Shown here: in pieces, positions 1-64,000 of the stretch | Numbering within the stretch: position 1 is the stretch's first letter | Layout: every line of letters begins with the position of its first letter | NCBI GenBank assembly: GCA_947632175.1 | Contig: CANROC010000009.1 | Location: 1 to 64,000 of the forward strand | DNA: 64,000 bases | Direction: 5' to 3' | From: an uncultured Oscillospiraceae bacterium | Lineage (GTDB): Bacteria > Bacillota > Clostridia > Oscillospirales > Oscillospiraceae | Position numbers and translations under genes: made by a program | The notes under the pieces: generated by a model | What the model was told of the DNA's origin: nothing | Databases searched by the model: none | The model's input: the letters and a program-made list of their open reading frames with translations, nothing else

Positions 1-77
1 TCCGCAAAACAAAAGGTATTTTTTCCGACGTACATGCCGCCGGAAAAAATGCTCGATTTGAGTTTTTTGACAGACTG

Positions 78-95
78 CCGCGCCGTCTGGCGCGG
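78..95 (-). terminator. Possible weak terminator hairpin after the LRR lipoprotein gene
   Basis: A GC-rich inverted repeat (CCGCGCC, 5-base loop, GGCGCGG) lies about 20 bases beyond the stop codon of the leftward lipoprotein gene. It is not followed by a clear U tract on the minus strand, so its role as a terminator is uncertain. Bases 1-77 hold nothing else that I recognise. Confidence 0.3.
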
Positions 96-116
96 GGCGG
101 TGACTTTTGTCGGCGG

Positions 117-1358
117 TCATTGCTTGACCCAGTTATACTGGGGGTACGCCTCGACATACTTCTCAAAGCCGCCGCCGGAGTATTGGATCGTCACGCCGTC
201 CGGTAGGCCGATCTTCGCGAAGAAGTCTTCCTCCAGATCCTCCGGCGCGTCGCCCGTAAAGGTGACGGTTTCCAGGGGACAACCCCAAAAGGTTTGCATT
301 CTATTCAATCCTGTATACATGCAGTTGATCGGCGTCGTCAGGGTCGTGATCGAATTCCCCCCAAAGGCCCCGTATCCGATCCCGGTGACGCTGTCCGGAA
401 TCGTCAGCGTTGTAAGGCTGTTATTGACAAACGCCATGTTGTCGATGACAGTGACGGTATCCGGGAGCGTCAGCTCCGTAAGCTTATTCTCGGCAAACGC
501 ACTCTGGTAGATTTTGGTTACGCCGTCGAGGAGCGTTACCGACGTAAGCTCACAATTGGAGAACGCATCGACGCGGATGATGGCGGCGCTGCCCGGGATC
601 GTCACCGACGTAAGGCCGCTTCCGCTGAACGCCGACGTGCCGATCTCGGTGACGCCGTCCGGGATGACCACGGAGGCCAGACTGTGGGTCGAACGAAAAA
701 CGCTTTGCTCAAGCTTGGTCACGCCCTTGGGGATCACGACCGACGTAAGGGCAGTGCCGGCAAAAGCATTGGTACCGATCTCCGTGATGTTCTCCGACCA
801 CCTGACGTAGGCGAGAGCGGTGCAGCTGGAGAACGCGTACTCGCGGACGGAGGTCACGCTGTCGGGCATATAGACCGCGCGCGGCGTCTTCATTTCGTAA
901 AACGCGTTTTCACCGATGGAGGTCACGCCGTCCTCCAGATACACAAGCTCGATATTTTCCTTGATCCATGGCGGCCTGTGGCTGTTGACGACGGACTCGT
1001 AATCCTCCATGTCCCCCGTTCCGCGGATGACCAGCACCTTGTCGTAGAGGTACCAGGTGAGGTCCGCGCCGCAGGTCCCCGAGGCCTCGGCGGTCTCCTC
1101 ATTGACGGAGTCGATGAGCTCCAGGACATCCGGCACGAAGGGGTCGGGCGCCTCGGTGGCGGCGGGCTCCGTGGCGGCGGGCTCGGTGGCGGCGGGCTCG
1201 GTGGGGTCGTCATCCTTGCCGGGCTGCGTTTCCTCGCCGGGGTCCGCCGCGCCGGTTTTCGGCGGGTCGGTTTTCCCGGTGCCGTCATCCCCCCTCCCGC
1301 AGGCGGCGAGGCTCAGCACGAGCAGCAGCGCCAGCAGGAGCGCAAGCAGTTTTTTCAT
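117..1358 (-). CDS. BspA-like leucine-rich-repeat lipoprotein
   Basis: The 413-residue product starts with a typical lipoprotein signal (Lys-Lys, a Leu/Ala core, lipobox LAAC with the lipidated Cys at residue 20). A Thr/Pro/Glu/Ala-rich spacer of about 50 residues follows, with TEPAA repeated in tandem. From about residue 130 to 380 there are repeats of about 23 residues of the pattern IPDGVTEIGTSAFSGSGLTS, which is the LRR_5 (BspA/Treponema) type. Such proteins are surface exposed and many bind host or matrix ligands; the ligand here is unknown. The ATG has an AGGAAA-type ribosome site. It is a single leftward gene with no partner. Confidence 0.85.
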   Translation of the reverse strand: MKKLLALLLALLLVLSLAACGRGDDGTGKTDPPKTGAADPGEETQPGKDDDPTEPAATEPAATEPAATEAPDPFVPDVLELIDSVNEETAEASGTCGADLTWYLYDKVLVIRGTGDMEDYESVVNSHRPPWIKENIELVYLEDGVTSIGENAFYEMKTPRAVYMPDSVTSVREYAFSSCTALAYVRWSENITEIGTNAFAGTALTSVVIPKGVTKLEQSVFRSTHSLASVVIPDGVTEIGTSAFSGSGLTSVTIPGSAAIIRVDAFSNCELTSVTLLDGVTKIYQSAFAENKLTELTLPDTVTVIDNMAFVNNSLTTLTIPDSVTGIGYGAFGGNSITTLTTPINCMYTGLNRMQTFWGCPLETVTFTGDAPEDLEEDFFAKIGLPDGVTIQYSGGGFEKYVEAYPQYNWVKQ

Positions 1359-1435
1359 TTCCTTTTCCTCCTAAAAATCATTTCCGACAGCGCCGCCGGA
1401 CGGGGGACGTCCCCCCGCCGGGACGGTGCCGGAAA

Positions 1436-1477
1436 CGCAAAAAGCGGCGTTGAGCGTTTAACCTCAACACCGCTTTA
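1436..1477 (-). terminator. Hairpin with U tract upstream of the LRR gene
   Basis: A 14-base stem (AAAGCGGCGTTGAG against CTCAACACCGCTTT, one mismatch) is followed on the minus strand by CTTTTTGCGTTT, as in an intrinsic terminator. It lies 78 bases before the LRR start codon, so it could end a leftward transcript entering from 1480-1830 or act as an attenuator of the LRR gene. No leftward gene precedes it. Confidence 0.45.
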
Positions 1478-1517
1478 AAAGCAAACACACAAAACCCCTA
1501 AAACCGGATTTCCGCCC

Positions 1518-1546
1518 TTGAAAAAGCGCGGAAACACAGGTATAAT
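1518..1546 (+). promoter_or_regulatory. Sigma-70-type promoter before a non-coding region
   Basis: TTGAAA (1518-1523) and a perfect TATAAT (1541-1546) are separated by 17 bases on the plus strand. No convincing reading frame follows; a strong terminator is reached about 210 bases later, which points to an RNA gene. Confidence 0.6.
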
Positions 1547-1551
1547 AGGAG

Positions 1552-1770
1552 CGTGGTGCAGTCTTTCGACTGTTGTGTTGAGTGGCGTGAACACTCATCG
1601 CAGGGACATGGCGGGGTCGCGACCCGCCGTGTCCTGCCCGCTTTCGCGTTTCTGATTCTTATTTTACAGCGTTCTTTATCGAATTGCAAGCACTTTCCGC
1701 TAAAAACTATCCATATCCCCAAAAAAGGCCCCCGGCCCCAAAAAAGCCGGCGGGCCTTTTTCTTTTTTTC
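1552..1770 (+). ncRNA. Candidate structured non-coding RNA of about 215 nt
   Basis: Between the promoter at 1518-1546 and the terminator at 1727-1769 the sequence can fold into three consecutive hairpins: GCAGTC/GACTGT, GAGTG/CACTC, and a long stem around 1604-1634 in which GGACATGGCGGG pairs with CCCGCCGTGTCC. The only frame here (93 codons from 1553) reads through the terminator and has no ribosome site, so I reject it. I tested it by eye against 6S RNA, SRP RNA, tmRNA, RNase P and T-box signatures and saw no match. Confidence 0.4.
1727..1769 (+). terminator. Strong intrinsic terminator
   Basis: GGCCCCCGGC pairs with GCCGGCGGGCC across an A-rich loop and is followed by TTTTTCTTTTTTT on the plus strand. 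It closes the candidate RNA gene that starts near 1552. Confidence 0.75.
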
Positions 1771-1814
1771 CGCCGCTGTGACAATTCCGGCCCGCCGCGC
1801 GTTTTCAAAATGGT

Positions 1815-2080
1815 TTATACTAATATCTAATTAAAAGGAGCCATTCGCGACGGTCTTTTTCGCATCGTCGTCGCTGAACACGCTTTGCTTCGGGCTCCCT
1901 TTGGTCGCCCTCAGGCGCTGTGTTCGCTCCTCCTCCCCCCCAGCGGGCTTTGCCCGCCGGGGACCCCCGATTGCGTCAGCCGCCTTGGGAATACATACAG
2001 TATTCCCTGCGGCGTCTTCCTTGCCTGACACGAAAAATCCTCGACGCTCGGTGTCTCCTTTTAAATAGATATTAGTATAA
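1815..2080. mobile_element. MITE-like element with 26-bp terminal inverted repeats
   Basis: The left end TTATACTAATATCTAATTAA continuing to GGAG (1815-1840) is matched by the reverse complement of the right end (2055-2080) with a single mismatch. The complementarity continues imperfectly inward, and inner palindromes (GCGGGC TTT GCCCGC; GGGAATAC..GTATTCCC) are present. There is no transposase frame, so it would need one in trans. The inner part (about 1915-1965) resembles the repeat at 39323-39413 in the prophage. The right end lies 58 bases before the transglutaminase-like gene. I could not define a target-site duplication. Confidence 0.65.
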
Positions 2081-2138
2081 CGATAATTTTTCCGAATTTC
2101 CATGATTATACTTGTAATCGACAGACAGGAGTGGTAAA

Positions 2139-3497
2139 ATGGGTCGAAATCAATGGTCAAGGGAGGGGCTTGGAGGCTCCATGAGCGATCGAACAAGCGA
2201 AGGCTATTACGCGCAATACGCGGGACGTCCGCGCCGGCGAAAAAAGAGGAGCCGCGCCCCGCTGGTGCTCTTTATTCTTCTTCTCATCGTGGTGGTCTGC
2301 GCCATTCTCGCCACGGTCCTCAACCCGGCGGTGGCCGAGAATGTGACGCTGGAGGCCGGCGAGCCCATCTCCATGGGGCTTTTCATGCAGAAAAACGCCC
2401 AGGACGGCCGCTTCACCACCGACGTGGCCGCCATCGACACCTCGGTCCCCGGCGTCTACGCCGTGATCATCGAATACGACGGGAAGAGCTATGACTGCTC
2501 CCTCACCATTGAGGACACCACCCCGCCCACCGGCGTCACCGTGCCCATGACGGTCCCCCTGGGGGCGGAGCTCGACCCCTACGCCTGCGTGGCGGACGTG
2601 CGGGACGTGACGGAGGTCACCGTCTACTTCAAGACCGCGCCGGACCTCTCCGTCAGCGGCGAGCACCGGGAGACCATCGTCCTCATGGACACCTCCGGGA
2701 ACAAGACGGAGCTGCCTGTCACCGTCACGGTGCTTGCCGACACCGTCCCGCCGGTCATCGCCGGGACGCACGATATCGAGGCCTTCGTGGGCGACTCCAT
2801 CAGCTACCGGGAGGGCGTCACCGTCACGGACGATGAGGACCCCGCTCCCACGCTGGAGATCGACAGCTCCGGGGTCGATATGCAAAAGCCGGGGACCTAC
2901 AAGGTCACCTACCGCGCCGCGGACATGGCGGGCAACACCGCCGAGGTCACCGTCACCGTCACCCTCACCGAAAAGCCCGCCGGGTACGTGGAGCCCGAGG
3001 TGGTGCTGGCGGAGGCCAGGGACATCCTGGCGCAAATCACCACAAGCTCCATGGACGACATGGACGTGGCCTACGCCATTTACCGCTGGGCGCTTTACAG
3101 CATCTCCTACGTGGATACCTCGGACAAGTCCAGCTGGACCATCGGCGCCCATCAGGCGTTCACTCAGCGCTCCGGCGACTGCTTCGTGTACTTCTCCGCC
3201 TGCAAGGCCCTGCTTACCGCCGCCGGCATCGACAATCTGGACATCGTCAAGTCCGACACCTCCCACTCCCGCCACTATTGGAACCTCATCAACCTGGGCG
3301 ACGGCTGGTACCACCTGGACGCCACGCCCCGCAAGGGCACGGGGGACGACTTCTTTATGGTGACGGACGCCGAGCTGGAGGCGTACTCCGTGGCCCACAA
3401 CAACTCCCACATCTTCGATTCCTCCCTCTACCCCGAGCGGGCCACAAAATCCCTGCAAAATCTGGTGGACTACAACTCCGCCACCCTCAAGCGCTGA
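2139..3497 (+). CDS. Membrane-anchored transglutaminase-like protein with Ig-like domains
   Basis: The 452-residue product has a short basic cytoplasmic start, one transmembrane helix (about residues 42-65), then two or three bacterial Ig-like domains (typical strings: TYKVTYRAADMAGN, VTVTDDEDP). The C-terminal 180 residues form a transglutaminase-like (papain-fold) domain with the expected Cys in SGDCFVYF (near residue 348), His in HSRHYWN and Asp in WYHLDATP. The fold is known from cysteine proteases and amidases as well as transglutaminases, so the reaction is open; an extracytoplasmic cell-wall role is likely. AGGAG precedes the chosen ATG by 7 bases; an ATG at 2181 also has a GGAGG site. 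It is the first gene of the Dlt-like cluster. Confidence 0.75.
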   Translation: MGRNQWSREGLGGSMSDRTSEGYYAQYAGRPRRRKKRSRAPLVLFILLLIVVVCAILATVLNPAVAENVTLEAGEPISMGLFMQKNAQDGRFTTDVAAIDTSVPGVYAVIIEYDGKSYDCSLTIEDTTPPTGVTVPMTVPLGAELDPYACVADVRDVTEVTVYFKTAPDLSVSGEHRETIVLMDTSGNKTELPVTVTVLADTVPPVIAGTHDIEAFVGDSISYREGVTVTDDEDPAPTLEIDSSGVDMQKPGTYKVTYRAADMAGNTAEVTVTVTLTEKPAGYVEPEVVLAEARDILAQITTSSMDDMDVAYAIYRWALYSISYVDTSDKSSWTIGAHQAFTQRSGDCFVYFSACKALLTAAGIDNLDIVKSDTSHSRHYWNLINLGDGWYHLDATPRKGTGDDFFMVTDAELEAYSVAHNNSHIFDSSLYPERATKSLQNLVDYNSATLKR

Positions 3498-3523
3498 AAA
3501 ACCACAGAAAGGCGGTGCGCGGC

Positions 3524-5041
3524 TTGCACCAGACGAACGTTCTCGAGTATTTGGAGCCCACGGCTGTGCGGCTCCCGGACAAGGTCGCCTACGCCGACGA
3601 GACCGTGGAGCTCACCTTCGGGCAGGTTTACCGGGCCTCCCGGGCCATCGGCACGGCGCTCCACCGCGCCGGGGTCTATAAAAAGCCCGTGGCGGTCTTC
3701 ATGAAAAAGAGCCCCCAGACCGTGGCGGCCTTCTTCGGCGTGGCCTACGGCGGGTGCTACTATGTGCCGCTGGACGAGGAGATGCCCCGGTTTCGCGTGG
3801 AGCTCATTCTGGGGACGCTGGACGCGCCCATGATGATCTGCGACGAGAAGACCGAGGCGCTGGCCAGGTCCTTCGATTTCAAGGGCGAAATAAGGCTCTA
3901 CAGCGACATCTCCGCCGGGGACGCGGACGACGCCGCCCTCGCGGCCATCCGCGCCCGCCACTGCGACACCGATCCCCTCTACGTGGTCTTTACCTCCGGC
4001 TCCACCGGGATGCCCAAGGGCGTGGTGGCCAACCACCGGTCCGTCATCGACTACATCGAGACGCTCAGTGAGGCGCTGGGCTTCAATGAGAGTACCCGCT
4101 TTGCCAACCAGACGCCCTTCTACTTCGACGCCTGCCTCAAGGAGCTCTACCCCACCATCAAATTCGGCGCCACCACCTACATCGTGCCCCGGAAATATTT
4201 CATGTTCCCGGTGAAGCTGGTGGAGTTTCTCAACAAATACGAGATCAACACCGTCTGCTGGGTCGTCTCCGCCCTTACCATCATCTCCTCCCTGGGCGTG
4301 CTGGACAAGCAGATCCCCAAAACCCTCCACACCGTGGCCTTCGGCAGCGAGGTCTTCCCCATTAAGCAGTTCGACCTCTGGAAAAAGGCATTGCCCGAGG
4401 CGCGGTTTATAAACCTCTACGGCCCCACGGAGTGTACCGGCATGTGCTGTTACTATGAGGTGGACCGGGACTTCGCCCTGGACGAGGTCATGCCCGTGGG
4501 CCGGCCTTTCCGGAACACGGAGATCTTGCTTTTGACGGAGGACAACAAGCTCGCCGCCCCCGGCGAGGTGGGCGAGATTTGCGTCCGGGGCGCGTCCCTC
4601 ACCATGGGCTACTACCGGGCCTTTGAGAAGACGCGGGAGGTCTTCGTCCAGAACCCCTTAAACGACCTCTACCCCGAGCTCATCTACCGCACCGGGGACC
4701 TGGGGCGGTTCAATGACCGGGGAGAGCTGGTCTTCGTCTCCCGCAAGGACTACCAGGTCAAGCACATGGGCCACCGGGTGGAGCTGGGGGAGATCGAGGT
4801 CAACGTCAACATGCTGGACGGCATCGGCTCGGCCTGCTGTGTCTTCGACCGGGAGCGCGACCGCCTGGTCCTCTACTACGTGGGCACGCCGGAGGTCCCG
4901 GAGCTGGCCGCCGCCCTGCGGGGACGCCTTCCCCGGTATCTGGTGCCCAACGCCATTGAAAAGCTGGAAAAAATGCCCCTCACCGCCAACGGCAAGCTGG
5001 ACCGCAAGGCGCTCCAGGCCCGGGCGGCGGGGAATGAATAA
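3524..5041 (+). CDS. DltA-like amino-acid adenylation enzyme
   Basis: About 505 residues of an ANL-superfamily adenylation domain. Core motifs are visible in order: FTSGSTGMPKG (A3), FYFDACLKELYP (A4), NLYGPTECTG (A5), YRTGDLGRF (A7), GHRVELGEIE (A8) and PLTANGKLDRKAL (A10). This is closest to D-alanine:D-alanyl carrier protein ligase (DltA), which activates D-Ala with ATP and loads it on the carrier protein. The open frame extends back into the previous gene; the best start is TTG at 3524 with AAAGGCGG eight bases upstream (GTG at 3515 is an alternative). The carrier, MBOAT and DltD-like genes follow directly, as in dlt operons. The amino acid used cannot be read safely by eye. Confidence 0.8.
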   Translation: MHQTNVLEYLEPTAVRLPDKVAYADETVELTFGQVYRASRAIGTALHRAGVYKKPVAVFMKKSPQTVAAFFGVAYGGCYYVPLDEEMPRFRVELILGTLDAPMMICDEKTEALARSFDFKGEIRLYSDISAGDADDAALAAIRARHCDTDPLYVVFTSGSTGMPKGVVANHRSVIDYIETLSEALGFNESTRFANQTPFYFDACLKELYPTIKFGATTYIVPRKYFMFPVKLVEFLNKYEINTVCWVVSALTIISSLGVLDKQIPKTLHTVAFGSEVFPIKQFDLWKKALPEARFINLYGPTECTGMCCYYEVDRDFALDEVMPVGRPFRNTEILLLTEDNKLAAPGEVGEICVRGASLTMGYYRAFEKTREVFVQNPLNDLYPELIYRTGDLGRFNDRGELVFVSRKDYQVKHMGHRVELGEIEVNVNMLDGIGSACCVFDRERDRLVLYYVGTPEVPELAAALRGRLPRYLVPNAIEKLEKMPLTANGKLDRKALQARAAGNE

Positions 5042-5052
5042 GGAGGAACCCT

Positions 5053-5280
5053 ATGGACACCCTGCTTTCCATCCTGCGCTCCATCCACCCGGAGGTGGAC
5101 TTCGAGCTGTGCGACACCCTGATCGACGACTCCATCCTGGACTCCCTGGACATCATCGCCATCATCTCCGAGATCAACGCCCAGATGGACGTGACCATCC
5201 CCCCGGAGGAGATCGTCCCGGAGAACTTCAACTCCGCCGAGGCCCTCTGGGACCTCATCGAGAGGCTGGAAGACGAGTAA
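5053..5280 (+). CDS. DltC-like acyl/aminoacyl carrier protein
   Basis: A 75-residue acidic helical protein with the phosphopantetheine attachment region DDSILDSLDIIAI, in which the Ser of DSL (near residue 34) should carry the prosthetic group. Length and composition match DltC and acyl carrier proteins. It starts 12 bases after the adenylation gene with a strong AAGGAGGA site and is followed after 3 bases by the MBOAT gene, so it is the likely partner of both. Confidence 0.8.
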   Translation: MDTLLSILRSIHPEVDFELCDTLIDDSILDSLDIIAIISEINAQMDVTIPPEEIVPENFNSAEALWDLIERLEDE

Positions 5281-5283
5281 GCC

Positions 5284-6864
5284 ATGCTCTTCACATCCTA
5301 CGGCTTCATCGCCTTCATGGCGGCGGTGCTGGTCCTCTACTACCTCCTGCCAAAGGTGTGCCAGTGGCCGCTGCTGCTGGCGGCGTCCCTGGCCTTTTAC
5401 GCCATCGCGGACTGGCGGTATCTCTTCTTCATCGTCTTCACGGCGGCGAGCGCCTATCTCATCGCCCTGAAGCTGGAGTCCATCGAGGCCCGCCGCAAGG
5501 CCATTTTGGCCCAAAGCCCCGACATGACCAAGGAGGAGAAAAAGGCCCTGAAGGCCCGGCACAAGGCCGCCCAATGGCGGTGGCTCCTGCTGGCGCTTTT
5601 CCTCAATTTGGGCGTCCTGGCGGTGACGAAGTACACAAACTTCGTCCTGGAGAATTTGGGGAAGCTCTTTCGCGACGGGCGCTTCCACGCCATCGACATG
5701 ATCGTCCCCATGGGCATCTCCTTCTACACTTTCCAGACGGTGAGCTACGTCATCGACGTCTACCGGGGCAAGCAGACGGCACAGCGCAGCTTTCCGAAGC
5801 TCCTGCTCTTCGTCTCCTTCTTCCCCCAGCTGGTCCAGGGGCCCATCAGCCGCTACGGGGACCTGTCCAAGACCCTCTACGGACCCCATCCCTACGACGG
5901 CAAGGCCGTCTCCTTCGGCCTTACGCGGGTGCTGTGGGGGTACTTCAAGAAGGTCGTCCTGGCCGACCGGATCATCACCGCCGTCACGGCCCTCATCGCC
6001 GACACCGCCCAATATACCGGTACATACGTCTTCGTGGCCATGCTCTTCTACGCCTTTGAGCTCTACTGCGACTTCACCGGCGGCATCGACATCACCATCG
6101 GCCTTGCCGAGGCCATGGGCATCAAGTTGGCGGAGAACTTCAACCTCCCCTACTTCTCCAAAAACATCAAGGAATACTGGAACCGCTGGCACATCACCAT
6201 GGGGACCTGGTTCACGGACTACATCTTCTACCCCATCTCCGTCAGTAAGCCCATGCTCAAGCTCTCCAAGTGGTCCCGGGACCACCTGGGCAAGGCCATT
6301 GGCAAGCGTGTCACCGTCTATTTGAGCTGCTTTGCCGTGTGGCTGGCCACGGGCATCTGGCACGGGGCGGCGTGGAACTTCGTGGTGTGGGGCCTTATGA
6401 ACTTCGCGGTCATCATGGCCTCCCAGGAGCTGGAGCCCCTGTACGCCAAATTCCACGCCCGCTTCCACGTAAAGGGCAAGGCCCCCTACGAGGTCTTTCA
6501 GGTCGTCCGCACCATCCTCCTCATGAGCGTCATCCGCATGTTCGACTGCTACCGGAACGTGCCCATGACCTTTAAAATGGTGGGCACCATGTTTACCCGC
6601 TTCAACGTCCACGTCCTCTGGGACGGGTCGCTCCTGGCGCTGGGGCTCACCGGCGCGGACTACGGGGTGCTCCTGGCGGGCTTCTTCATCGTCCTGGGCG
6701 TGAGCCTCTATAAGGCCCGGCGCGGCAGCGTCCGGGAGGCCCTCTACAAGAGGCCCCGGGCGGCGCTTTACGGCGTCATGGCGGCGCTGGCGCTGGTCAT
6801 TATCGTCTTCGGCGCCTACGGCGTGGGGTACGACTCCAGCCAGTTCATCTACAACCAGTTTTAA
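5284..6864 (+). CDS. MBOAT-family acyltransferase, DltB-like
   Basis: A 526-residue polytopic membrane protein (about ten hydrophobic segments) of the membrane-bound O-acyltransferase family. Diagnostic stretches are FSKNIKEYWNRWHITMGTWF and GIWHGAAWNFVVWG, the second with the catalytic His. DltB and alginate-acetyltransferase AlgI relatives pass an acyl or aminoacyl group from a cytoplasmic carrier to an external polymer. With a carrier protein encoded 3 bases upstream, transfer of the group loaded by the adenylation enzyme is the simplest reading. The polymer could be teichoic acid or another envelope glycan; no such biosynthesis genes lie nearby. Confidence 0.85.
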   Translation: MLFTSYGFIAFMAAVLVLYYLLPKVCQWPLLLAASLAFYAIADWRYLFFIVFTAASAYLIALKLESIEARRKAILAQSPDMTKEEKKALKARHKAAQWRWLLLALFLNLGVLAVTKYTNFVLENLGKLFRDGRFHAIDMIVPMGISFYTFQTVSYVIDVYRGKQTAQRSFPKLLLFVSFFPQLVQGPISRYGDLSKTLYGPHPYDGKAVSFGLTRVLWGYFKKVVLADRIITAVTALIADTAQYTGTYVFVAMLFYAFELYCDFTGGIDITIGLAEAMGIKLAENFNLPYFSKNIKEYWNRWHITMGTWFTDYIFYPISVSKPMLKLSKWSRDHLGKAIGKRVTVYLSCFAVWLATGIWHGAAWNFVVWGLMNFAVIMASQELEPLYAKFHARFHVKGKAPYEVFQVVRTILLMSVIRMFDCYRNVPMTFKMVGTMFTRFNVHVLWDGSLLALGLTGADYGVLLAGFFIVLGVSLYKARRGSVREALYKRPRAALYGVMAALALVIIVFGAYGVGYDSSQFIYNQF

Positions 6865-6882
6865 GCGTTTTCAGGTGATCAC

Positions 6883-7959
6883 ATGAAGCGAAAGGCTTTT
6901 CTGTCCGGCCTCGCCGTGTTCCTGGCCCTCGCGGCGGTGCTCTGGCTCTGCCAGAGGCTCCTGATGCCCAAGTACCAGACGGGTATCGTGGAGGGGTCCA
7001 TGGTGGAGGAATACTACCGGGAGGAGCTCCCCCACGAGGTGCTGTTCATCGGCGACTGCGAGGTCTACGAGAACTTCTCCCCCATCACGCTGTGGGAAAA
7101 CTACGGCGTCACCAGCTACATCCGGGGCTCCGCCCAGCAGCTGGTCTGGCAGTCCTACTACCTTCTGGAGGACGCCCTGCGGTACGAGACGCCCAAGGTG
7201 GTGGTCTTCAATGTCCTGGCCCTCAAGTATAACAGTCCCCAGAGCGAGGCCTATAACCGCATGAGCCTGGACGGGATGCGCTGGTCCGCCTCCAAGGCCG
7301 CCGCCATCCGCGCCTCCATGACCGAGGACGAGAGCTTTGTGGACTACGTCTTCCCCCTCCTGCGCTACCACGCCCGGTGGAGCGAGCTCACTGGCGACGA
7401 CTTCAAGCACCTCTTCTCCAAGGATCTGGTGACCCACGCCGGCTACTACATGCGGGTGGACGTGAAGCCCCAGACGGGCTTTCCCCCTCCCATGGTCCTC
7501 CCGGATTACACTTTGGGCGAGAACGCCATGGGGTATCTGGACAAGATAACGGCCCTCTGTAAGGAGAACGGCATCGCCCTTATCCTCATCAAGGCCCCCA
7601 CGGAGTACCCCCACTGGTACGACGAGTGGGACGCGCAGATCGTGGACTACGCCGAGGAAAACGGTCTCCCCTACTTCAACTACATCCAGCTCCGGGACGA
7701 GATCGGCCTTGACATGACCACGGACACCTACGACGCCGGCCTCCACCTCAACACCCAGGGCGCGGAGAAGATGGCCGACTACTTCGGCCGGTATCTCACG
7801 GAAACTTATGACCTCACGGACTACCGGAACGACGAACGCTACGCCGCCGTTTGGGCCGAAAAGGTCAGGTATTATAACGACATGAAGGAACAACAGTACG
7901 CCGAGCTTGCCGAGTACGGACATCTCGTCTCCTTCGGCGCCAACGCCATTGAAGGCTGA
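6883..7959 (+). CDS. DltD/SGNH-hydrolase-like membrane-anchored protein
   Basis: A 358-residue protein with an N-terminal membrane anchor (residues about 5-25) and an extracytoplasmic SGNH-like domain. Block I reads VLFIGDCEVYENFSP, so the usual nucleophile Ser of GDS or GSS is replaced by Cys. The C-terminal block reads YDAGLHLNTQG, giving the Asp and His. DltD-type proteins finish the transfer of the acyl group outside the membrane. An AGGTGA site precedes the ATG and the gene sits 18 bases after the MBOAT gene. The Cys variant could mean altered chemistry or a subfamily trait. Confidence 0.75.
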   Translation: MKRKAFLSGLAVFLALAAVLWLCQRLLMPKYQTGIVEGSMVEEYYREELPHEVLFIGDCEVYENFSPITLWENYGVTSYIRGSAQQLVWQSYYLLEDALRYETPKVVVFNVLALKYNSPQSEAYNRMSLDGMRWSASKAAAIRASMTEDESFVDYVFPLLRYHARWSELTGDDFKHLFSKDLVTHAGYYMRVDVKPQTGFPPPMVLPDYTLGENAMGYLDKITALCKENGIALILIKAPTEYPHWYDEWDAQIVDYAEENGLPYFNYIQLRDEIGLDMTTDTYDAGLHLNTQGAEKMADYFGRYLTETYDLTDYRNDERYAAVWAEKVRYYNDMKEQQYAELAEYGHLVSFGANAIEG

Positions 7960-7977
7960 ATCGAAAGGAGTACCCCC

Positions 7978-8511
7978 ATGAAAAAGCTTATGAAGACCGT
8001 ATCCCTCGTCCTGGCCCTGTGCCTCGCCCTGGCCCTGACCGCCTGCGGCGAGACGGAGGACAGCGAGAAGACGAATCCCCCCTCCGGCTCCGGCACGACC
8101 CAGACCGCCGGCTATATTTTCAAGTTCAAGGGCGTGGAGATCGCCGTGGACGCGGACCTGGCCCCCATCGTCGCCGCCCTCGGCGAGCCCACCGACTACT
8201 ATGATTCCGACTCCTGCGCCTTTCAGGGCAAGGACAAGGTATGGACCTACGGCGGCGTGATCCTGCGCTCCTATCCCGAGGGGGACAAGGACCTGCTGCT
8301 CAGCGTCGATATCATGGACGACTCCGTCTCCACCCCCGAGGGCATCTACGTGGGCTCCTCCACGGACGACGTGACCGCCAAATACGGCGCTCCCACCTCC
8401 GAGACCGACGCCTCCCTCTCCTATGTCAAGGGCGGGTGTACGCTGTCTTTCTTTACCCGCGACGGCAAGGTGGCCACCATTGCCTATCGCTCCCAGGTCC
8501 TGGACGAGTAA
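7978..8511 (+). CDS. Lipoprotein of unknown function
   Basis: A 177-residue protein with a clear lipoprotein signal (lipobox LALTAC, Cys near residue 23) and a Gly/Ser/Thr linker. The rest contains two similar halves with the patterns YIFKFKGVEIAVDADLAPIV and EGIYVGSSTDDVTAKYG, which suggests a small secreted alpha/beta fold. I do not recognise the family. The AAAGGAG site and the 18-base spacing make it part of the Dlt-like cluster, so it may act on the same extracytoplasmic substrate. Confidence 0.65.
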   Translation: MKKLMKTVSLVLALCLALALTACGETEDSEKTNPPSGSGTTQTAGYIFKFKGVEIAVDADLAPIVAALGEPTDYYDSDSCAFQGKDKVWTYGGVILRSYPEGDKDLLLSVDIMDDSVSTPEGIYVGSSTDDVTAKYGAPTSETDASLSYVKGGCTLSFFTRDGKVATIAYRSQVLDE

Positions 8512-8535
8512 GCCCCACGAAAGCGAAGTGATACC

Positions 8536-9237
8536 ATGCGCAAGACCATCGGCATCATCGGCGGCATGGGGCCGCTGGCCACCGCGGACCTGTTCCGCAA
8601 GCTCATCGAGAACACCGACGCCGCCTCCGACCAACAGCATCTGCACGTAGTCATCGACAACGACCCCACCATCCCCGACAGGACCGCCTATCTCCTGGGC
8701 CGGGGCTCGGACCCCTACCCGGCCATGCTCAAAAGCGCCCAGCGGCTCCAGTCCATGGGCGCGCAGCTGCTGCTCATGCCCTGCGTCACCGGGCACAGCT
8801 ATTGGGAGGCCCTGCGCCGGAGCCTGACCGCTCCCCTCCTCAACATGCTCACCGTCACCTGCGAGTCCATGGCGAAGGCGGGCATCCGCAAGGCGGCCCT
8901 CTTCGCCACCACCGGCACGGTGCGGACGGCCATTTTCGACAGGGTCTGCGCCCACTACGGCCTGGAGCTTTTGAAGCCCAACGAGGAGGACCAGCAGGCC
9001 GTCATGGACCTCATCTACAAGGGCGTCAAGACCGGCGTCCGGGCCTACGATACCGCCCCGGTCTCCGCCATCGCCGAAAAGCTCCTGTCCGCCGGGGCGC
9101 AGACGGTGATTCTGGGCTGTACCGAGCTGCCCATCGCCTACGAGCGCTTTGGCCTCGACTTTCCACGCATCGACCCCACGCTGGAGCTGGCCAGAAAGGC
9201 CGTCTCCCTGGCCGGCGGGAAGCTGAAAGCGCTGTAA
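8536..9237 (+). CDS. Aspartate/glutamate racemase-family protein
   Basis: A 233-residue protein of the Asp/Glu/hydantoin racemase family: it opens with KTIGIIGGMGPLATADLF and has both catalytic Cys regions, LLMPCVTGHSYW and VILGCTELPI. The first motif is normally PCNTAH, so Asn-Thr-Ala is changed to Val-Thr-Gly while the Cys is kept. Such enzymes interconvert D and L amino acids without PLP. Its position behind a DltA/B/C/D-like set raises the possibility that it supplies the D-amino acid that the adenylation enzyme uses. That link is inference from location only. Confidence 0.8.
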   Translation: MRKTIGIIGGMGPLATADLFRKLIENTDAASDQQHLHVVIDNDPTIPDRTAYLLGRGSDPYPAMLKSAQRLQSMGAQLLLMPCVTGHSYWEALRRSLTAPLLNMLTVTCESMAKAGIRKAALFATTGTVRTAIFDRVCAHYGLELLKPNEEDQQAVMDLIYKGVKTGVRAYDTAPVSAIAEKLLSAGAQTVILGCTELPIAYERFGLDFPRIDPTLELARKAVSLAGGKLKAL

Positions 9238-9271
9238 GCGGGACCGAATCTTTGGGAAAGGGGGACATGCC

Positions 9272-9823
9272 GTGAAGCCGTTCTGGCAAAAGTGGTGGTT
9301 CTGGCTCATCGCCGCCGCGGTGGTGGTCAGCCTCCCTTTCTCCATCAAATACGCCTTCTTTGAGCCGGCGGAGCCCACCGAGGCCTCCGCCCCCACAGAG
9401 ACCCCCGCGCCCTCAACGGCCACCCAGCCCTCGGAGACATCCACGTCCCCGGAAACGGAGCCGCCTGAGACGTCCCCTCCCCCCGAGACAGCCCCTCCGG
9501 AGACCGACCCGCCGGAAACCGAGCCTCCGGAGACGGAACCGCCGGAGACCTTGCCGCCGGAAACAAATCCGCCGGAAACGAACCCTCCCGAGACGGAGCC
9601 GCCGAAAACAGAACCGCCGAAAACGACACCTCCGAAAACGGAGCCTCCCGCCACGGAACCAGCCGGCATCACCTACGTGGTCAACAAGAACACCAAGAAG
9701 TTCCATCTCCCCACCTGCCCCAGCGTGGCGGACATCCTGTCCAAAAACCGCGAGGACACCACCAAATCCCGCGATGAACTTCTCTCCGCCGGTTATGAGC
9801 CGTGCAAAAAGTGTAAGCCATAG
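9272..9823 (+). CDS. Membrane-anchored Pro/Glu/Thr-repeat protein with C-terminal Cys/His domain
   Basis: A 183-residue protein starting at GTG (AAAGGGGGA eight bases upstream). Residues 1-30 form a membrane anchor and residues about 30-135 are a stalk of PPET and PPETEP repeats. The last 50 residues carry the pattern YVVNKNTKKFHLPTCPSV..GYEPCKKCKP, with one His and three Cys, which resembles small domains annotated as Ada-like metal-binding or surface modules. The prophage proteins at 50782 and 51583 end in a related domain. The stalk suggests the domain is displayed outside the cell. Last gene of the rightward cluster; a terminator follows. Confidence 0.65.
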   Translation: MKPFWQKWWFWLIAAAVVVSLPFSIKYAFFEPAEPTEASAPTETPAPSTATQPSETSTSPETEPPETSPPPETAPPETDPPETEPPETEPPETLPPETNPPETNPPETEPPKTEPPKTTPPKTEPPATEPAGITYVVNKNTKKFHLPTCPSVADILSKNREDTTKSRDELLSAGYEPCKKCKP

Positions 9824-9828
9824 AGAAA

Positions 9829-9858
9829 GCCCCTCCCAATTCGGGAGGGGCGATTTTT
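9829..9858 (+). terminator. Intrinsic terminator of the Dlt-like cluster
   Basis: GCCCCTCCC and GGGAGGGGC form a perfect 9-base stem with a 5-base loop, followed by GATTTTTATT. It lies 6 bases after the repeat-protein stop codon. Confidence 0.85.
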
Positions 9859-9912
9859 ATTGCGCCGGAGGGGTGTCTCTTAAAAAAATATTTCAATAAT
9901 ACTAAAAAATAC

Positions 9913-9941
9913 TTGACAAATCATTTATTTTGTGGTATAAT
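9913..9941 (+). promoter_or_regulatory. Consensus promoter reading into the 3' end of the cation transporter gene
   Basis: Perfect TTGACA (9913-9918) and TATAAT (9936-9941) with 17-base spacing on the plus strand. The first gene downstream is on the opposite strand (stop codon at 9956), so the transcript would be antisense to it. No plus-strand gene follows for more than 2 kb. Confidence 0.6.
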
Positions 9942-9955
9942 ACACTCATCTTCCG

Positions 9956-11059
9956 TCAGTCGCTGATGTCGTTGTCCAGGACCACGCCGAAGGCGTATTC
10001 GGGGTACTTCTCCCGCATACGGGCCACGATCTCGTCGCGGATCTGCTCCCGGCGTTTGGAGGCGAAGTCGATGATGAGGTCAAACCAGACGCTGGCTGTC
10101 TCCGTGTCCACGTAAAAGCCGTGCATCTGCAGGACCTCCGGGTAGCCGGCGAGGATCTGGCGCAGCTCCTCCTTCATCCGGACGAACTTCTCCTCCATGG
10201 TGTTGGAGGCGTAGATGCCGATGGTGAGGACGATACCGAAATCGGTGAAGACCTCCTCCATGAGCTTACGGGTCAGGGCGTGGATCTCCCGGGCGGTCAT
10301 GTCGTCGGGGACCTCGATGTGGACCGAGCCGATGATCTTCTCCGGGCCGTAGCGGTGGAGGGTCAGGTCGTAAGCGCCCAGGACCTCCTCGTGGCGGCAG
10401 ATGAAGGCCTTGAGGCGCGTGGAAAGGTCAGAGTCCACCCGCACGCCGATGATCTCCCCCAGGCTCTCTAAAAGCATCTGGACGCCGGACTTGAGCATGA
10501 CGATGCTGATGGCCGCGCCCAGCCACCCCTCCACGCTCACATGCCAGAGCATGGACACCGCCGCGCCCACCAGCGTGGCGGCGGAGATGAGGGCGTCGAA
10601 CATGGCGTCGGTCCCGGAGGCGGTGAGCGCCTCGGAGTTGAGCTTACGCCCCTGTCCCCGGACGAACCGGCCCAGAAGGATCTTCGCCGCCACCGCCACG
10701 GCGATGATGAGCAGGGACACCGCCGTGTAGCTGGCCTCGGAGGGGTGGAAGATCTTCTCCACGGACTCCTTCAGCGCCGCCGCGCCGGCGGCCAGGACGA
10801 TCACCGCCACGGTGATGCTGGTGACGTACTCGATCTGCCCGTGGCCGTAGGGGTGCTTCTTGTCGGGCTCCCGGTTTGCCAGCTTCGTGCCCACGATGGT
10901 GATGATGGAGGAGAGAGCGTCGGAGAGGTTGTTCACCGCGTCCATGATGATGGCGATGGAGCCCGTCACGAACCCCACCGCGGCCTTGAAGGCCACCAAG
11001 ACCAGGTTCACCGCAATGCCAATGAGGCTCACACGGACGATTTTTTTGCCGCGTTCCAT
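9956..11059 (-). CDS. Cation diffusion facilitator family transporter
   Basis: A 367-residue CDF-family antiporter with six transmembrane segments and a cytoplasmic ferredoxin-like C-terminal domain. The signature KKHPYGHGQIEYV is clear. The metal-site residues are NNLSD in helix 2 (Asn and Asp four apart) and DAMFD in helix 5 (two Asp four apart). In the family literature, an Asp/Asp helix-5 pair is associated with manganese or iron rather than the His/Asp of zinc exporters, so Mn export is a reasonable guess. It starts with an AAGGAGG site directly after the stop codon of the HAD gene, so the two are coupled. Confidence 0.85.
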   Translation of the reverse strand: MERGKKIVRVSLIGIAVNLVLVAFKAAVGFVTGSIAIIMDAVNNLSDALSSIITIVGTKLANREPDKKHPYGHGQIEYVTSITVAVIVLAAGAAALKESVEKIFHPSEASYTAVSLLIIAVAVAAKILLGRFVRGQGRKLNSEALTASGTDAMFDALISAATLVGAAVSMLWHVSVEGWLGAAISIVMLKSGVQMLLESLGEIIGVRVDSDLSTRLKAFICRHEEVLGAYDLTLHRYGPEKIIGSVHIEVPDDMTAREIHALTRKLMEEVFTDFGIVLTIGIYASNTMEEKFVRMKEELRQILAGYPEVLQMHGFYVDTETASVWFDLIIDFASKRREQIRDEIVARMREKYPEYAFGVVLDNDISD

Positions 11060-11701
11060 TCAAAGGACCTCCTTGCAGACTTCCGTCAGCGTCTCCCCCA
11101 CGCGCACATGGGGAAACGCCTCCAGCGCCTCCCGCCCCGCCGTGCCCGTCAGAACCCCGGCAAAGGCCACTCCGGCGCTGGCGGCGCACTGGGCGTCCAC
11201 GGGGCTGTCGCCCACGTAGAGGGCCTCTCCCGCCTCCACGCCCAGCAGGGAAAGGGCCATTAAGACCGGCTCCGGGTGGGGCTTTTCGTGCTCCACCATG
11301 TCCGATCCCACGATCACGTCCACCAGAGAACGGGCGCCGAATTTTTCCAAGATTCCCTCGATGCGGTAGGACGCCTTGGTGGTGACGATGGCGGTCTTGA
11401 TTCCTGCGTTATGTAAACTTTCCAACAGGGGCAGGGCGTCCGGGTAGAACCGGGCGGAGGCCACCATCACCTCGTCGGCCTTCTCCATGAAAAGCCGCGT
11501 AAACTTCCGGGCCGCCTCGGGGTCGCCGCACCCGGTGAGCTTCTCAAGCGTGGGCCCCAGGCTCAGGCCGATGGTGGCGCGCATCTCCTCCCTGGACGCC
11601 GGCGGAAAGCCCAATTTCTCCAGTCCGTAGGCGATGCACGCCAAAATCCCCTCGGTGCTGTCCCCCAGGGTGTAGTCAAAATCAAATATCACCGCGCGCA
11701 T
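11060..11701 (-). CDS. HAD-family hydrolase, phosphoglycolate phosphatase-like
   Basis: A 213-residue haloacid-dehalogenase-like phosphatase. Motif I is FDFDYTLGD (DxDxT), motif II IVTTKAS and motif IV YVGDSPVDAQ, with a helical cap between. The open frame runs back into the tRNA fragment, but the real start is the ATG at 11701, preceded by GGGAGG. The product resembles Gph/PGP-type enzymes that hydrolyse small phosphate esters. It forms a two-gene unit with the CDF transporter. Confidence 0.85.
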   Translation of the reverse strand: MRAVIFDFDYTLGDSTEGILACIAYGLEKLGFPPASREEMRATIGLSLGPTLEKLTGCGDPEAARKFTRLFMEKADEVMVASARFYPDALPLLESLHNAGIKTAIVTTKASYRIEGILEKFGARSLVDVIVGSDMVEHEKPHPEPVLMALSLLGVEAGEALYVGDSPVDAQCAASAGVAFAGVLTGTAGREALEAFPHVRVGETLTEVCKEVL

Positions 11702-11729
11702 ATCCCCGCCTCCCTTCGGATATAGAAAC

Positions 11730-11762
11730 AAGCGGTGATACAACGCTGTTGTACCACCGCTT
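11730..11762 (-). terminator. Original tRNA-Gln terminator, separated from its gene by the prophage
   Basis: AAGCGGTG..TACAA and TTGTA..CACCGCTT form a long stem directly downstream (minus strand) of the 3' tRNA remnant, followed by TGTTTC. Before integration it would have ended the tRNA-Gln transcript. Confidence 0.6.
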
Positions 11763-11810
11763 ATGGCAGCGGGAGAAGGATTCGAACCCTCACATACGGA
11801 GTCAGAGTCC
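11762..11810. repeat. attL: 49-bp attachment-site repeat (tRNA-Gln 3' fragment)
   Basis: Identical over 49 bases to 55011-55059. It includes the CCA, acceptor 3' strand, T arm and part of the anticodon stem of tRNA-Gln. After 11810 the sequence diverges from the tRNA, so this copy is only the displaced 3' part. Confidence 0.95.
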
Positions 11811-11867
11811 AGGCAAAAGCCCCATTTCCCCTTAGAGCCACAATCCAATTCAGCGTACAGAGAATAT

Positions 11868-11889
11868 TTTTACTGTTGTTTTTACTATT
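11868..11889. other. Putative left integrase arm-type site
   Basis: TTTTACTGT followed by TTTTACTATT spans 22 bases and matches 54885-54906 at 19 of 22 positions. Both copies lie just inside an att site, as expected for integrase arm sites. The rest of 11811-11989 is AT-rich non-coding DNA with no gene that I can support. Confidence 0.5.
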
Positions 11890-11989
11890 TTCGCAATTCC
11901 CCTGGATCTGAACTACATTCGTCTCCCCGGTCGTTGCGATTAGTTTTGTTTGATTATGTATCTTTTTTCCGCCTTTGTCAACCCCTATC

Positions 11990-14900
11990 TCACCACTTCG
12001 GCAACACCAACCTCCCTCCTTCCCACCTGACCTTTCCCTTCTCCTCGTCCTCGTCCTCTTCCCCACTGTTCTCCCTCCGGGCTTTCTCCTCCTGCACCAG
12101 GTCATAGACCTCCTGTCCGACGCCGGTGGCGAAGGGGTTCTTGTTCGGCTTCCAGCTCGAATCCGCCAGCTGGTAGAGCACCGCCTTCTTCTCGTTGGAC
12201 AAATTCAGCCCCCGAATGGCGGCGATGATATCCGGCTGAGTGATCTTCCCGTCCCCGTCTGTGTCCTTGGCCCCGTAAACGGCTGCGTAGTAGTCCTCCA
12301 TACCGATCCCGTAATCCTGCGCCGTCTGCATCTTAAAGGCGGTGTAGCTGCTGCTGGGCTCCAGTATCCCGATAGCCGTGATCTTCTCCCGGTCCGTGAG
12401 CTTCGAATCAAACACCACCTTGCGCTGGGCGTCCGCCTTGCCTTCCTTCATCTTCTCTTTCTCGTCATAGCTCATCAGCATATCAAGGAGGTCCCCCGCC
12501 GCGCCGTTCTCGGCCAGCTCGTCAATGAGCTCGATTTCCTTCTCCGACGCCATCAGCGCGTAATACGGGATGATCTTCATGTCCTCCGGAATTTTCGAGG
12601 ACCTCAGAAGCTCGATCTGTACCTCCTTCTTGGACTTCTCCCCGGTCTTCTCGGCCCCGGTGAGGGCGATCACAAGGTCATCCGCGTCCCGGCCCCGGAC
12701 GCCGGCCTGGGTGAGCCCCTGATAAGCTCCCGTGGCCTTGGCGCTGTAGTTTGCAAACTCGCTGTTCACCCACCGCTGGGCCCCCGGGAAGGAGGACTTT
12801 CCGAAAAGCGACGCCTTCCCCACATTCCACGCTGTCTCCAGCGCGGAATCATTGTAAATCGGGTACTGCATGATGTCTCTTCCCTGGGCGTCCACGGTGT
12901 AGCTCCCGCCCTTTACAACGGCGCTGACGCCCTCCAGGATCTTCTTCATCTGCCCGCCGCCAAAGGGCAGGAGCAGATACGTCAGCGGCTTTCCGATCTC
13001 CTTGACCGCCGTATTCCAGCGCTTGCGCCCGCTTTGCCCGGAGTTTGTGGCCGCGCCCCACAGGTTCCCGATATCCGGAACCGCGCTGCTGATGGGCAGT
13101 CGTCCGCCGCCCAGGAGGCCGCCCACAAAGGGCATCTCCTCCGCCACGTTCTCGGCAAGATTGATCCCTGCCTGCCCGATGCCGGTTTTCCCCGTCTTGA
13201 AGGACGGCAAGTCTCCCGTGACGGCCCCTCCGACCAGGCTCACCAGGTTCGGAAGCTCGTATCCCGTCAGGTCCCCCACCGTGTCGTTGAGCATCCCAAT
13301 GGGATCAAGCGCGGGCCGTCGCCCGATGAGGTACTCATACACCTCATCGTAGAGCCACGCCCCCAGGGCGAACTTGAAGAGTGCCAGCGCCAGCGCCCCC
13401 AGTCCCTTTTCCTTGAAGCCCCTGGGCATATCCTTGCAGACATAGCTGAGCTGGTTGTTGACCTCCAGCTGGAACTGCGTAAAAAGCTTTGTCAGCGGAT
13501 TCGACCGGTTGAAAAGCGTCGGCGTCGATCCCTTGCTCCTGTCCGCCATGACCCCGGCCACCCAGGCGTCCGCCTCCTCCATGGCGGCGGCCTCGCTCAT
13601 CTGCCGGTTCTGGACGTTCTGTCGGTACCGTGCCCGCACCAGGGAATCCGCCGTAAAGTTATCGATCCACTCCATGGGCTTGGACATCGTGGCTGAAGCC
13701 TTCTGCTGCCACGTCCGCACCAACGGATCGGACCCACGCCGGTTTGTGAGGAAAGTGCTTTGCCCCACAAACCCGTCATCGGTTTTATATGCCTTCAGCG
13801 TGTCCCACATTCCGTGGATCAGCGTTCCCCGGTCCAGCATAGCCCCGCCCTGGGTGAGCGGTATGAAGTTTGTGAGCCACGACCCCGGATTGACGGCCAC
13901 CATGTTCGCCGCTACACGGCCCTCCAGCGTCTTCACCAGATTATACATATTCCGTCCCAGGGCCTGCTCCAGGTTCCTGTCGGCACGGCTCTTCTTGTTG
14001 GCCAGGAGATTCGTGTATTCCTCCAGCTCCACCACGAAATTTGAAAGCGCGAACCGCCCCTTTTCGTGGATCTGCTCGATCCTGTTCTGCTTGTCCTGTT
14101 CCTCCAGGGATTCGTTGGCCCGGATCTCGTCGATCTGCTTCCTGATGCCCTCGTCTCCCGTCCTGTACCTGGCCTGGGAGGCAAACGCCCGGAGCCGCTG
14201 GATGTTCTCCGTCTGATAGATCACGTCCGCCACGCCCTCGATGTACTTGTCAAAGCCCTCCACCGCGTCGTAGCACGTATCAAAGCCTGTCCGCTCCAGG
14301 GCGTTCCCGAACCACTGGATCCCCGGCCGGAAGGTATGCGTGAGCCCGTTGATGGTGGTGGGCAGGGCCGTGACCTCCGTGGAGATCCCCAGCGCCTTTC
14401 CGAAGAGTGCGATGATTCCGTCTCCCTCCCCCGGCTGGAAGTGGGGGAAGTACCCCTTTCTGTACGCCACGGGCTCATAGCCGTTGCGCACGCGGGAATC
14501 GTTCATCATCTCGAAAAGCTCGTCGTAGATCTTCCGAAACTCCCCAATAGCCCTGTCCACCTTGGCCCAGTCCATATTGGGGTTCGTCTCATAGAGCTCC
14601 TGCACCACGCCCCGCCAGTCGGAGAGGCTCTTGCCGTCCCGCTCCCGGACGTGCTTGGCCGTCTGGAGGTATTCGATGTTGTCCCTGGCTTCGCCCAAAA
14701 GCTGCACCGCGTGGGCCTCGCTGACCTTGTTTCCCTCGGCCACCTTCCGGGAAAGCTCCAGCGCCCGCACCCGGTCCCGCATCCGGTTCTTGAGCTTGTT
14801 GGCCTGGGCGGCGGCCTCGTGGACCGGCGTGAAGTACTTCGCGATGATCCGCTCCGCCAGCTTCTGGTCCTTCACGATGTCCCGGACGTTCCGCTCCATG

Positions 14901-17900
14901 GTTTCCCGTGAATATTGCCACCCTTTTTTGTCCTTCCACCCGTTGGCCGTCGCCAGATACTCGTCCGCCTCGTCCCGGAGGCTCGCCCTTCTCGCCTCGT
15001 TCCACTCCCGGATCTGCCGCGCGTACTGCTCATACGCCTGCTTGGCCTTGAAGACCTCCGTGATGCCCCGCACGTTGTCCCGCTCCGCCTTGAGGTCGGA
15101 GAGCTCGATATCCCCCCGCATGAGCCGCCCCACCTGCCGCTGGTCCTCGGCGGTCAGCAGATTCCTGGTGTTGACCTTCTCATAGTTTTTCTGGGCGTCC
15201 CGCGCCTTGGGGTAGAGCTCCTTGACCTCCTCCAGCGTCAGCGCCGCTCCGCCTGCCTCCGTCTTCGCCGCACGGTCCTCGGCGTACCGCTTCACAGTTC
15301 GAAGCTCGGCGAGCATATCCCCCACGGCGGAATCAAAGTCGTTGCGCATCCACGCCTTGTATTTCTCCGCGTTGGGCCCCAGCGCCTCGTCCAGCGTCCT
15401 TTCGCTGATCTCGATGCTCCTGCCCACCTCAAACATCCTGACGATCTGGTCCGCCGGGTGGGTGATGCTCTCTGGGAACAGCTCCGGGTACGTGGCCATA
15501 AGGTCCTGGTACGCGGTGTCCACCGGCGTCGCGCCCTCCTTGACGATCCGCAGCGTCCCGAAGGCCGCCTGACGGAACTGCTCAAAGGTATCATACCCCC
15601 GCACGTCCGGCTGGTCCGTCTCGGAGATGGTGATCGGCATTTCCCGCAGCCGCCTTTTCAGGCCCTTGTACTCATCGTAAAACTCCCGGTCCACCTCCAC
15701 GCCCCGCGCGTAAGCCTCCTCGAAGAGCTCGTCCCGCGTGTCCTGCGACACGCTCCCGTTCTCCAGATACTCCCGGCTCATCTTCCTGGCGACGTCCTGA
15801 AGATACTCTCTCCTGGCAAACCTGGGCACCTGCATCAAATCCCCGGCCTTATTCACAAGCCCCCTCTCAGCCCTCTGCAGCACCGTCTTCGCCTTCGCCG
15901 GCACCGTATCCCGGATATCCGCCCAGGCATCCTCCTGCCCCTCTGTGTCCGTCTGTGTCCCCTCGGCGATAGAATACCTGACATCCGGATTCGTTCTGTC
16001 AAAGGTCCCCCGGTTTCCCTCTGCCAGCTTGATCTGTTCCGGGCTAAAGGCGATAAACTCTTCACCGGAGTTGTTCACACCGTCATACCCCTGGCTCTCC
16101 AGGTATTCTCTGGCCATCACGCCGGCATTGTTTTGCCCTTTGAACCGATTGAGCGCCCGGTAAGCCACGCCCTCCGGGGCCGGATTTTTGATGTTGAGGA
16201 AATACGCCCGCACGTTCCCGCCGTAGCCCTCGGCGTCCAGTTCCCACGGTGAGAAGAAAGAGCCCTGAATGTCCATGGTGCTGCGGCCCTTGCTCCTGTC
16301 AAAAACATTGAAGTCCGCATCCGTCCCGTGGTACACCACCAGCGGCCGCCCGTCTTCGTCCACGACCTTGCTGGCCGACTGAGGATTGAAGTGCGAATCT
16401 TTACTCTTGACAGCAGCAAATAAATCTGCTACAGTGTTTATGTCGGCAGTTGGTTCTGACTGGGCTAGGGCATTTTGGCCTGAACCCTTAGCGCCCAACT
16501 GCCGACTTTCTATGTTCTGGAGCTGATAAGCCCGCTTCGCCGTTCCGGCGTTGTTTGGGTCATTCATCTCCTCCACATAGAGCTTCAGCAGCTCCGGCCC
16601 ATTCCCGATGTCCGCCACGGCATACAAGCTGTGCATCATAAGGGAGTTTTCCGATTTGGTCTTTCCCTGTGCGAAGCTGTCCAGCAGGACAGCTTTTTTC
16701 ACAATATCATTGATGTATGGAAGGAATCGCACCGCATTCCGGTTCACTGCGTAGGTATGTGCCTTGGTCTCATTGAAGATTTTCCCGGAAACCTGCACAT
16801 CCCATCCCGTGTCCTCGTTGCGCTGGACGCCCCTGGCGTCTCCCCGCTCATTGGCCACCTGTACCGGCGTCGTGTCGTTGGCCCTCCAGTCTCCGAACCA
16901 CGCCCGGAAGAACGGCGACTTCGGCCCAAGCTCCTGAAAATACCTGCTTGCAAAGGCCTCGGTTTTCTCAATGTCCTCGGTGGAGAAGTCGTTGACACTC
17001 TTTCTCCCGATGGTCTGTACAGCCTCTATTTCCTCGTTCGATATGCTGTACTGCGTCCTTCCCCCCTCCATCTCCAGCGCCCGCCCGTCGGAGTCCGTCG
17101 TCGGCGCGGCAATCGAGTACTGTGCCCCGCTCCGGCTTTCCTGATTGAGGACAACACGTTCGATCGCGCTGTCGTCAAAGGCTACCGCGCCGTCGCTTGT
17201 CTTCACCCCGGCAATGCCCGCGGGCTCTATCACGCGGTCATAGAACCACTGTATGAGCTCATCGTTGTCATACGCCCTCGCCGAATCCACAATGTCCTTC
17301 GGGTCAAATTCCTCCGCTATCTCCTCTCCGGTGATATTCTCAAGGTAGTCGCTCAGAATCATCGGCGCATTGGCAAACCCTTCGCTCCTGTCCTCGTCCC
17401 ATTTCTCGGTGATCTCTTCTTTCAGGTCATTTATGTCCGTCAGAAGCTCATGCCGGATCGCATACACATCTCCATTGCCGCCCAGAAGCCTTTCGTCCGC
17501 TCTGATCCAATTCTTCGGATCATCCGCAAACATGGCATGGCCGTAATCGCTCATCGGCGAGCCTCCGCTTGCGACCCTGTAGCTCACGTCATCCGGCAGC
17601 ACCGGGTTTCCGTCAGCATCCGTATTGACCCTCAAAAGCTCCCGCCCGTCGGAGTCCGTCGTCGGCGCAATAGAGTACTGCGTCCCTCTTCCTTCCATCT
17701 CCAGCGCTCTTCTCGCCTCCGGGCGGAGCTGGCCGTCCACCTCGTACTCCTCCCAGTTCTGCCGGAGGTACTCGTCCACGCTCATGTTCGACCGGTGGGC
17801 GGCGTTGAGGATCTGTCTGGCCCCGTCGGCTCTCGTGCCGGCGGGGCTTTGCCGTGCCCCGGTGTCGGACACGGAGTTGACATACCGCCGTATCTCCTGC

Positions 17901-20900
17901 ACGGACGCCCCGGAGCTCAGCATGGTCCGCAGCCTCCCGGCCACCTCCCGCCTGTCTGCCGGCGCGGCGATGGAGTTTTGTCCTCCGCCTTCTACCTCCA
18001 GCCCGACCCCCAGCGCGTCATAGATTCGGTCAAACTCCTCCTCGGTGATCTCCCCGGTGGCCAAAGCCTCCCTGGCCTGCTGCAGGGCCGCCTCGCTGTC
18101 CACGGAGCTCCTGGTGTCCCGGAGCGCCTGGGCGTAGAGGTCCCGGGCGCGGCGAATAAAAGCCCGCTCCTTCGCGGCCTCCCTCTTCGTGATTTTCGCC
18201 AGCAAGCTGTCCAGCGCGTCCAAAATCCTCCGCCCCAGCGACCGGTTCTCCCGGACAAGGCTTGCGATGGATTCCGGGCTCGTCAGAAGCTCCCGCTCCA
18301 CATACTGCGCCACGACCTCCTTCATGTCGTCCCCGCGTTTGGTGTCCAGCTCCACGCCGGCGGCGGCGTACCGCTCCCGGACCTCCCGGAGCATCCCGTC
18401 CAGGTCCCCGCCCGTGTCCATGATCCGCCGCTGGACCAGCCGCGAAAACTCGTCATAGCTCCCGGAGCTTTCAATGGAGTGGGTCAGCTCATGGGCGATG
18501 ATCTGTCCCGTCTCGTTTCCGTAGGCGGCGTTGACGTAGATGGTCCCGCTTGTATAATGTCCGCGTTTGGCGTTCTCCCCCTCGTTGATGAAGACGATCC
18601 GCCGCCCCGTGGCGTCGGCGATCCTGCGGGCCACGCCGATCTGTTCCTCCGTGGCCCCGCTCTCCCGGCCGGAGCGCTCCAGCTCCCGGAGGTTCCCGGC
18701 CCGCTCCCGGCGCTCCTCGATCTCCCTGCCGGTGGGCAGCGTCACCGCGGCCCTCTGCCGCCGGGTGATCTCCTCCTGTTCGGCCCTGGCGATTGCCTCT
18801 TCCTCCCGGCGGATATCGTCCGCCTCGGCCATGAGCTCCTCCTGGACCCGGCTCACGTCCTCGCCCCTTGCCATGGCCTCCTGGAATGCCCGCGTGCGCT
18901 CCTCCAGCGCCCGCTTCCTCTCCGCCACGGCCTCGTCCCGCTCCTCGATGGTCATCGGCGCGGCGGGGATCTCCTCCTCCGTCTCGATGCCGGCGCTTTG
19001 CTCCCGCGCGGCCGGCGCGGCGGTGTCCTCGCGGCCCGTCTCGTTCTCTTCGTTCTCCCGGGCGATCCTCTCCTTTTCCATCTGCGTGTAGTTGATAAGA
19101 TTCCCCACATCCGCCCTGGTGATCTCCCGGCCGGCGTTGATCTTCTTCTCCAGGGCGTCCGCCATCTTGTAGGCGTCCGACCCCGCCCCGGTCTGCCGCG
19201 CTTCGTCGATGATCCCCCGGACCGTGCTCTCGTCCCAGTAGCTCACCGCCGCGCCGGTCCTGTTGGCGTTCACCGATGTGGATATGGCCCCAGGGATGCC
19301 CATGACGCCGCCGGACAGCGCCCCGCCCAGCGCGTCGAGCCCGATCTCCGCCGCCTTGTCCTTCAGCGCCGCAATGAAGGCCCTGTCCTCGTCCCACTGG
19401 GGGTTGGCGTCCATGTACGCGCGGATCGCCTGCCTCCACTCGCTTTGATCTCCGGCCACAAGCACGTCGGCAAACCAGTTGATAAGGTCGCTGGCCGCCT
19501 CCTCCTCTGCCTCGGCTCCCATGTTCGCAAGCAGCCCCCCGATGGCGCCCTTGCTCCACGTCTTGGAGCTGAGAAGAGTATCCAGGCTCACCTTCTCCGT
19601 GACCACCTCCGCGAGCCCCGCCACGGTCCCCAGCGTGAACGCCTGCCCGTCGGAAAGCCCCCGGTCCTTGGCCGAGATCACCGCGTCCGCTGCCGCGCCG
19701 GTGCCCATAATGGCCAGCGAAAGGTCGCTCCCGCCTCCTATCGCCGCGCTGGTGAGGAAGTCCCCCATACTCATTCCGGTCTGATAGAGGAAGGACCCCG
19801 CCTTCCCCCACTTCCCGCTGGCCTCGATCTTCTTGGACACCTCATCCCGAATGGCCGTGTTCGTGTACGAAAACTTGTTGTATCCGGCGTTCTGGTCGAT
19901 CTTCCCGTCATCGAGATAATCCGCCGCCTGCCCGAGATACGAGATCCCCTTCGCGGGACTTGTGAGCACGCTGAAAAGCGAGGCCGCCGCCGGGCTTTCC
20001 TCGGCATACTTCCTCCAATATGCCTCTTCCGTCTCCCTCTGCCGCGCCGTCAGAGTGCCCTCCAGGTATTTAAGATACGCTCCGGCGCTCTCCGCTCCCT
20101 GAGTGGCATAGACATAGTTATACATCGCCACCTCTTCCGGCTCCATCTCCTGGAGAAAGCTTTTGCTCACGCCGAGAACGCCGGCGTTTGTCGTCACATC
20201 GTTCACATTGCCGACTCCTACGGCCTCCTCATTTTTGTTGACATACTCGTATGTAAAATCATCGTAATTGTTGATGGGGTACATGCCGGAGACGGCGTTA
20301 TAGTCTCCCTTCCATCCCTCCTTTTTCACATACCCGCTCTTCTCTCCAAAGTCCTCCTTCCCCCGCAGCTCCTCCCATTTGAGCGACTGCGCGTAACCCA
20401 GCTCCTCCTCCAGCCGCTGGACCCGCTCCCGGGCCTCCTGCTCCTGCCTCACGGCCTCTTCATAGGCCCTCTGCCGCGCGGCCGCGTCCGGCGCCGGCGC
20501 CCCGTCCGGCACCACGGTCCCCTGCGCCGCCAGAAGGTCGCTCTTGGCCGACACGGCCAGTCTCCCGGCCTTGTCCGCCTCGCTCCTTGCCTTCTCCAGC
20601 TCGGCCTCCACCGCGCTCTCGTCCCGGATGCTCCCCCGCCATTTGTTCCAGCTCTCCCCGGACCCCACGCGAAAAGATCCATCATACTCTTCTCCCTCCT
20701 GGATTCCGAAGAAGCTGTTGTAATCGTCCCGGACTCTTTTGTATTCGTCCAGCACCATCTGCCCCACGGGGTCGCTGACGAGCTTATCATACGCCTCCTG
20801 GGCGGCGTTTTCCCGGTTCCTGGACTCCGTCAGCTGCTTTGCGCCGCCCATGTATAGGTCAAACTTCGCCGGCGTTGTGTCACGGAGCGCCTCGTCGAAA

Positions 20901-21262
20901 TAGATCTTCTGGATCTTTGCCCTCTGCTCGCTGTTGGCCTTTTCCCGCTCCACGTCCCTCTTGGCCTGCTCCACCCGCCCGTAGTAGCCCTCCAGGAGCT
21001 TCGTAGCCGTGTCCAGCTTCTCCGTCACCCCCTTGGCCGCGTCGGCGTAGGTGACATATCCGCCCGCCCCCGCGGCCTCATCGGCGCTCACGGTGGTCTG
21101 CGTCCTCCCCACGTTTATCGGCCCCTGTGTCGGGCGTGCCTGTTCCTCCGCGATAGCCCTCTGGAGCCTGAAGCGGTTGTTCGCCCGCTGCTGCTCCTGC
21201 TGCGCCCGCTCCCGCTCCTTTTCCTGTTCGATTGCCCTTTTGATCCTGTCGGATACCGTCAT
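11990..21262 (-). CDS. Giant polyvalent virion protein (3090 aa) with zincin and ADP-ribosyltransferase-like modules
   Basis: Last gene of the late operon; starts with a GGGGGA site. Residues 1-300 and 700-850 are charged coiled coil. A zinc metallopeptidase motif IIAHELTHS lies near residue 925. From about 1480 there is a conserved region (WDVQVSGKIFNETKAHTYA) and, near 1640-1800, an ADP-ribosyltransferase-like module with VVYHGTDADFNVFD. The region near 2450-2650 (NPGSWLTNFIPLTQGG, LTKLFTQFQLEV) resembles the large polyvalent-protein-associated domain class, and DTDGDGKITQPDI near 3000 is an EF-hand loop. Modules are separated by YSIA-type linkers. In other phages such multi-enzyme proteins are packaged and injected with the genome. 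Specific domain names need a profile search. Confidence 0.7.
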   Translation of the reverse strand: MTVSDRIKRAIEQEKERERAQQEQQRANNRFRLQRAIAEEQARPTQGPINVGRTQTTVSADEAAGAGGYVTYADAAKGVTEKLDTATKLLEGYYGRVEQAKRDVEREKANSEQRAKIQKIYFDEALRDTTPAKFDLYMGGAKQLTESRNRENAAQEAYDKLVSDPVGQMVLDEYKRVRDDYNSFFGIQEGEEYDGSFRVGSGESWNKWRGSIRDESAVEAELEKARSEADKAGRLAVSAKSDLLAAQGTVVPDGAPAPDAAARQRAYEEAVRQEQEARERVQRLEEELGYAQSLKWEELRGKEDFGEKSGYVKKEGWKGDYNAVSGMYPINNYDDFTYEYVNKNEEAVGVGNVNDVTTNAGVLGVSKSFLQEMEPEEVAMYNYVYATQGAESAGAYLKYLEGTLTARQRETEEAYWRKYAEESPAAASLFSVLTSPAKGISYLGQAADYLDDGKIDQNAGYNKFSYTNTAIRDEVSKKIEASGKWGKAGSFLYQTGMSMGDFLTSAAIGGGSDLSLAIMGTGAAADAVISAKDRGLSDGQAFTLGTVAGLAEVVTEKVSLDTLLSSKTWSKGAIGGLLANMGAEAEEEAASDLINWFADVLVAGDQSEWRQAIRAYMDANPQWDEDRAFIAALKDKAAEIGLDALGGALSGGVMGIPGAISTSVNANRTGAAVSYWDESTVRGIIDEARQTGAGSDAYKMADALEKKINAGREITRADVGNLINYTQMEKERIARENEENETGREDTAAPAAREQSAGIETEEEIPAAPMTIEERDEAVAERKRALEERTRAFQEAMARGEDVSRVQEELMAEADDIRREEEAIARAEQEEITRRQRAAVTLPTGREIEERRERAGNLRELERSGRESGATEEQIGVARRIADATGRRIVFINEGENAKRGHYTSGTIYVNAAYGNETGQIIAHELTHSIESSGSYDEFSRLVQRRIMDTGGDLDGMLREVRERYAAAGVELDTKRGDDMKEVVAQYVERELLTSPESIASLVRENRSLGRRILDALDSLLAKITKREAAKERAFIRRARDLYAQALRDTRSSVDSEAALQQAREALATGEITEEEFDRIYDALGVGLEVEGGGQNSIAAPADRREVAGRLRTMLSSGASVQEIRRYVNSVSDTGARQSPAGTRADGARQILNAAHRSNMSVDEYLRQNWEEYEVDGQLRPEARRALEMEGRGTQYSIAPTTDSDGRELLRVNTDADGNPVLPDDVSYRVASGGSPMSDYGHAMFADDPKNWIRADERLLGGNGDVYAIRHELLTDINDLKEEITEKWDEDRSEGFANAPMILSDYLENITGEEIAEEFDPKDIVDSARAYDNDELIQWFYDRVIEPAGIAGVKTSDGAVAFDDSAIERVVLNQESRSGAQYSIAAPTTDSDGRALEMEGGRTQYSISNEEIEAVQTIGRKSVNDFSTEDIEKTEAFASRYFQELGPKSPFFRAWFGDWRANDTTPVQVANERGDARGVQRNEDTGWDVQVSGKIFNETKAHTYAVNRNAVRFLPYINDIVKKAVLLDSFAQGKTKSENSLMMHSLYAVADIGNGPELLKLYVEEMNDPNNAGTAKRAYQLQNIESRQLGAKGSGQNALAQSEPTADINTVADLFAAVKSKDSHFNPQSASKVVDEDGRPLVVYHGTDADFNVFDRSKGRSTMDIQGSFFSPWELDAEGYGGNVRAYFLNIKNPAPEGVAYRALNRFKGQNNAGVMAREYLESQGYDGVNNSGEEFIAFSPEQIKLAEGNRGTFDRTNPDVRYSIAEGTQTDTEGQEDAWADIRDTVPAKAKTVLQRAERGLVNKAGDLMQVPRFARREYLQDVARKMSREYLENGSVSQDTRDELFEEAYARGVEVDREFYDEYKGLKRRLREMPITISETDQPDVRGYDTFEQFRQAAFGTLRIVKEGATPVDTAYQDLMATYPELFPESITHPADQIVRMFEVGRSIEISERTLDEALGPNAEKYKAWMRNDFDSAVGDMLAELRTVKRYAEDRAAKTEAGGAALTLEEVKELYPKARDAQKNYEKVNTRNLLTAEDQRQVGRLMRGDIELSDLKAERDNVRGITEVFKAKQAYEQYARQIREWNEARRASLRDEADEYLATANGWKDKKGWQYSRETMERNVRDIVKDQKLAERIIAKYFTPVHEAAAQANKLKNRMRDRVRALELSRKVAEGNKVSEAHAVQLLGEARDNIEYLQTAKHVRERDGKSLSDWRGVVQELYETNPNMDWAKVDRAIGEFRKIYDELFEMMNDSRVRNGYEPVAYRKGYFPHFQPGEGDGIIALFGKALGISTEVTALPTTINGLTHTFRPGIQWFGNALERTGFDTCYDAVEGFDKYIEGVADVIYQTENIQRLRAFASQARYRTGDEGIRKQIDEIRANESLEEQDKQNRIEQIHEKGRFALSNFVVELEEYTNLLANKKSRADRNLEQALGRNMYNLVKTLEGRVAANMVAVNPGSWLTNFIPLTQGGAMLDRGTLIHGMWDTLKAYKTDDGFVGQSTFLTNRRGSDPLVRTWQQKASATMSKPMEWIDNFTADSLVRARYRQNVQNRQMSEAAAMEEADAWVAGVMADRSKGSTPTLFNRSNPLTKLFTQFQLEVNNQLSYVCKDMPRGFKEKGLGALALALFKFALGAWLYDEVYEYLIGRRPALDPIGMLNDTVGDLTGYELPNLVSLVGGAVTGDLPSFKTGKTGIGQAGINLAENVAEEMPFVGGLLGGGRLPISSAVPDIGNLWGAATNSGQSGRKRWNTAVKEIGKPLTYLLLPFGGGQMKKILEGVSAVVKGGSYTVDAQGRDIMQYPIYNDSALETAWNVGKASLFGKSSFPGAQRWVNSEFANYSAKATGAYQGLTQAGVRGRDADDLVIALTGAEKTGEKSKKEVQIELLRSSKIPEDMKIIPYYALMASEKEIELIDELAENGAAGDLLDMLMSYDEKEKMKEGKADAQRKVVFDSKLTDREKITAIGILEPSSSYTAFKMQTAQDYGIGMEDYYAAVYGAKDTDGDGKITQPDIIAAIRGLNLSNEKKAVLYQLADSSWKPNKNPFATGVGQEVYDLVQEEKARRENSGEEDEDEEKGKVRWEGGRLVLPKW

Positions 21263-21274
21263 GTCTGCTCCCCC

Positions 21275-22831
21275 TTACTCGATGCCGTATCTGGCCGCGA
21301 AGAACTCGAAATCACTGTCCGTGATGTTGCCCTGCTCGTAGTTTGTCAGGATCGTCTCCAGGACCTGGCTCTTGGTGAGCCCGCCCAGCTTGGATTCGAT
21401 CATGTTGTAAACATTTCTGCCGCCGGCGCTCAAGCTGTCCACCATCTGCTGCCCGCCGGTCATGGAATACTCCACCGGTGTCACGTCCGCGCCGTTGAAG
21501 TAGGGCCTTCCGGTGTAATATTCATAGTCCCGCGCCGTCTGGGCCCCCACGGCCCCCGTCTCGATTTGGTCCTTCACCTGGTCCCACGAGTTTACGGGCT
21601 TATAATCCGTCTCTTCCCCGCCAGACCGTGCGGACGCCGCGCCTGCCTCGGCCCCCTCATACCCGGACGTGTCCACCCCCAGCGCCTGGAGTCCGGAGTA
21701 GTCCCCGTACTGGGCCTGGAGCTGGGCCATCTGGAGCCGCCGCTGATAATCGTCCTGGTCCCTGGCCAGCGCGTCCTGGGACTGCCCGTAGCTGAACTGG
21801 CGCTCCCAGTTTTGCTGGGCAAGGGCGTCCTGCTCACGCTGGTAGTCCATCTCCCTCTGCCACATGTCCTGGGAGGATAGATACCCGCTGGTATCTATGC
21901 CGAGGGCCTGGAGGCCGGAGTAGTCGCCGTACTGGGCGCGGAGGAGGGCGTCGTCCACGGCCCTTTGCCGCTCCTGCTGGCTTTGGTACCCGGCGGTGTC
22001 CACCCCCAGGCCGCTGAGGCCCTTATAATCCCCGTACTGCGCCGCCGTCTGCGCCCGGTCCCAAAGCTCCGCCTGGTTCTGCCGCTGGTTGGCCACCTCG
22101 TCCATGTGCTGGCCGTAAGCAAAGCTCCTGTCGGTGTTGTATTGATTCAGCTGCCCGAGGTACCGCTGGTAGTCTACGTTGTCCGCGTCCTGCACGGACT
22201 GGAGCTTCACCCGGTCCATGTCAAAGTCGTTCATGTACTTCTGGTAGGCGTACTGCTCCAGCTCCGGGATCTTGTCCGTCAGCTGCGCGTTATAATAGTT
22301 GGCCGCCTGCCCCGCCGCTGTGCCGGCATAGCTGGAGGGCAGCCCCCCGCTCATGGCCGCGGCCTGTCCCATGGCGTCGGCGCTGGCCCTCTGCCCCTCC
22401 CGGATGTACTGCTTCCGGTACTGCGAATAAAGCGGGTCCTTCTCCACGTCATAGCTGAACGCCGGCCGGTTCACCAGCCCCCGCAAAAGCTCCTGGATCT
22501 GCCCGTCATACCGGCTCGTGAAGCTCGGGGCCTCCGCGTAGCTGAAATCCCTGGGCGACAGGGAATCCCGATAGTATTGGCTCCCGTCCTCCCCGGCGGT
22601 GTACCCGCCGAAGCTGGACCGCACCCGCTCCGCCCCGGCGTTGGCCAGCGCCCGCGCCTGGTCGTTTGTGGCGTTTGCGTAGTCCCGCTTGTAGCTGAGG
22701 ATACTCCGCCCCGCGTCCGGGTGCTCCTGGGCCAGCCTCATGTCCGCCTCCGAAAACTGCCCCTTCAGCCCCGAGCCCTCCAGCTCCTTCAAAAAGTCCT
22801 CCCACGTATATCCCAAAGTACTTCCCGCCAT
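21275..22831 (-). CDS. Repeat-rich phage virion protein
   Basis: A 518-residue Gln/Tyr/Ala-rich protein. It carries three tandem units of about 45 residues, each with AQYGDYSGLQALGVDTSGY followed by a Gln/Arg-rich helix. The C-terminal part (SLSAGGRNVYNMIESKLGGL) looks globular. A GGAGG site precedes the ATG. It lies between the gp10-like gene and the giant polyvalent gene with a 12-base gap to the latter, which suggests an internal or ejected virion protein. I do not recognise a named family. Confidence 0.55.
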   Translation of the reverse strand: MAGSTLGYTWEDFLKELEGSGLKGQFSEADMRLAQEHPDAGRSILSYKRDYANATNDQARALANAGAERVRSSFGGYTAGEDGSQYYRDSLSPRDFSYAEAPSFTSRYDGQIQELLRGLVNRPAFSYDVEKDPLYSQYRKQYIREGQRASADAMGQAAAMSGGLPSSYAGTAAGQAANYYNAQLTDKIPELEQYAYQKYMNDFDMDRVKLQSVQDADNVDYQRYLGQLNQYNTDRSFAYGQHMDEVANQRQNQAELWDRAQTAAQYGDYKGLSGLGVDTAGYQSQQERQRAVDDALLRAQYGDYSGLQALGIDTSGYLSSQDMWQREMDYQREQDALAQQNWERQFSYGQSQDALARDQDDYQRRLQMAQLQAQYGDYSGLQALGVDTSGYEGAEAGAASARSGGEETDYKPVNSWDQVKDQIETGAVGAQTARDYEYYTGRPYFNGADVTPVEYSMTGGQQMVDSLSAGGRNVYNMIESKLGGLTKSQVLETILTNYEQGNITDSDFEFFAARYGIE

Positions 22832-22884
22832 GTCATAACCTCCATTTTCATTGAAATTCCCAAACGTTTGTGATTTTCCCCATA

Positions 22885-23136
22885 ACCTCCCCCCTGGGGA
22901 AGGTGGCGCTCCCGATTGCCCCCCCTGTAGGGGCGGGTTCCAAACCCGCCCGCTCTTCCCGGTACCGACCTGTTATCGGCGGGAGGGTTTGGAACCCTCC
23001 CCTACAGGTCCGCCTCATTAGCCCCTCCTAGGTCGTGGACAGCGCCGTAGGCGCAGGGGTGGTTCCGTCCCCCCGTCCTAGCCCCTCCCTCTGGGAGGGG
23101 TGGCCGCGCGAAGCGCCGGCCAGGGTGGGACCGTCC
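22885..23136. repeat. Cluster of GC-rich palindromic (REP-like) repeats
   Basis: This spacer holds an 85-bp imperfect palindrome (22924-23008) that begins with CCTGTAGGGG and ends with CCCCTACAGG. It is followed by hairpins of the types CCCCTCC..GGAGGGG and GGCCGCGCGAAGCGCCGGCC. Near-copies lie at 26473-26646 and 34835-34886. It contains no gene. Confidence 0.8.
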
Positions 23137-24726
23137 TCAATACTTCCAGCTCCCCGAATACGCCTCCCTCGTCAGCGCATAGAGCCTCCACTGTCCCACG
23201 CCCTCCAGCTTCAAACGCATATGGTCCGCTCTTCGCGGGATGATGGGCAGGACGAAGCTCCTCTTTTCGCTGGCTTTCAGCGTCCCCTTCTTCTCCCACC
23301 GCCCGCTGGAATCAAACTGCGCGTACACCGTCACCTCCGCGCCGGCGTCCAGCTCCATGCGCAGCTGGAGCTTGTTCGTCCCCTTCACATTGGCGTCCCC
23401 GTCCGTGAAGTCCCCGAACTCCGCCATGGACCGCACCGTCTCCTCCGCCACGGCCCCCTCCGGGACCGTGCGGGCCTGACCCCAGAGCCATACGTGCCCC
23501 TCGCTGTCCAGCATATAGAGCTCCCCGTCCCAGGCAAAGCCCAGCATCTCCCTGGCGTCCTCCCGGTGCCAGAGCCCCCGCTCGGTGTCGTAGACGAACA
23601 GCTGATAGACGCCCCCGGCGTCCTTCATGCTCACGTAATACTTCACCCCGTCGCTGCCTCCCACCGCCTCCCGGTACCGGTCCGTCCCGAAGGCGGCGTG
23701 GACGGACCCCGGCATCCCGCCGGCGTAGTCCACGATCCCCGTGCGGCTTAAGTAGAAAAGCGTCTCCCCGGCGATGGCCGGCGACCGGGCGCTCCCCTCC
23801 TCCACCCCCAGGGACGCCGCGCCCATCACCTGGAAGTTGGAGGGCTTGTCCCCATAGACCTTATAGATGCTCTCCTCCTTGAAAAAGCAGGGGTACCCCT
23901 TGAAGGCGCACCCCGCCGTGAAGTCCCCGGCGGACCCCACCGACACGGCGTAGCTGTCCGTGGAAAGCCCGTCGAACACGTTCCAGTTGAAGATATCCCC
24001 CAGCTTGGAGGCGTAGATCTCGTCCCCCTTACACCCCCACAGCCGATTCTCGTTGGAGAAGAGGAAGTCCATATCCGGCGCCGTCCTCGCCACCGTCAGC
24101 GCCGCCTCCTGGTCCCCGCCCTCGCCGATGACGAAGGAATTCTCATAAAACCGCAGCTCGTCCCCCTCGATCTCCCGGACCACGATGGTCACGTTGTTCT
24201 CCGGATGGACGCCGCAGCCGGAGATGCTCACCGCGTCCCCCACATGAAACCGGGAGCCCCAGTCCGCGCCGGCGGCATAGACGGTATTGGCCTTAGCGCT
24301 CTCGCCGTAAATGCTCCCGTCCCGGAGTGCTCCGCTCCCGCTCCATCTCGCCTCCATGGACCCGAACTCCCCTGTGAGCCGGTTATAGTACGCCTTGTCC
24401 GGCATCACGATCACATAGGCCCCCATGGCGGCGAAGCTCTTCCGCCCGTCCGTCACCTGGCCCACCACCCGGTCCCCGGCGTAGAGGTCCGTCCCGTCCA
24501 CGAAATAAAGCCCATCGGAGGCAAAGATCCCGTTGGGCTTTTTGAGCGTCCGCACAAGATACCGGGGCTTCCTGGGGGCCAGCAGCGGCGCTAAATCGCT
24601 GGTCATGTTCTCCATGTCCCAAAGCTCCCCGTCCCCGGCGTAGAGGTTATGGTTGTATCCCCCGAAGGCCGTGAGCCCCCGCTTTGTGAGTCTGTCCCCG
24701 TTTACCGCCTCAGGAAGTCCGCTCAT
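23137..24726 (-). CDS. Phage tail/head-completion protein, P22 gp10-like
   Basis: A 529-residue beta-rich protein with many WxxG/YxxG strings (LYAGDGELWDMENMTSDLAP, WDGELYMLDSEGHVWLWG), as in beta-propeller or packaged-DNA-stabilisation proteins of short-tailed phages. The last 80 residues form a sugar- or tail-binding-like beta sandwich. GGAGGAG precedes the ATG, which overlaps the stop codon of the next gene upstream (ATGA). Assignment to the gp10-like group rests on size, beta-rich pattern and synteny, not on a diagnostic motif. Confidence 0.5.
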   Translation of the reverse strand: MSGLPEAVNGDRLTKRGLTAFGGYNHNLYAGDGELWDMENMTSDLAPLLAPRKPRYLVRTLKKPNGIFASDGLYFVDGTDLYAGDRVVGQVTDGRKSFAAMGAYVIVMPDKAYYNRLTGEFGSMEARWSGSGALRDGSIYGESAKANTVYAAGADWGSRFHVGDAVSISGCGVHPENNVTIVVREIEGDELRFYENSFVIGEGGDQEAALTVARTAPDMDFLFSNENRLWGCKGDEIYASKLGDIFNWNVFDGLSTDSYAVSVGSAGDFTAGCAFKGYPCFFKEESIYKVYGDKPSNFQVMGAASLGVEEGSARSPAIAGETLFYLSRTGIVDYAGGMPGSVHAAFGTDRYREAVGGSDGVKYYVSMKDAGGVYQLFVYDTERGLWHREDAREMLGFAWDGELYMLDSEGHVWLWGQARTVPEGAVAEETVRSMAEFGDFTDGDANVKGTNKLQLRMELDAGAEVTVYAQFDSSGRWEKKGTLKASEKRSFVLPIIPRRADHMRLKLEGVGQWRLYALTREAYSGSWKY

Positions 24727-25109
24727 GCCGTCTCCTCCTCAAACTCCACAAGCCCCTCCAGGGCGCACAGCGCCTCCGGCGTGATCCGTCCCGGCGCCCT
24801 TACCCGGATGGGCTCCACCGTCTCGTCGATCTCCACGGCCCCCAGCTCGTCCCGGAGCCGGTTGAAGCTCTCCGCCGCCTCCCCGTTTTCAAAGGCGAAG
24901 CGCTCCCGCTCCAGGAACACCGGCTCTCCTTTCCCGTCCTTCTTGGAAAACCGCCGGACCAGGTCCATCTCCTCTTTTGCGTAGTACATGGCGTGCGGCT
25001 CCAGCTTCTTCCGGAGCCTCGCCACGGCGTAGGCGGACTTGAAGTCCGTCTCCTCCTTCATCAAGGTCCCCAGCGCCATATAGGCGTTGGCGCATTCAAT
25101 AAGCTTCAT
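24723..25109 (-). CDS. Phage accessory protein, DUF1617-like
   Basis: A 128-residue helical protein with an N-terminal KLIECANAYMALG segment, a central LEPHAMYYAKEEMDLVRRF and a C-terminal ITPEALCALEGLVEF. This layout resembles small DUF1617-type proteins found among Firmicutes tail genes. It overlaps the downstream gene by four bases (ATGA) and has an AAGGAGGA site. Function unknown; probably a virion assembly factor. Confidence 0.5.
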   Translation of the reverse strand: MKLIECANAYMALGTLMKEETDFKSAYAVARLRKKLEPHAMYYAKEEMDLVRRFSKKDGKGEPVFLERERFAFENGEAAESFNRLRDELGAVEIDETVEPIRVRAPGRITPEALCALEGLVEFEEETA

Positions 25110-25119
25110 AAGCTCCTCC

Positions 25120-26448
25120 TTACTCCAGGGCCGCGACCCTTTTCTCCAAAGCCTCCAGGTCTCTTTCCAACTGTAAAATGACCGTTCCTCTCATGTAGGT
25201 AAGATCCTGCGCCACACCAGCGGCGGCGGACTGCGCCTCCGAGGCCGCCGTCTCCGCCGCGCCCACCCGCGACGTGAGCGCCGTGATCTTCCCGTTCAGC
25301 TCGTCCCCCGTCTCCTGGACGAAGCCCTTGATGTATTCCTCCAGCGCCGTCCCGCCCACGGTGACGTCCCCGTTCAGCGCCGCCCCGGCCTGGGCGGTGA
25401 GAAGTCCCTGGACGTTCACGGCCCCCTTCATGGTCGTCTCCGCCTCCGCCGTCAGCGCCCTTTTGACCGTCAGCGCCCCGGTCAGCTCCGTGTCCCCGGA
25501 GAGCTCCAGCTTCCCGCCGGCCTCCAGCCGCATGTCCCCGGCGCTCCTGATATCCACGCTGGCTCCCCAGGCGTAAAGTAGATCGATCGCCTCCAGCGAC
25601 ATCTTCCCGGCGGAGTGGAGCTTGAGGTGGAAGGTCACGCCGTGGACCGTCGTGGTGTATACGAAAAGCCTGTATTTTCCCTCGTTCTCGTCCCCGGCCC
25701 CCCGGTCGTCCAGCTTCACGCCGCCGGCCTCGTTGACCGCCTCCAGGTAGGAAAAGATGAGCCGCCCCGTGACGGTCCCGTCCGCCTTCAGGATGCAGAC
25801 GAACCTGCACCCCTCGATATCGATGGCCTTGATGGTCCCCGTCTTAATGTTGGCCCCGTTGATGGTGGTGGTCCCCTCCCCCTCCAGGTCCGTGTACGTC
25901 ACCGTCCCCGTGAAGGATATGGTCTGCGAACTGATCCCCACCCCGTTCGCCGTCAGGGTGATGCTGGAGCTGGAATACCCGTTGCTCACCTCCAGCCTCA
26001 TCCCCAGCACCGTCGCCGTAAGGGACGTGATGTTCCCGTCAAGATCGGACACGCTGGCCGCCAGCCCGTCCGCGCGAGCGTCCAGCCGCGTCACGTTCCC
26101 GTAGAGATCCTCCACGCTGACGCCCAACCCGTCCGCCCTGGCGTCCAGCCGCGTCACGTTCCCGTAAAGGTCCTGCACGCTCAGATCCGTCCCGTCCGCC
26201 CGGACCTCCAGGTTCGTCACATGCCCGTTGGTGTCCTCCAGCGCCACAGCCAGCGGCGTCCGGATGTACGTGACGATCCCGTCAAACTCCGTTTCATTAA
26301 AGTTCTCCCGCCCCAGGTTCCCCAGCGTATACCGCAGCTGCTCGTTCAACAGAAAAAGGTGGTCCAGCACCTCCCTGTTGATCCTCTCCTGCGGCTTCCC
26401 CCGGATATCCGGAAAGGAGCTATCCACCTCCAGCAAACTCCCCGGCAT
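25120..26448 (-). CDS. Tail fibre or tail-tip protein
   Basis: A 442-residue protein. The N-terminal 60 residues (HLFLLNEQLRYTLGNLG) look like a virion attachment helix. Three tandem repeats follow with DLYGNVTRLDARADGL, then beta-rich segments (ITLTANGVGISSQTISFTG, KMSLEAIDLLYAWGASVDIR) typical of trimeric fibres, and a C-terminal coiled coil. The same organisation occurs in siphovirus tail-tip and podovirus fibre proteins. An AAAGGAG site fixes the start. It lies directly after the lysis cassette. Confidence 0.6.
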   Translation of the reverse strand: MPGSLLEVDSSFPDIRGKPQERINREVLDHLFLLNEQLRYTLGNLGRENFNETEFDGIVTYIRTPLAVALEDTNGHVTNLEVRADGTDLSVQDLYGNVTRLDARADGLGVSVEDLYGNVTRLDARADGLAASVSDLDGNITSLTATVLGMRLEVSNGYSSSSITLTANGVGISSQTISFTGTVTYTDLEGEGTTTINGANIKTGTIKAIDIEGCRFVCILKADGTVTGRLIFSYLEAVNEAGGVKLDDRGAGDENEGKYRLFVYTTTVHGVTFHLKLHSAGKMSLEAIDLLYAWGASVDIRSAGDMRLEAGGKLELSGDTELTGALTVKRALTAEAETTMKGAVNVQGLLTAQAGAALNGDVTVGGTALEEYIKGFVQETGDELNGKITALTSRVGAAETAASEAQSAAAGVAQDLTYMRGTVILQLERDLEALEKRVAALE

Positions 26449-26472
26449 CTCTTTTCTCCTTTCTCAAGCCTC

Positions 26473-26646
26473 CCTGTAGGGGCGGGTTCAAAACCCGCCC
26501 GCTCTTCTTCGATGAGCTGTCGCGAAGCGACTGAGGGATCGAACCCCCCGTCAACCGCCCGCCTCCCTGTAGGGGCGGGTTCAAAACCCGCCCGCTCTTC
26601 CCGGTACCAACCTGTTACCAGCGGGCGGGTCTGGGACCCGCCCCTA
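26473..26646. repeat. REP-like palindromic repeat cluster
   Basis: Two copies of the CCTGTAGGGGCGGGTT unit (26473 and 26566) flank a TGTCGCGAAGCGACTGAGGG hairpin of a second class that also occurs near 34708. The last bases coincide with the holin stop codon, so the repeat starts exactly where the coding sequence ends. No other gene is present. Confidence 0.75.
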
Positions 26647-26820
26647 CTCCTCCCTCTTCGTCGACTGGATCCCGAAGTAGAACGCCAGAACGGACGCGTA
26701 CACCGTCATGAACTCAGACGGCAGCGTCCCCCGGATCACCAGCACCGCGAACACCACCGTCAGGATGACGGTGACGATGCTCTTCACCGTCAAAAGCCTA
26801 TCACATATTTTCTCGATCAT
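26644..26820 (-). CDS. Small phage holin-like membrane protein
   Basis: A 58-residue protein, MIEKICDRLLTV with one or two hydrophobic segments (IVTVILTVVFAVLVIR and VYASVLAFYFGI) and a charged C-terminus STKREE. Size and layout match small holins of Firmicutes phages. GGAGG lies 6 bases upstream and the ATG overlaps the stop of the preceding gene (ATGA). A holin would permeabilise the membrane so that the endolysin, encoded two genes upstream, reaches the wall. Confidence 0.65.
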   Translation of the reverse strand: MIEKICDRLLTVKSIVTVILTVVFAVLVIRGTLPSEFMTVYASVLAFYFGIQSTKREE

Positions 26821-27095
26821 ATTGAACCTCCAAAATTAGATTTGTCCGATTCGTCCTGTGTCTCTGCGGTCCTCCGCCCGGTCACATCCGACCCGAAGAT
26901 CTGTCGCAGCGCCACGACCAGCAGCTCCCCGCCCCAAAAGGCGAACAGCGCCGAGATGACGCCCGCTGGCATCACCGTTTTGAGCCGGTGGTATTCCCAA
27001 ACGACGCACCCCGTGACCAATAGCGCCACCACCACGCAAACCGTGATAACCACGTTCGCAAAGGTAACCTTTCCCTTTTTCTCATGCCTGTTCAT
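26817..27095 (-). CDS. Small membrane protein of the lysis cassette
   Basis: A 92-residue protein with a basic start (MNRHEKKGK), two hydrophobic segments (about residues 12-33 and 41-60) and a polar C-terminus. It is overlapped by four bases at both ends (endolysin upstream, holin downstream), so translation is probably coupled. It could be a second holin or an antiholin. Confidence 0.6.
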   Translation of the reverse strand: MNRHEKKGKVTFANVVITVCVVVALLVTGCVVWEYHRLKTVMPAGVISALFAFWGGELLVVALRQIFGSDVTGRRTAETQDESDKSNFGGSI

Positions 27096-27874
27096 TCTCC
27101 CCGAGCCTTCTTCAAGGTCCGCAGGTTCATGATGGCGCTCTCATACCGCGTGGTGAGCCGCGTGGGCTCGCTCCCGTCGGTGATGCCCCGCGCCACCGCC
27201 TCGGCATACTCCCCCTGCTCCTCCACCCACTGGGGCGGCTTCTGGCTCAGAAGGTACTCATTGAGCCTCTTGAAAATTTCCTCGCCTGTCATATCCTCAT
27301 CCTCCTCATCCTCGGCCGGCGCCAGCGACCAATCAGGCCGCCCGTAGCCGGCGATACGGTTGTATGTCAGCGCGTAGCTTTTGCGGGCCACGCCCCCGCC
27401 GTTTGCGACGACGCCGGAGGCCCCGGAGGTGTTGCCCTCGACGGTGTACACCCTCTGGCCGTCCGACCGCTCCACAAGCCCCACATGGGCCCAGCTTTTG
27501 AGGTCCTTTTTCCGGAAAAAAATCAGGTCCCCCGGCTGCGGTCCCGAGGCAAGGAACCGACCGGCGCTCTTGAAATACCCCGTCAGGTACGTCACGCTCG
27601 CCGCCAGGCTCTTCCTGGGGAGGTGCAGCATCGCCATGGCCGTCCGATCGCCGAACACCTGTACGAACGGCCAAATGGCAAAGGTGGTACACCACTCGTG
27701 CCCGTTCTTCGGCCCGTTGAAGATATCCCCCACGGCGTCCAGGTCCCGGGCGTACTTGGTCCAGTTCCCGCTCCCGGCGTTGGCCGTCTTGTCGTCCAGC
27801 TGGGCGTTGGACCGCTTCTCCAGATACCCAACTTCCGCCATGGCAACGGACAGGAGCTTTTCTACAGCCGTCAC
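27092..27874 (-). CDS. Endolysin with CHAP-type amidase domain
   Basis: A 260-residue lysin. The CHAP/NlpC-like catalytic part has Cys in HEWCTTFAIWP and His in SWAHVGLVE, followed by YTVEGNTSG. After an acidic linker (EDEEDED) a short C-terminal wall-binding-like part reads ARGITDGSEPTRLTTRYE, like an SLH or peptidoglycan-anchoring motif. The long open frame continues upstream, but the start is GTG at 27874: AAGGTGG precedes it and it overlaps the upstream stop as GTGA. It should cleave peptidoglycan peptides or the amide bond during lysis. Confidence 0.8.
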   Translation of the reverse strand: MTAVEKLLSVAMAEVGYLEKRSNAQLDDKTANAGSGNWTKYARDLDAVGDIFNGPKNGHEWCTTFAIWPFVQVFGDRTAMAMLHLPRKSLAASVTYLTGYFKSAGRFLASGPQPGDLIFFRKKDLKSWAHVGLVERSDGQRVYTVEGNTSGASGVVANGGGVARKSYALTYNRIAGYGRPDWSLAPAEDEEDEDMTGEEIFKRLNEYLLSQKPPQWVEEQGEYAEAVARGITDGSEPTRLTTRYESAIMNLRTLKKARGE

Positions 27875-28098
27875 GGTTCCACCTTCCTTTCCAGGTCCTC
27901 TATCCGGTGGTTCGCCACCTTGATCTGCTCCTCGACCACCGGCATACGCTCCGCGAAGTGGTTGTGCCTGTCCACCTTCGCCTCCAGCTGCTTCAATCGG
28001 TAGGCGATGAGCGCCCCGGACTTCCGGTTCGACACCCACACCCCCAAAAACGCCAGCCCCCCGGTGATGAGCGCCACTATAATGCTTGTCCAGTCCAT
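27871..28098 (-). CDS. Membrane-anchored coiled-coil protein, holin-associated
   Basis: A 75-residue protein with one N-terminal transmembrane helix (IIVALITGGLAFLGVWV) and a C-terminal coiled coil ending EEQIKVANHRIEDLERKVEP. This type is common immediately before phage endolysins in Firmicutes and resembles haemolysin XhlA-like accessory proteins in layout. The ATG at 28098 has AAAGGG upstream; an in-frame start at 28122 lies within the hicA promoter and is less likely. Confidence 0.65.
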   Translation of the reverse strand: MDWTSIIVALITGGLAFLGVWVSNRKSGALIAYRLKQLEAKVDRHNHFAERMPVVEEQIKVANHRIEDLERKVEP

Positions 28099-28115
28099 AA
28101 AGTTTACCCTTTCTG

Positions 28116-28144
28116 TTGACAAATGCGCATTTAATGCGTATAAT
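28116..28144 (+). promoter_or_regulatory. Promoter of hicAB
   Basis: Perfect TTGACA (28116-28121) and TATAAT (28139-28144) with 17-base spacing, 20 bases before hicA. The spacer contains the palindrome ATGCGCAT and a second partial ATGCGT copy, a plausible HicB operator. Confidence 0.8.
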
Positions 28145-28163
28145 AATCCTGTGAGGTGGTCGC

Positions 28164-28337
28164 ATGAAACGCAGAGATTTGATAAAACTACTTGAAAGAA
28201 ACGGCTGGTGGCTCAAGCGCAACGGAGGCGACCACGACATTTATACAGACGGCGTCGCGAACGAGCCCATATCCCGGCAGAGGGAGATCAAGGAGGCGGT
28301 CGCGCAGGCGATCATACGGCGGCGCGGCCTCAAATGA
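28164..28337 (+). CDS. hicA: HicA-family mRNA interferase toxin
   Basis: A 57-residue protein that matches the HicA fold: MKRRDLIKLLERNGWW, then LKRNGGDHDIYTDG with the catalytic His at residue 24, then PISRQREI. HicA toxins bind and cleave mRNA in a ribosome-independent way and are neutralised by HicB. The gene is encoded against the surrounding late operon, with its own promoter and terminator, and its antitoxin is 31 bases downstream. The GAGGTGG site is 7 bases before the ATG. Confidence 0.9.
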   Translation: MKRRDLIKLLERNGWWLKRNGGDHDIYTDGVANEPISRQREIKEAVAQAIIRRRGLK

Positions 28338-28368
28338 CCCGGCGGCAAATTTGAAAGGAGCGATCATC

Positions 28369-28758
28369 ATGACCTATGTATACCCTGTTGTTTTTACCGA
28401 TCTCGGCGACGGATATATGGCCTATGTCCCCGACCTGCAGATCAACACCCAGGGCGATTCCCTGGCGGAGGCCATCTCCATGGCGCGGGACGCCATCGGC
28501 CTCACCGGCATCACCATGCAGGACGACGGCACTTCCATCCCCGCCCCGTCCGCGCTGACGTCCGTGGACCACGGAGACAATGAATTTGTCTCCATGGTGG
28601 ACATCGACTTCGACGCCTACCGCCGCGCCAACGATCTGCGGGCCGTGCGCAAGAACGTCACCGTCCCCGGCTACCTCAACGACCTCGCCGAAAGAGCCGG
28701 CGTCAACTTCTCCCAGGTCCTCCAGGAGGGCCTGCGGGAAAAGCTAGGCGTCCACTGA
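28369..28758 (+). CDS. hicB: HicB-family antitoxin
   Basis: A 129-residue protein. Residues 1-65 form the partial RNase H-like HicB domain (YPVVFTDLGDGYMAYVPDL, then TQGDSLAEAISMARDAIGL). The C-terminus (KNVTVPGYLNDLAERAGVNF, then SQVLQEGLREKLG) is a DNA-binding ribbon-helix-helix or HTH segment, so it probably represses its own promoter. AAAGGAG lies before the ATG at 28369; the frame extends upstream but overlaps hicA. Confidence 0.9.
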   Translation: MTYVYPVVFTDLGDGYMAYVPDLQINTQGDSLAEAISMARDAIGLTGITMQDDGTSIPAPSALTSVDHGDNEFVSMVDIDFDAYRRANDLRAVRKNVTVPGYLNDLAERAGVNFSQVLQEGLREKLGVH

Positions 28759-28786
28759 CCCCCTCCCCCCGGAGGGGGATTTTTTT
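28759..28786 (+). terminator. Intrinsic terminator of hicAB
   Basis: CCCCCTCC and GGAGGGGG form a perfect stem directly after the hicB stop, followed by ATTTTTTTA. Confidence 0.85.
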
Positions 28787-28787
28787 A

Positions 28788-28870
28788 CGGGACGGCGGTT
28801 TTGTTGTCCCCTCGTCCTGACCTCCCCCTGGAGGAGGTTAGGGACGGGAGGGCAGCCCCTGCGCCCATCG
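28788..28870. repeat. REP-like palindromic repeats between hicB and the fibre gene
   Basis: GGGACGG..CCTCCCCCTGGAGGAGG..GGGACGGG hairpins of the same style as those at 23020-23136. No gene fits in this spacer. Confidence 0.5.
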
Positions 28871-28871
28871 T

Positions 28872-31760
28872 TCATTCGGCCATTGCGTCCTTAAACAACA
28901 GCCGCGCCGACCCATCGAACTCCAGTATTTCGCCGAGTCCCTCGACGGAGACGGTATAGGTCTCGCCGCCAAGGCTTGTTTTCACATAAAAGCCCAGCGT
29001 TCTCAGCTCCACGCCGATCCCCTGCTCTTCTGCGGAGGTCCTCAGCTGACAGGGAACGGTCACCTGGCCGTCATCGCCGCTGCCCCACGCCCAGGCAACG
29101 CTCTCTCTGGGGTCTGAGGGGATGAACAGCGCCGGAGCGTCGATCTTCAACCCACCGAGAGAGGCCCCTGTGACCTGGTCCATAACGGAAAAATCGATCT
29201 CCAGCAGTCCTGTCTTCTTAAAATCGAAGTCCTCGGGGACAGCCGCGCTAAAGATGAGAGCCGTCTGGTCGTCATACGAGCGCGCAAAGTCCATAACGTC
29301 GCGGTTTTCTCTGACGTACCTCTTGTCCGCCTTGTCTGGCTCAAGGTAATCCGTCCCCGCCACCGCCTCCTCCACCGTCTTCCCGTTGCCCTTTAGGAGC
29401 CCGTTAAGCGCCGTCTTCGTGCTCGCGCTCAGCTCGTTCGGCCCGGCGGGACCCTGTTCTCCGGGGACGCCCTGCTCGCCCGCCGGGCCCGTGGGACCGG
29501 CCGGCCCGGCGGGACCGGGAGCGCCGTCCTTGCCCGGAGTCCCCGGTTCGCCTTGTTCTCCCGGCGCGCCCTGCGCTCCGTCCTTGCCGGCCGGCCCCGT
29601 CTCTCCCCGGTCGCCCTTGAGCTTCCCGGCGTTCAGCTTCTCCTGGAACGTCTCCCCGTCCTCAAAGGCGATATCTCCCGCTCCCAGGGTCACGTCCTCC
29701 GAAAGTACTTTCCCGTTTACCGTCCTGGCGGCGGGGACCGCCCCGATCTCCTCGGCGGTGGGCGTCCAGGTATCCGGCCTTGCGTGGATCTGCTCCGCCG
29801 TCACGCCGTGTGGATTGTCCGTGTTTCCCGTGTGCGCCTTGAGGTCCGCGTTGGTGGCGAAGTCCCCACTCACGATCTCCTCGGCCTTGCTGGCCGCGTC
29901 CTCCGCCCGCTGGGCGCTGTCCGCCGCAGCCGTCCGGCTCTCCGACGCTGCCTGGGCGCTGGCCTGGGCGCTCTCCTGGCTCCCCGCCGCCGCCTCGGCG
30001 CTTTTCTGTGCCTCCCCTGCCTTTGCGGAAGCGGTAGAAGCGGCGCTCTTTGCCTCGTCCCGCGCCGCCTCCGCCGCCGTCCGGGCCTCCAGGACCCCGT
30101 CCCTGGCCGTCTCGGCGGCCTGGGCGGCCTCCGAAGCCCTCGCCGCGCTCCCCGCCGCCTCGTCCGCGCTGGTCCCGGCGGCGTCCTCCGACGCCTTTGC
30201 CGCCTCCTGGGATTCTTTCGCCGCGTCCTCCGATGCTTTCGCTTTCTCGGCGCTTTGAGCGGCCTCCCCGGCCTTTTTCGCGGCGGTGGTGCTGGCGGCC
30301 TCCGCCTCGTCCTTCGCCGCCACAGCGGCCTTCTGGGCCTCCACAGCGGCGTCCCTGGCCGTCTCGGCGGTCCCGGCGCTCTCCGCGGCGCCTGACGCGC
30401 TCTTCGCCGCCTCCTGGGCGCTGGCCCCGGCGGCGTCCTCCGACGCCTTCGCCGCGTCCTGGGATGCCTTCGCCGCGTCCTCGCTTTCCTTCGCCGCCCC
30501 GGCGCTGGTCTCAGCCGCCTGGGCGCTGGCGGCGGCGCTGTCGGAAAGCTCCTGGAGCTGCGCTCTCACGTCCCCGGCCGCGCTTCCCGCCGCCGCTTCC
30601 GCTCTCTGAGCCGCGTCCTCCGCCTTTCCGGCGCTGGCCGCCGCCGCTTCCTTACTCTCCCCTGCCTTCGTCTCGTAGGCTTTGGCCTCTCCGGCGCTGC
30701 TTGCCGCAGCCTTGGCGCTCCCGGCTGCGTCCTCCTTGGCGCTATCGGCCTGCGTGGCCGAAGCCGCCGCCTTGCCGGCGCTCTCCTCCGCCGCGCTCTC
30801 GGACCGCTTCGCCTCCATCTGGCTCTCGGCGGCCGCCGCCGCAAAGCCTCCGGCGTTGCCGGCGAACTCCTGGGCGCTCTGAGCGGCGCTTTCGGTCCTG
30901 TCCACCAGCGTCCCGACCCGCTCCTCGATGCCCTGGGCCGTCTCCCTGGCGGCTGTATCGGCGGCGCTCTCGGCCCGCGCCGCCGCCTCCTGTGCGCTTT
31001 TCGCGCCGGCGGCGGCCTCGTCTCTGGCCGTCCCGGCCTCCCGCACCATCGCCCCCAGCAGCTCCCCGGCATCGCTCGCGGCCTTGTCCGCCGCGTTCTT
31101 TGCCGCCGCCTCCGCCCTGTCGGCGTGTCCCTTGGCGCTTTTCTCAAGGTCCCCGGCCTCCTCGGCGCTTGCCTCGGCCCCGGCCCTGGCGCTCTCGGCT
31201 CCCATGCGGGCGCTCCTGGCGTCCTCGGCCATTTGCGCGGCGCTCCCGGCGCTCTCCCCGGCGTTCCTAGCGCTTTGTCCCGCCGCCTCGGCCAGAGCCT
31301 GCGCCCCATCCCGCGCCGTCTCCGCCCCGGCCCTGTCCCGACCGGCGGCGGTAGCGGCGTCCAGGGCCGCGTTTTCGCTCTCCTTGGCCGCGCTCCTGGC
31401 CGTCTCCGCCCTCCCGGCGTCCGTGGCCGCTCCGGCGGCGCTTTTCGCGGCCTCCCCGGCGGAGGCCTTCGCCTCGTCCCGGTACCCCTGGGCCTCGGCC
31501 AGCGTCCGGCTGACCACCTCGCCCTGGAGGTCCGCTATCTCCAAAAGATCCCGCCACGGCTCCTCGCTCGACTCATGCCGCCACTGGATCTTTTTACTCT
31601 CCTCGTCATACCGAAGCTCAACACTGTCTCCCTTCGCCCCGGTGAGCGATTCGAGCCACTCCTCCTCGCTCCCCTTAAAGCCGTGCTTCACCGCCAGCCC
31701 GTAGGCCGTCAGGTAATACCCCCGCCAGGGCTCTCCCCCGTTCTGATAGCTTCTGTTCAC
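28872..31760 (-). CDS. Long tail fibre with coiled-coil shaft and collagen-like segment
   Basis: A 962-residue fibre. The N-terminus ([19 protein letters not shown], then [11 protein letters not shown]) is a common Firmicutes phage fibre attachment domain. Residues about 90-640 are almost entirely Ala/Glu/Ser/Lys helix, with two related blocks of about 110 residues. Residues about 714-775 are Gly-X-Y triplets ([20 protein letters not shown]). The last 110 residues are a beta-rich head, the likely receptor-binding part. It starts at GTG with AAAGGAG upstream. No reverse transcriptase or template repeat was seen near it, so no diversity-generating system. Confidence 0.8.
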
Positions 31761-31775
31761 GCCCTCGCTCCTTTC

Positions 31776-32141
31776 TCACTGTTCCCCGGCAAACCGCCCG
31801 TGTGTATCCGCCGGCCTGTACATATCCGCAAACCATCCCGCGAACTCCCGCCACATGCCGTTGAACATGGCCATGGTGTTCTGGTACTGGTCATATTCCC
31901 CATGCTCAAAGTCTATCCTGGCCTTCAAGTACGCCTCATAGAGCTTATCATGTGGCGGGAGGACAAGGAGCTCCAGCTCCCCGTCCTCCACTCCGTAGGT
32001 GACGATCTCCTCCGGAGCCAGCAGAAGGACCTGCGTCTGGACCATCCCCTCCGCCTCATTGAGCCACCTCACCTTATCGGCAAAGTCAAACTCATTCGGC
32101 TTCACCCGGTCCACATTTTCAATGACTTCCTTGAGCTTCAT
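31776..32141 (-). CDS. Head-tail adaptor-like phage protein
   Basis: A 121-residue helical protein with DKVRWLNEAEGMVQTQVL near the N-terminus and YLKARIDFEHGEYDQYQNTM near the C-terminus. Length, helical pattern and location directly after the capsid gene fit head-completion or connector proteins (HK97 gp6 / P22 gp4 position). There is no diagnostic residue, so the call is by synteny. The AAGGAGG site is strong. Confidence 0.5.
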   Translation of the reverse strand: MKLKEVIENVDRVKPNEFDFADKVRWLNEAEGMVQTQVLLLAPEEIVTYGVEDGELELLVLPPHDKLYEAYLKARIDFEHGEYDQYQNTMAMFNGMWREFAGWFADMYRPADTHGRFAGEQ

Positions 32142-32165
32142 AGTCCTCCTTCTCCCTCCGGTTCA

Positions 32166-32219
32166 ATATTCTCTTAACCTCCCCCTGGGGGAGGTGGCGC
32201 CGCAGCGCCGGAAGGGTCC
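32166..32219. repeat. REP-like repeat after the capsid gene
   Basis: CCTCCCCCTGGGGGAGG followed by GGCGCCGCAGCGCC. This is the unit also found at 41366-41412 and, in variant form, at 47790-47818 and 48146-48175. Confidence 0.75.
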
Positions 32220-33233
32220 TTACGCGCTCTTCAGCTGCGTCCCGCCTGTGACGCCGCCCACGCAGGCGAAGCGCCAGTCGTTGAACGTGGCGGAGAACCG
32301 TGCCCGGCCCAGCCACTCGTTGGCGTCGTTGTGGGCGACCTCGCTGCGCACCTCCAGCTTCACCCGGTCGGTCCACAGCGCCCCGCCGTAGGTCTTGTTG
32401 TACCCGGAATCCATGAGGATCCAGGGGGCCGTGTCGGACTTGGGCAGCAGCTCCTTGAGGTAGCTGGAGATGATCACCCTCCAGCGCCCGTACTGGAAGT
32501 TGAAGGCGTTGTTGCCCGTGGTGGGCTCCTTGTCCGCGCCGATAGCCGCCAGCACCGCCGTCATCAGGTCCGGGTCGTCGGGGATGAGAATGGTGTCCGG
32601 CGCCACGGCCAGCAGCTCCCCGTTGTCCCCCTTGAAGTGGTGCATGGCCACCTCCGCCCGCGTCAGCGCGTCCAGGCTGAACGCGTCGGAGAAGCAGTTG
32701 GACTGCTTGAGCTTCTCGTCCACCTTCGCCGGATGCTTGGTGGAGAATACCGTCTCCTTGTCGGCTGAGCGGATGTCGAAGGTCTTGTCCTTGTGGGAAA
32801 ACTCCTTCTTCTGAGCGACGGCGCTGGCATACGCCTGGATGCCGAAGATCTCCCGCCCCCTGTAGTAGGCCGTGGTGAAGGCCGTGGGCTGCTTCTTCAG
32901 GTCCATGAGCTTCCCGTCCTCGATGGCCTCCTTGGAGACGGAAAAGCTCTGCTTCCACGTCTCGTACTCCAGGAACTTCTTGAAGCCCTCCTGGAAGGAT
33001 GTGCGCGGGTACTCCCCGTTCTCGCCCACCGGCTCGAAGCCGTCCATGGCCGTCATGGTGACGATGGCGTCCACCGCGTTCTTGCTGGTGTCCATGAGGA
33101 AGAGGTGCGGCAGAAGGCTCGCCTTCTCGAACTCCTCCCCTCTCTTCTCGATAAACCTCTTGATGGGGGCCTGGATCTTGCCGAACACGCTGTCCTGCAG
33201 CCCGCTCCCCTCGGTAAACGTGATTCCTGCCAT
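32220..33233 (-). CDS. Major capsid protein
   Basis: A 337-residue protein with an N-terminal helical arm (DSVFGKIQAPIKRFIEKRGE), central mixed alpha/beta part and C-terminal WLGRARFSATFNDWRFACVG. It lies between the decoration and adaptor genes, in the order scaffold, decoration, capsid known from tailed phages. Size and position fit an HK97-fold capsid subunit. GGGAGA lies before the ATG. No cleaved pro-domain is evident; the scaffold is a separate gene. Confidence 0.75.
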   Translation of the reverse strand: MAGITFTEGSGLQDSVFGKIQAPIKRFIEKRGEEFEKASLLPHLFLMDTSKNAVDAIVTMTAMDGFEPVGENGEYPRTSFQEGFKKFLEYETWKQSFSVSKEAIEDGKLMDLKKQPTAFTTAYYRGREIFGIQAYASAVAQKKEFSHKDKTFDIRSADKETVFSTKHPAKVDEKLKQSNCFSDAFSLDALTRAEVAMHHFKGDNGELLAVAPDTILIPDDPDLMTAVLAAIGADKEPTTGNNAFNFQYGRWRVIISSYLKELLPKSDTAPWILMDSGYNKTYGGALWTDRVKLEVRSEVAHNDANEWLGRARFSATFNDWRFACVGGVTGGTQLKSA

Positions 33234-33254
33234 ATCTTACTCTCCCTTCTTCCT

Positions 33255-33665
33255 TTACTCGGCGGAGGCCGCCGCGCCGAACCTGACGCGCATCATGGCC
33301 CCGTCCTCGTCGCTGTCCTTGTAGACGACCTCGGCGCACCCGCCGGTGGTGGTCGTCACCTTCATGCCGTCCGTGTGGAGCTGCACCTTGTCCCCCACGT
33401 TGACGGAGTCAGGCGCGCCCTCACTGGCCGTCTCGAAGATGATATCGGAGCCGGCCCGGATCACCGGGATCAGCTCCCCCTCTTCGCAGGGCGCCTCGCG
33501 CTCGCACATGCTCACGTACCGCACCTCGTCGGCGGCGGTGGCCGTCTTGAGCTTTCCCTCCTCCGTCTTCAGCGCCATCCCCACCTTGGGGGTGAGCTCG
33601 GCGGAGGCCGCCAGATACTCATGGGGCGGGTTGCGCCCGTCATCCACCGTGTGGATCAAAAACAT
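33255..33665 (-). CDS. Capsid decoration-like protein
   Basis: A 136-residue beta-rich protein (FLIHTVDDGRNPPHEYL, then GELIPVIRAGSDIIFE, then VNVGDKVQLHTDGMKV). The small beta-barrel pattern and its position between scaffold and capsid fit a head decoration or stabilising protein. ATG at 33665 has GGGAGG eight bases upstream; the frame opens earlier at a TTG with no site. Confidence 0.55.
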   Translation of the reverse strand: MFLIHTVDDGRNPPHEYLAASAELTPKVGMALKTEEGKLKTATAADEVRYVSMCEREAPCEEGELIPVIRAGSDIIFETASEGAPDSVNVGDKVQLHTDGMKVTTTTGGCAEVVYKDSDEDGAMMRVRFGAAASAE

Positions 33666-33680
33666 GTTCAAAACCTCCCT

Positions 33681-34565
33681 TTATTTTTTGGTACTCTTGC
33701 GGTACCTGTTGTAGTCCTCGCGGATCTCCGCGTCGGACATCTCCGGGTTCATGGCCCGGTACATCTCCAGCACGTCCTTGGGCACCGGCACGGTGTCGTC
33801 CCCCTGACCGCTGGGCTTGGTGGCCGTCATCCCGGCCTTGCCCGCCTGGGCGTTGTAGGCCGCCTGCCGGGAGGCATCGGCGGACCGGCGCGAGAGCTCC
33901 CGGTAGTTGGCCACCATGTAGGCGTCGGAGATGTCATACCCGCGCCGGACGAGCTCCGTGAGCTTCGCCGAGTACGCCTTGCCCGTCAGGTCCGCCAGCG
34001 TCTTCACCTCCGGGTCCATGGCCGTGATCTTCTTAACCTCCGAGTCGATCCTCCGCTTGGCGTCCTCCCGGCGCTGGCGCTCCATCACGCTCCTGGCCGC
34101 CGCGGCGTCCGCCATGGCCTTCTGGACCGAGGGCGTCGTATTGATGAACTCGTCGATCTCCGCGTCCGTCAGCCCGCTGCGCCGCTTGATCGCCTCCCTC
34201 CGCTCGTCATAGGCCCTCTGCCGGTAGGCGTCGTACTCCGCCTTGGTGGTCACGGGCTTGCCCGTATAGGGATCCATGATCCCCAGCCGCCGGATAAGGT
34301 CATCCACGTCCCGCTGAAGGTCGCTCCCGGGCGGGGGCGCCTGTACGCCCTGTCCCGTCTCCCGTCCGTCGCCCTCCGCCGTCGGAGGCGTCGCCGCCGG
34401 CTTCTCTTCCGGCTTCTGCTGTCCCTCCGCCGCCGGCGCCTGTTCCGGTTCCTCAGGCCCCGCCTCGGGAACGTCCCCCGCCGGGCTCTTCGGCTCCCCG
34501 CCCCCCTCCGGTCCCGTCTCCGGCTCCAGCCCGTAAAGGTCATTGTAGTTGATTTCTTCTCCCAT
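33681..34565 (-). CDS. Phage scaffolding protein
   Basis: A 294-residue highly charged protein. The N-terminal 90 residues are Pro/Glu/Gly-rich and disordered, the middle is helical with EAIKRRSGLTDAEIDEFI and ERQRREDAKRRIDSEVKKI, and the C-terminus is a short helical capsid-binding region (MNPEMSDAEIREDYNRYRK). This is the usual layout of scaffolds that template procapsid assembly and are then released. ATG at 34565 has AAAGGAG. Confidence 0.7.
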   Translation of the reverse strand: MGEEINYNDLYGLEPETGPEGGGEPKSPAGDVPEAGPEEPEQAPAAEGQQKPEEKPAATPPTAEGDGRETGQGVQAPPPGSDLQRDVDDLIRRLGIMDPYTGKPVTTKAEYDAYRQRAYDERREAIKRRSGLTDAEIDEFINTTPSVQKAMADAAAARSVMERQRREDAKRRIDSEVKKITAMDPEVKTLADLTGKAYSAKLTELVRRGYDISDAYMVANYRELSRRSADASRQAAYNAQAGKAGMTATKPSGQGDDTVPVPKDVLEMYRAMNPEMSDAEIREDYNRYRKSTKK

Positions 34566-34592
34566 AAAAAACTCCTTTCTGTCGTCCCCCAT

Positions 34593-34885
34593 CCCAGCCT
34601 TCCCCGCTTAGGCGGGGAAAGCGGCGCCTCAGCGCCGGATGAGGTGGGTGGCTCCCCTTCATTGGAAACCTTCCGGGTTGCGTGGGCTCCCTTTCGTAAA
34701 GGGAGCTGTCGCGAAGCGACTGAGGGATCGAAGGTATCGATAACCATGCAGTCATCCTACCTTCGCTTCCCCCCTGCCCCCCTCCTACGAGGAGGGGGCT
34801 CTATAAGGAGCGGCTTCGCCGCAACCTCTTTTGCCCCTCCCTCTGGGAGGGGTGGCCGCGCGCAGCGCCGGCCAGGGTGGGACCG
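34593..34885. repeat. Large REP-like repeat cluster between portal and scaffold genes
   Basis: Three classes occur in tandem: CCCCGCTTAGGCGGGG with GGCGCCTCAGCGCC, then CTGTCGCGAAGCGACTGAGG (also near 26520), then CCCCTCCTACGAGGAGGGG and CCCCTCCCTCTGGGAGGGG with GGCCGCGCGCAGCGCCGGCC (also near 23084). No gene is supported here. Confidence 0.8.
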
Positions 34886-35026
34886 TCACTTCCCGGATCT
34901 CAGATCCGTCCCGGTCTTCACGCTGGACTTCCCGCCGTTCTTCCCGGTCTTGTACACCGCCTCGACCACCTGGGTCCCGGTGTTCTTGATCTTCCCGGCA
35001 TACCCGCTCTTACTGTTGTCCGCCAT
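34886..35026 (-). CDS. Small basic phage protein (46 aa)
   Basis: MADNSKSGYAGKIKNTGTQV followed by a Lys/Gly/Thr-rich tail. The ATG has GGGAGGTGA upstream and overlaps the end of the portal gene by 17 bases. Function unknown; a conserved small protein between portal and scaffold is plausible because of the good ribosome site. Confidence 0.55.
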   Translation of the reverse strand: MADNSKSGYAGKIKNTGTQVVEAVYKTGKNGGKSSVKTGTDLRSGK

Positions 35027-37118
35027 TTATCTCACCTCCCTTCGTTGTCGCGAAATGTGTGTCCGTAGGGGTCGCCGTCATCTCCGCCCCGGCTCCCCCC
35101 GCGCTCCCTCCCGCCTGCATCGCGGCCTGCATGGCGATCATCTGCGCCTCCCTCTGCTGCTGGGCGGCGAGGGCCTCCTGCTGGGCCTTCTGGCGCTGCT
35201 TGAAGAGCTCCTTCGTCTCGGCCGCGCCGGGGTAATGGAGCATCTCCATCTTGGTCCAGAAGAAAATCATCGTCTCGAGATCGTCCAGCGGCCCGAAGGC
35301 CCCGGTCTGGAGATTAAGCCGCGTCTCCTCCCACATGGCCTCCCGGTTGCTGGCCAGGGTCGCGCTGGTGTCGTCCACGGCAAAGATAAACTGGTCGTTC
35401 CAGTACCACTCCCCCGCCGCGTCCCGCTCCAGGAAGTCATAGCGGTTGAATTCCTCGTATTCCCGCTCCCCGGCGGCGTTATATTTCGGCACCGGCCTCG
35501 GCTCGTCGGCATAGGCCAGCTTCATCTTGAAGATCGCCTCATAAAGCCGCTGGAAGGCCGCGTTTTTCATGATCCGCTTGCTCTCCAGCCTCCCCGCCGT
35601 CTGCGCCGCCGCGAACTGCTTGGCCGTCCCCGACGTGGCTGTGGTGTCCCGCCGCCCCTGGAAGGAATCCGTCACGCCGATGACCTGCCGCATCTCCTCA
35701 TAGGCGTGATCCAGCATCGCTACATCCTGGCTGATGTCACCCTCCATGTCATAGACGTCTATGTAGCTCTTGTCCTGGAGGTTATCGAGCCGGATAAGCT
35801 TCATCTCCCCCGGATCGCGCTCGATGGTGGCGTCCTTGGGGAGGCTCATGTAGCTTCCGGCGGTGAGGAGCTTGTCCAGCATCTTCGTCTCCAGCCGGTT
35901 CACCGTGTTCTGCTGGCTGGCGATAGCGTCCACGTCCGACCCGCCGAGAAACCTGCCGAAGACGGAGATGTTCTTCTGGAGCACCACCGGGAAGATGTTG
36001 GGCTTGTAGTAGGGAAGCCTCGTCCTCTTCCACGCCGGCGCCCCGTCCGGCCCCACCTCCAAAACCGGCGCCCCGTCCGGCCCCCGCTCCAGCGCCGGTA
36101 TCACCGACCCGTCGGACCGCACGATATCCGCCGCCGGCTCCTCAAAGTCCTCCTCGCTCTCCTCCCACTTCGTCCCCCCGCAAAATGGACAGATCCCCCG
36201 GCTGTTCGGCTTCCCTACGGGCCTCCCGTTGCCTCCGTCCTCGCGGTCGTTTCTTTCAACGCTGTACGGGCCGCCGCCCACGGCGGCCCCCACCCCCGTC
36301 CCCGGGTAATTCCCGTCCAACGTGGCCTCCGCCATCGTCACGCTTCCCGGCGCCGGCTCCAGCGCCCCGCACTTGGCGCACCGCCTGAGTCTCCGCGCCT
36401 GGTAGTCCTCCAGGTCCTCCAGCTGCGTGTCGTTCACCCAGCTATAGAGCCCGATCCCGCCCTTGTCGTTGCGGTAGTAGGCCACGTACTGCGTGACCAT
36501 ATCCTCGGCGGTGCTCTCCCCGGTCCCCCTGGCGTCCGGCTCGGACTCGCTCTCCTCGGAAACGTCCACGCCGTACCGCCGCTTGACGGACCCCTTGGTC
36601 TGCGGGAGCTTCAAAATGATGTGGTCCATGTCCTCGATGCCCGTGTAGACTCCCGCCTGGGGGATGATCTGCTTGGGATGCAGGAGCGACACCGCCACCT
36701 CCCCGGCGGTGGTGTGCGTCCGCTGGGAGGAATCCCACTCCACCAGATACGCCCCGCCCCCCTGGATGGGCACCGTCCGCTCCTGCTGGTCGTTGAGCTC
36801 CTCGAAGCTCATCCGGTCCAGCTCGTCCCGGAGCATATCCTCGATGAGCCGCGCCAGCCTCTCGTCCCGCTTCCGCCGCGCCGTCACCTTCGGCTGGGGG
36901 ATGGAGGAGCTGACCTGCGCCTCGATGAGCTCTAAAATCACGTTCCTCACGTGCGGCGCCCTGTCCGGCGCCTCCTCCCGCGCGATGGGCTTGATCCGGT
37001 CCGACCCCAGATACAGCCCCTCCCGCTCGTCCATCCTGGAAAGCTCCCCTTCATACGCGCTCTCGTCCGCCTCCAGCTTCCCCTGCCAATATTCCAGCTT
37101 CTTGTCCGTCTTCGGCAT
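35010..37118 (-). CDS. Portal protein with an inserted zinc-ribbon-like segment
   Basis: A 702-residue portal of the short-tailed phage type: N-terminal YWQGKLEADESAYEGELSRM, a central core with PHVRNVILELIEAQVSSSIP, and a Gln-rich C-terminus (FKQRQKAQQEALAAQQQREA). A dodecamer of such proteins forms the DNA entry channel. Residues about 235-320 hold an extra loop with two Cys pairs (CAKCGALEP and CPFCGGTKWEE) around a Gly-rich stretch. The DNA of that stretch contains a REP-like palindrome at 36268-36289. Terminase lies upstream and scaffold downstream, as expected. Confidence 0.8.
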   Translation of the reverse strand: MPKTDKKLEYWQGKLEADESAYEGELSRMDEREGLYLGSDRIKPIAREEAPDRAPHVRNVILELIEAQVSSSIPQPKVTARRKRDERLARLIEDMLRDELDRMSFEELNDQQERTVPIQGGGAYLVEWDSSQRTHTTAGEVAVSLLHPKQIIPQAGVYTGIEDMDHIILKLPQTKGSVKRRYGVDVSEESESEPDARGTGESTAEDMVTQYVAYYRNDKGGIGLYSWVNDTQLEDLEDYQARRLRRCAKCGALEPAPGSVTMAEATLDGNYPGTGVGAAVGGGPYSVERNDREDGGNGRPVGKPNSRGICPFCGGTKWEESEEDFEEPAADIVRSDGSVIPALERGPDGAPVLEVGPDGAPAWKRTRLPYYKPNIFPVVLQKNISVFGRFLGGSDVDAIASQQNTVNRLETKMLDKLLTAGSYMSLPKDATIERDPGEMKLIRLDNLQDKSYIDVYDMEGDISQDVAMLDHAYEEMRQVIGVTDSFQGRRDTTATSGTAKQFAAAQTAGRLESKRIMKNAAFQRLYEAIFKMKLAYADEPRPVPKYNAAGEREYEEFNRYDFLERDAAGEWYWNDQFIFAVDDTSATLASNREAMWEETRLNLQTGAFGPLDDLETMIFFWTKMEMLHYPGAAETKELFKQRQKAQQEALAAQQQREAQMIAMQAAMQAGGSAGGAGAEMTATPTDTHFATTKGGEINGGQQ
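36268..36289. repeat. REP-like palindrome inside the portal gene
   Basis: GGGCCGCCG..CGGCGGCCC with flanks GTAC and CCCCGTC, nearly identical to the intergenic copy at 37234-37255. It encodes part of VGAAVGGGPYSV within the Cys-flanked portal insertion. Confidence 0.65.
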
Positions 37119-37136
37119 AAATACCTCCTATCTGTC

Positions 37137-37255
37137 GGGCCGCCGTGGGCGGCGGCCCCTACGGCCATTTCTGTGGTTTTCCCTTCGATTTGTGGCCTTT
37201 CCGTTATCGGTCACGTTGAATAATACGCCGTACGGGCCGCCGCCTACGGCGGCCC
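37137..37255. repeat. Two REP-like palindromes between terminase and portal genes
   Basis: GGGCCGCCGTGGGCGGCGGCCC at 37137-37158 and a second GGGCCGCCG..CGGCGGCCC palindrome at 37234-37255. The spacer 37119-37265 holds no gene. Confidence 0.7.
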
Positions 37256-37265
37256 ATTTCCCCGT

Positions 37266-38774
37266 CTACCTCGGGCTTCCCCACTTCTCCACCAGGTACT
37301 TCTTCAACTCCCCATCCGCGTTCCGATAATCCTCCCACATATCCTTCGTCCATTTCGCCGTCCCGCTCTCCTTCGGCAGGCTCACGGTGGCGCTTTGCTG
37401 CTCCCGTATGGCGTGGGCGATGGCCAGCGCCATCACCATATCGTCATGCGCCCCCGCCTCCGCCTCGGGCCGGAACGTGTCCGGGTTGCGCACGAACGTC
37501 AGCATCTCCTCCAGCGTCCACCTGTCCGACACACACGTGATATCCTCCCGCGCCGCCTCGATGAGCTTGGCGATGATGTAGTTGCGGTTGGACTGCTGCG
37601 TCCTCCACCCGAAGGACCGCCTCACCTGGTGCGTGTAGTCGTCCATGACCTCCCTGACGTACTGCTTGGGGTAGCGCAGCCTCTCCAGCTCCCTTATCGG
37701 GAATGTGGAGAAGTTGGCCTCCACGCCGATGAGCGCCGTGTTATACATGAACCCCAGACAGTAAAGCTGCTTTGCGTAGAGATCCTCGTCGGTCTGAAGC
37801 TTCAGCGCGCACACCTGCTTCCCCGTCCGGTTGTCCAGCACCTGCCCCCCGAAGGAATCCGACCCGTCCCCGGCGGTGTCCCCGCCAATGACATACGGTA
37901 CCCCGCTCTCCGCCTCCCGGTATATGAGGATAAATCCCTGCTCGTCGTCCACCCAGCGAATATCCGCCAAGGCCGTCCCCGTGTCCCGGTAGACGAAATA
38001 CCCCCGCCGCACGGGCTTTATCTCCTCCAGGAGCCTGGCCGTCACGGCCTTGCCGTTGAATACCGTCTTCCCCGTGACGCCCCACAGCCCCAAGGTGTAG
38101 ACCTCGTAGAAGTACTCGTCCGTCTCCCGGAACCCCTCCAGGGTCCTCACCTGGTCAGCCGTGGCGAACCGGTTGTCCTTGTAGGTGCTCTCGTGCACCC
38201 GCGCCAGCGGGTCCGTCTTATCGAAAAACCGCTTCTTCAGCCAGTGGGTAATGGATACCGGGTTGAAGCTCAGTATGATCTGCAGGTAGTGCGGAAACGC
38301 CGTCCGAAGCCTGATGTCCAGCTGATTGAAGTCCGACTCCAGGATCTCGCTGGCCTCCTCGATCCAGATGCCCGTGATATCGTAGATCGACTTGAGCTTC
38401 TCCACGTCGTCGAGGCCGGCGAAGATGATCTCCGAGCCGTTCCGAAAGGTGATCTTCATGTCCGACTTGTTGACCCGGTACCCGCTCCCGGCGTAGTGGT
38501 CCGAAAGCTGCCCGATGAGCTGGGCAAAGCAGGATTCCCGCAGCGTACGCGCCACCTTCCGCACCACCAGCCACCGGTGCCCCGCTTCGCTGGTGACCCG
38601 CTCCAGCACCTTGCGCCCGGCGAAAATGGACTTCCCGGACCCGCCGCCGCCCTTGAGCACCAGATACCGGTGCTTATCAAAATAAAGCGGCATAAACGCC
38701 TCGTTGGACGTCTCCCGAAGCCCCTTATACCAAATCGCCGCCTCCGCCGCGGCGTCAATCCTCTTGGATTCCAT
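37266..38774 (-). CDS. Terminase large subunit
   Basis: A 502-residue packaging ATPase/nuclease of the PBSX/Terminase_3 type. The Walker A motif is LKGGGGSGKSIF near residue 40 and the Walker B region is GIWIEEASEI. The coupling motif region reads ILSFNPVS. The C-terminal RNase H-like nuclease has IGGDTAGDGSDSFG, LIGVEANF and an Asp in GAHDDMVMAL. It would translocate DNA into the procapsid and cut concatemers. It overlaps the small subunit by 20 bases. Confidence 0.9.
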   Translation of the reverse strand: MESKRIDAAAEAAIWYKGLRETSNEAFMPLYFDKHRYLVLKGGGGSGKSIFAGRKVLERVTSEAGHRWLVVRKVARTLRESCFAQLIGQLSDHYAGSGYRVNKSDMKITFRNGSEIIFAGLDDVEKLKSIYDITGIWIEEASEILESDFNQLDIRLRTAFPHYLQIILSFNPVSITHWLKKRFFDKTDPLARVHESTYKDNRFATADQVRTLEGFRETDEYFYEVYTLGLWGVTGKTVFNGKAVTARLLEEIKPVRRGYFVYRDTGTALADIRWVDDEQGFILIYREAESGVPYVIGGDTAGDGSDSFGGQVLDNRTGKQVCALKLQTDEDLYAKQLYCLGFMYNTALIGVEANFSTFPIRELERLRYPKQYVREVMDDYTHQVRRSFGWRTQQSNRNYIIAKLIEAAREDITCVSDRWTLEEMLTFVRNPDTFRPEAEAGAHDDMVMALAIAHAIREQQSATVSLPKESGTAKWTKDMWEDYRNADGELKKYLVEKWGSPR

Positions 38775-39285
38775 CCTCTCCCGCTTCCGCCGCGGCGGCC
38801 CTTATCAATTCCATCTTCTCCTCCATGGTCATCCCGCCGGCCGCCAACGCCTTGCGCGTCTCCGTCCCGACCTCGATCTCCCGCTTCTCCTTCCAGGCGT
38901 AGTTGGAGGAAAGGTTGAAGATGATTCCCTGTACCCCCTTCTGCCGGGTCATCAGCTCCCGCTCCAGATACGCCTCGATCCGCGCCTTCGCCCGGTCGCA
39001 CACCCACGCAATATCGGCGTTGTCGCCGCTTGCGTAGTTGCACCAGGTCTTCTTGGAGATCCCGAGCCAGAGGAGCATATCCGTGAAGCTGGGCGGCACG
39101 ATGTATTCCGGCACCCTCACCGGCTCCAGGTCGTCATTGAGAAGCGCCAGATCCGTGTCCGGGTCCTTCACATTCACGGTCCTGGTGATGGACCGGAAGT
39201 ACCCCTCCACGGCCCTCCTGAAGGCAAGCGCCGTCCCATACTTCCTGGGCCTCCCGATCCCGCCCTCCTTCTCGATCTTCCCCAC
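38755..39285 (-). CDS. Terminase small subunit
   Basis: A protein of about 176 residues with an HTH-like region (PSFTDMLLWLGISKKTWCNY) and helices for oligomerisation (AKARIEAYLERELMTRQKGV). It should recognise the packaging site and regulate the large subunit. The frame opens at GTG 39333, but that codon lies inside a dispersed repeat (39323-39413) and lacks a ribosome site. I prefer GTG 39285, which has GGGGGTGAGAGG upstream. Confidence 0.75.
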   Translation of the reverse strand: MGKIEKEGGIGRPRKYGTALAFRRAVEGYFRSITRTVNVKDPDTDLALLNDDLEPVRVPEYIVPPSFTDMLLWLGISKKTWCNYASGDNADIAWVCDRAKARIEAYLERELMTRQKGVQGIIFNLSSNYAWKEKREIEVGTETRKALAAGGMTMEEKMELIRAAAAEAGEDGIQED

Positions 39286-39322
39286 ACCTCTCACCCCCTC
39301 GTCGTCGCGGAAGTCGCGATAG

Positions 39323-39413
39323 TTCCCCGCCACGCATAGCGTGACGGCTCACTCGCAGACTTCGCTCCTCCTCTCCCCACGTGACCCGCTGCGCTGGGCT
39401 CACGCGGGGCCCC
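39323..39413 (-). repeat. Dispersed repeat of about 90 bp, copy A
   Basis: Read on the minus strand it begins GGGGCCCCGC and shares an 18-bp block (GAGCCCAGCGCAGCGGGT) and a 17-bp block (GTGGGGAGAGGAGGAGC) with copy B at 48200-48290. It can fold into several hairpins. The remainder of 39414-39576 is AT-rich with a TTGACA-like box on the minus strand (near 39448-39453) and a CACGCGC..GCGCGTG hairpin near 39525; it may hold the late promoter. Confidence 0.65.
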
Positions 39414-39576
39414 TTTTTCTTTTCATTATCCACAAAATTCACGTCACGAACTGTCAACTTTTTTTCACAGCCCCAAACAACAAAAAAAGCCGCCTCAAAA
39501 AGGGCAGCACGTTATTGGACGCACGCGCACGGGCGCGTGTGTCGGGTGTAAAAAGTCCTTGCGGAAGTCTATCGCC

Positions 39577-39849
39577 TCACAGCCACTTCGGGAATCCCTC
39601 GTAGTACCTCCTGACGGCCCTGTGAAGCGTTGACTCAGATAAGAAATACTCCTCGCAGATCTTGGTGGCGCTCGTCTTTGTGGTCACGAACTCCCGAAGC
39701 GCCCGCCAGTACTCCCCGCCGCACTCACGGCATAGCGAATCTATCACCCGCCGCCGCTCCTTGTCCAGCTCACCGTAGAGCAGGCTGACGAAATAAATAT
39801 ACCCCTGCCTTATGTACCCGACCTTGATCCCGGACTTGAACCTAAACAT
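39577..39849 (-). CDS. Phage HTH regulator, sigma-like or ArpU-like position
   Basis: A 90-residue basic helical protein. The C-terminus (TSATKICEEYFLSESTLHRA, then VRRYYEGFP) is a helix-turn-helix. It is the last early gene before the terminase, where late-gene activators usually lie in Firmicutes prophages. ATG at 39849 has GGAGGAG. A hairpin (CGCGATTTTTAATCGCG) sits just upstream. Confidence 0.6.
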   Translation of the reverse strand: MFRFKSGIKVGYIRQGYIYFVSLLYGELDKERRRVIDSLCRECGGEYWRALREFVTTKTSATKICEEYFLSESTLHRAVRRYYEGFPKWL

Positions 39850-39963
39850 CGTCGTCTCCTCCTCTCCCCACGCGATTAAAAATCGCGCGGGCCCCCTTTT
39901 CGTCAAACTACGCGACCCATATACAAGGCTAATTAAAAAGTGCGTCCTGCACACCTTTTCGCC

Positions 39964-40701
39964 CTACCTTCTCCTCTTCTCGTCCCTCGGCGGGATGCGC
40001 ACATACCTATAATATATAAACCCGTACTTCCCCGCCCTGGCCTCCACCAGCTTGTACCCCTTCGGGGGCCTGGGCGGCTTTTCCACGGTGTACGCCCGTT
40101 TTACAGTTTTTGGCTTCTCCGTTTCTGGCCGGTTCAGGTTGTTGGTCTGCTTCCAGCGCCGCCGGCCGCCCTGCTCCGGCGTCCAGTGGTCGTGGAGGTA
40201 TTTGGCTAGGCTGGCGTAGTCCCGCCCGCGGTCCACGCCGTTATAGTAGTTGTGCGCCCTCAGCGGCTCGGCCCGCTCCACCTTCCCGTACTTCCAGTAT
40301 TTCCGCAGCTCCTCCGCCGGCACGCCGTCCGACACCATGTGGTAGTGGATCCGGTGCGTGTGCTTTCCCCGCCCCATCACCACCACCAGCTTCACGTCCG
40401 GGTGGTGGTACTTCAACACCCTTATGTAGGCGTTGATGATCTGCCTGGCCTCGTCAAAGTCGTGGCACTCGTCCTCCGGCCCCAGCGTCAGGGTGGAATA
40501 GAGGGACGTTGGCGGGAAGCAGTTCAGGATCTTCGTGAACCGCCGCAGGGAGACGGCGGCGTTGAACTTGTCCCGCTCCTCCCGGTTCTCAAACCTGGGC
40601 CTCGGCTCCACCCGCCACAGGTTCTCCGCCCCATCGGCCACGTTATAGACGATCTGCTCACACACATCCCCCGCAAACTCCCGCCTTTTGACCCTAACCA
40701 T
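39964..40701 (-). CDS. HUH-type rolling-circle replication initiator-like protein
   Basis: A 245-residue protein with the metal-binding HUH motif in RGKHTHRIHYHMVSDG (His119, His121) and a following DYASLAKYLHDHW segment that supplies candidate Tyr162 and Lys167. This matches the rolling-circle replication-associated (G2P-like) group that nicks a DNA strand and stays 5'-linked. The C-terminus is Lys/Arg/Pro-rich, as in DNA binding. No helicase, polymerase or primase is encoded in the prophage, so this may start phage replication using host enzymes. The exact Tyr needs an alignment. Confidence 0.65.
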   Translation of the reverse strand: MVRVKRREFAGDVCEQIVYNVADGAENLWRVEPRPRFENREERDKFNAAVSLRRFTKILNCFPPTSLYSTLTLGPEDECHDFDEARQIINAYIRVLKYHHPDVKLVVVMGRGKHTHRIHYHMVSDGVPAEELRKYWKYGKVERAEPLRAHNYYNGVDRGRDYASLAKYLHDHWTPEQGGRRRWKQTNNLNRPETEKPKTVKRAYTVEKPPRPPKGYKLVEARAGKYGFIYYRYVRIPPRDEKRRR

Positions 40702-40972
40702 CGCCCTCCAGCTCCTTTAGCCATTCTTCCAAATTTTCTCTGACAATCTTTCTGATGACGTCCCTCTTCACAAGGGAGATCACTTCCTCCTTATCTTCAA
40801 GCGCCATGTTGTGGTAGCCAATGATAGCCTGATCATCCTTTTCCGTCTCCTGTCTCAGAAGAGCAACAACAGCGACACAGCGCACTTTTCTTTTTTCAAG
40901 CATTTGCACAGTTTCTATAAGGAAAGAGGCCCATTCCTCCACAGGCTTGTCCGATGCCAAATAGATGTTCAT
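40694..40972 (-). CDS. Hypothetical early phage protein (92 aa)
   Basis: An acidic alpha/beta protein starting MNIYLASDKPVEEWASFLIE, with RCVAVVALLRQETEKDDQ in the middle and a helical end. The frame is open far upstream, but ATG 40972 has GGGGGAAG and overlaps the previous stop (ATGA region). It overlaps the HUH gene by 8 bases, so they may be co-translated. No family recognised. Confidence 0.6.
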   Translation of the reverse strand: MNIYLASDKPVEEWASFLIETVQMLEKRKVRCVAVVALLRQETEKDDQAIIGYHNMALEDKEEVISLVKRDVIRKIVRENLEEWLKELEGDG

Positions 40973-41226
40973 CCGGCACTTCCCCCTGCTCCCCAGCAGC
41001 ACTCCCGAATCACGCCGCCCCGCGTCTCGAACTCCACCACATGGAACCGCCCCTCCGGGTGGACGTACACCACCCGGCCCTTCATCCTCCCTCTCCCAAA
41101 GGTCTCCGGCCTCCTGATCACCGCCTCCCCCACCTCCGCCGCCTCCCCGCTCGCGGCCTCCTCCACTTCCACAACTTCCTTCCGTCCCCTGACCAAGGGC
41201 TTCGTGTAATGCCGTTTCTTTTTCAT
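40969..41226 (-). CDS. Hypothetical early phage protein (85 aa)
   Basis: Starts MKKKRHYTKPLVRGRKEV with a strong GAGGAG site. An Ala/Glu-rich middle is followed by a beta-rich end (GRVVYVHPEGRFHVVEFETR) with CC near the C-terminus. The end resembles small beta-barrel proteins seen in phage early operons. Function unknown. Confidence 0.55.
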   Translation of the reverse strand: MKKKRHYTKPLVRGRKEVVEVEEAASGEAAEVGEAVIRRPETFGRGRMKGRVVYVHPEGRFHVVEFETRGGVIRECCWGAGGSAG

Positions 41227-41229
41227 ATT

Positions 41230-41412
41230 CTCTTCTCCTCTCTTTAGCCCCTCCTACGGAGGGGTGGCGCGAAGCGCCGGGGTGGTTCCGTCCCCTCGAC
41301 CCCTTTCTCGGAAAAAGGGGTGGCGCCGCAGCGCCGGGGTATTCGAGCCCCCGTCCCCCCGTCTTAACCTCCCCCCTTGGGGGAGGTGGCGCGAAGCGCC
41401 GGAAGGGCCGGC
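41230..41412. repeat. Triple REP-like repeat cluster
   Basis: Three consecutive units, each a CCCTCC/GGAGGG-type hairpin followed by GGCGCGAAGCGCC or GGCGCCGCAGCGCC. The leftward gene at 41364 ends inside the third unit, which supplies its stop codon. Confidence 0.8.
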
Positions 41413-41735
41413 AAATCCGGATAAAGCTTTCGGATGTTGTCCTTCCAAAGCACCGGGGTATCACTCTGTTTGGCAAACATTGAAAGGAGCTCCACCCATT
41501 CCCGCTCCGGGACCACCTTGTCTTTCCTGTTCCCCGTCTCCGCGCCAACGATGACGTAATCGGGGAGGAGCGGGAACAGGACCGGGCCCATCATGGGCTC
41601 CACGGACCAGAATGTATGTACCCCTTGAGGCATCTCCAAGGCCCTCCAGGTATCATTGGGTCCCGTCACCGTCTTCCGCCCCTCCAGGAGTGCCCGGACC
41701 ATGTCGGTGTTGAACAAAATTGGCAGTATCCTCAT
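41364..41735 (-). CDS. Chimeric ASCH-like / Gp37-Gp68 (DUF5131)-like remnant
   Basis: A 123-residue protein. The first 22 residues (MRILPILFNTDMVRALLEGR, then KT) look like the start of a phage ASCH-domain protein. The next part (HTFWSVEPMMGPVLFP, PDYVIVGAETGN, and PVLWKDNIRKLYP) looks like the C-terminal half of Gp37/Gp68-type proteins. Both parents are normally longer, so this seems to be an in-frame deletion fusion. The last 13 residues (PALPALRATSPKG plus) are encoded by a REP-like repeat. GGAGGAG precedes ATG 41735. Confidence 0.5.
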   Translation of the reverse strand: MRILPILFNTDMVRALLEGRKTVTGPNDTWRALEMPQGVHTFWSVEPMMGPVLFPLLPDYVIVGAETGNRKDKVVPEREWVELLSMFAKQSDTPVLWKDNIRKLYPDLPALPALRATSPKGGG

Positions 41736-42064
41736 TTCTTCTCCTCCCCCGCGTCCATCTTCGCCCCGCAATGGTGGCACCATTCCGTGAGCCACGCCTC
41801 ATATTTCTCGCTGTTATCGCATATCTCCACAGCCGGCAGTCCGCATTCGCTGCACGTGATTGGGTACCCCCGCACCCACCGCCCGTGCCGCACATGGTCC
41901 ACGACCCCCCGCATCACCCCGGCGGCCACCTCAATTGCGGACATCAACTTGTCCGTCTCTACGGAACGGTCGCAAATATCGCAGTTAAACAAGCAGTCGC
42001 TTATTGCCGCATTATAGCAAGAGATCTTCTTCTCCAGCGCCGCTAAAGCCTCCTCATTCGTCAT
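41732..42064 (-). CDS. Zinc-ribbon-like early phage protein
   Basis: A 110-residue protein with a helical N-terminus (EEALAALEKKISCYNAAISD), a CxxC pair in FNCDICDRS, and two further pairs CSECGLPA and CHHCGAKM, a likely zinc ribbon. ATG 42064 overlaps the upstream stop (ATGA) and the C-terminus overlaps the next gene in the same way. The Cys pairs suggest nucleic-acid binding or folding around zinc. Confidence 0.6.
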   Translation of the reverse strand: MTNEEALAALEKKISCYNAAISDCLFNCDICDRSVETDKLMSAIEVAAGVMRGVVDHVRHGRWVRGYPITCSECGLPAVEICDNSEKYEAWLTEWCHHCGAKMDAGEEKK

Positions 42065-43107
42065 TCCCCTACCGCCTCCTTTGCCTTCTCCAGGAACACC
42101 CGGAGCGCGTTGGCAAGCTTCCCGGCGTCCTCTCCCTTGCCGGCGTTGCGGAGCTTGCCAACGCAGTCCAGCATATTGTTTATGCACGCCTGCCCCTGCT
42201 CGAACCAGAACTTGAAGCTCACCTTCTCCGGGGAATCCGCCAACGCCAGCTTCTTCTGGAGGTCCGCAAGCTGGGCGCCCGCGATCTCCAGCGCCTTTTT
42301 CGCCGCCGACTCCTCCGTCTCCCGGCCCAGCTTCTCCGCCTCTAACTTTTGTTCCGCGGCCTTTTGTGCCTTTTCGGCCTTCTCCCGCTCGGCGAGCGCC
42401 TTGTCCCGCTCCTTTTCCGCCTTGGCGATCTTCGCCTTGAGATCCTTTTCGGCCTTCTCCCGCGCCTCCTGAGCGGCCTTTTGGACGGCCTCCTCGTCAA
42501 CCACGGTCTGAACAGCAACTTCTTTCGGCGCGTTCATCAGTTCTTCCAGCTGCCCGCGCAGCTCCTCCAGCTCCGTCTCCGCCTGGGCCAGCTCGTCATT
42601 CTTCTTTGAAACGGTCTGTTCGCTGTATTGAAGCTTCTGCCTGTACCCCTCGGCGGTGTTTTCCGCTTCCGTCAGCCTCTCGTCCCGCTCCCGGATGGCC
42701 TCCTTTAGCTCCCGGACGGAAAGCTCCTCCGCGCCCACCTCACGGGCGAAGTCCTCCCGCTCCTCCGCCGGCACCTCCAGGAGCGCCAGAGCCTTGGAAT
42801 AGCTCAAATTCCCAAACGTTTGGGAATTTGCCGAGGCCCCGAAAAGGCTCCCCTGGTCCGCGCCGTACTCGCTGTAGAGCCTCATGAAATTGTTGGCGGT
42901 GGACATGGAATACCCCGTCTGCCCCCGCACCCAGTCCCCGAAGGCCCCGTGGGGCAGCAGCTCCTTGGCCTCCGTAAACCGCCGCCCGATCTCCAATATC
43001 CCGCTGAGCACCGACCCCGTCAGCGCCCGTATCTCCGCCGCGATCATCTCTGGGGTCCTTGTCGTCGCCGCGGAACCCGTATTTACTGTGGAAAGATTTT
43101 CGTTCAT
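42061..43107 (-). CDS. DUF3102-like phage protein with long coiled coil
   Basis: A 348-residue protein. The N-terminus (IAAEIRALTGSVLSGILEIG, HGAFGDWVRGQTGYSMSTAN) is a DUF3102-type domain common in phages and mobile elements. Residues about 130-290 are charged coiled coil and the C-terminus has FWFEQGQACINNMLDCVGKL. ATG 43107 has GAGGAG. DUF3102 proteins are thought to bind DNA near plasmid or phage replication genes, but the role is unproven. Confidence 0.65.
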   Translation of the reverse strand: MNENLSTVNTGSAATTRTPEMIAAEIRALTGSVLSGILEIGRRFTEAKELLPHGAFGDWVRGQTGYSMSTANNFMRLYSEYGADQGSLFGASANSQTFGNLSYSKALALLEVPAEEREDFAREVGAEELSVRELKEAIRERDERLTEAENTAEGYRQKLQYSEQTVSKKNDELAQAETELEELRGQLEELMNAPKEVAVQTVVDEEAVQKAAQEAREKAEKDLKAKIAKAEKERDKALAEREKAEKAQKAAEQKLEAEKLGRETEESAAKKALEIAGAQLADLQKKLALADSPEKVSFKFWFEQGQACINNMLDCVGKLRNAGKGEDAGKLANALRVFLEKAKEAVGE

Positions 43108-43120
43108 CAAAATTCTCCTC

Positions 43121-45094
43121 TCACGCCGCCGTCACTCCGGCCGCTAAACCGTTTCTGAAAGACTTCCCAAGCCATTCGCACCACGCTTCTACAAATGCCT
43201 TGACCTCCGGGAAGCTCTCATAGCTTACATTTCTGTTTGTCCTGCACTGGGCGACCGTGCCGTTTTTGTATTCCAGAGTAAAATACGGCTTGTCCGGCTC
43301 CGCGGTGCGCCGTACAAAGAATATAGATGTCTTTCCGTTTGCCATATCCTTCGCATATCTGGCAACACAATGCCTGAGCGCCGCCCCCTCGACCTTTAAT
43401 TCGGTTGGATATTCCGCCGCACGGATCATAAGTCCGCCCATATTCCACGCATATTTTTTCAGCTTTTTCACGCGCTTTACAAAATCGTCCCATTGTTTGG
43501 GATTATTCTCGTATTCCACCATGGCCGACGTACGCTCATGGGCAGACTGGAGGTTTTTCGGGAACAGTACAGCCCGGTCATTAAGGTCAAGCTTGAGCTT
43601 CAGGCATTCGCTTATGTAGTCCTTGAACATAAATTGGTCCCAACGCTTCAAATAGTTCAGGACCTTTGTTAAGGACGCGTGCTGCGCGGCGTCCTTGACG
43701 CACTCCGCGCTTATGCCCCTTTGCAAAATCGTCTGCGCGTTTTTGTCCGACGGCTCCCCGAGCTCGGTTATCATGTCCACGATGTATCCGGCTTTTGTTA
43801 GGGACCACTCTTCAGGCGGTATCAGCTTTAGGTACCGCTTTGGGAATTGGACGGCGCTGCCTATGCTCTTGCGACGCCAGTTGATACTGCCTTTGGCCTC
43901 TTTCGTGTAGCAGTGGCTTCTCAGCTTTCCGTTCACAAGCTCCCTGTATCCCGCCTTCCAGAAAAGCTCAATGGCCGGATACCTCGCCCAGTCCAAAAGA
44001 AAGCGAATGGGATTCAGCGTGCCGGTCGTCCTCGTTTTCTCCTGACTTAGGTATTGCTCCGCTTCGCAATACCGGAGCCCGGTTCCGGCAAAAACGCTTC
44101 TCCAGTCTGAGGGGAGATAAAAATAATATGTGCAGTCTAATATTTCTGTCACGGTGTTTACCTTTTCCCAGTTTCTCAGTCTCTCCCGGTAGCAGGCCAT
44201 ACCCCAGCTGAATTTATGTTCATGCTCCCACTTGGCGACCTTGTTGCCGCGAATGGCCCATCGGGTGATCTCCTGAAGCTGCCCCGGAATATTCTCCCAC
44301 TTCGCCGTATAGTCCCGCCGGAGATGCCAAAGCCTCACGAACACCGTCTTTCCGTCCGTTCCTTTTGAGATTGAGGCGATATTCTCCACGTAATCCGATC
44401 TGAAGCCTGCCCCGTTGGCAAGCGCGGCGGTGACAGCGCTTCCGCAATGCGGGCATTTGACCTGATCACCCTTGCGGAACTTTTGTCCCGGCGCCGCCCT
44501 GACCTCATGCCCGCATATATAGCAGAGCCCCCGGACGCCGCCCTTTTTATACAGGAGCGTTGCGTCCTCCGGGAGTACGGTGCGCCGTATGTAGTCCTCG
44601 ATACCCTCCGGGAGCTCCTCGGGGCATAGGTATTCATCGCCGTCCTCGATCTCGCCGTTCGCTTTTCGCCGAGCCTCCAGCCTTTTTTCCGCGTCCTCTC
44701 TCATCCAGGCGTCCAACGCTGACCAACAATTTTCTGCCTTCTCATCAGCTCCCAGCCACCGGGCTATTGTTTCCTTGCCCTGACTTTTTGCTTGCAAATC
44801 AAGCCAGCCCCATTCCGGCCAGCGCCATTCGGCATGCAGCATTTCCCCGAGAGGCGTCGTCCGTGGACCTGTCCCCTCGGCGTTCAGCAGCACCGCCCAG
44901 CCCCGCTCCTTTGACAGGACATAACGAAACGCGCACCTGCCGCCTTTACAGGTAACAAAGGTTACAATGAGCCATTCCGCGCCGTCTGCCGTGATGTTCT
45001 CCGCCGTCACATAAAACTTGATATTCTCCTGATTTTGAACCTTCTCCGGCTGTTCAGGCCATGCCATCCCCCGGATCTCCTTCGGTATTCTCAT
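43121..45094 (-). CDS. PcfJ-like protein
   Basis: A 657-residue protein of the PcfJ family first seen on conjugative plasmids. It has a zinc-ribbon segment (CYICGHEVR and CPHCGSAV) near residue 200-230, a helical middle and the diagnostic C-terminal part ALRHCVARYAKDMANGKTSI with YFTLEYKNGTVAQCRTNRN. The PcfK-like gene lies directly upstream, as on plasmids. In mobile elements the pair is linked to replication or transfer of DNA, but the activity is unknown. ATG 45094 follows the shared leader GGTGAGCGGG. Confidence 0.8.
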   Translation of the reverse strand: MRIPKEIRGMAWPEQPEKVQNQENIKFYVTAENITADGAEWLIVTFVTCKGGRCAFRYVLSKERGWAVLLNAEGTGPRTTPLGEMLHAEWRWPEWGWLDLQAKSQGKETIARWLGADEKAENCWSALDAWMREDAEKRLEARRKANGEIEDGDEYLCPEELPEGIEDYIRRTVLPEDATLLYKKGGVRGLCYICGHEVRAAPGQKFRKGDQVKCPHCGSAVTAALANGAGFRSDYVENIASISKGTDGKTVFVRLWHLRRDYTAKWENIPGQLQEITRWAIRGNKVAKWEHEHKFSWGMACYRERLRNWEKVNTVTEILDCTYYFYLPSDWRSVFAGTGLRYCEAEQYLSQEKTRTTGTLNPIRFLLDWARYPAIELFWKAGYRELVNGKLRSHCYTKEAKGSINWRRKSIGSAVQFPKRYLKLIPPEEWSLTKAGYIVDMITELGEPSDKNAQTILQRGISAECVKDAAQHASLTKVLNYLKRWDQFMFKDYISECLKLKLDLNDRAVLFPKNLQSAHERTSAMVEYENNPKQWDDFVKRVKKLKKYAWNMGGLMIRAAEYPTELKVEGAALRHCVARYAKDMANGKTSIFFVRRTAEPDKPYFTLEYKNGTVAQCRTNRNVSYESFPEVKAFVEAWCEWLGKSFRNGLAAGVTAA

Positions 45095-45099
45095 CCCGC

Positions 45100-45465
45100 T
45101 CACCACAAGTCGTCCAGGTCCAGGGCCATTCTCGCCGGTCCCTGCCCCGCCGGCGCGGCCTTGACCGCCGGCACCGTCATCCCCACGGCCCTCCACTGGG
45201 CCGTTTCATCCGTGGTAAAGCCGAAATACCGGTCCACCTCTCCGAAGACCTCGTTGGGCGTGAGCACCGCCGTATTCCCCTGCTTCCTTTTCTTCGCCAG
45301 CGCATAGACGGCCTCCATGGCCCCCTTCAGCGTCTTCTTGTCCGTGACCTTCTTCTCTTCCTCAGGCGCGGCGCACCTGTCTATGACGTACTGCCCCACG
45401 ATCTCCGTATACCTGTCGTCGGGGTTTTTCTGCATCTCGGAATTGATTCGTTCCACCGCTGTCAT
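45100..45465 (-). CDS. PcfK-like protein
   Basis: A 121-residue acidic helical protein (VERINSEMQKNPDDRYTEIV, TPNEVFGEVDRYFGFTTDE) of the PcfK family, which usually precedes PcfJ. The C-terminal part is Ala/Pro-rich and ends ALDLDDLW, an acidic tail like those used for protein contacts with SSB-type partners. An AAAGGATGGA site precedes the ATG. Confidence 0.7.
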   Translation of the reverse strand: MTAVERINSEMQKNPDDRYTEIVGQYVIDRCAAPEEEKKVTDKKTLKGAMEAVYALAKKRKQGNTAVLTPNEVFGEVDRYFGFTTDETAQWRAVGMTVPAVKAAPAGQGPARMALDLDDLW

Positions 45466-45490
45466 TTTTCATCCATCCTTTCAAAATCTC

Positions 45491-45519
45491 TTGATTTTCC
45501 CGGATGATCGCGGTATAAT
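45491..45519 (+). promoter_or_regulatory. Promoter of a candidate small RNA
   Basis: TTGATT (45491-45496) and perfect TATAAT (45514-45519) with a 17-base spacer on the plus strand, opposite to all neighbouring genes. Confidence 0.55.
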
Positions 45520-45525
45520 GGCCTT

Positions 45526-45592
45526 GTCTCTTCCCCCAACCGCATCATCCCCCAGCCGCCGCGGCCCCCAAGCCGCGGCGGCTCTTTGTTTT
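45526..45592 (+). ncRNA. Candidate prophage small RNA of about 67 nt
   Basis: Transcription from 45491-45519 would meet a perfect 11-base stem (45555-45565 with 45572-45582, GCCGCCGCGGC) followed by TCTTTGTTTTAT, an intrinsic terminator. The 5' part is C-rich and unstructured (CTTCCCCCAACCGCATCATC), as in RNAs that pair with G-rich ribosome sites. No reading frame fits. The 3' end abuts the stop codon of the gene at 45594. Confidence 0.5.
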
Positions 45593-45593
45593 A

Positions 45594-46280
45594 TCATCCT
45601 TCCACCCATACCCGCTCCGGTAATGTCTCAATGAGCCGGTCCAGCTCCCTGGTGGCGTCCTCCCACGAAGCAAATCCCACAGCTTCCGCCCGGTCGTAGA
45701 CCTCATCAATAGCTTTCAGCGTCCGGAGAACGGATGTATTCCCGTCCCTGAGAACGTCCATGGTTGCCTTGAGGTAGTCGTACTTCTCCCGCAGGTCCAA
45801 AAACGCCAGCAGTGTCCCAACGCTTTGCCCGATGGCCGCCAGCATCTCTGGCTTTGTCCGGCGCAAGAGCCGCTTTCCGGCCTCCGTAACGGCCAAATCC
45901 CGCTCATAACCGCACAGCCCGAAATAGTCCTCCTCGTATTCATCGAAGCCTACCAGTTTGTACCTGTTGCCAATGAGCGCCACGGTGCAGTCGTCGAAGT
46001 CCTCCTGGCTTTCAAACTCGTACATAGCCTCTCCGAGCGCATCGGCTTTCCCGGAAAGGTCCGAGAACATCATCCGGAACTCGTATTCCTCTTCCTCGTC
46101 CCCCAAAAGAGCGTTCAGAAGTGACTCGCCGTCCCGGTCAATGAAGTACCGGACGTCCGAGCAGGCCTCGGAGATCTGCTCCAGCTCCCCCATAATGGAG
46201 TCCCAGCTCAAGCTCTCCAGCGCCGGCCTCTTATACCGCAGCGCCCTACTCCGTTCTCCTATGGTCATTTGTCCGGTCAT
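45594..46280 (-). CDS. Hypothetical early phage protein (228 aa)
   Basis: An acidic helical protein (SWDSIMGELEQISEACSDVR, EEYEFRMMFSDLSGKADALG, EAGKRLLRRTKPEMLAAIGQ). I do not recognise the family. The start at 46280 lies one base after the previous stop and has only a weak ribosome site, so translation may be coupled to the upstream gene. An ATG four codons later is also possible. Confidence 0.55.
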   Translation of the reverse strand: MTGQMTIGERSRALRYKRPALESLSWDSIMGELEQISEACSDVRYFIDRDGESLLNALLGDEEEEYEFRMMFSDLSGKADALGEAMYEFESQEDFDDCTVALIGNRYKLVGFDEYEEDYFGLCGYERDLAVTEAGKRLLRRTKPEMLAAIGQSVGTLLAFLDLREKYDYLKATMDVLRDGNTSVLRTLKAIDEVYDRAEAVGFASWEDATRELDRLIETLPERVWVEG

Positions 46281-46281
46281 T

Positions 46282-46998
46282 TTATATCATCACCACGACA
46301 TTCCCGGCATCGATCTCCGTCACGAGCTCCCGGGCGAAGTAGTCCGCGATGTTCCTCTTCGCCGCCAGCCGCCAGAAGCCCCCGTCCGCCTCGAAAAGGC
46401 CCACCTGGCCGTCGTCGCTCAGGCGCAGGAGGAACTCGCTGGCCGGCTGCTCCACCTCCGTAAAGGTCCTGTACGGCGCGAGGGCCACCCTGGGTTTGAC
46501 CTGGACGTTCTTCTTGAGGCTCACCCCCTGCGTGGCGGTGACGATCTGCGATACCCCGTTATCCTCCGTCTGGACCCCGTCGTCCTTCCGGATGGACCCC
46601 AGCAGGTCCAGAAGGTACTCCAGATCCCCCGTCTCCACAAAGCCGCTCCGCAGCTTGATAATGGCCGTCTCGTGGTCCATCCACCCCGGATTGAACATGG
46701 GCGCGTCGCAGGCGACCCGGTAGAGGTTGTCCCGCTCGAACCTGTCGTCCCACTCCGAGAACACCTCCACCACGCGCGGGCTCTCCACCCGGACGTACAC
46801 CGGCAGGCTCCTGATCCTTTGGATCTCCCGCTGGATGAGCGCCACGCAGCTGTCCAGGCCGTTGACCGTCAGCATCTCCGGCCTGTCCACCGGCGGCGCG
46901 ATCTCCACCAGCGGCTTGTCCGAATAGGTGCGTCCCCCGATCTCATATGTCTTGTTCTCCGCCTTTGTCAGTAAAAACTCCGCAAATTCTTTCAGCAT
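46282..46998 (-). CDS. Conserved early phage protein, possibly DUF2303-like
   Basis: A 238-residue alpha/beta protein with RTFTEVEQPASEFLLRL and GLFEADGGFWRLAAKRNIAD in its C-terminal half and DNGVSQIVTATQGVSLK in the middle. This resembles the DUF2303-type proteins found next to replication genes of tailed phages, but the match is by general pattern. AGGAAAGG precedes the ATG. Likely in one operon with the genes at 47011 and 45594. Confidence 0.5.
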   Translation of the reverse strand: MLKEFAEFLLTKAENKTYEIGGRTYSDKPLVEIAPPVDRPEMLTVNGLDSCVALIQREIQRIRSLPVYVRVESPRVVEVFSEWDDRFERDNLYRVACDAPMFNPGWMDHETAIIKLRSGFVETGDLEYLLDLLGSIRKDDGVQTEDNGVSQIVTATQGVSLKKNVQVKPRVALAPYRTFTEVEQPASEFLLRLSDDGQVGLFEADGGFWRLAAKRNIADYFARELVTEIDAGNVVVMI

Positions 46999-47010
46999 AT
47001 CCTTTCCTCC

Positions 47011-47385
47011 TTACCCTGCATTGGGCAGTTTTAAGATCTTCGGTCTTTCCTGCTCGGCGCCGCTCAAGCCGATCTGTCCCGGCACCTGAGGCGTCGCCTC
47101 ATAAATGGCCATCTCCCCGGAAATGGGCCTTCCGGCGATGAAGAGGCTGGTGGTCACGGCGTCCGTGGGGACCAGCGCACTCTTGGCCGTGGTCTTCACG
47201 GTGATGCTCTTCCGGTCCGCGCTGGGCGTCATCTCCAGTGTGACCGTGATCTTCCTCTTGGCCTCCGCCTTGGCGTTGGGGTCCAGAATATTCTCGATCA
47301 CCCGCGCCATCTCCACGTTCACCCTCTCCAGGATCGCCCCGCCGGACATCTCCATCACGCTCTTCGCTTCAAATTCCTCCGTCAT
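47011..47385 (-). CDS. Conserved early phage protein (124 aa)
   Basis: Starts MTEEFEAKSVMEMSGGAILE (AAGGAGG upstream) and continues with a beta-rich part (KRKITVTLEMTPSADRKSIT). This small protein is a familiar neighbour of the DUF2303-like gene in Firmicutes prophages. Its activity is unknown; a role in replication is inferred from position. Confidence 0.6.
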   Translation of the reverse strand: MTEEFEAKSVMEMSGGAILERVNVEMARVIENILDPNAKAEAKRKITVTLEMTPSADRKSITVKTTAKSALVPTDAVTTSLFIAGRPISGEMAIYEATPQVPGQIGLSGAEQERPKILKLPNAG

Positions 47386-47433
47386 CCTTTTCACCTCCTT
47401 TCGTCGTCCTCGCGGAACCTGCTTAGCCCCGCC

Positions 47434-47694
47434 TCACGCATCAAACGGCTCCACATAGATCCAGTAGAGCTTATTCCGCTCTTTCAGCTTCGCCGGGTCC
47501 AAGTCGCTCCCGGTACCTTCGGCAAACCAGAGCTTGTCCGAATGCGGCTGATCAAGCCTCTCCAGCTTCCCCACCCGGTGCTCTACCCTTGCAAACGGGC
47601 CCCCGCTCTTCGGCTCGATCCGCATCACAAAGAGCCGCCCTTCCTCCGGCCGCGTCTCGATCTTCCTGAGGTCCAGTTTCTTCCACTGTTTCAA
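47434..47694 (-). CDS. Hypothetical early phage protein (86 aa)
   Basis: A small protein starting MKQWKKLDLRKIETRPEEGR, rich in charged residues and ending LYWIYVEPFDA. The ATG overlaps the previous stop as ATGA. Not recognised. Confidence 0.55.
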   Translation of the reverse strand: MKQWKKLDLRKIETRPEEGRLFVMRIEPKSGGPFARVEHRVGKLERLDQPHSDKLWFAEGTGSDLDPAKLKERNKLYWIYVEPFDA

Positions 47695-48119
47695 AGCTTT
47701 TCACCTCCTTTAGCCTCCCCCTCGGGGCTGCGCCCGCAGGCGCGTTTCGGAGGCCAACCGCCCCGAAGGGGCGGCTCTTGGGCCGGAGATGAGGTGGCGC
47801 GAAGCGCCGGAAGGGTCCTCCGCGCCCTCATCTCCAGCACCCTCGCCCTCGTCCTCACGCGCATCCACTCCCGAGCGGCCCCGGCGATATCCCGCGCCAG
47901 GGACTCCAGGAGCGCCCAAAGCACCACAAGGCTCACGAAGATAACCCCGGCGTCAAACCGGCTGAGCCCCCCGGCGGCCCTCCTGCAGAGCGCCGCGCTG
48001 ACGGCCCACGCCGCCGCGCCCACCGCCGCCCACTTCAGCACCCCCAGCGCCCTCCGCCGGACAGCCCGCGCCCTCGCCCGTTCCATCCTGGACACCTTGT
48101 CCATCCTCCGTTTTCTCAT
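47691..48119 (-). CDS. Small membrane protein with repeat-encoded C-terminus
   Basis: A 142-residue protein: a very basic start (MRKRRMDKVSRMERARARAV), two hydrophobic segments (about 28-50 and 56-75) and a cytoplasmic Arg-rich tail. From about residue 103 onward (LPALRATSSPAQEPPLRGGW and beyond) the sequence is encoded by the REP-like cluster at 47703-47818, so the native protein probably ended near residue 102. Function unknown. Confidence 0.5.
   Translation of the reverse strand: MRKRRMDKVSRMERARARAVRRRALGVLKWAAVGAAAWAVSAALCRRAAGGLSRFDAGVIFVSLVVLWALLESLARDIAGAAREWMRVRTRARVLEMRARRTLPALRATSSPAQEPPLRGGWPPKRACGRSPEGEAKGGEKL
47703..47818. repeat. REP-like cluster overlapping a gene end
   Basis: CCTCCCCCTCGGGG, CCGCCCCGAAGGGGCGG and GGCGCGAAGCGCCGGAAGGG units in tandem. 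They lie inside the 3' end of the membrane-protein gene. Confidence 0.75.
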
Positions 48120-48153
48120 CTAATCCCATCCTTTCTGATAAATTGCCTCCCCT

Positions 48154-48540
48154 TTAGGGGAGGTGCCGCGAAGCGGCAGAAGGGTTGTCCCCGTCCCCTG
48201 GGGCCCCGCCGGAGCCCAGCGCAGCGGGTTCGGTGGGGAGAGGAGGAGCCGAGCCTGCGCCTGAGCCGTCGCGCTTGCGCGGCGGCGAGGTAAAGCGGCT
48301 CGTGCTCCGACGAGGGCACCACGCCGGAGCCCCGATCTCCATCTTCCACGGATCCGCCCCCTCCGGGATGGGCCTGTCCACCGCAAACCCCACGGTCGAC
48401 CCCGCCGGTTCCCCGCTCACCGGGTCCGTAAGCCTCCCCTCCGGGTTAAAGCACCGGTAGATGACCCTCCCCCGCACCGCCGCCTCCCGCCTGACGTGCG
48501 CGCACTCGATACACCTCAACCCGCTCACGTCCTTCCTCAC
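48154..48540 (-). CDS. Cys-rich phage protein with repeat-encoded C-terminus
   Basis: A 128-residue protein starting at GTG 48540, which overlaps the upstream stop (GTGA). The N-terminal half has LRCIECAHVRREA, VIYRCFNPEG and GAPAWCP, a likely small zinc site. The second half (PRRSTSRFTSPPRKRDGSGA and on to SAASRHLP) comes from the dispersed repeat copy B and a REP-like unit. The functional part is probably the first 76 residues. Confidence 0.5.
   Translation of the reverse strand: MRKDVSGLRCIECAHVRREAAVRGRVIYRCFNPEGRLTDPVSGEPAGSTVGFAVDRPIPEGADPWKMEIGAPAWCPRRSTSRFTSPPRKRDGSGAGSAPPLPTEPAALGSGGAPGDGDNPSAASRHLP
48200..48290 (+). repeat. Dispersed repeat of about 90 bp, copy B
   Basis: Same blocks as copy A (39323-39413): GAGCCCAGCGCAGCGGGT and GTGGGGAGAGGAGGAGC in the same order and spacing, here on the plus strand. 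A further REP-like unit lies at 48146-48190 beside it. Confidence 0.65.
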
Positions 48541-48770
48541 ACAGGCACCCTGGCCCGCTCCAGCTTCTCCGCGATATCCGTCGCCTGATACTTCGGCCGT
48601 CCGTTGATGATCACCTTGGGCACATCCAGGAGCCACTTCTTGGCGGTGTTCAGGCTCCCCGCCCCCAACACCTCCTGCACCTCCGTCGGCGACAGATACC
48701 ACCCGTACTCGTCCCTCAACGCCCGCCCCAGCTCCCGCTGGTGCTCCGGCATCCTATGAATCTTCGGCAT
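48537..48770 (-). CDS. Small HTH DNA-binding protein, excisionase-like
   Basis: A 77-residue protein. YLSPTEVQEVLGAGSLNTAK followed by KWLLDVPKVIINGRPKYQAT resembles a winged-helix/MerR-type HTH with a wing, as in excisionases and small phage regulators. ATG 48770 follows the leader GGTGAGCGGG. It could act in excision, since no other xis candidate is seen. Confidence 0.5.
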   Translation of the reverse strand: MPKIHRMPEHQRELGRALRDEYGWYLSPTEVQEVLGAGSLNTAKKWLLDVPKVIINGRPKYQATDIAEKLERARVPV

Positions 48771-48797
48771 CCCGCTCACCACCTTTTAAACTTTTTG

Positions 48798-48826
48798 TTG
48801 TTCATCTGCACATTTTGTGGTATAAT
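48798..48826 (+). promoter_or_regulatory. Promoter of the 46-aa basic protein gene
   Basis: TTGTTC (48798-48803) and perfect TATAAT (48821-48826), 17 bases apart, 65 bases before the ATG at 48891. Confidence 0.55.
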
Positions 48827-48890
48827 TTACGTGTCCCGTTCTTCGCCCCTCCCCGTCCTCCCCCGGTTTCTCAGGAGAGGAGGTGAGAAT

Positions 48891-49031
48891 ATGGCAAAGA
48901 AGAACAGTGTCCGTACATCCTCCGGCGTGGCCTCCACCGCGTCGAAGGTCCTGCGCGACGGCCGATACAGCAAGGCAGCTAAAGCCACCGCGGCTTCCGC
49001 GCTGGTCAATCGGAAGTCCAAGTCAAAATAA
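48891..49031 (+). CDS. Small basic protein (46 aa), divergent from early operon
   Basis: MAKKNSVRTSSGVASTASKV followed by LRDGRYSKAAKATAASALV and a Lys/Ser tail. The GAGAGGAGGTGAG site is excellent, a promoter lies upstream and a hairpin terminator follows, so it forms its own unit. I have a general impression that similar short Ala/Lys/Ser proteins occur in many bacteria, but no function is known to me. Confidence 0.7.
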   Translation: MAKKNSVRTSSGVASTASKVLRDGRYSKAAKATAASALVNRKSKSK

Positions 49032-49044
49032 TTTGTACGGGCAG

Positions 49045-49083
49045 CCGGTGAACGTGCTCCAACACGTTCACCGGTTTCTATTT
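49045..49083 (+). terminator. Intrinsic terminator after the 46-aa protein gene
   Basis: CCGGTGAACGTG, loop CTCCAA, CACGTTCACCGG, then TTTCTATTT. A perfect 12-base stem that abuts the stop codon of the leftward XRE gene. Confidence 0.85.
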
Positions 49084-49281
49084 CTCCCGCTCAAACGCGA
49101 TCTGTTCAAACGGTATGCCCGTGATCCTGCTGAACGCCCGCGCCTGCCCGACCGTCAGAAGCTCTGGGTTTTTCTCCAGCTTCATGTAGCGGTCCCTGGA
49201 AATTCCCATCTCAGCCGCCGTCTTTTCCTGCGTCATCCCCGCAAGCAGCCTCGCCTGCTTCACCGTGTAGATCCGCTCCAT
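49078..49281 (-). CDS. XRE-family HTH protein (67 aa)
   Basis: A small Cro/CI-type DNA-binding protein: YTVKQARLLAGMTQEKTAAE followed by MGISRDRYMKLEKNPELLTV. It is one of three XRE proteins around the switch. ATG 49281 follows AAAGGGGTGAGTGGGG. It overlaps the end of the gene upstream by 71 bases. Confidence 0.75.
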   Translation of the reverse strand: MERIYTVKQARLLAGMTQEKTAAEMGISRDRYMKLEKNPELLTVGQARAFSRITGIPFEQIAFEREK

Positions 49282-49486
49282 CCCCACTCACCCCTTTCCG
49301 CTTTCTCTCCTTCTCCCCATATGCGCAAATCATCCCATCGCCGTCATTACCAAGCAAAAACTGTTCGACCTCGAAATCTCCGAGCGGTCCGCCCCCCCAC
49401 AAATGAATATGCAGTACCAGCACCCCGCTCTTAAGCCACTCATGGTTGACAACATTTATGGAATCCAGCAGCTCCCCAAGCTTCAT
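49211..49486 (-). CDS. Small early protein, paralogue of the next gene, C-terminally extended
   Basis: A 91-residue product starting MKLGELLDSINVVNHEWLKS. Residues 1-60 resemble the 69-residue protein at 49502-49711 (both start M-[KE]-LGELL and end in a GEKER or AKERS segment). The last 30 residues read out of frame through the XRE gene. Removing one G from the GGGG run near 49295 would place a stop right after KRKG, so a frameshift has probably lengthened it. Confidence 0.5.
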   Translation of the reverse strand: MKLGELLDSINVVNHEWLKSGVLVLHIHLWGGGPLGDFEVEQFLLGNDGDGMICAYGEKERKRKGVSGDGADLHGEAGEAACGDDAGKDGG

Positions 49487-49501
49487 CCCGCTCACCCCCC
49501 T

Positions 49502-49711
49502 TCACGCGCTTCGCTCCTTGGCCCTTGCCACAATGTGTACACCATACGGGGAAACCTCGATGCTTTCCACATGATAGCTTTTCAAAGGACCGTGGCCGTG
49601 AAGGCGAAGACCCACTTTGTATGTATCTCCGCGCCTCGAACCATCCGAATACGTCACCGGCAAAGACTGATCGTCGATTTTCAATCTCTCCAGCAGCTCC
49701 CCAAGCTCCAT
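49502..49711 (-). CDS. Small early protein (69 aa)
   Basis: Starts MELGELLERLKIDDQSLPVT and is beta-rich after that (YKVGLRLHGHGPLKSYHVES). Its ATG follows GCGTGAGCGGG and its own stop lies in the leader of the next gene. Paralogue of the gene at 49211. Function unknown. Confidence 0.55.
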   Translation of the reverse strand: MELGELLERLKIDDQSLPVTYSDGSRRGDTYKVGLRLHGHGPLKSYHVESIEVSPYGVHIVARAKERSA

Positions 49712-49716
49712 CCCGC

Positions 49717-49905
49717 TCACGCCCCTTTCTCAAACAGCTCGTCCACCGTGCACCCCAGCAGCCTCGCCAGCTCCGGCAGCTTCGCCGCGGGAGGATTACG
49801 TTTCCCGGATTCCCACTGAGCGACCGTATTCTGCTTCACGCCCAGCTTCGAAGCAAGGAATGTTTGCGTGATTCCCTTCTCACGTCGTATCACCCCAAGT
49901 CTCAT
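49717..49905 (-). CDS. Cro-like XRE repressor
   Basis: A 62-residue XRE protein, MRLGVIRREKGITQTFLASK then LGVKQNTVAQWESGKRNPP, consisting of only the HTH domain. It is the first gene leftward from the divergent promoter region and faces the CI-like gene, the classic place for Cro. GAGGTGAGATAA lies before the ATG. Confidence 0.8.
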   Translation of the reverse strand: MRLGVIRREKGITQTFLASKLGVKQNTVAQWESGKRNPPAAKLPELARLLGCTVDELFEKGA

Positions 49906-49938
49906 TTATCTCACCTCCAAAATTAAATCTCATATTGG

Positions 49939-50030
49939 GATATTATCACTTGTTCTTCCGATTGTCAATCCCTTTTTGAGATATTTTTATATTTTTCTTG
50001 TGATATATCTCTTTACGTGATATTATAATC
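49939..50030. promoter_or_regulatory. Divergent switch promoters and operator half-sites
   Basis: Leftward promoter: TTGACA and TAATAT with 17-base spacing (minus strand, 49968-49940). Rightward promoter: TTGTGA (49998-50003) with TATTAT (50021-50026), also 17 apart. GTGATA-type half-sites occur at 49939-49949 (GATATTATCAC), 50000-50009 (GTGATATATC) and 50017-50026 (GTGATATTAT), likely bound by the Cro/CI pair. The region is strongly AT-rich. Confidence 0.7.
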
Positions 50031-50050
50031 TTTAACAAGGGGGTGTAATT

Positions 50051-50377
50051 ATGAACCGAATAGCTATGATCCGTAAGGACCGAAAGCTGACACAGAAAGA
50101 GCTTGGAGTGCTTATCGGTGCCGCACAGAACACGATATGCAACTGGGAGAACGGAAAGAGGGAACCGGACCAGGAGGCTTTGGCAAAGATGTCAAAGCTA
50201 TTCGGCGTTACGGTTGATTACCTTCTGGGCCTGGACACAGAAAAAAGCCCCCTCACCGTCACCGATGAGGAGGCCCTGGATGATGAGCTTATTTCTCTTT
50301 TGACTTCCCTGACCCCTGCGGAGCAGGAGAAGGCCGCCGCTTTTGTGCAAGGCCTGATAGCCAATCGCGAAGCCTGA
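50051..50377 (+). CDS. CI-like XRE repressor
   Basis: A 108-residue XRE protein: KDRKLTQKELGVLIGAAQNT, then CNWENGKREPDQEALAKMSK and FGVTVDYLLGLD. A 40-residue tail (LTSLTPAEQEKAAAFVQGLI) replaces the usual peptidase domain, so it is not a LexA-like self-cleaving repressor. It should hold the lytic promoter silent. Its 3' end overlaps a small gene on the other strand. Confidence 0.85.
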   Translation: MNRIAMIRKDRKLTQKELGVLIGAAQNTICNWENGKREPDQEALAKMSKLFGVTVDYLLGLDTEKSPLTVTDEEALDDELISLLTSLTPAEQEKAAAFVQGLIANREA

Positions 50378-50432
50378 CTTTTTCTTCCACCGTTAACGCC
50401 CGCACTAATCCCCTAGCTTCTTCCTCTGTCAT
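50289..50432 (-). CDS. Small protein (47 aa) antisense to the repressor 3' end
   Basis: MTEEEARGLVRALTVEEKVR followed by LRDWLSGLAQKRRPSPAP and a Lys/Ser tail. The ATG has GGAAAGGAAAG seven bases upstream and a good promoter (50484-50512). The helical EEK-LWL pattern is typical of small phage proteins. The last 89 bases overlap the CI-like gene on the opposite strand, so its transcript would be antisense to the repressor mRNA. Confidence 0.5.
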   Translation of the reverse strand: MTEEEARGLVRALTVEEKVRLRDWLSGLAQKRRPSPAPQGSGKSKEK

Positions 50433-50483
50433 ATGTACACTTTCCTTTCCGGCGGACGTCCTGCCAATATTCGCGTATGCGGC

Positions 50484-50512
50484 ATTATATCATATAAAAT
50501 GGGGTGTGTAAA
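50484..50512 (-). promoter_or_regulatory. Leftward promoter toward the repressor 3' end
   Basis: TTTACA (minus strand, 50512-50507) and TATAAT (50489-50484), 17 bases apart. Confidence 0.6.
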
Positions 50513-50514
50513 AT

Positions 50515-50769
50515 ATGGAGCGGTCAAACTCGGACGGCTTTGAACGTATTTGCCTTATTATTTTAATTCTCGCTCTTGCTCTTGGTATATTCGGTTACAG
50601 CCGCGAAAGCAGGCAGGAGGAGCTTCAAGAGAGTTACGAAGAGGGATATTCCGAAGGCTACGAAGCAGGTTATGATGACGGTAAGGTTTTCGAAAGCAAG
50701 GATTATTATGACGGCTATGAAGCCGGATATTCCGATGGATATAGTGAAGGCTACAGCGACGCTTCATAA
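50515..50769 (+). CDS. Small membrane protein with GY repeats
   Basis: An 84-residue protein with one transmembrane helix (CLIILILALALGIFG) and a C-terminal tail of about 45 residues in which EGYSEGYEAGYDDG-type units repeat. GGGGTG precedes the ATG. It is the first of three membrane genes in the lysogenic region, with an AAAGGAGG site for the next gene directly after. It may be a surface or exclusion factor; function unknown. Confidence 0.6.
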   Translation: MERSNSDGFERICLIILILALALGIFGYSRESRQEELQESYEEGYSEGYEAGYDDGKVFESKDYYDGYEAGYSDGYSEGYSDAS

Positions 50770-50781
50770 AGGAGGTTCCCC

Positions 50782-51474
50782 ATGTCCTACAAAAACATGA
50801 CGCTTGTCAAGCCCGACGAAGCTTCCTATATCGTCAGTAACGCCCAATTCTCCATAGCCCGCCCCCATGAATCTGGCCTTGAGCTCAGCATAACCAAGGA
50901 CCAATTCCTCGCCGCCGTCAATCAGGAGCTTACGGTTTCTCCCTATGTTCCCGCCAAGCATAACGGTCTTCGCAACCCATACACCGGTAAAATCGTCACT
51001 TCCGTTGCCGACTACGAGGAGTATATCCGTGAGTACACCTTCCACCGGCTTTGTGAGGAGGGCACCGTTGCCGCATACAACGCCAGGATCACCGCCGAGC
51101 TCCGCCGTGCCAACGCCCGGCACGAGGAGGCCCAGTCCCGCACACGTCTTAAATACCGTCTCCTGGCGGTCTTCCTGTGTATGGCTCTCGTTTCCTCGTT
51201 CATATACATAGGGATCACATCCAAGCCCGCCGAAACCAAGGATAACGATTCCTATAATGCCGGATATTCCGCCGGCCTTTCCGATGCCCAATCAGGTGAC
51301 GATTCCACAAACGGGGTTCTCGGCAATACTACTGTTGTTTATATCACCCGCAGCGGCTCAAAATATCATACAAAAGATTGCTCCTATCTCAGCGAAAGCA
51401 GCATTCCCATATCTTTATCTGAAGCAAAGAGCGAAGGCTACGGTCCCTGCTCCCGTTGTCACCCTCCCCGCTGA
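50782..51474 (+). CDS. Membrane protein with C-terminal Cys/His domain
   Basis: A 230-residue protein. Residues 1-130 are cytoplasmic (PYTGKIVTSVADYEEYIREY), one transmembrane helix follows (LLAVFLCMALVSSFIYIGI), then NAGYSAGLSDAQ and the final domain VYITRSGSKYHTKDCSYLSE..GYGPCSRCHPP. The domain matches, in spacing of His and Cys, the end of the host protein at 9272-9823. The base composition is AT-richer than in the host. A conversion gene affecting the envelope or superinfection is possible. Confidence 0.65.
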   Translation: MSYKNMTLVKPDEASYIVSNAQFSIARPHESGLELSITKDQFLAAVNQELTVSPYVPAKHNGLRNPYTGKIVTSVADYEEYIREYTFHRLCEEGTVAAYNARITAELRRANARHEEAQSRTRLKYRLLAVFLCMALVSSFIYIGITSKPAETKDNDSYNAGYSAGLSDAQSGDDSTNGVLGNTTVVYITRSGSKYHTKDCSYLSESSIPISLSEAKSEGYGPCSRCHPPR

Positions 51475-51582
51475 CCACAGGAGTCCGCCGCATCTACGTC
51501 TGCCTAGCTTGAGACCTTTCTGGCAAATTAAGAATCGCCATAAGATGAACAATGTTCAAAGATATAAATGGAGGTCCCACAA

Positions 51583-52587
51583 ATGCGCAGTTTTAAACGG
51601 ATCGTGCTTGTTTTTTTATGGCTTCTGATTCCATCCGCCATTACTGTCGCCTTTTCCATGTTCGGCCACTTTGTCCTTGGCGCTTTGCCGACAGTCCTTC
51701 TGTACGCTCCCTTTATTTATTTGATTCGCAAGACCGCTCGCGGTGATTTTGACGGAAAATACTCTAATACAGAGCAAATCGCATCAACGGATATTTCCCA
51801 AGCGGTGTTGGAAGATACATTTGAGCAAAAGGCTGCTCCAAAAAACGAGGTTGAGCCTCCCGTCTCTCCAACGTTGGAAAATCCGGAGGTAACAAGCGCT
51901 TCAACCTCTGACCCGTCGCCTACAAATCCGGAACCTGATCAAGCTTCTGATTCCGGCGCTCCTGCGGCCGTGGAATCTTCGGTGAAATACTGTGATAACT
52001 GCGGCACAGAGTGTGAGATATGGGCACAGTATTGCCCGCTCTGCGGCAGCCAGAAGTTCTCCGTTCTTGCAAAGGTCCCTTTCCAGACATCAAAGCCAAA
52101 CAAGAAAGAAAAATGGTTTTATCGATATAGCAGGAAATTGATCCCTATTATATCTTTATTCCTGTGTCTGGCGCTTTCTGTCTCGCTAATAGTCGTTGGC
52201 ACCAAGTACGCGACTTTGAGGCGTAAGCATAAAGAGGTCCTTGACATGTATACGTCCCTTCAAGATTTCGACCAGTCGTTGCAGAAGAAATATAATGGTC
52301 TTGTGGACGAAAACAGCGATTTGAAGAATCAGCTCTCTGACGTCAGAAACAATCTTCAAAGGTCCGAGTCCTCATATCGCGTTCTCTGCGATCTTTTAGA
52401 CTATACTACCGGTTTCATCTTTATTGATGAGGATGAAATGTACTATCATAGCACCGATTGCCCTAAAGTAAGACTTCATCTAGCTATTTTGGCCGAAGAG
52501 TCTTTCTCTTCTGACGTAGACTTCTTTATTTTAGATCACATAAACTGCGAAGCTCTCGGCTTTTCACCCCATGACTGTGTCTCATGA
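51583..52587 (+). CDS. Two-helix membrane protein with zinc ribbon and degenerate Cys/His domain
   Basis: A 334-residue protein: a membrane helix pair near the N-terminus, a Pro/Ser/Glu linker, a zinc ribbon YCDNCGTECEIWAQYCPLCG (residues about 143-162), another helix (LIPIISLFLCLALSVSLIVV), a coiled coil, and a C-terminal part with MYYHSTDCPKV..GFSPHDC that looks like a decayed copy of the Cys/His domain of its neighbour. ATG 51583 has GGAGG upstream. Function unknown; AT-rich, acquired-looking DNA. Confidence 0.6.
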   Translation: MRSFKRIVLVFLWLLIPSAITVAFSMFGHFVLGALPTVLLYAPFIYLIRKTARGDFDGKYSNTEQIASTDISQAVLEDTFEQKAAPKNEVEPPVSPTLENPEVTSASTSDPSPTNPEPDQASDSGAPAAVESSVKYCDNCGTECEIWAQYCPLCGSQKFSVLAKVPFQTSKPNKKEKWFYRYSRKLIPIISLFLCLALSVSLIVVGTKYATLRRKHKEVLDMYTSLQDFDQSLQKKYNGLVDENSDLKNQLSDVRNNLQRSESSYRVLCDLLDYTTGFIFIDEDEMYYHSTDCPKVRLHLAILAEESFSSDVDFFILDHINCEALGFSPHDCVS

Positions 52588-52650
52588 CCCCTGGCTTCCG
52601 CCGCGCCTACCACTTGCACGGCCCCTGAGCCTCTCCCCTCCACACAAAAA

Positions 52651-52680
52651 AAGCGGACGGCTTCCGCCATCCGCTTCCTT
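52651..52680. terminator. Bidirectional hairpin between converging genes
   Basis: AAGCGGACGGC, loop TTCC, GCCATCCGCTT with a T-rich side on the right and an A-tract on the left. It separates the rightward membrane genes from the leftward GNAT gene. Confidence 0.7.
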
Positions 52681-52696
52681 TTCCGGTTCCCGGTCA

Positions 52697-53317
52697 TTAT
52701 GTATATTCGTTTCCCTTGAACATTCTGATCATCTGCACAAGGCAGTCTCCGTGTATTCCGGTCTCGTCTGAATCAATTGGCCGTCTGTCAAACTCGCGGA
52801 ACCCATGTCTCTTATAGAACTCAATGAGCTTCGGCTTGTCCTCACATTCAAGATAGGCAAACCGCCCGCCAAGGTCGTACTGTATGGCTTTGATCTTATT
52901 GCAGGCTATCCCCATCAGCTCATCGCCCGTGATGAGCTTGTTGTACCCCATGATAAAGTTCTTTCCGAGCTGTGCGATCAGCGGGATCGCCAACTGATAG
53001 GATTTCAAATAGTCGTCATAAGTGGCGTGTTTTGCCAGTTTCTTTCTCGTCTCTCCTTTAACGGCTTTCGCTGAGACTGTGATAAATTTATTGGCAAGCG
53101 AAAAATACCCCACAAGAACAGGCTCTTTCTTGTATGACGCAAAGACAAGATGCGTTTGGGCCCATCCCTGCTTCATAAAATCGATTGCTTTTAATCTTAG
53201 AAAGTCCTGAACATCGAGGTTCAGCGGGCACGAAAAAGCGGAGAGGATGTTCTTTGCCGCATCCTCTCCCAGACCGTCTATCAGCGTTCTCACATTAACA
53301 ACTTTAAAACCTTCCAT
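52697..53317 (-). CDS. GNAT acetyltransferase, putative toxin
   Basis: A 206-residue GNAT-family protein (MEGFKVVNVRTLIDGLGEDA; HLVFASYKKEPVLVGYFSLA; KLIEFYKRHGFREFDRRPID). GNAT toxins acetylate aminoacyl-tRNA. The start ATG overlaps the stop of a 57-residue gene (TAATG), the usual toxin-antitoxin coupling. The frame is open upstream but lies within the partner gene. A non-toxin acetyltransferase remains possible. Confidence 0.65.
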   Translation of the reverse strand: MEGFKVVNVRTLIDGLGEDAAKNILSAFSCPLNLDVQDFLRLKAIDFMKQGWAQTHLVFASYKKEPVLVGYFSLANKFITVSAKAVKGETRKKLAKHATYDDYLKSYQLAIPLIAQLGKNFIMGYNKLITGDELMGIACNKIKAIQYDLGGRFAYLECEDKPKLIEFYKRHGFREFDRRPIDSDETGIHGDCLVQMIRMFKGNEYT

Positions 53318-53490
53318 TAGCCTTTTCCGAACATCTTCCTCACTTCGTCGGCGTTCGCGTCTGAAACGCTCCTGCTGTAGCTCACCCTGCACCCCGGCTT
53401 TGCCGCTGCGTCGTCGAGTGCGCGGACGAGCTTCTTGGCCGATTTGCTGTCCTTTATTCGGACAGTCTTATAAATGCTCTTAGTGGCCAT
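53317..53490 (-). CDS. Small partner of the GNAT protein, putative antitoxin
   Basis: A 57-residue basic protein, MATKSIYKTVRIKDSKSAKK then LVRALDDAAAKPGCRVSYSR and EVRKMFGKG. AAGGAG lies before the ATG and a strong promoter with a palindrome lies upstream. The usual GNAT antitoxins are ribbon-helix-helix DUF1778 proteins of 80-100 residues; this one is shorter and does not show that pattern clearly. Confidence 0.6.
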   Translation of the reverse strand: MATKSIYKTVRIKDSKSAKKLVRALDDAAAKPGCRVSYSRSVSDANADEVRKMFGKG

Positions 53491-53516
53491 GCCCGTTCAC
53501 TCCTTTTCTTGACGGT

Positions 53517-53566
53517 GGTGGGCCCCACCGCGACTATATTATACTATGCCCATTTCAATTTGTAAA
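53517..53566 (-). promoter_or_regulatory. Promoter and operator-like palindrome of the GNAT pair
   Basis: TTTACA (53566-53561) and TATAAT (53543-53538) with 17-base spacing on the minus strand. The palindrome GGTGGGCCCCACC (53517-53529) lies at the expected transcription start, a plausible autoregulation site. Confidence 0.65.
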
Positions 53567-53631
53567 CTCCCTGTTGTTAAACTTTTTTATTTTTTGATAC
53601 TTTTTGACACGCTCCCCGAAAGGAGGCCCCC

Positions 53632-54873
53632 ATGAAGAAAAGTAAAGACGGTTACTACCGCGCCTCCTTGATGTATGAGGGCAAGCAGTACCGGGTCACC
53701 GGCAAGACGCCGGACGAGGCCCTTGAGAAGAAGGCCGAGCTCAAGATCCGGCTCCAGCGCGGCGAGCGCGAGCTGGCCATCAACGGCAGCATGACCGTGG
53801 AGCAGTGGTCAAAGGTCTGGCTTGAGACGTACTTAAAGCCGAAGGTCCGTAAGGCCGGCGCCGACAAGTCCGGCGGCACCATGACCCAAAAGTCCTACGA
53901 TATGTACCGCCAGAAGCTGGACGGCTACATTCTCCCCGCCATAGGCCGCGTAAGGATGAAGGACATCACCGACGTCCACCTCCAGCGCGTCCTGAACGGC
54001 ATGAACGGAAAATCCAAATCCAGCGCCGGGAAGGTCCGGATGGTGATCCGTGCCATGTTCCGGCAGGCCACGATCTCCCGGATCATCCCCTACGACCCCT
54101 CCCTGGCCCTGACGCTCCCCGCCACCACTCAGGGCAAGCGCCGGAGCCTCACGGACGCGGAACGTGCGCTTTTGCTGAAAACCTGCACGATACACCGCTG
54201 CGGCCTGTGGGTGAAGCTCCTCCTCGCCACCGGCATCCGCCCCGGAGAGAGCGCCCCGCTCACCGTCGGGGATTTTGACTTGGATCGCAAGCGCCTGAGC
54301 ATCACCAAGGACATCGAATCCGGCACCTATTCCGTCTCCAGCCCCAAGACCTCCGCCGGCATCCGCCAGGTCCCCATCCCGGACGATCTCATCGACGAGC
54401 TCAAGGCCGCCTTTGCCGGCCGCGATCCCAATGCCCTCGCTTTCCCTCAGACGGACGGCAAGGCCATGAAGTCCGTCACCTGTCTCCAGAACGACTGGCG
54501 CTCCTTCTCCCGCGCCATGGACATCCTTGGTGGCGCCAAGACCACCTGGCGCGGCAAAATTCTCACCGCGGCCAACGACGGCTATAAAGCCGCCGCGCGC
54601 GGCCGTATCCTCACCGAAGAGCGTGACGGTGAAAACGGTAGCACCCTGGCCCCCGACCTGGTCCTCTACTGCCTCCGTCACACCTACTGCACCGACCTTC
54701 AGAAGGCCGGTGTCGACCTGAACACCGCCCGCCAGCTCATGGGCCACGCCCAGATCAGCACCACCGCCGAGATCTACACCCACGTCAACGACGAGACCAT
54801 CGACGCCGCCGCCAAAAAGATCAACACCTACAAAGCATCCAAAACCTCTCCCGCCCAACCTCCTTCCCAGTAA
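53632..54873 (+). CDS. int: Tyrosine-type phage integrase
   Basis: A 413-residue recombinase. The N-terminus (KKSKDGYYRASLMYEGKQYR) is an AP2-like arm-binding domain, residues about 65-155 form the SAM-like core-binding domain, and the catalytic part has LLATGIRPGESAPL (Arg near 202), LRHTYCTDL (His/Arg near 348) and GHAQISTTAEIYTHV with the nucleophile Tyr near 382. It lies 140 bases from attR and reads toward it, as for tRNA-integrating phages. The AAAGGAGG site fixes the ATG. Confidence 0.93.
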   Translation: MKKSKDGYYRASLMYEGKQYRVTGKTPDEALEKKAELKIRLQRGERELAINGSMTVEQWSKVWLETYLKPKVRKAGADKSGGTMTQKSYDMYRQKLDGYILPAIGRVRMKDITDVHLQRVLNGMNGKSKSSAGKVRMVIRAMFRQATISRIIPYDPSLALTLPATTQGKRRSLTDAERALLLKTCTIHRCGLWVKLLLATGIRPGESAPLTVGDFDLDRKRLSITKDIESGTYSVSSPKTSAGIRQVPIPDDLIDELKAAFAGRDPNALAFPQTDGKAMKSVTCLQNDWRSFSRAMDILGGAKTTWRGKILTAANDGYKAAARGRILTEERDGENGSTLAPDLVLYCLRHTYCTDLQKAGVDLNTARQLMGHAQISTTAEIYTHVNDETIDAAAKKINTYKASKTSPAQPPSQ

Positions 54874-54884
54874 ACCGCAAAATT

Positions 54885-54906
54885 TTTTACTGTGAATTTT
54901 ACTATT
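54885..54906. other. Putative right integrase arm-type site
   Basis: TTTTACTGTGAATTTTACTA plus TT; matches 11868-11889 at 19 of 22 positions. Located between int and attR. Confidence 0.5.
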
Positions 54907-54964
54907 CGAGTTGATATTTTCTGATATTTTCTTACCCCCGCTCCCCCGCCCCATCCACAAAGAA

Positions 54965-55003
54965 AAGCCCGGAACCGCCTACAAATCAGGCACTTCCGGG
55001 CTT
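54965..55003 (-). terminator. Prophage-borne terminator downstream of tRNA-Gln
   Basis: AAGCCCGGAA and TTCCGGGCTT form a perfect outer stem with an inner GCCT/AGGC stem; on the minus strand TTTTCTTTG follows. It can end the tRNA transcript in the lysogen and, in the other direction, the int transcript. Confidence 0.75.
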
Positions 55004-55010
55004 TTCCCTA

Positions 55011-55059
55011 TATGGCAGCGGGAGAAGGATTCGAACCCTCACATACGGAGTCAGAGTCC
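55011..55059. repeat. attR: 49-bp attachment-site repeat within tRNA-Gln
   Basis: Identical to attL at 11762-11810. Here it forms the 3' two-thirds of the intact tRNA gene, so integration rebuilds the tRNA. Confidence 0.95.
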
Positions 55060-55086
55060 GCTGTGCTACCTTTACACAATCCCGCT
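55013..55086 (-). tRNA. tRNA-Gln (anticodon CTG)
   Basis: A 74-base cloverleaf including an encoded CCA. Acceptor AGCGGGA pairs with TCCCGCT, discriminator G. The anticodon stem GCGGA/TCCGT encloses the loop CTCTGAC, giving anticodon CTG, which reads CAG. The T loop GTTCGAATC is canonical. It serves as the phage attachment gene. Confidence 0.92.
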
Positions 55087-55168
55087 AAACGCAAGGGCTA
55101 TTATACCCAGTTTGGGCGGGGTTGTCAAGACTTTTTTTCGTTTTTGCCGGAATTTTTACGCCGATTTT

Positions 55169-57526
55169 TTACGTGCCGCCGAAGACATGGCGGGCGATGC
55201 GGGCGGACTCCTGGGCGTCGCGGGCGTAGAAGTCCGCGCCCACGAGCTTGGCGTACTCCTCGTTGAGCACCGCGCCGCCCACCATGACGCGGCAGTCCGC
55301 GCCGCTCTCCCGGAGGAGGCGGATGGTCTCCGCCATGGCCTTGACGGTGGTGGTCATGAGGGCGGAGAGGCCCACAAGGCGGATGTGCTCCCGCATTGTG
55401 ACCTCCACAATGAGCTCCGGCGGCACGTCCCGGCCCAGGTCCACGATCTCGTAGCCGTAGTTGGAAAGGAGCATCTTCACGATGTTCTTGCCGATATCGT
55501 GGATGTCGCCCTTGACGGTGGCCAGGAGGATCTTCCCCTTACTCAGCACCTGCCCGTTTTCTGCCCGGTCGCGGATGACGTCGAAGCCCAGCTTCACCGT
55601 CTCGGCGCTGGCCATGAGCTGGGGCAGGAAGAACTCGCCCTTTTCAAATCTGTCCCCGGCGGCGTTGATGGCGGGGATGAGGAGGTCGTTGATGACCTCC
55701 ATGGGGCTTTTTTCCTGAAGCGCCGCCTTGACCGCGTCTTTCACGAGCATCTTCCGGCCGGAGAGGACGATGGATGTTATGTCAACCGTTTCGCTTTGCG
55801 CCTGGACCTGCGCGGAGGGCGTCCGGGGGGCGTCGGCGTACTTAGCAATGTAGCTCCCGGCCCCCTCGTCCTCCCCTGAGAGGACCCTCCAGGCGGCCAC
55901 GGTATCCATGTACCTTTGGCTCATGGGGTTGAGGATGGGCATACTCAGCCCCTGTCCGAAAGCGGCGGCCAGAAAGCCGGCGTTGACGATCTCCCGGGCG
56001 GGCAGGCCGAAGCTCACGTTGCTCACGCCCAGGACGGTTTTGAGGCCCAATTTGTCGGTAACCAGGCCCACGGCCTTCAGCGTCTCCCTGGCCAGCGCCT
56101 GATTGGTGGAGACGGTGAGGGTCAGGCAGTCGATGAGCACGTCCTCCCGGGGGATGCCGTACTCTATGGCGGTTTTCAGAATCTTCTCCGCAATCTTCAG
56201 CCGGTCCTCGGCTTTGTCGGGGATGCCGTTCTCGTCCAGGGTGAGGCCCACCACTGCCGCGCCGTACTTTTTGGCGATGGGCAGGATGGTTTTCAGAGAT
56301 TCCTCCTTGCCGTTCACCGAATTGATCACCGGCTTGCCGCAGTAGGCGCGGCAGGCACGCTCCAGGGCCGCGGGATCGGAGCTGTCGATTTGAAGAGGCA
56401 GGGGCGTCACCGCCTGGAGGGCGCGGACCAGCCGCTCCAGCACCGCCGGCTCGTCGATCTCGGGAAGACCGGCGTTCACGTCTAAGAGGTCCGCCCCGGC
56501 CTCCTCCTGGGAGATGGCCTCGTTCAGGATGTAGTCGAAGTTGGAGGTCCGCAGAGCCTCCTTGACCCGCTTCTTCCCCGTGGGATTGATGCGCTCGCCG
56601 ATGACGGCAATAGAATTATGTAAACTCACAAGCCGCTGACCGCTGGTGAAGACGGTTTTGCGGGGCGTCTCCGGCCTCTTGGCCGTCCGGCGCTCCATTT
56701 CCGCCCGCAGGGCGGCGATGTGGGCCGGGGTGGTGCCGCAGCATCCGCCGGCGATGGTGACGCCCGCGTCCAGCATCCGCCCGAGGCCGGCGGCAAATTC
56801 CTCCGGGCCCACGTGGTAGACCGTCTCCCCGGACGTGGCGTCAGGCAGGCCGGCGTTGGGCTGGACGATAAGGGGAACGGTTGCCCATCTCAGCATCTCC
56901 CGGACAAAGGGCTCCGTCTCCGCAGGCCCCAGGGAGCAGTTGATACCCACCGCGTCCGCGCCGAGAGCGGAGAGCGTGACCGCCGCCACGGCGGGGTCGG
57001 TGCCCAGGAACGTGCGGCCGTCGGCCATGAAAGTCATGGTTATGTAAACCGGTAAGGTGGAATTTTCCTTCACCGCCAGAAGCGCCGCCTTGGCCTCCAG
57101 GAGGTCCGACATGGTCTCGATGATGACCAGGTCCGCCCCGGCTTTGACCCCGGCCAGGACCGTCTCCCGGAAAAGGTCATACGCCTCGTCGAAGCTCATA
57201 GTCCCCATGGGGGCCAGGAGCGCCCCGGTGGGGCCGATATCCAGGGCGACGCGCTTCGCCCCGGCCTCCCGGGCCAGACGGATACCGGCGGCGACGACCT
57301 CGGCGACCTTTTCGGCGCTCCCCAGCTTTTTTGCGTTGGCGCCGAAAGTGTTGGCGGTGATGATGTCCGCCCCCGCCGCCACGTAATCGGCGTGGACGGC
57401 GCGGATGAGGTCGGGGTCGGTGAGGTTCAAAAGCTCCGGCAGGGCGCCGGTCTTCAGGCCCCTTTTTTGAAGCTCGGTGCCCATGGCGCCGTCGATGAGT
57501 GTAAAGCCGTTAGCCGCCACAGCCAT
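55169..57526 (-). CDS. metH: Cobalamin-dependent methionine synthase, lacking activation domain
   Basis: A 785-residue enzyme that methylates homocysteine from methyltetrahydrofolate via cobalamin. Domains: homocysteine/Zn domain (residues about 1-290, GINCSLGPAE and AGGCCGTTPAHIAAL with the zinc Cys), pterin domain (about 310-570, NVSFGLPAREIVNAGFL), and cobalamin cap plus binding domain (about 590-785, VKGDIHDIGKNIV with the cobalt-ligand His). The C-terminal AdoMet-binding activation domain of E. coli MetH is absent and is encoded by the gene upstream. AAAGGAGGG precedes the ATG. Confidence 0.92.
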   Translation of the reverse strand: MAVAANGFTLIDGAMGTELQKRGLKTGALPELLNLTDPDLIRAVHADYVAAGADIITANTFGANAKKLGSAEKVAEVVAAGIRLAREAGAKRVALDIGPTGALLAPMGTMSFDEAYDLFRETVLAGVKAGADLVIIETMSDLLEAKAALLAVKENSTLPVYITMTFMADGRTFLGTDPAVAAVTLSALGADAVGINCSLGPAETEPFVREMLRWATVPLIVQPNAGLPDATSGETVYHVGPEEFAAGLGRMLDAGVTIAGGCCGTTPAHIAALRAEMERRTAKRPETPRKTVFTSGQRLVSLHNSIAVIGERINPTGKKRVKEALRTSNFDYILNEAISQEEAGADLLDVNAGLPEIDEPAVLERLVRALQAVTPLPLQIDSSDPAALERACRAYCGKPVINSVNGKEESLKTILPIAKKYGAAVVGLTLDENGIPDKAEDRLKIAEKILKTAIEYGIPREDVLIDCLTLTVSTNQALARETLKAVGLVTDKLGLKTVLGVSNVSFGLPAREIVNAGFLAAAFGQGLSMPILNPMSQRYMDTVAAWRVLSGEDEGAGSYIAKYADAPRTPSAQVQAQSETVDITSIVLSGRKMLVKDAVKAALQEKSPMEVINDLLIPAINAAGDRFEKGEFFLPQLMASAETVKLGFDVIRDRAENGQVLSKGKILLATVKGDIHDIGKNIVKMLLSNYGYEIVDLGRDVPPELIVEVTMREHIRLVGLSALMTTTVKAMAETIRLLRESGADCRVMVGGAVLNEEYAKLVGADFYARDAQESARIARHVFGGT

Positions 57527-58184
57527 AGCCCTCCTTTCGAAATGCGCAGGAATCGCGGTTTTCGCACCGCTCGCAGCTGGAACCGCCCCGCTTGACCCCC
57601 AGCTCCTCCGGGTAGAGGCCCACGAGAGCCGAGACGCTCTTTTTCGGGAGCATGAGCAGGGAGTCCGTCAGCGTAATGCCGAGGCGCGTGTCCGCCGCGA
57701 TGAGCCCCAGCACCGCCCTTTGCTGCTCCAGGGGGAAATCCCCGTAGCCGGGGCTGTACCGGTAGCCAGTGACCAGCCCCCGCGCCCGGGCATAGTCGCG
57801 GATCCGCCCGTCGCACTCGTCCGCCGCCGCCTCGATGAGGGCGGTGCAGGCGGCGTTGAAGATCATCTCCGAGACGGTGGAGCGCTTGCCCAGCCGCAGC
57901 ATCACCCGCTCCACCTCGAAGCCCAGCGTGGCGGCCATGACGGCGCAGTGCGTGGCCCCTGTGAGGTGTTTGCGGATGTCCTCCCCGAAAAGCCGGACGC
58001 CGTTCAGCGCCGGCCCCGGCTCCACGGGGAAGACCTCAAAACAGGACCGGGGCTGGGCGGCCTCCAGGCAAAGTCGGGAGATATCGTCGATCTGCGCCTC
58101 CAGCTCCGGCGTCAGCGCCTGGCCACGGTAGCCCAGATAGCGCAGGACCTCGGACCGCTCGACGGTCAGCTCAGAATCCGGCAT
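57510..58184 (-). CDS. Methionine synthase activation (reactivation) domain protein
   Basis: A 224-residue stand-alone version of the MetH activation domain. VTGYRYSPGYGDFPLEQQRA is the AdoMet-binding signature. It would supply the methyl group for reductive reactivation of oxidised cobalamin on MetH. The C-terminus has a Cys cluster CERCENRDSCAFR. It overlaps metF by 14 bases and metH by 17, so all three are one unit. ATG 58184 is chosen; the frame opens 7 codons earlier. Confidence 0.85.
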   Translation of the reverse strand: MPDSELTVERSEVLRYLGYRGQALTPELEAQIDDISRLCLEAAQPRSCFEVFPVEPGPALNGVRLFGEDIRKHLTGATHCAVMAATLGFEVERVMLRLGKRSTVSEMIFNAACTALIEAAADECDGRIRDYARARGLVTGYRYSPGYGDFPLEQQRAVLGLIAADTRLGITLTDSLLMLPKKSVSALVGLYPEELGVKRGGSSCERCENRDSCAFRKEGYGCGG

Positions 58185-59034
58185 GGCGCAGGGCCCCCAT
58201 CTCAAATCGCGCCACCTCGGGCTTATTCATGGTGTAGATGTGGATGCCGCTGGCCGCGCCGGAGGCGGCCAGCTCCACGATCTGGTTGGCGGCGTACTCC
58301 ATCCCGGCCTTCAACAGGGAATCCGGGTCGTGCTCGTAGCGGTTCACCATGCGGATCACCGCCGAGGGGAGGCTGGCCCCGCAGAGAAAGACCATGCGGG
58401 TAATCTGGGATTTTCCCATGATGGGCATGATCCCCGCGTCGATGGGGACGGTGATCCCGGCGGCGCGGGCCTTGTCCATGAAGCGGTAGAAGGCGGCGTT
58501 TTCAAAAAAGAGCTGGCTTAAGAAAAATTCCGCCCCCGCGTCCTGCTTCTCCCTCAGATGCCGGATGTCCGCGTCGAAATCGTCGCACTCCACGTGTCCC
58601 TCCGGGTAGCAGCCGCCGCCCACGCAAAAGTCCGTGGTCTGCCGGAGATACCGCACGAGCTGCGCGCCGTAACGGAAGTCCCTCGTCTCGCTCCCCGGCA
58701 CCCGGTCGCCCCGGAGGGCGAAGACGTTGGCGATCCCCTGCTCCCGCAGGTCCGCCACCGCCGCGTCCACGTCGGCCCTTGTGGAGTTTACACAGGTGAG
58801 GTGCGCCACCGCCGGGATGCCGTACTCCCGCTCGATGATCCCCGTGAGGGCGGCGGTGTTCTTCCCGTTCCCGGACCCGCCCGCCGAGCAGGTGACGGAG
58901 ATAAAGTCCGGCTCCGTCCCCGCCAGCGCCTCCAGCGTCCCCCGCAGCTCCTCCACCTTGAGCTCCCCCTTGGGCGGGAAAATCTCATAGGAGACAGGGA
59001 GTTTTTTGGATTTGTAGATGTCTCGGATGTACAT
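58171..59034 (-). CDS. metF: Methylenetetrahydrofolate reductase
   Basis: A 287-residue TIM-barrel flavoprotein of the MTHFR family: SYEIFPPKGELKVEELRGTL at the start, FISVTCSAGGSGNGKN, VAHLTCVNSTRADVD, VFALRGDRVPGSE and the C-terminal GIHIYTMNKPEVA. It reduces methylene-THF to methyl-THF, the substrate of MetH encoded downstream. AAAGGTTGA precedes the ATG. Confidence 0.92.
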   Translation of the reverse strand: MYIRDIYKSKKLPVSYEIFPPKGELKVEELRGTLEALAGTEPDFISVTCSAGGSGNGKNTAALTGIIEREYGIPAVAHLTCVNSTRADVDAAVADLREQGIANVFALRGDRVPGSETRDFRYGAQLVRYLRQTTDFCVGGGCYPEGHVECDDFDADIRHLREKQDAGAEFFLSQLFFENAAFYRFMDKARAAGITVPIDAGIMPIMGKSQITRMVFLCGASLPSAVIRMVNRYEHDPDSLLKAGMEYAANQIVELAASGAASGIHIYTMNKPEVARFEMGALRHAGF

Positions 59035-59053
59035 GGTATGTCAACCTTTCAAA

Positions 59054-59689
59054 TCAGTCTGGCCGGATCGGGTGCCGGATCACGGTTTTCAGCTTCTCCG
59101 GGGCGCACTTGCGGGGGTCGGAGAGGTAGATCTCATGGTGGAGGCGCGTGTCCGAAAAGTCCGGCTCAAAGCCCTGCTTCTCCATGTGCTCCCGCATGAG
59201 CCGCACCGTCTCGGGCTCCGTATCATAGGACCCCAGGTGCATACATTGGACGCAAAGGCCCTCATGGACCGGGAGAAATTCCACCGCGGAGAAGTCCGTC
59301 TTCTTTTTGCGCGTCGCCTCCTCCACGGCCCAGTCGAACTCCGCCCGCGTCACAAAATCCGGGAGACGGATACAGGAGATGAACTCCAGATCGTCCTTGC
59401 GGGCATAGTCGATGGCGCCCTCGCTCCCCTCCTGCCGCCAGAACCCCTCCAGCGGCGGGACCACGAAATCGAAGTACCCCGCCATCCGGTGGCCGCCCAT
59501 TTTGCTCATCTTAATGGTGAAGGCGATCCCGTACAAAAGCCCGATAGACGCCTTGTACGCCCCGCCCTCCTCGTTGGGGTCCCCCCGCCCGCGCACGGCG
59601 ATATAGTTCATCCCCGGCACGTCCACAATGGACGGCGTATTTTTCGGGAGGTAAAATTCTTTGTATTCCTTTTTGAAGTCAAAGGGCAT
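59054..59689 (-). CDS. GyrI-like small-molecule-binding domain protein
   Basis: A 211-residue protein made of a GyrI/SOUL-like domain (IVDVPGMNYIAVRGRGDPNE at the start, VHEGLCVQCMHLGSYDTEPE and LHHEIYLSDPRKCAPEKLKT at the end). Related proteins bind drugs or hydrophobic ligands; some hydrolyse them. There is no DNA-binding domain. AAAGGAGG site; 19 bases before metF, so perhaps co-transcribed, but a metabolic link is not evident. Confidence 0.8.
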   Translation of the reverse strand: MPFDFKKEYKEFYLPKNTPSIVDVPGMNYIAVRGRGDPNEEGGAYKASIGLLYGIAFTIKMSKMGGHRMAGYFDFVVPPLEGFWRQEGSEGAIDYARKDDLEFISCIRLPDFVTRAEFDWAVEEATRKKKTDFSAVEFLPVHEGLCVQCMHLGSYDTEPETVRLMREHMEKQGFEPDFSDTRLHHEIYLSDPRKCAPEKLKTVIRHPIRPD

Positions 59690-59713
59690 AGGTGGGCCTC
59701 CTTTGTGGCTGGT

Positions 59714-60856
59714 TTACATAAAATACTTCTCTATCTCCGCCCTCGTTGCCTTAACGCTCCCGGTGACAAGCTCCGGCTTGCCGCCGCCTTTGCCCTGGAG
59801 TGCCGCGTTCATTTCTTTGGCAAACGGGCGCAGATCGGTGGCGGCGGAGGCCAGGACGTACTTGTAGCCCATCGTGTCGTCGCCGGAGAAGGCCGCCGCG
59901 ACGGCGCATTTCTCCTTTGCGGCGGTGGCGAGGAGCTGGAGGTTCTTCATGTCGAAGTCCGGCTCGAAAAACAAAAGATTTCCCTGCGTCTCTTGCATTA
60001 TGTCAACCTTTTGCTGGATGATTCGGCGCTTGAGGCCGCCCAGCTTGTATTGGAGGGCGTCACGGTCGGCCAGCAGGCGCTCCACCGCCGGCCTGACCTC
60101 GTCGGGCTTGGCCGACAGCAGCGCCGAAATCTCCACGACGCTCCCGGCGCGCTTTTTCAGGTCCTCGTAGGCCCGGTCCCCGGCCAGCATCCGGACGCGC
60201 ACGCCGTTTTTCCGGCGGATGGACTCAAAAATCTTGATAACGCCGATCTCCCCCGTGCGCTTCACGTGGGGCGCGCAGCAGGCGCAGACATCCACGCCCT
60301 CGATGGTGACGAGACGCACGTTCTCCGTGAGGTCCAGCTTACTGCGGTACTCCAAATTTGGCAGCTCCTCGGGGGCGGGGAAGCTCTGTATAACGGCGAC
60401 GTTGCGCCAGACCACCTCATTGGCCTCCCGCTCGATGTTCGAAAGCTCCGTATCGTCCATGAAGCCGTCGAAGTCCACGATGACGCCCTCCTCGCCCATG
60501 TGGAACCCCACATTGGCGTATCCGTGCCGGCGGTGGACGATGCCGGAGACGATGTGCTCGGCGGTGTGGTTCTGCATATTGGAAAACCGCTTCTCCCAGT
60601 CGATCGCGCCGCGTACCGTCTCCCCCGGCTCCAGGGGTCCGTCGCACCGGTGGACGACCTCATCCCCCCGCTCGAAGGTATAAAGGACGTTCACCCCGCC
60701 CAGCGTCCCGACGTCGGCGGGATTGCCGCCGCCCTCGGGGAAAAAAGCCGTTTTGTCCAGGACCACCTCAAACGCGCCGTCCCGCTCCCGGCAGGAGACG
60801 ACCACGGCGTCAAACTCCTTTATATGGGAGTCCTCGTAATAGAGCCTTCGCGTCAT
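59714..60856 (-). CDS. AlaX-like alanyl-tRNA editing protein (long form)
   Basis: A 380-residue protein with the AlaRS editing domain and a DHHA1 C-terminus. Metal motifs are NHTAEHIVSGIVH and CACCAPHVKRTGEIG; the end has EMNAALQGKGGGKPELVTGS. It should deacylate Ser-tRNA-Ala or Gly-tRNA-Ala. The frame extends upstream but ATG 60856 overlaps the HAD gene stop (ATGA) and gives the family's start TRRLYYEDSHIKEFDA. Confidence 0.88.
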   Translation of the reverse strand: MTRRLYYEDSHIKEFDAVVVSCRERDGAFEVVLDKTAFFPEGGGNPADVGTLGGVNVLYTFERGDEVVHRCDGPLEPGETVRGAIDWEKRFSNMQNHTAEHIVSGIVHRRHGYANVGFHMGEEGVIVDFDGFMDDTELSNIEREANEVVWRNVAVIQSFPAPEELPNLEYRSKLDLTENVRLVTIEGVDVCACCAPHVKRTGEIGVIKIFESIRRKNGVRVRMLAGDRAYEDLKKRAGSVVEISALLSAKPDEVRPAVERLLADRDALQYKLGGLKRRIIQQKVDIMQETQGNLLFFEPDFDMKNLQLLATAAKEKCAVAAAFSGDDTMGYKYVLASAATDLRPFAKEMNAALQGKGGGKPELVTGSVKATRAEIEKYFM

Positions 60857-61593
60857 AAAATCTTCTCCTCCACAAATCTCGCCGCGCCGTCCTCGTCGCA
60901 ATGGCCGGCGATCACGTCCGCCACGGCCTTGACCTCCGGGATGGCGTTGGCCATGGCCACGCCCAGGCCGCAGGCTCGGACGGGCTCCAGGTCGTCCCAG
61001 TCGTCGCCGAAGTAGGCGGCCTCCTCGGGCGTGAGGCCGAAAGCCGAGAGCAGCTCTTGGATGCCGTGCCATTTGGCGGCGGCGCGGCTCATGAACTGGT
61101 AGAGCTTCCCGCCTTCAATGGCCGTAAAGTATGTATCCTCTGTGACGGCGGCTTGGGCATCCGTTTTGTCTATACCGCTGACCAGGATCTTGTAAAGCTC
61201 CCCCTCCGGCAGCGCCGGGAAGCTTCCCCACGCTACGGCGTTCCACTCTGGGATGGGGACGCTGGCAAAAATCCCGCCGCTCATCTCCGCAGACACCACC
61301 GCGCCGGGAATGCCCAGGAGCCGGGAGACGATGATTTCCCCGGTTTTTGCGGGGATGCTGTTCAAAAGGACCCGCCCCGGCAGGACCACCCGCGCGCCGT
61401 TGAGGGTCACCAGGGCTTCAAATTCCTCAAAAACGCCAAACTCCCGAATCGTCCTCTCCGGCCTTGCCGACGCCGCGAACACCCGCAGCCCCCGCTCCCG
61501 GCACTTTCCCAAAACGCCCCGGGAGTACGCCGATAAGCTCTTGTCGGACCGCAAGAGCGTGTTGTCCAGGTCAAAAATCAGGGCCTTGATCAT
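60853..61593 (-). CDS. HAD-family hydrolase, Cof type
   Basis: A 246-residue phosphatase of the Cof subfamily: KALIFDLDNTLLRSDKSL (motif I), AASARPERTIREF (motif II), KWHGIQELLSAFGLTPEEAA and FGDDWDDLEPVRACGLGVAM (motifs III/IV). The cap lies in the middle. Substrate unknown, typically sugar phosphates or FMN. It is the first gene of the leftward group. The 72-base gap upstream holds the palindrome GCGTATG..CATACGC. Confidence 0.88.
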   Translation of the reverse strand: MIKALIFDLDNTLLRSDKSLSAYSRGVLGKCRERGLRVFAASARPERTIREFGVFEEFEALVTLNGARVVLPGRVLLNSIPAKTGEIIVSRLLGIPGAVVSAEMSGGIFASVPIPEWNAVAWGSFPALPEGELYKILVSGIDKTDAQAAVTEDTYFTAIEGGKLYQFMSRAAAKWHGIQELLSAFGLTPEEAAYFGDDWDDLEPVRACGLGVAMANAIPEVKAVADVIAGHCDEDGAARFVEEKIL

Positions 61594-61665
61594 CCTGTCA
61601 CCGGTTTCCTATCAATTTAATGGGTTAATGCGTATGATACACCATACGCGCCAAAAACGCAAGCC

Positions 61666-62802
61666 CTATCTGAGCTTCACTCTCAGCGTCTCCGCCGCCT
61701 CTTTGAGCTCGCGGATGAAGGTGTCGGCCTCGTCCAGGGTGGAATAACGGCTGAGGCTGACGCGGATGGCGGCGTCGATGACCTCGGCGCTCTCGCCCAT
61801 GGCCTCTAAAACGTGGCTGCGGGCGCCCTTTTTGCAGGCGGAGGAGCGGGAGACGCAGATGCCGTGGGCGTCCAGGAGGTTCATCAGGACCTCGCTCTTG
61901 TAGCCGGGGAGGGAGAGGCTGAGGATATGCGGGGCGCGGCTCTCCCCCAGGAACCGGACGGTGGGGAGGGCGGCGGGCAGGTTGTCAATGAGGTGCTGTT
62001 TTATGTCAACCATCCGCCGGACGTCCTCGGCAAAGGTTTCCCTCCCCGCTTTGGCGGCGGCGGCGAAGCCGAGAATGGCGGGCATGGGCTCGGTGCCCGG
62101 GCGGACGCCGCCCTCCTGTCCCCCGCCGGTGACGATGCCGGGAAGGCGGACGCCCCGTCGCACGTAGAGCGCCCCCGCGCCCTTGGGGCCGTGAATCTTG
62201 TGGGAGCTGACGGTCAGGAGATCCGCGCCCAGCTTTTTCGGCGTGAAGGGGACCTTCAAAAGCGCCTGGACGCAGTCGGTGTGGAGCAGAATGGAGGGGT
62301 TACGGCGCTTCACGGCGGCGAAGATGCTGACGATGTCCGTGACCGCGCCCGTCTCGTTGTTGACCAGCATCAGGGAGACGAGCCCCGTGTCCTCCCGGAG
62401 GGCGTCCAGGACCTGCTCTATGCCGATGGCTCCGGTGCTGTCAGGCATCAAAAATGTGACCTCACAGCCCTGGTTCTGGAGGGCCTGACAGGTCTTGCGC
62501 ACGGCGTCGTGCTCGGCCGCGCTTGTGATGATGTGGCGCAGCTTGTGGCGCTGGAGGTACGCCCCGCCCCGGAGGGCCAGGTTGTCCGCCTCGGTGCCGC
62601 CGGAGGTGAAAAGGAGCTCCTGGGGCTCACAGCCCAGGGCGGCGGCGATGTCCTCACGGGCGGCCTTCAGCGCGGCGGCGGCGCGGCGGCCGGCGGCGTG
62701 GCCGGAGGAGGGGTTGCCGAAGTCCTCCGTCAGCGCCCTTGTGACGGCCTCCACGGCCTCCGGGCGGGGGGCGGTGGTGGCGGCGTTATCGAAATAAATC
62801 AT
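61666..62802 (-). CDS. Cysteine desulfurase, NifS/IscS type
   Basis: A 378-residue PLP enzyme: IYFDNAATTAPRPEAVEAV at the start, LFTSGGTEADNLALRGG, SSHKIHGPKGAGALYV with the PLP Lys, and SRSSACKKGARSHVLEAMG with the catalytic Cys. It takes sulfur from Cys for Fe-S clusters or tRNA thiolation. Chosen ATG 62802 has AAGGTG; a GTG three codons upstream is less likely. The divergent neighbour is a methylthiotransferase that needs Fe-S clusters. Confidence 0.9.
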   Translation of the reverse strand: MIYFDNAATTAPRPEAVEAVTRALTEDFGNPSSGHAAGRRAAAALKAAREDIAAALGCEPQELLFTSGGTEADNLALRGGAYLQRHKLRHIITSAAEHDAVRKTCQALQNQGCEVTFLMPDSTGAIGIEQVLDALREDTGLVSLMLVNNETGAVTDIVSIFAAVKRRNPSILLHTDCVQALLKVPFTPKKLGADLLTVSSHKIHGPKGAGALYVRRGVRLPGIVTGGGQEGGVRPGTEPMPAILGFAAAAKAGRETFAEDVRRMVDIKQHLIDNLPAALPTVRFLGESRAPHILSLSLPGYKSEVLMNLLDAHGICVSRSSACKKGARSHVLEAMGESAEVIDAAIRVSLSRYSTLDEADTFIRELKEAAETLRVKLR

Positions 62803-62812
62803 ATGTGTCACC

Positions 62813-62841
62813 TTGATTTCACGCTTTGCGTATACTATAAT
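62813..62841 (+). promoter_or_regulatory. Promoter of the methylthiotransferase gene
   Basis: TTGATT (62813-62818) and TATAAT (62836-62841) with 17-base spacing, 44 bases before the ATG. Confidence 0.65.
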
Positions 62842-62884
62842 GTCTGATTATACACCAAAAGAAAAGAGTCAACAAGAGGCAGTT

Positions 62885-64000
62885 ATGAGGATACACATTC
62901 ACACGCTGGGGTGCAAGGTCAACCAGTTCGAGTCCCAGGCCATGGAGGCTCTGTTCACCGCCCACGGGCACGAGGTCACCGCCGACGAGACGGATCTGGA
63001 CGCCGTGGTGGTCAACACCTGCGCCGTCACCGGCGAGGCGGGGCGCAAATCCCGTCAGGCGGTGCGGCATCTCGCGGAGCGCAACCCCGGCGCGGTCATC
63101 GCCGTGTGCGGGTGCTGGAGCCAGGCCGACGGCGAGGACGCCAAGAAGCTGGCGGACGTCGTCTACGGCTCCGGCGACCGGGCCGGGTTCGTGGCGGCGG
63201 TGGAGCGGGCGCTGGAGGCGCGGCAGAGCGTCTTCGCTGTGGACAACGCCCTTGCGCGCCGGGATTTTGAGCGCCTGCCCGCCGGGAGCGCCGAGGGACG
63301 GACGCGGGCGCTTTTGAAGATTGAGGACGGGTGCGTCAACTTCTGCGCCTACTGCATCATCCCCTATACCCGTGGGCGGGTGCGGTCCCTGGAGCTTGAC
63401 GCCTGTGCCGCCGAGGCGGAGAAGCTGGCCGCCGAGGGGTACCGGGAGATCGTTTTGACCGGCATCGAGATCGCCTCCTACGGCGCGGACCTTCCCGGCA
63501 AGCCCACCCTGGCCGACGCGGTGGAGGCCATTGCGCAGGCCGCGCCCGGGTGCCGCGTGCGCCTGGGGTCCCTGGAGCCGAGAGTGGTGACGGAGGACTT
63601 CTGCCGGAGGCTCGCCGCCCTCAGGAACCTCTGCCCCCACTTCCACCTGTCCCTGCAAAGCGGCTGCGACGCCACGCTTGCACGGATGCGGCGGAAGTAC
63701 GACACGGCGCGGTTTTACGCCTCCGTGGAGCTCCTGCGCCGGTTCTTCCCTGACTGCGGCCTCACCGCCGACCTCATCACCGGCTTTCCGGGGGAGACGG
63801 AGGCGGAATTTGCCGAGACGCTGGCGTTTATCAAAAAATGCGCCTTCTCCTCCATGCACGTCTTCCCCTACTCCGTCCGCCCCGGCACCGCGGCGGCGCA
63901 AATGGATCAGCTGCCACGGGCCGTCAAGGAGGCGCGGACCCGAAAGGCCGCCGCTGTGGCCGCGTCCATGAAGGCGGACTTTCTGGCCCGCCAGATTGGC
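62885..64000 (+). CDS. mtaB: tRNA methylthiotransferase, MtaB-like (partial, runs off the window)
   Basis: The first 372 residues of a radical-SAM methylthiotransferase. MRIHIHTLGCKVNQFESQAM, VVVNTCAVTGEAGRKSRQAV and AVCGCWSQADGED give the three Cys of the N-terminal cluster; EDGCVNFCAYCIIPYTRGRV has the radical-SAM CxxxCxxC. The GCKVNQ start and NTCAVT are features of the MtaB group, which makes ms2t6A at position 37 of tRNAs. The frame is open to the last base; the TRAM domain is beyond the window. Confidence 0.88.
   Translation, partial: MRIHIHTLGCKVNQFESQAMEALFTAHGHEVTADETDLDAVVVNTCAVTGEAGRKSRQAVRHLAERNPGAVIAVCGCWSQADGEDAKKLADVVYGSGDRAGFVAAVERALEARQSVFAVDNALARRDFERLPAGSAEGRTRALLKIEDGCVNFCAYCIIPYTRGRVRSLELDACAAEAEKLAAEGYREIVLTGIEIASYGADLPGKPTLADAVEAIAQAAPGCRVRLGSLEPRVVTEDFCRRLAALRNLCPHFHLSLQSGCDATLARMRRKYDTARFYASVELLRRFFPDCGLTADLITGFPGETEAEFAETLAFIKKCAFSSMHVFPYSVRPGTAAAQMDQLPRAVKEARTRKAAAVAASMKADFLARQIG

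Follow-up and report, generated by a model that had tools for sequence, protein, structure and literature searches.

The window, i.e. the whole stretch of 64,000 nucleotides from an uncultured Oscillospiraceae bacterium that was analysed, carries a prophage with a single very long gene close to one of its ends. The genes and repeats that define the prophage are as follows:

11990..21262, minus strand: gene of the 3090-residue polyvalent protein, an ORF with an ATG start
11762..11810, no strand: attachment (att) repeat copy 1, 49 bp, from a repeat search
55011..55059, no strand: att repeat copy 2, overlapping tRNA-Gln (55013-55086) and near the integrase
53632..54873, plus strand: tyrosine integrase (profile match)
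37266..38774, minus strand: terminase large subunit (profile match)
35010..37118, minus strand: P22-like portal protein (profile match)
32220..33233, minus strand: major capsid protein (profile match)
23137..24726, minus strand: 529-residue protein matching phrog_511 'internal virion protein'
21275..22831, minus strand: gene of a 518-residue protein, a candidate ejection partner, 12 bp upstream of the giant gene

The giant ORF is exactly the one reported in the earlier note (3090 residues, same ends) and is encoded on the minus strand. Its 9273 bp represent 21.4% of the approximately 43,298 bp that the copies of the 49-bp repeat enclose, in agreement with the earlier estimate of over a fifth of the prophage. 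A single match was obtained when its own genome was searched with the giant protein. The late cluster runs in the order terminase, P22-like portal, capsid, tail fibre, CHAP lysin, phrog_511 protein, 518-residue protein and giant gene, which is the final late gene ahead of the attachment repeat. The last three genes (phrog_511, 518 and 3090 residues) reproduce the T7 gp16-like arrangement, where the final and largest ORF comes after smaller internal-protein genes. The earlier note spoke of a short-tailed phage; the giant gene lies directly behind the virion genes of a phage whose portal is P22-like. In the searched subset of 11 late genes, none was identified as a sheath or tape measure, and the 962-residue fibre gene also matches profiles called 'tail protein' and 'minor tail protein'. 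The 518-residue protein received no PHROG or Pfam name. In the phage collection, the records hit by it and by the phrog_511 protein (4 and 11, respectively) are all unannotated ones of faecal phages, and neither the phrog_511 nor the portal protein gave a useful result in PDB sequence searches. A dlt operon in the host flank was considered as a proof of teichoic acids and set aside, DltA (257.7 against 476) and DltB (151.2 against 375) both scoring under the NCBI cut-offs.

Within the giant protein, the following parts were delineated, all encoded on the minus strand:

19064..20245, minus strand: conserved N-terminal domain, residues ~340-733 (phrog_22978 at 206-733, E 4e-85)
18083..18745, minus strand: zincin metallopeptidase, residues ~840-1060 (relatives' alignment; phrog_87, E 0.013; iterated profile)
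18479..18493, minus strand: HELTH catalytic motif, residues 924-928 (motif and alignment)
18026..18091, minus strand: SHOCT-like segment, residues 1058-1079, scoring 19.7, below the Pfam cut-off of 27
17123..17656, minus strand: cassette X, residues ~1203-1380, absent from the close relative L031
16553..16828, minus strand: LPD3 (PF18798), residues 1479-1570 (Pfam E 6e-12, 46.2 bits against 27)
16001..16360, minus strand: ART-PolyVal (PF18760), residues 1635-1754 (Pfam E 2e-23, 84.1 bits against 31.2)
12164..15208, minus strand: C-terminal, mostly helical family region, residues ~2019-3033 (profile and predicted model)
13349..13405, minus strand: conserved hydrophobic helix, residues 2620-2638 (hydrophobicity scan of the family)
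12230..12265, minus strand: EF-hand-like loop, residues 3000-3011 (EF-hand_6 12.3, below the Pfam cut-off of 25)

The earlier note had described a polyvalent virion protein with coiled coils, a HELTH zincin, an ART-like module, LPD-like regions and an EF-hand loop. ART-PolyVal and LPD3 both pass their Pfam cut-offs and the HELTH site aligns as HExxH in seven of eight relatives, the eighth (L042) being a fragment without the site. The union of zincin, ART and LPD3, with unlike activities, in one chain is thus supported. For the EF-hand, the loop pattern is indeed present at residue 3000, while the EF-hand_6 score is under the Pfam cut-off. Such a loop occurs within the last 220 residues of nine of the 66 family members described below, this one included, against 0.45 expected from shuffling. 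As to the putative coiled coils, the composition is highly charged in two stretches, D/E/K/R making up 35% of residues 1-330 and 45% of residues 740-880.

The C-terminal region is the part by which relatives could be recognized. A profile built from nine sequences, called A1, matched 53 IMG/VR loci and 27 genome loci in two scans, with record titles from Oscillospiraceae, other Clostridia, Bacilli and Erysipelotrichaceae. The 95 matching ORFs include some overlapping copies; 77 are complete and score above 180 bits, and 66 of them are non-redundant, the window included. These 66 members range from 990 to 3532 residues and carry the C region towards their end, with at most 396 residues after it. 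No relatives were obtained by tblastn of residues 201-733 against phages nor by an IMG/VR scan with the single protein as query. Of 250 genomes sampled from the host family, 35 (the host's among them) match residues 1-2991 at E<=0.001, mostly in a partial and mosaic fashion. At E<=0.001, Pfam recognizes nothing in the C region of the giant protein or of three relatives (L032, L033, L037). The window member matches no PHROG family and any PHROG family matches at most one of the nine profile members. Its tblastn comparison with the phage collection found one record at E<=0.001, an unannotated faecal phage scaffold. The PDB sequence search gave nothing significant, the sole hit being a VPS35-like protein (E 0.065). 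Neither the C-region model nor the cargo model, which are weak (mean pLDDT of 64.2 and 47.8, respectively), had a Foldseek match in the PDB at E<=0.001. A fold search of BFVD yielded 43 matches at E<=0.001 with diverse names and TM-scores of at most 0.48, and is counted as support only. Of the 50 matches listed, 46 bear a suffix _2 to _4, which we take to denote later pieces of long proteins.

The most hydrophobic 19-mer of the C region falls within 20 columns of one place in 52 of the 66 members. A hydrophobicity of 1.4 is reached by 41 of 66 shuffled C regions and 25 of 66 real ones. A hydrophobic helix at one place would suit a contact with the membrane, as described for gp16-like proteins (PMC8954989); a buried helix would suit the same pattern equally well. 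HExxH is found in none of the 66 C regions. No account of the C-terminal region or of the linker motif discussed below was found in the accessible portions of the open-access literature. The C-region family and the exchange of cargo are new, the polyvalent kind of protein itself being already known. The C-terminal region, the cargo exchange and the repeats flanking the cassette are all absent from the earlier note.

Homologues of the 518-residue gene were detected in 23 of the 66 family loci and of the phrog_511 gene in 19, the window included in both cases (undetected in 43 and 47, respectively), many of these loci being short or diverged. PHROG scans of two genes lying immediately upstream in relatives gave no name. 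In five of seven other loci tested, a gene matching phrog_3287 'virion structural protein' lies two or three genes upstream.

The second conserved part is the N domain. Its iterated profile (residues 340-700) was detected in 52 of the 66 members and not in the other 14, and the iterated zincin profile in 38. The order N domain, zincin, C region is respected in all 34 members with matches to both N domain and zincin. It is present as well where the C region is absent, in phage BF1-TP2 and in several proteins of the host-family sample. Among large ART proteins of 15 other viral contigs, some of them cut by the contig end, eight carry the N domain and one of these also the C region. By these profile matches, N domain and C region are not bound to occur together.

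Between the conserved regions lies a bay of variable cargo, in which a Pfam scan of the 65 other members at E<=0.001 identified LPD3 (17), LPD23 (14), ART (11), MuF_C (8), DUF6782 (5), PBECR5 (4), PBECR3 (3), SprT (3), SHOCT (2), RadC (1), GvpG (1) and DMAP_binding (1). The MuF-C and PBECR cargos are predicted nuclease-type domains. HExxH is present in the cargo of 44 of the 66 members. In the 52 bays that could be measured, it occurs in 39 against 0.6 expected from shuffling. None of the 11 bays shorter than 567 residues contains it and 39 of the 41 longer ones do; the median bay length is 1092 residues with HExxH (39 proteins) and 335 without (13 proteins). All 13 ART carriers have HExxH, compared to 31 of the 53 others (Fisher p 0.003). 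These associations are confounded by length, longer bays being roomier for any module, and the relatives share ancestry so that family counts are non-independent events. They suggest that the zincin accompanies cargo rather than DNA delivery as such.

Comparison of close relatives shows how the bay changes. Two pairs of direct repeats lie around cassette X:

17048..17080, no strand: direct repeat D3 copy 1, 33 nt, from a repeat search
17675..17707, no strand: D3 copy 2, 88% identical, 627 nt apart
17076..17107, no strand: direct repeat D2 copy 1, 32 nt, from a repeat search
17637..17668, no strand: D2 copy 2, 97% identical, 561 nt apart

L031, a protein of 2920 residues, matches residues 1381-3090 at 95.9% and lacks residues ~1200-1381; a single D3 copy was found within the 90 nt inspected at its junction. 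L034, a fragment from the same genus, has two cassettes at the cassette X point. L149, a 5.5-kb contig whose ORF is open at both ends, is 95.9% identical from residue 1787 onward; before this residue it encodes a different ART together with further modules, a D-I-R-Y-S-V linker lying in between. Cargo thus differs among relatives whose C-termini are 95-97% identical, and the three comparisons therefore indicate that cassettes are gained and lost ahead of a nearly constant C region. At cassette X, the borders are formed by DNA repeats located in the linkers.

The zincin has no Pfam match in the giant protein and is the best-modelled part of the predicted structure of the cargo region. Besides the HExxH, the glutamate of a later helix expected in zincins is conserved. 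Two features of the widespread phage zincin clade described in the accessible text of PMC5512222 differ here. The Asp three residues after HExxH is replaced by Glu (HELTHSIE), and the His of the RGHY motif, taken as the strand-2 His of the clade, is Tyr in L150 and Phe in L152. For the ART, 98 aligned stretches were reduced to 54 by dropping 44 that were short or duplicate. The strand-1 His is His1645, and His occupies this place in 50 of the 54, the window's own included. At strand 2, where a Tyr is canonical, the protein has Phe1669; the 54 stretches have Phe (24), Tyr (20), Trp (4) or another residue or a gap (6), and Phe is, by this alignment, a common variant although a non-canonical residue. 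At the acidic place of strand 5 stand Glu1734-Glu1735; Glu is more frequent than any other residue in each of the two columns (14 and 26 of 54) and invariant in neither. The earlier note had envisaged that catalytic residues might be missing from alignments; the HExxH, His1645, Phe1669 and Glu1734/1735 are all present. A PDB sequence search with the ART profile returned 14 weak matches, 10 of them PARPs (best E 0.31). The ART is probably an enzyme that modifies proteins.

In the comparison with the same-genus L031, the ART has a dN/dS of 0.06, the C region 0.12, LPD3 0.14, the zincin 0.20 and the N domain 0.38. With L150 the ART has 0.05, the C region 0.12, the zincin 0.15 and the N domain 0.16, rough values with synonymous sites near saturation. 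The ART is the most constrained part of the giant protein, and the low ratios imply that ART and zincin are under constraint.

Short motifs recur in the linkers between modules:

17669..17680, minus strand: QYSI, residues 1195-1198 (motif search)
17111..17122, minus strand: QYSI, residues 1381-1384 (motif search)
17042..17053, minus strand: QYSI, residues 1404-1407 (motif search)
15968..15979, minus strand: post-ART motif RYSI, residues 1762-1765 (motif search and ART alignment)

The pattern [QRK][YF]S[ILV] occurs 51 times in cargo against 11.5 expected, nine times in the C region against 11.3 and 10 times in 435 neighbouring ORFs against 24.3. Its [QR] form occurs 40 times; among the permuted patterns, the runner-up, which overlaps the motif, occurs 21 times and none of the rest more than 12 times. 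Once occurrences are clustered by homology of their flanks, the [QR] form retains 11 clusters, and the best-placed of the 23 permuted patterns retains 10. The motif is found seven times against 4.6 in 22 wider ART proteins. The motif was thus rejected as a proven cleavage signal, the control for independence having failed (11 against 10 clusters) and the wider ART proteins showing little excess. Copying by descent and recombination accounts for the excess, no cleavage function being needed. Motif and zincin co-occur (23 of 44 proteins with against 3 of 22 without, p 0.003); above 900 residues the figures are 23 of 44 and 2 of 7, so that length confounds the association. After the ART, a D-x-R-[YF]-S tail is a conserved feature of its own: among those of the 54 ART stretches that have a residue at the position, D is found in 39 of 46, R in 36 of 43, Y/F in 36 of 42 and S in 35 of 35, counts that are favoured by the ends of local alignments. 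Zincin cleavage at the linker motif is possible.

Several known systems help to interpret this architecture. Polyvalent proteins were described by Iyer et al. 2017, who already proposed zincin processing and injection (PMC5512222). The giant protein resembles the phage-type proteins of the accessible part of that work in its disparate enzymatic domains, zincin hub, ART-PolyVal, LPD3 and late-gene context; the C-terminal family region, cargo bay and cassette-flanking repeats were not found in that part. In the Bcep22-like podovirus JC1, the DarB-like gp69 has 4515 residues and takes up 22.1% of the genome. It and the preceding 510-residue virion protein gp68 were both found in virions by mass spectrometry, according to the available sections of PMC9144972. 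JC1 is likewise a short-tailed temperate phage with a giant protein after a gene of about 510 residues; gp69 differs in being named for its DarB/helicase-like content (PMC9144972). Two prophages of Clostridium clostridioforme LM41, phi1 and phi4, carry an 8-kb 3' ORF with LPD3 similarity covering almost 20% of the phage. By description they are similar, being podovirus-like, from gut Clostridia and with a giant 3' ORF, for which the accessible text gives no domain dissection (PMC11318856). The last and largest gene of the ejection cluster is also the position of T7 gp16 and P22 gp16. In T7 gp16, an enzyme makes up the N-terminal part, and putative transmembrane helices lie in the C-terminal part (available text of PMC8954989). 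The giant protein is two to five times larger than T7/P22-type ejection proteins (609-1337 residues, PMC8954989) and, in contrast to the T7 gp16 type, has no Pfam transglycosylase match. It may work like the T7 and P22 ejection proteins, with which there is no significant sequence or fold match in the PDB.

The gene order, the analogy with JC1 gp69 and the conserved C region together point to an internal protein of the virion that leaves it along with the DNA, and the giant protein is probably carried in the virus particle. On balance, we lean towards the reading that it is an internal virion or ejection protein whose exchangeable cargo is ejected with the DNA, the zincin freeing effectors and the ART modifying host proteins. 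The protein of this temperate short-tailed phage would play a role like that of the largest ejection protein of podoviruses, built as a carrier. Its chassis would consist of the approximately 1000-residue C region with the hydrophobic helix, usually with the N domain, and would be packaged and ejected with the DNA, as gene order, conservation and analogy suggest. The bay between the conserved regions holds zincin, cassette X, LPD3 and ART as exchangeable modules, an arrangement apparent from the sequence itself. After entry, the zincin would most likely cut linkers and set effectors free, a release made attractive by the fact that the cargo sits inside the chain. The ART would use NAD+ to modify host proteins to the benefit of the phage. 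The cargo is replaced by recombination, and for cassette X the comparison of relatives places the exchange points at the linker DNA repeats. A broader version is doubtful, namely that such an ejection chassis is standard in short-tailed phages of Clostridia and Bacilli, that cassettes swap at linker DNA and that the [QR][YF]S[IL] linkers are the release sites of the zincin.

Somewhat unlikely, though the best of the alternatives, is that the protein is packaged and injected whole and unprocessed, the zincin either cutting host proteins as an effector or being required for packaging. The virion RNA polymerase of N4 is packaged unprocessed although encapsidation depends on its MPTase region, and full-length transfer occurs for some conjugative polyvalent proteins, as the accessible portion of PMC5512222 reports; the failed independence control of the linker motif agrees with this. 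The effectors are nevertheless inside the chain, ahead of the conserved C region, and the zincin tracks the cargo, from every ART carrier (13 of 13) to none of the bays below 567 residues (0 of 11). Improbable is an action in the producing cell, where an assembly or core protein would use its zincin to mature virion proteins and its ART to act late. The gene does belong to the late virion cluster, in which no separate head maturation protease was named among the genes searched, and the capsid gene matches two capsid-with-protease profiles only over positions 407-636/644 and 422-617/668. The replacement of cargo by nuclease-type domains (MuF_C, PBECR) and various ART types is unlike a conserved maturation enzyme, and short-bay members do without HExxH. 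It is hardly credible that the modules are functionless, decaying leftovers of mosaic evolution and that the conserved regions alone matter: L034 does have a 787-residue fragment ending at the ART start with no C-region match there, but catalytic residues are kept, the ART ratios are below those of the C region and N domain in both comparisons and those of the zincin, above the C region, are below the N domain.

Polyvalent proteins have so far been defined by lists of domains, and what carries them has been less clear. The recognizable C region provides a handle by which one large polyvalent group can be found and compared. Its members form a natural series, some lacking HExxH and others carrying several effectors, which lends itself to the study of cargo loading and release. 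If the reading as an ejection protein is true, large ejection proteins would extend to Firmicutes phages. The available text of a 2022 review describes them as common in podoviruses of Gram-negative hosts and absent from phi29-like phages (PMC8954989).

ORF60 of Pseudomonas phage F116 differs by having no match to the C-region and N-domain profiles, but is likewise a giant late protein, whose ART is 40.8% identical and preceded by two HExxH sites.

EF-hand-like loops were identified in nine of the 66 non-redundant complete proteins sharing the conserved C-terminal region, the window protein included, versus 0.45 expected, with a maximum of three loops per protein. Calcium might play a role in assembly or ejection. 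In the 3090-residue polyvalent protein, the loop is found close to the C-terminus:

12230-12265, EF-hand-like loop.

The bay, i.e. the variable cargo stretch preceding the C-terminal region, contains two or three HExxH sites in some related proteins, for example those of loci L134, L135 and L168, perhaps corresponding to duplicated zincins. In two crAss-like phages (L192 and L193), the ADP-ribosyltransferase-like domain (ART) is close to the C-terminus of proteins of 2518 and 2532 residues. It follows an HExxH motif by about 170 and 250 residues, respectively, and a D-x-R-Y tail is present. An ORF of the related locus L034 looks like a prophage remnant:

L034:7594-9957, minus strand, 787-residue ORF that contains LPD3 as well as two cassettes and stops where ART begins.

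Four further features were recorded in the window:

11762-11810 and 55011-55059, exact 49-bp repeat; one of its copies overlaps tRNA-Gln, next to the integrase.
16631-20857, plus strand, 1408-residue ORF with a GTG start, antisense to the gene of the 3090-residue protein.
28872-31760, 962-residue protein resembling a tail fibre; it includes a collagen-like stretch and a long part rich in alanine.
3278-6864, host genes similar to dltA, dltC and dltB.

The repeats are likely the attachment sites, which would delimit a prophage of about 43.3 kb. The antisense ORF is probably a base-composition artefact; several other long ORFs also lie on the opposite strand. The three dlt-like genes all score under the NCBI curated cut-offs and perhaps constitute a different acylation system.
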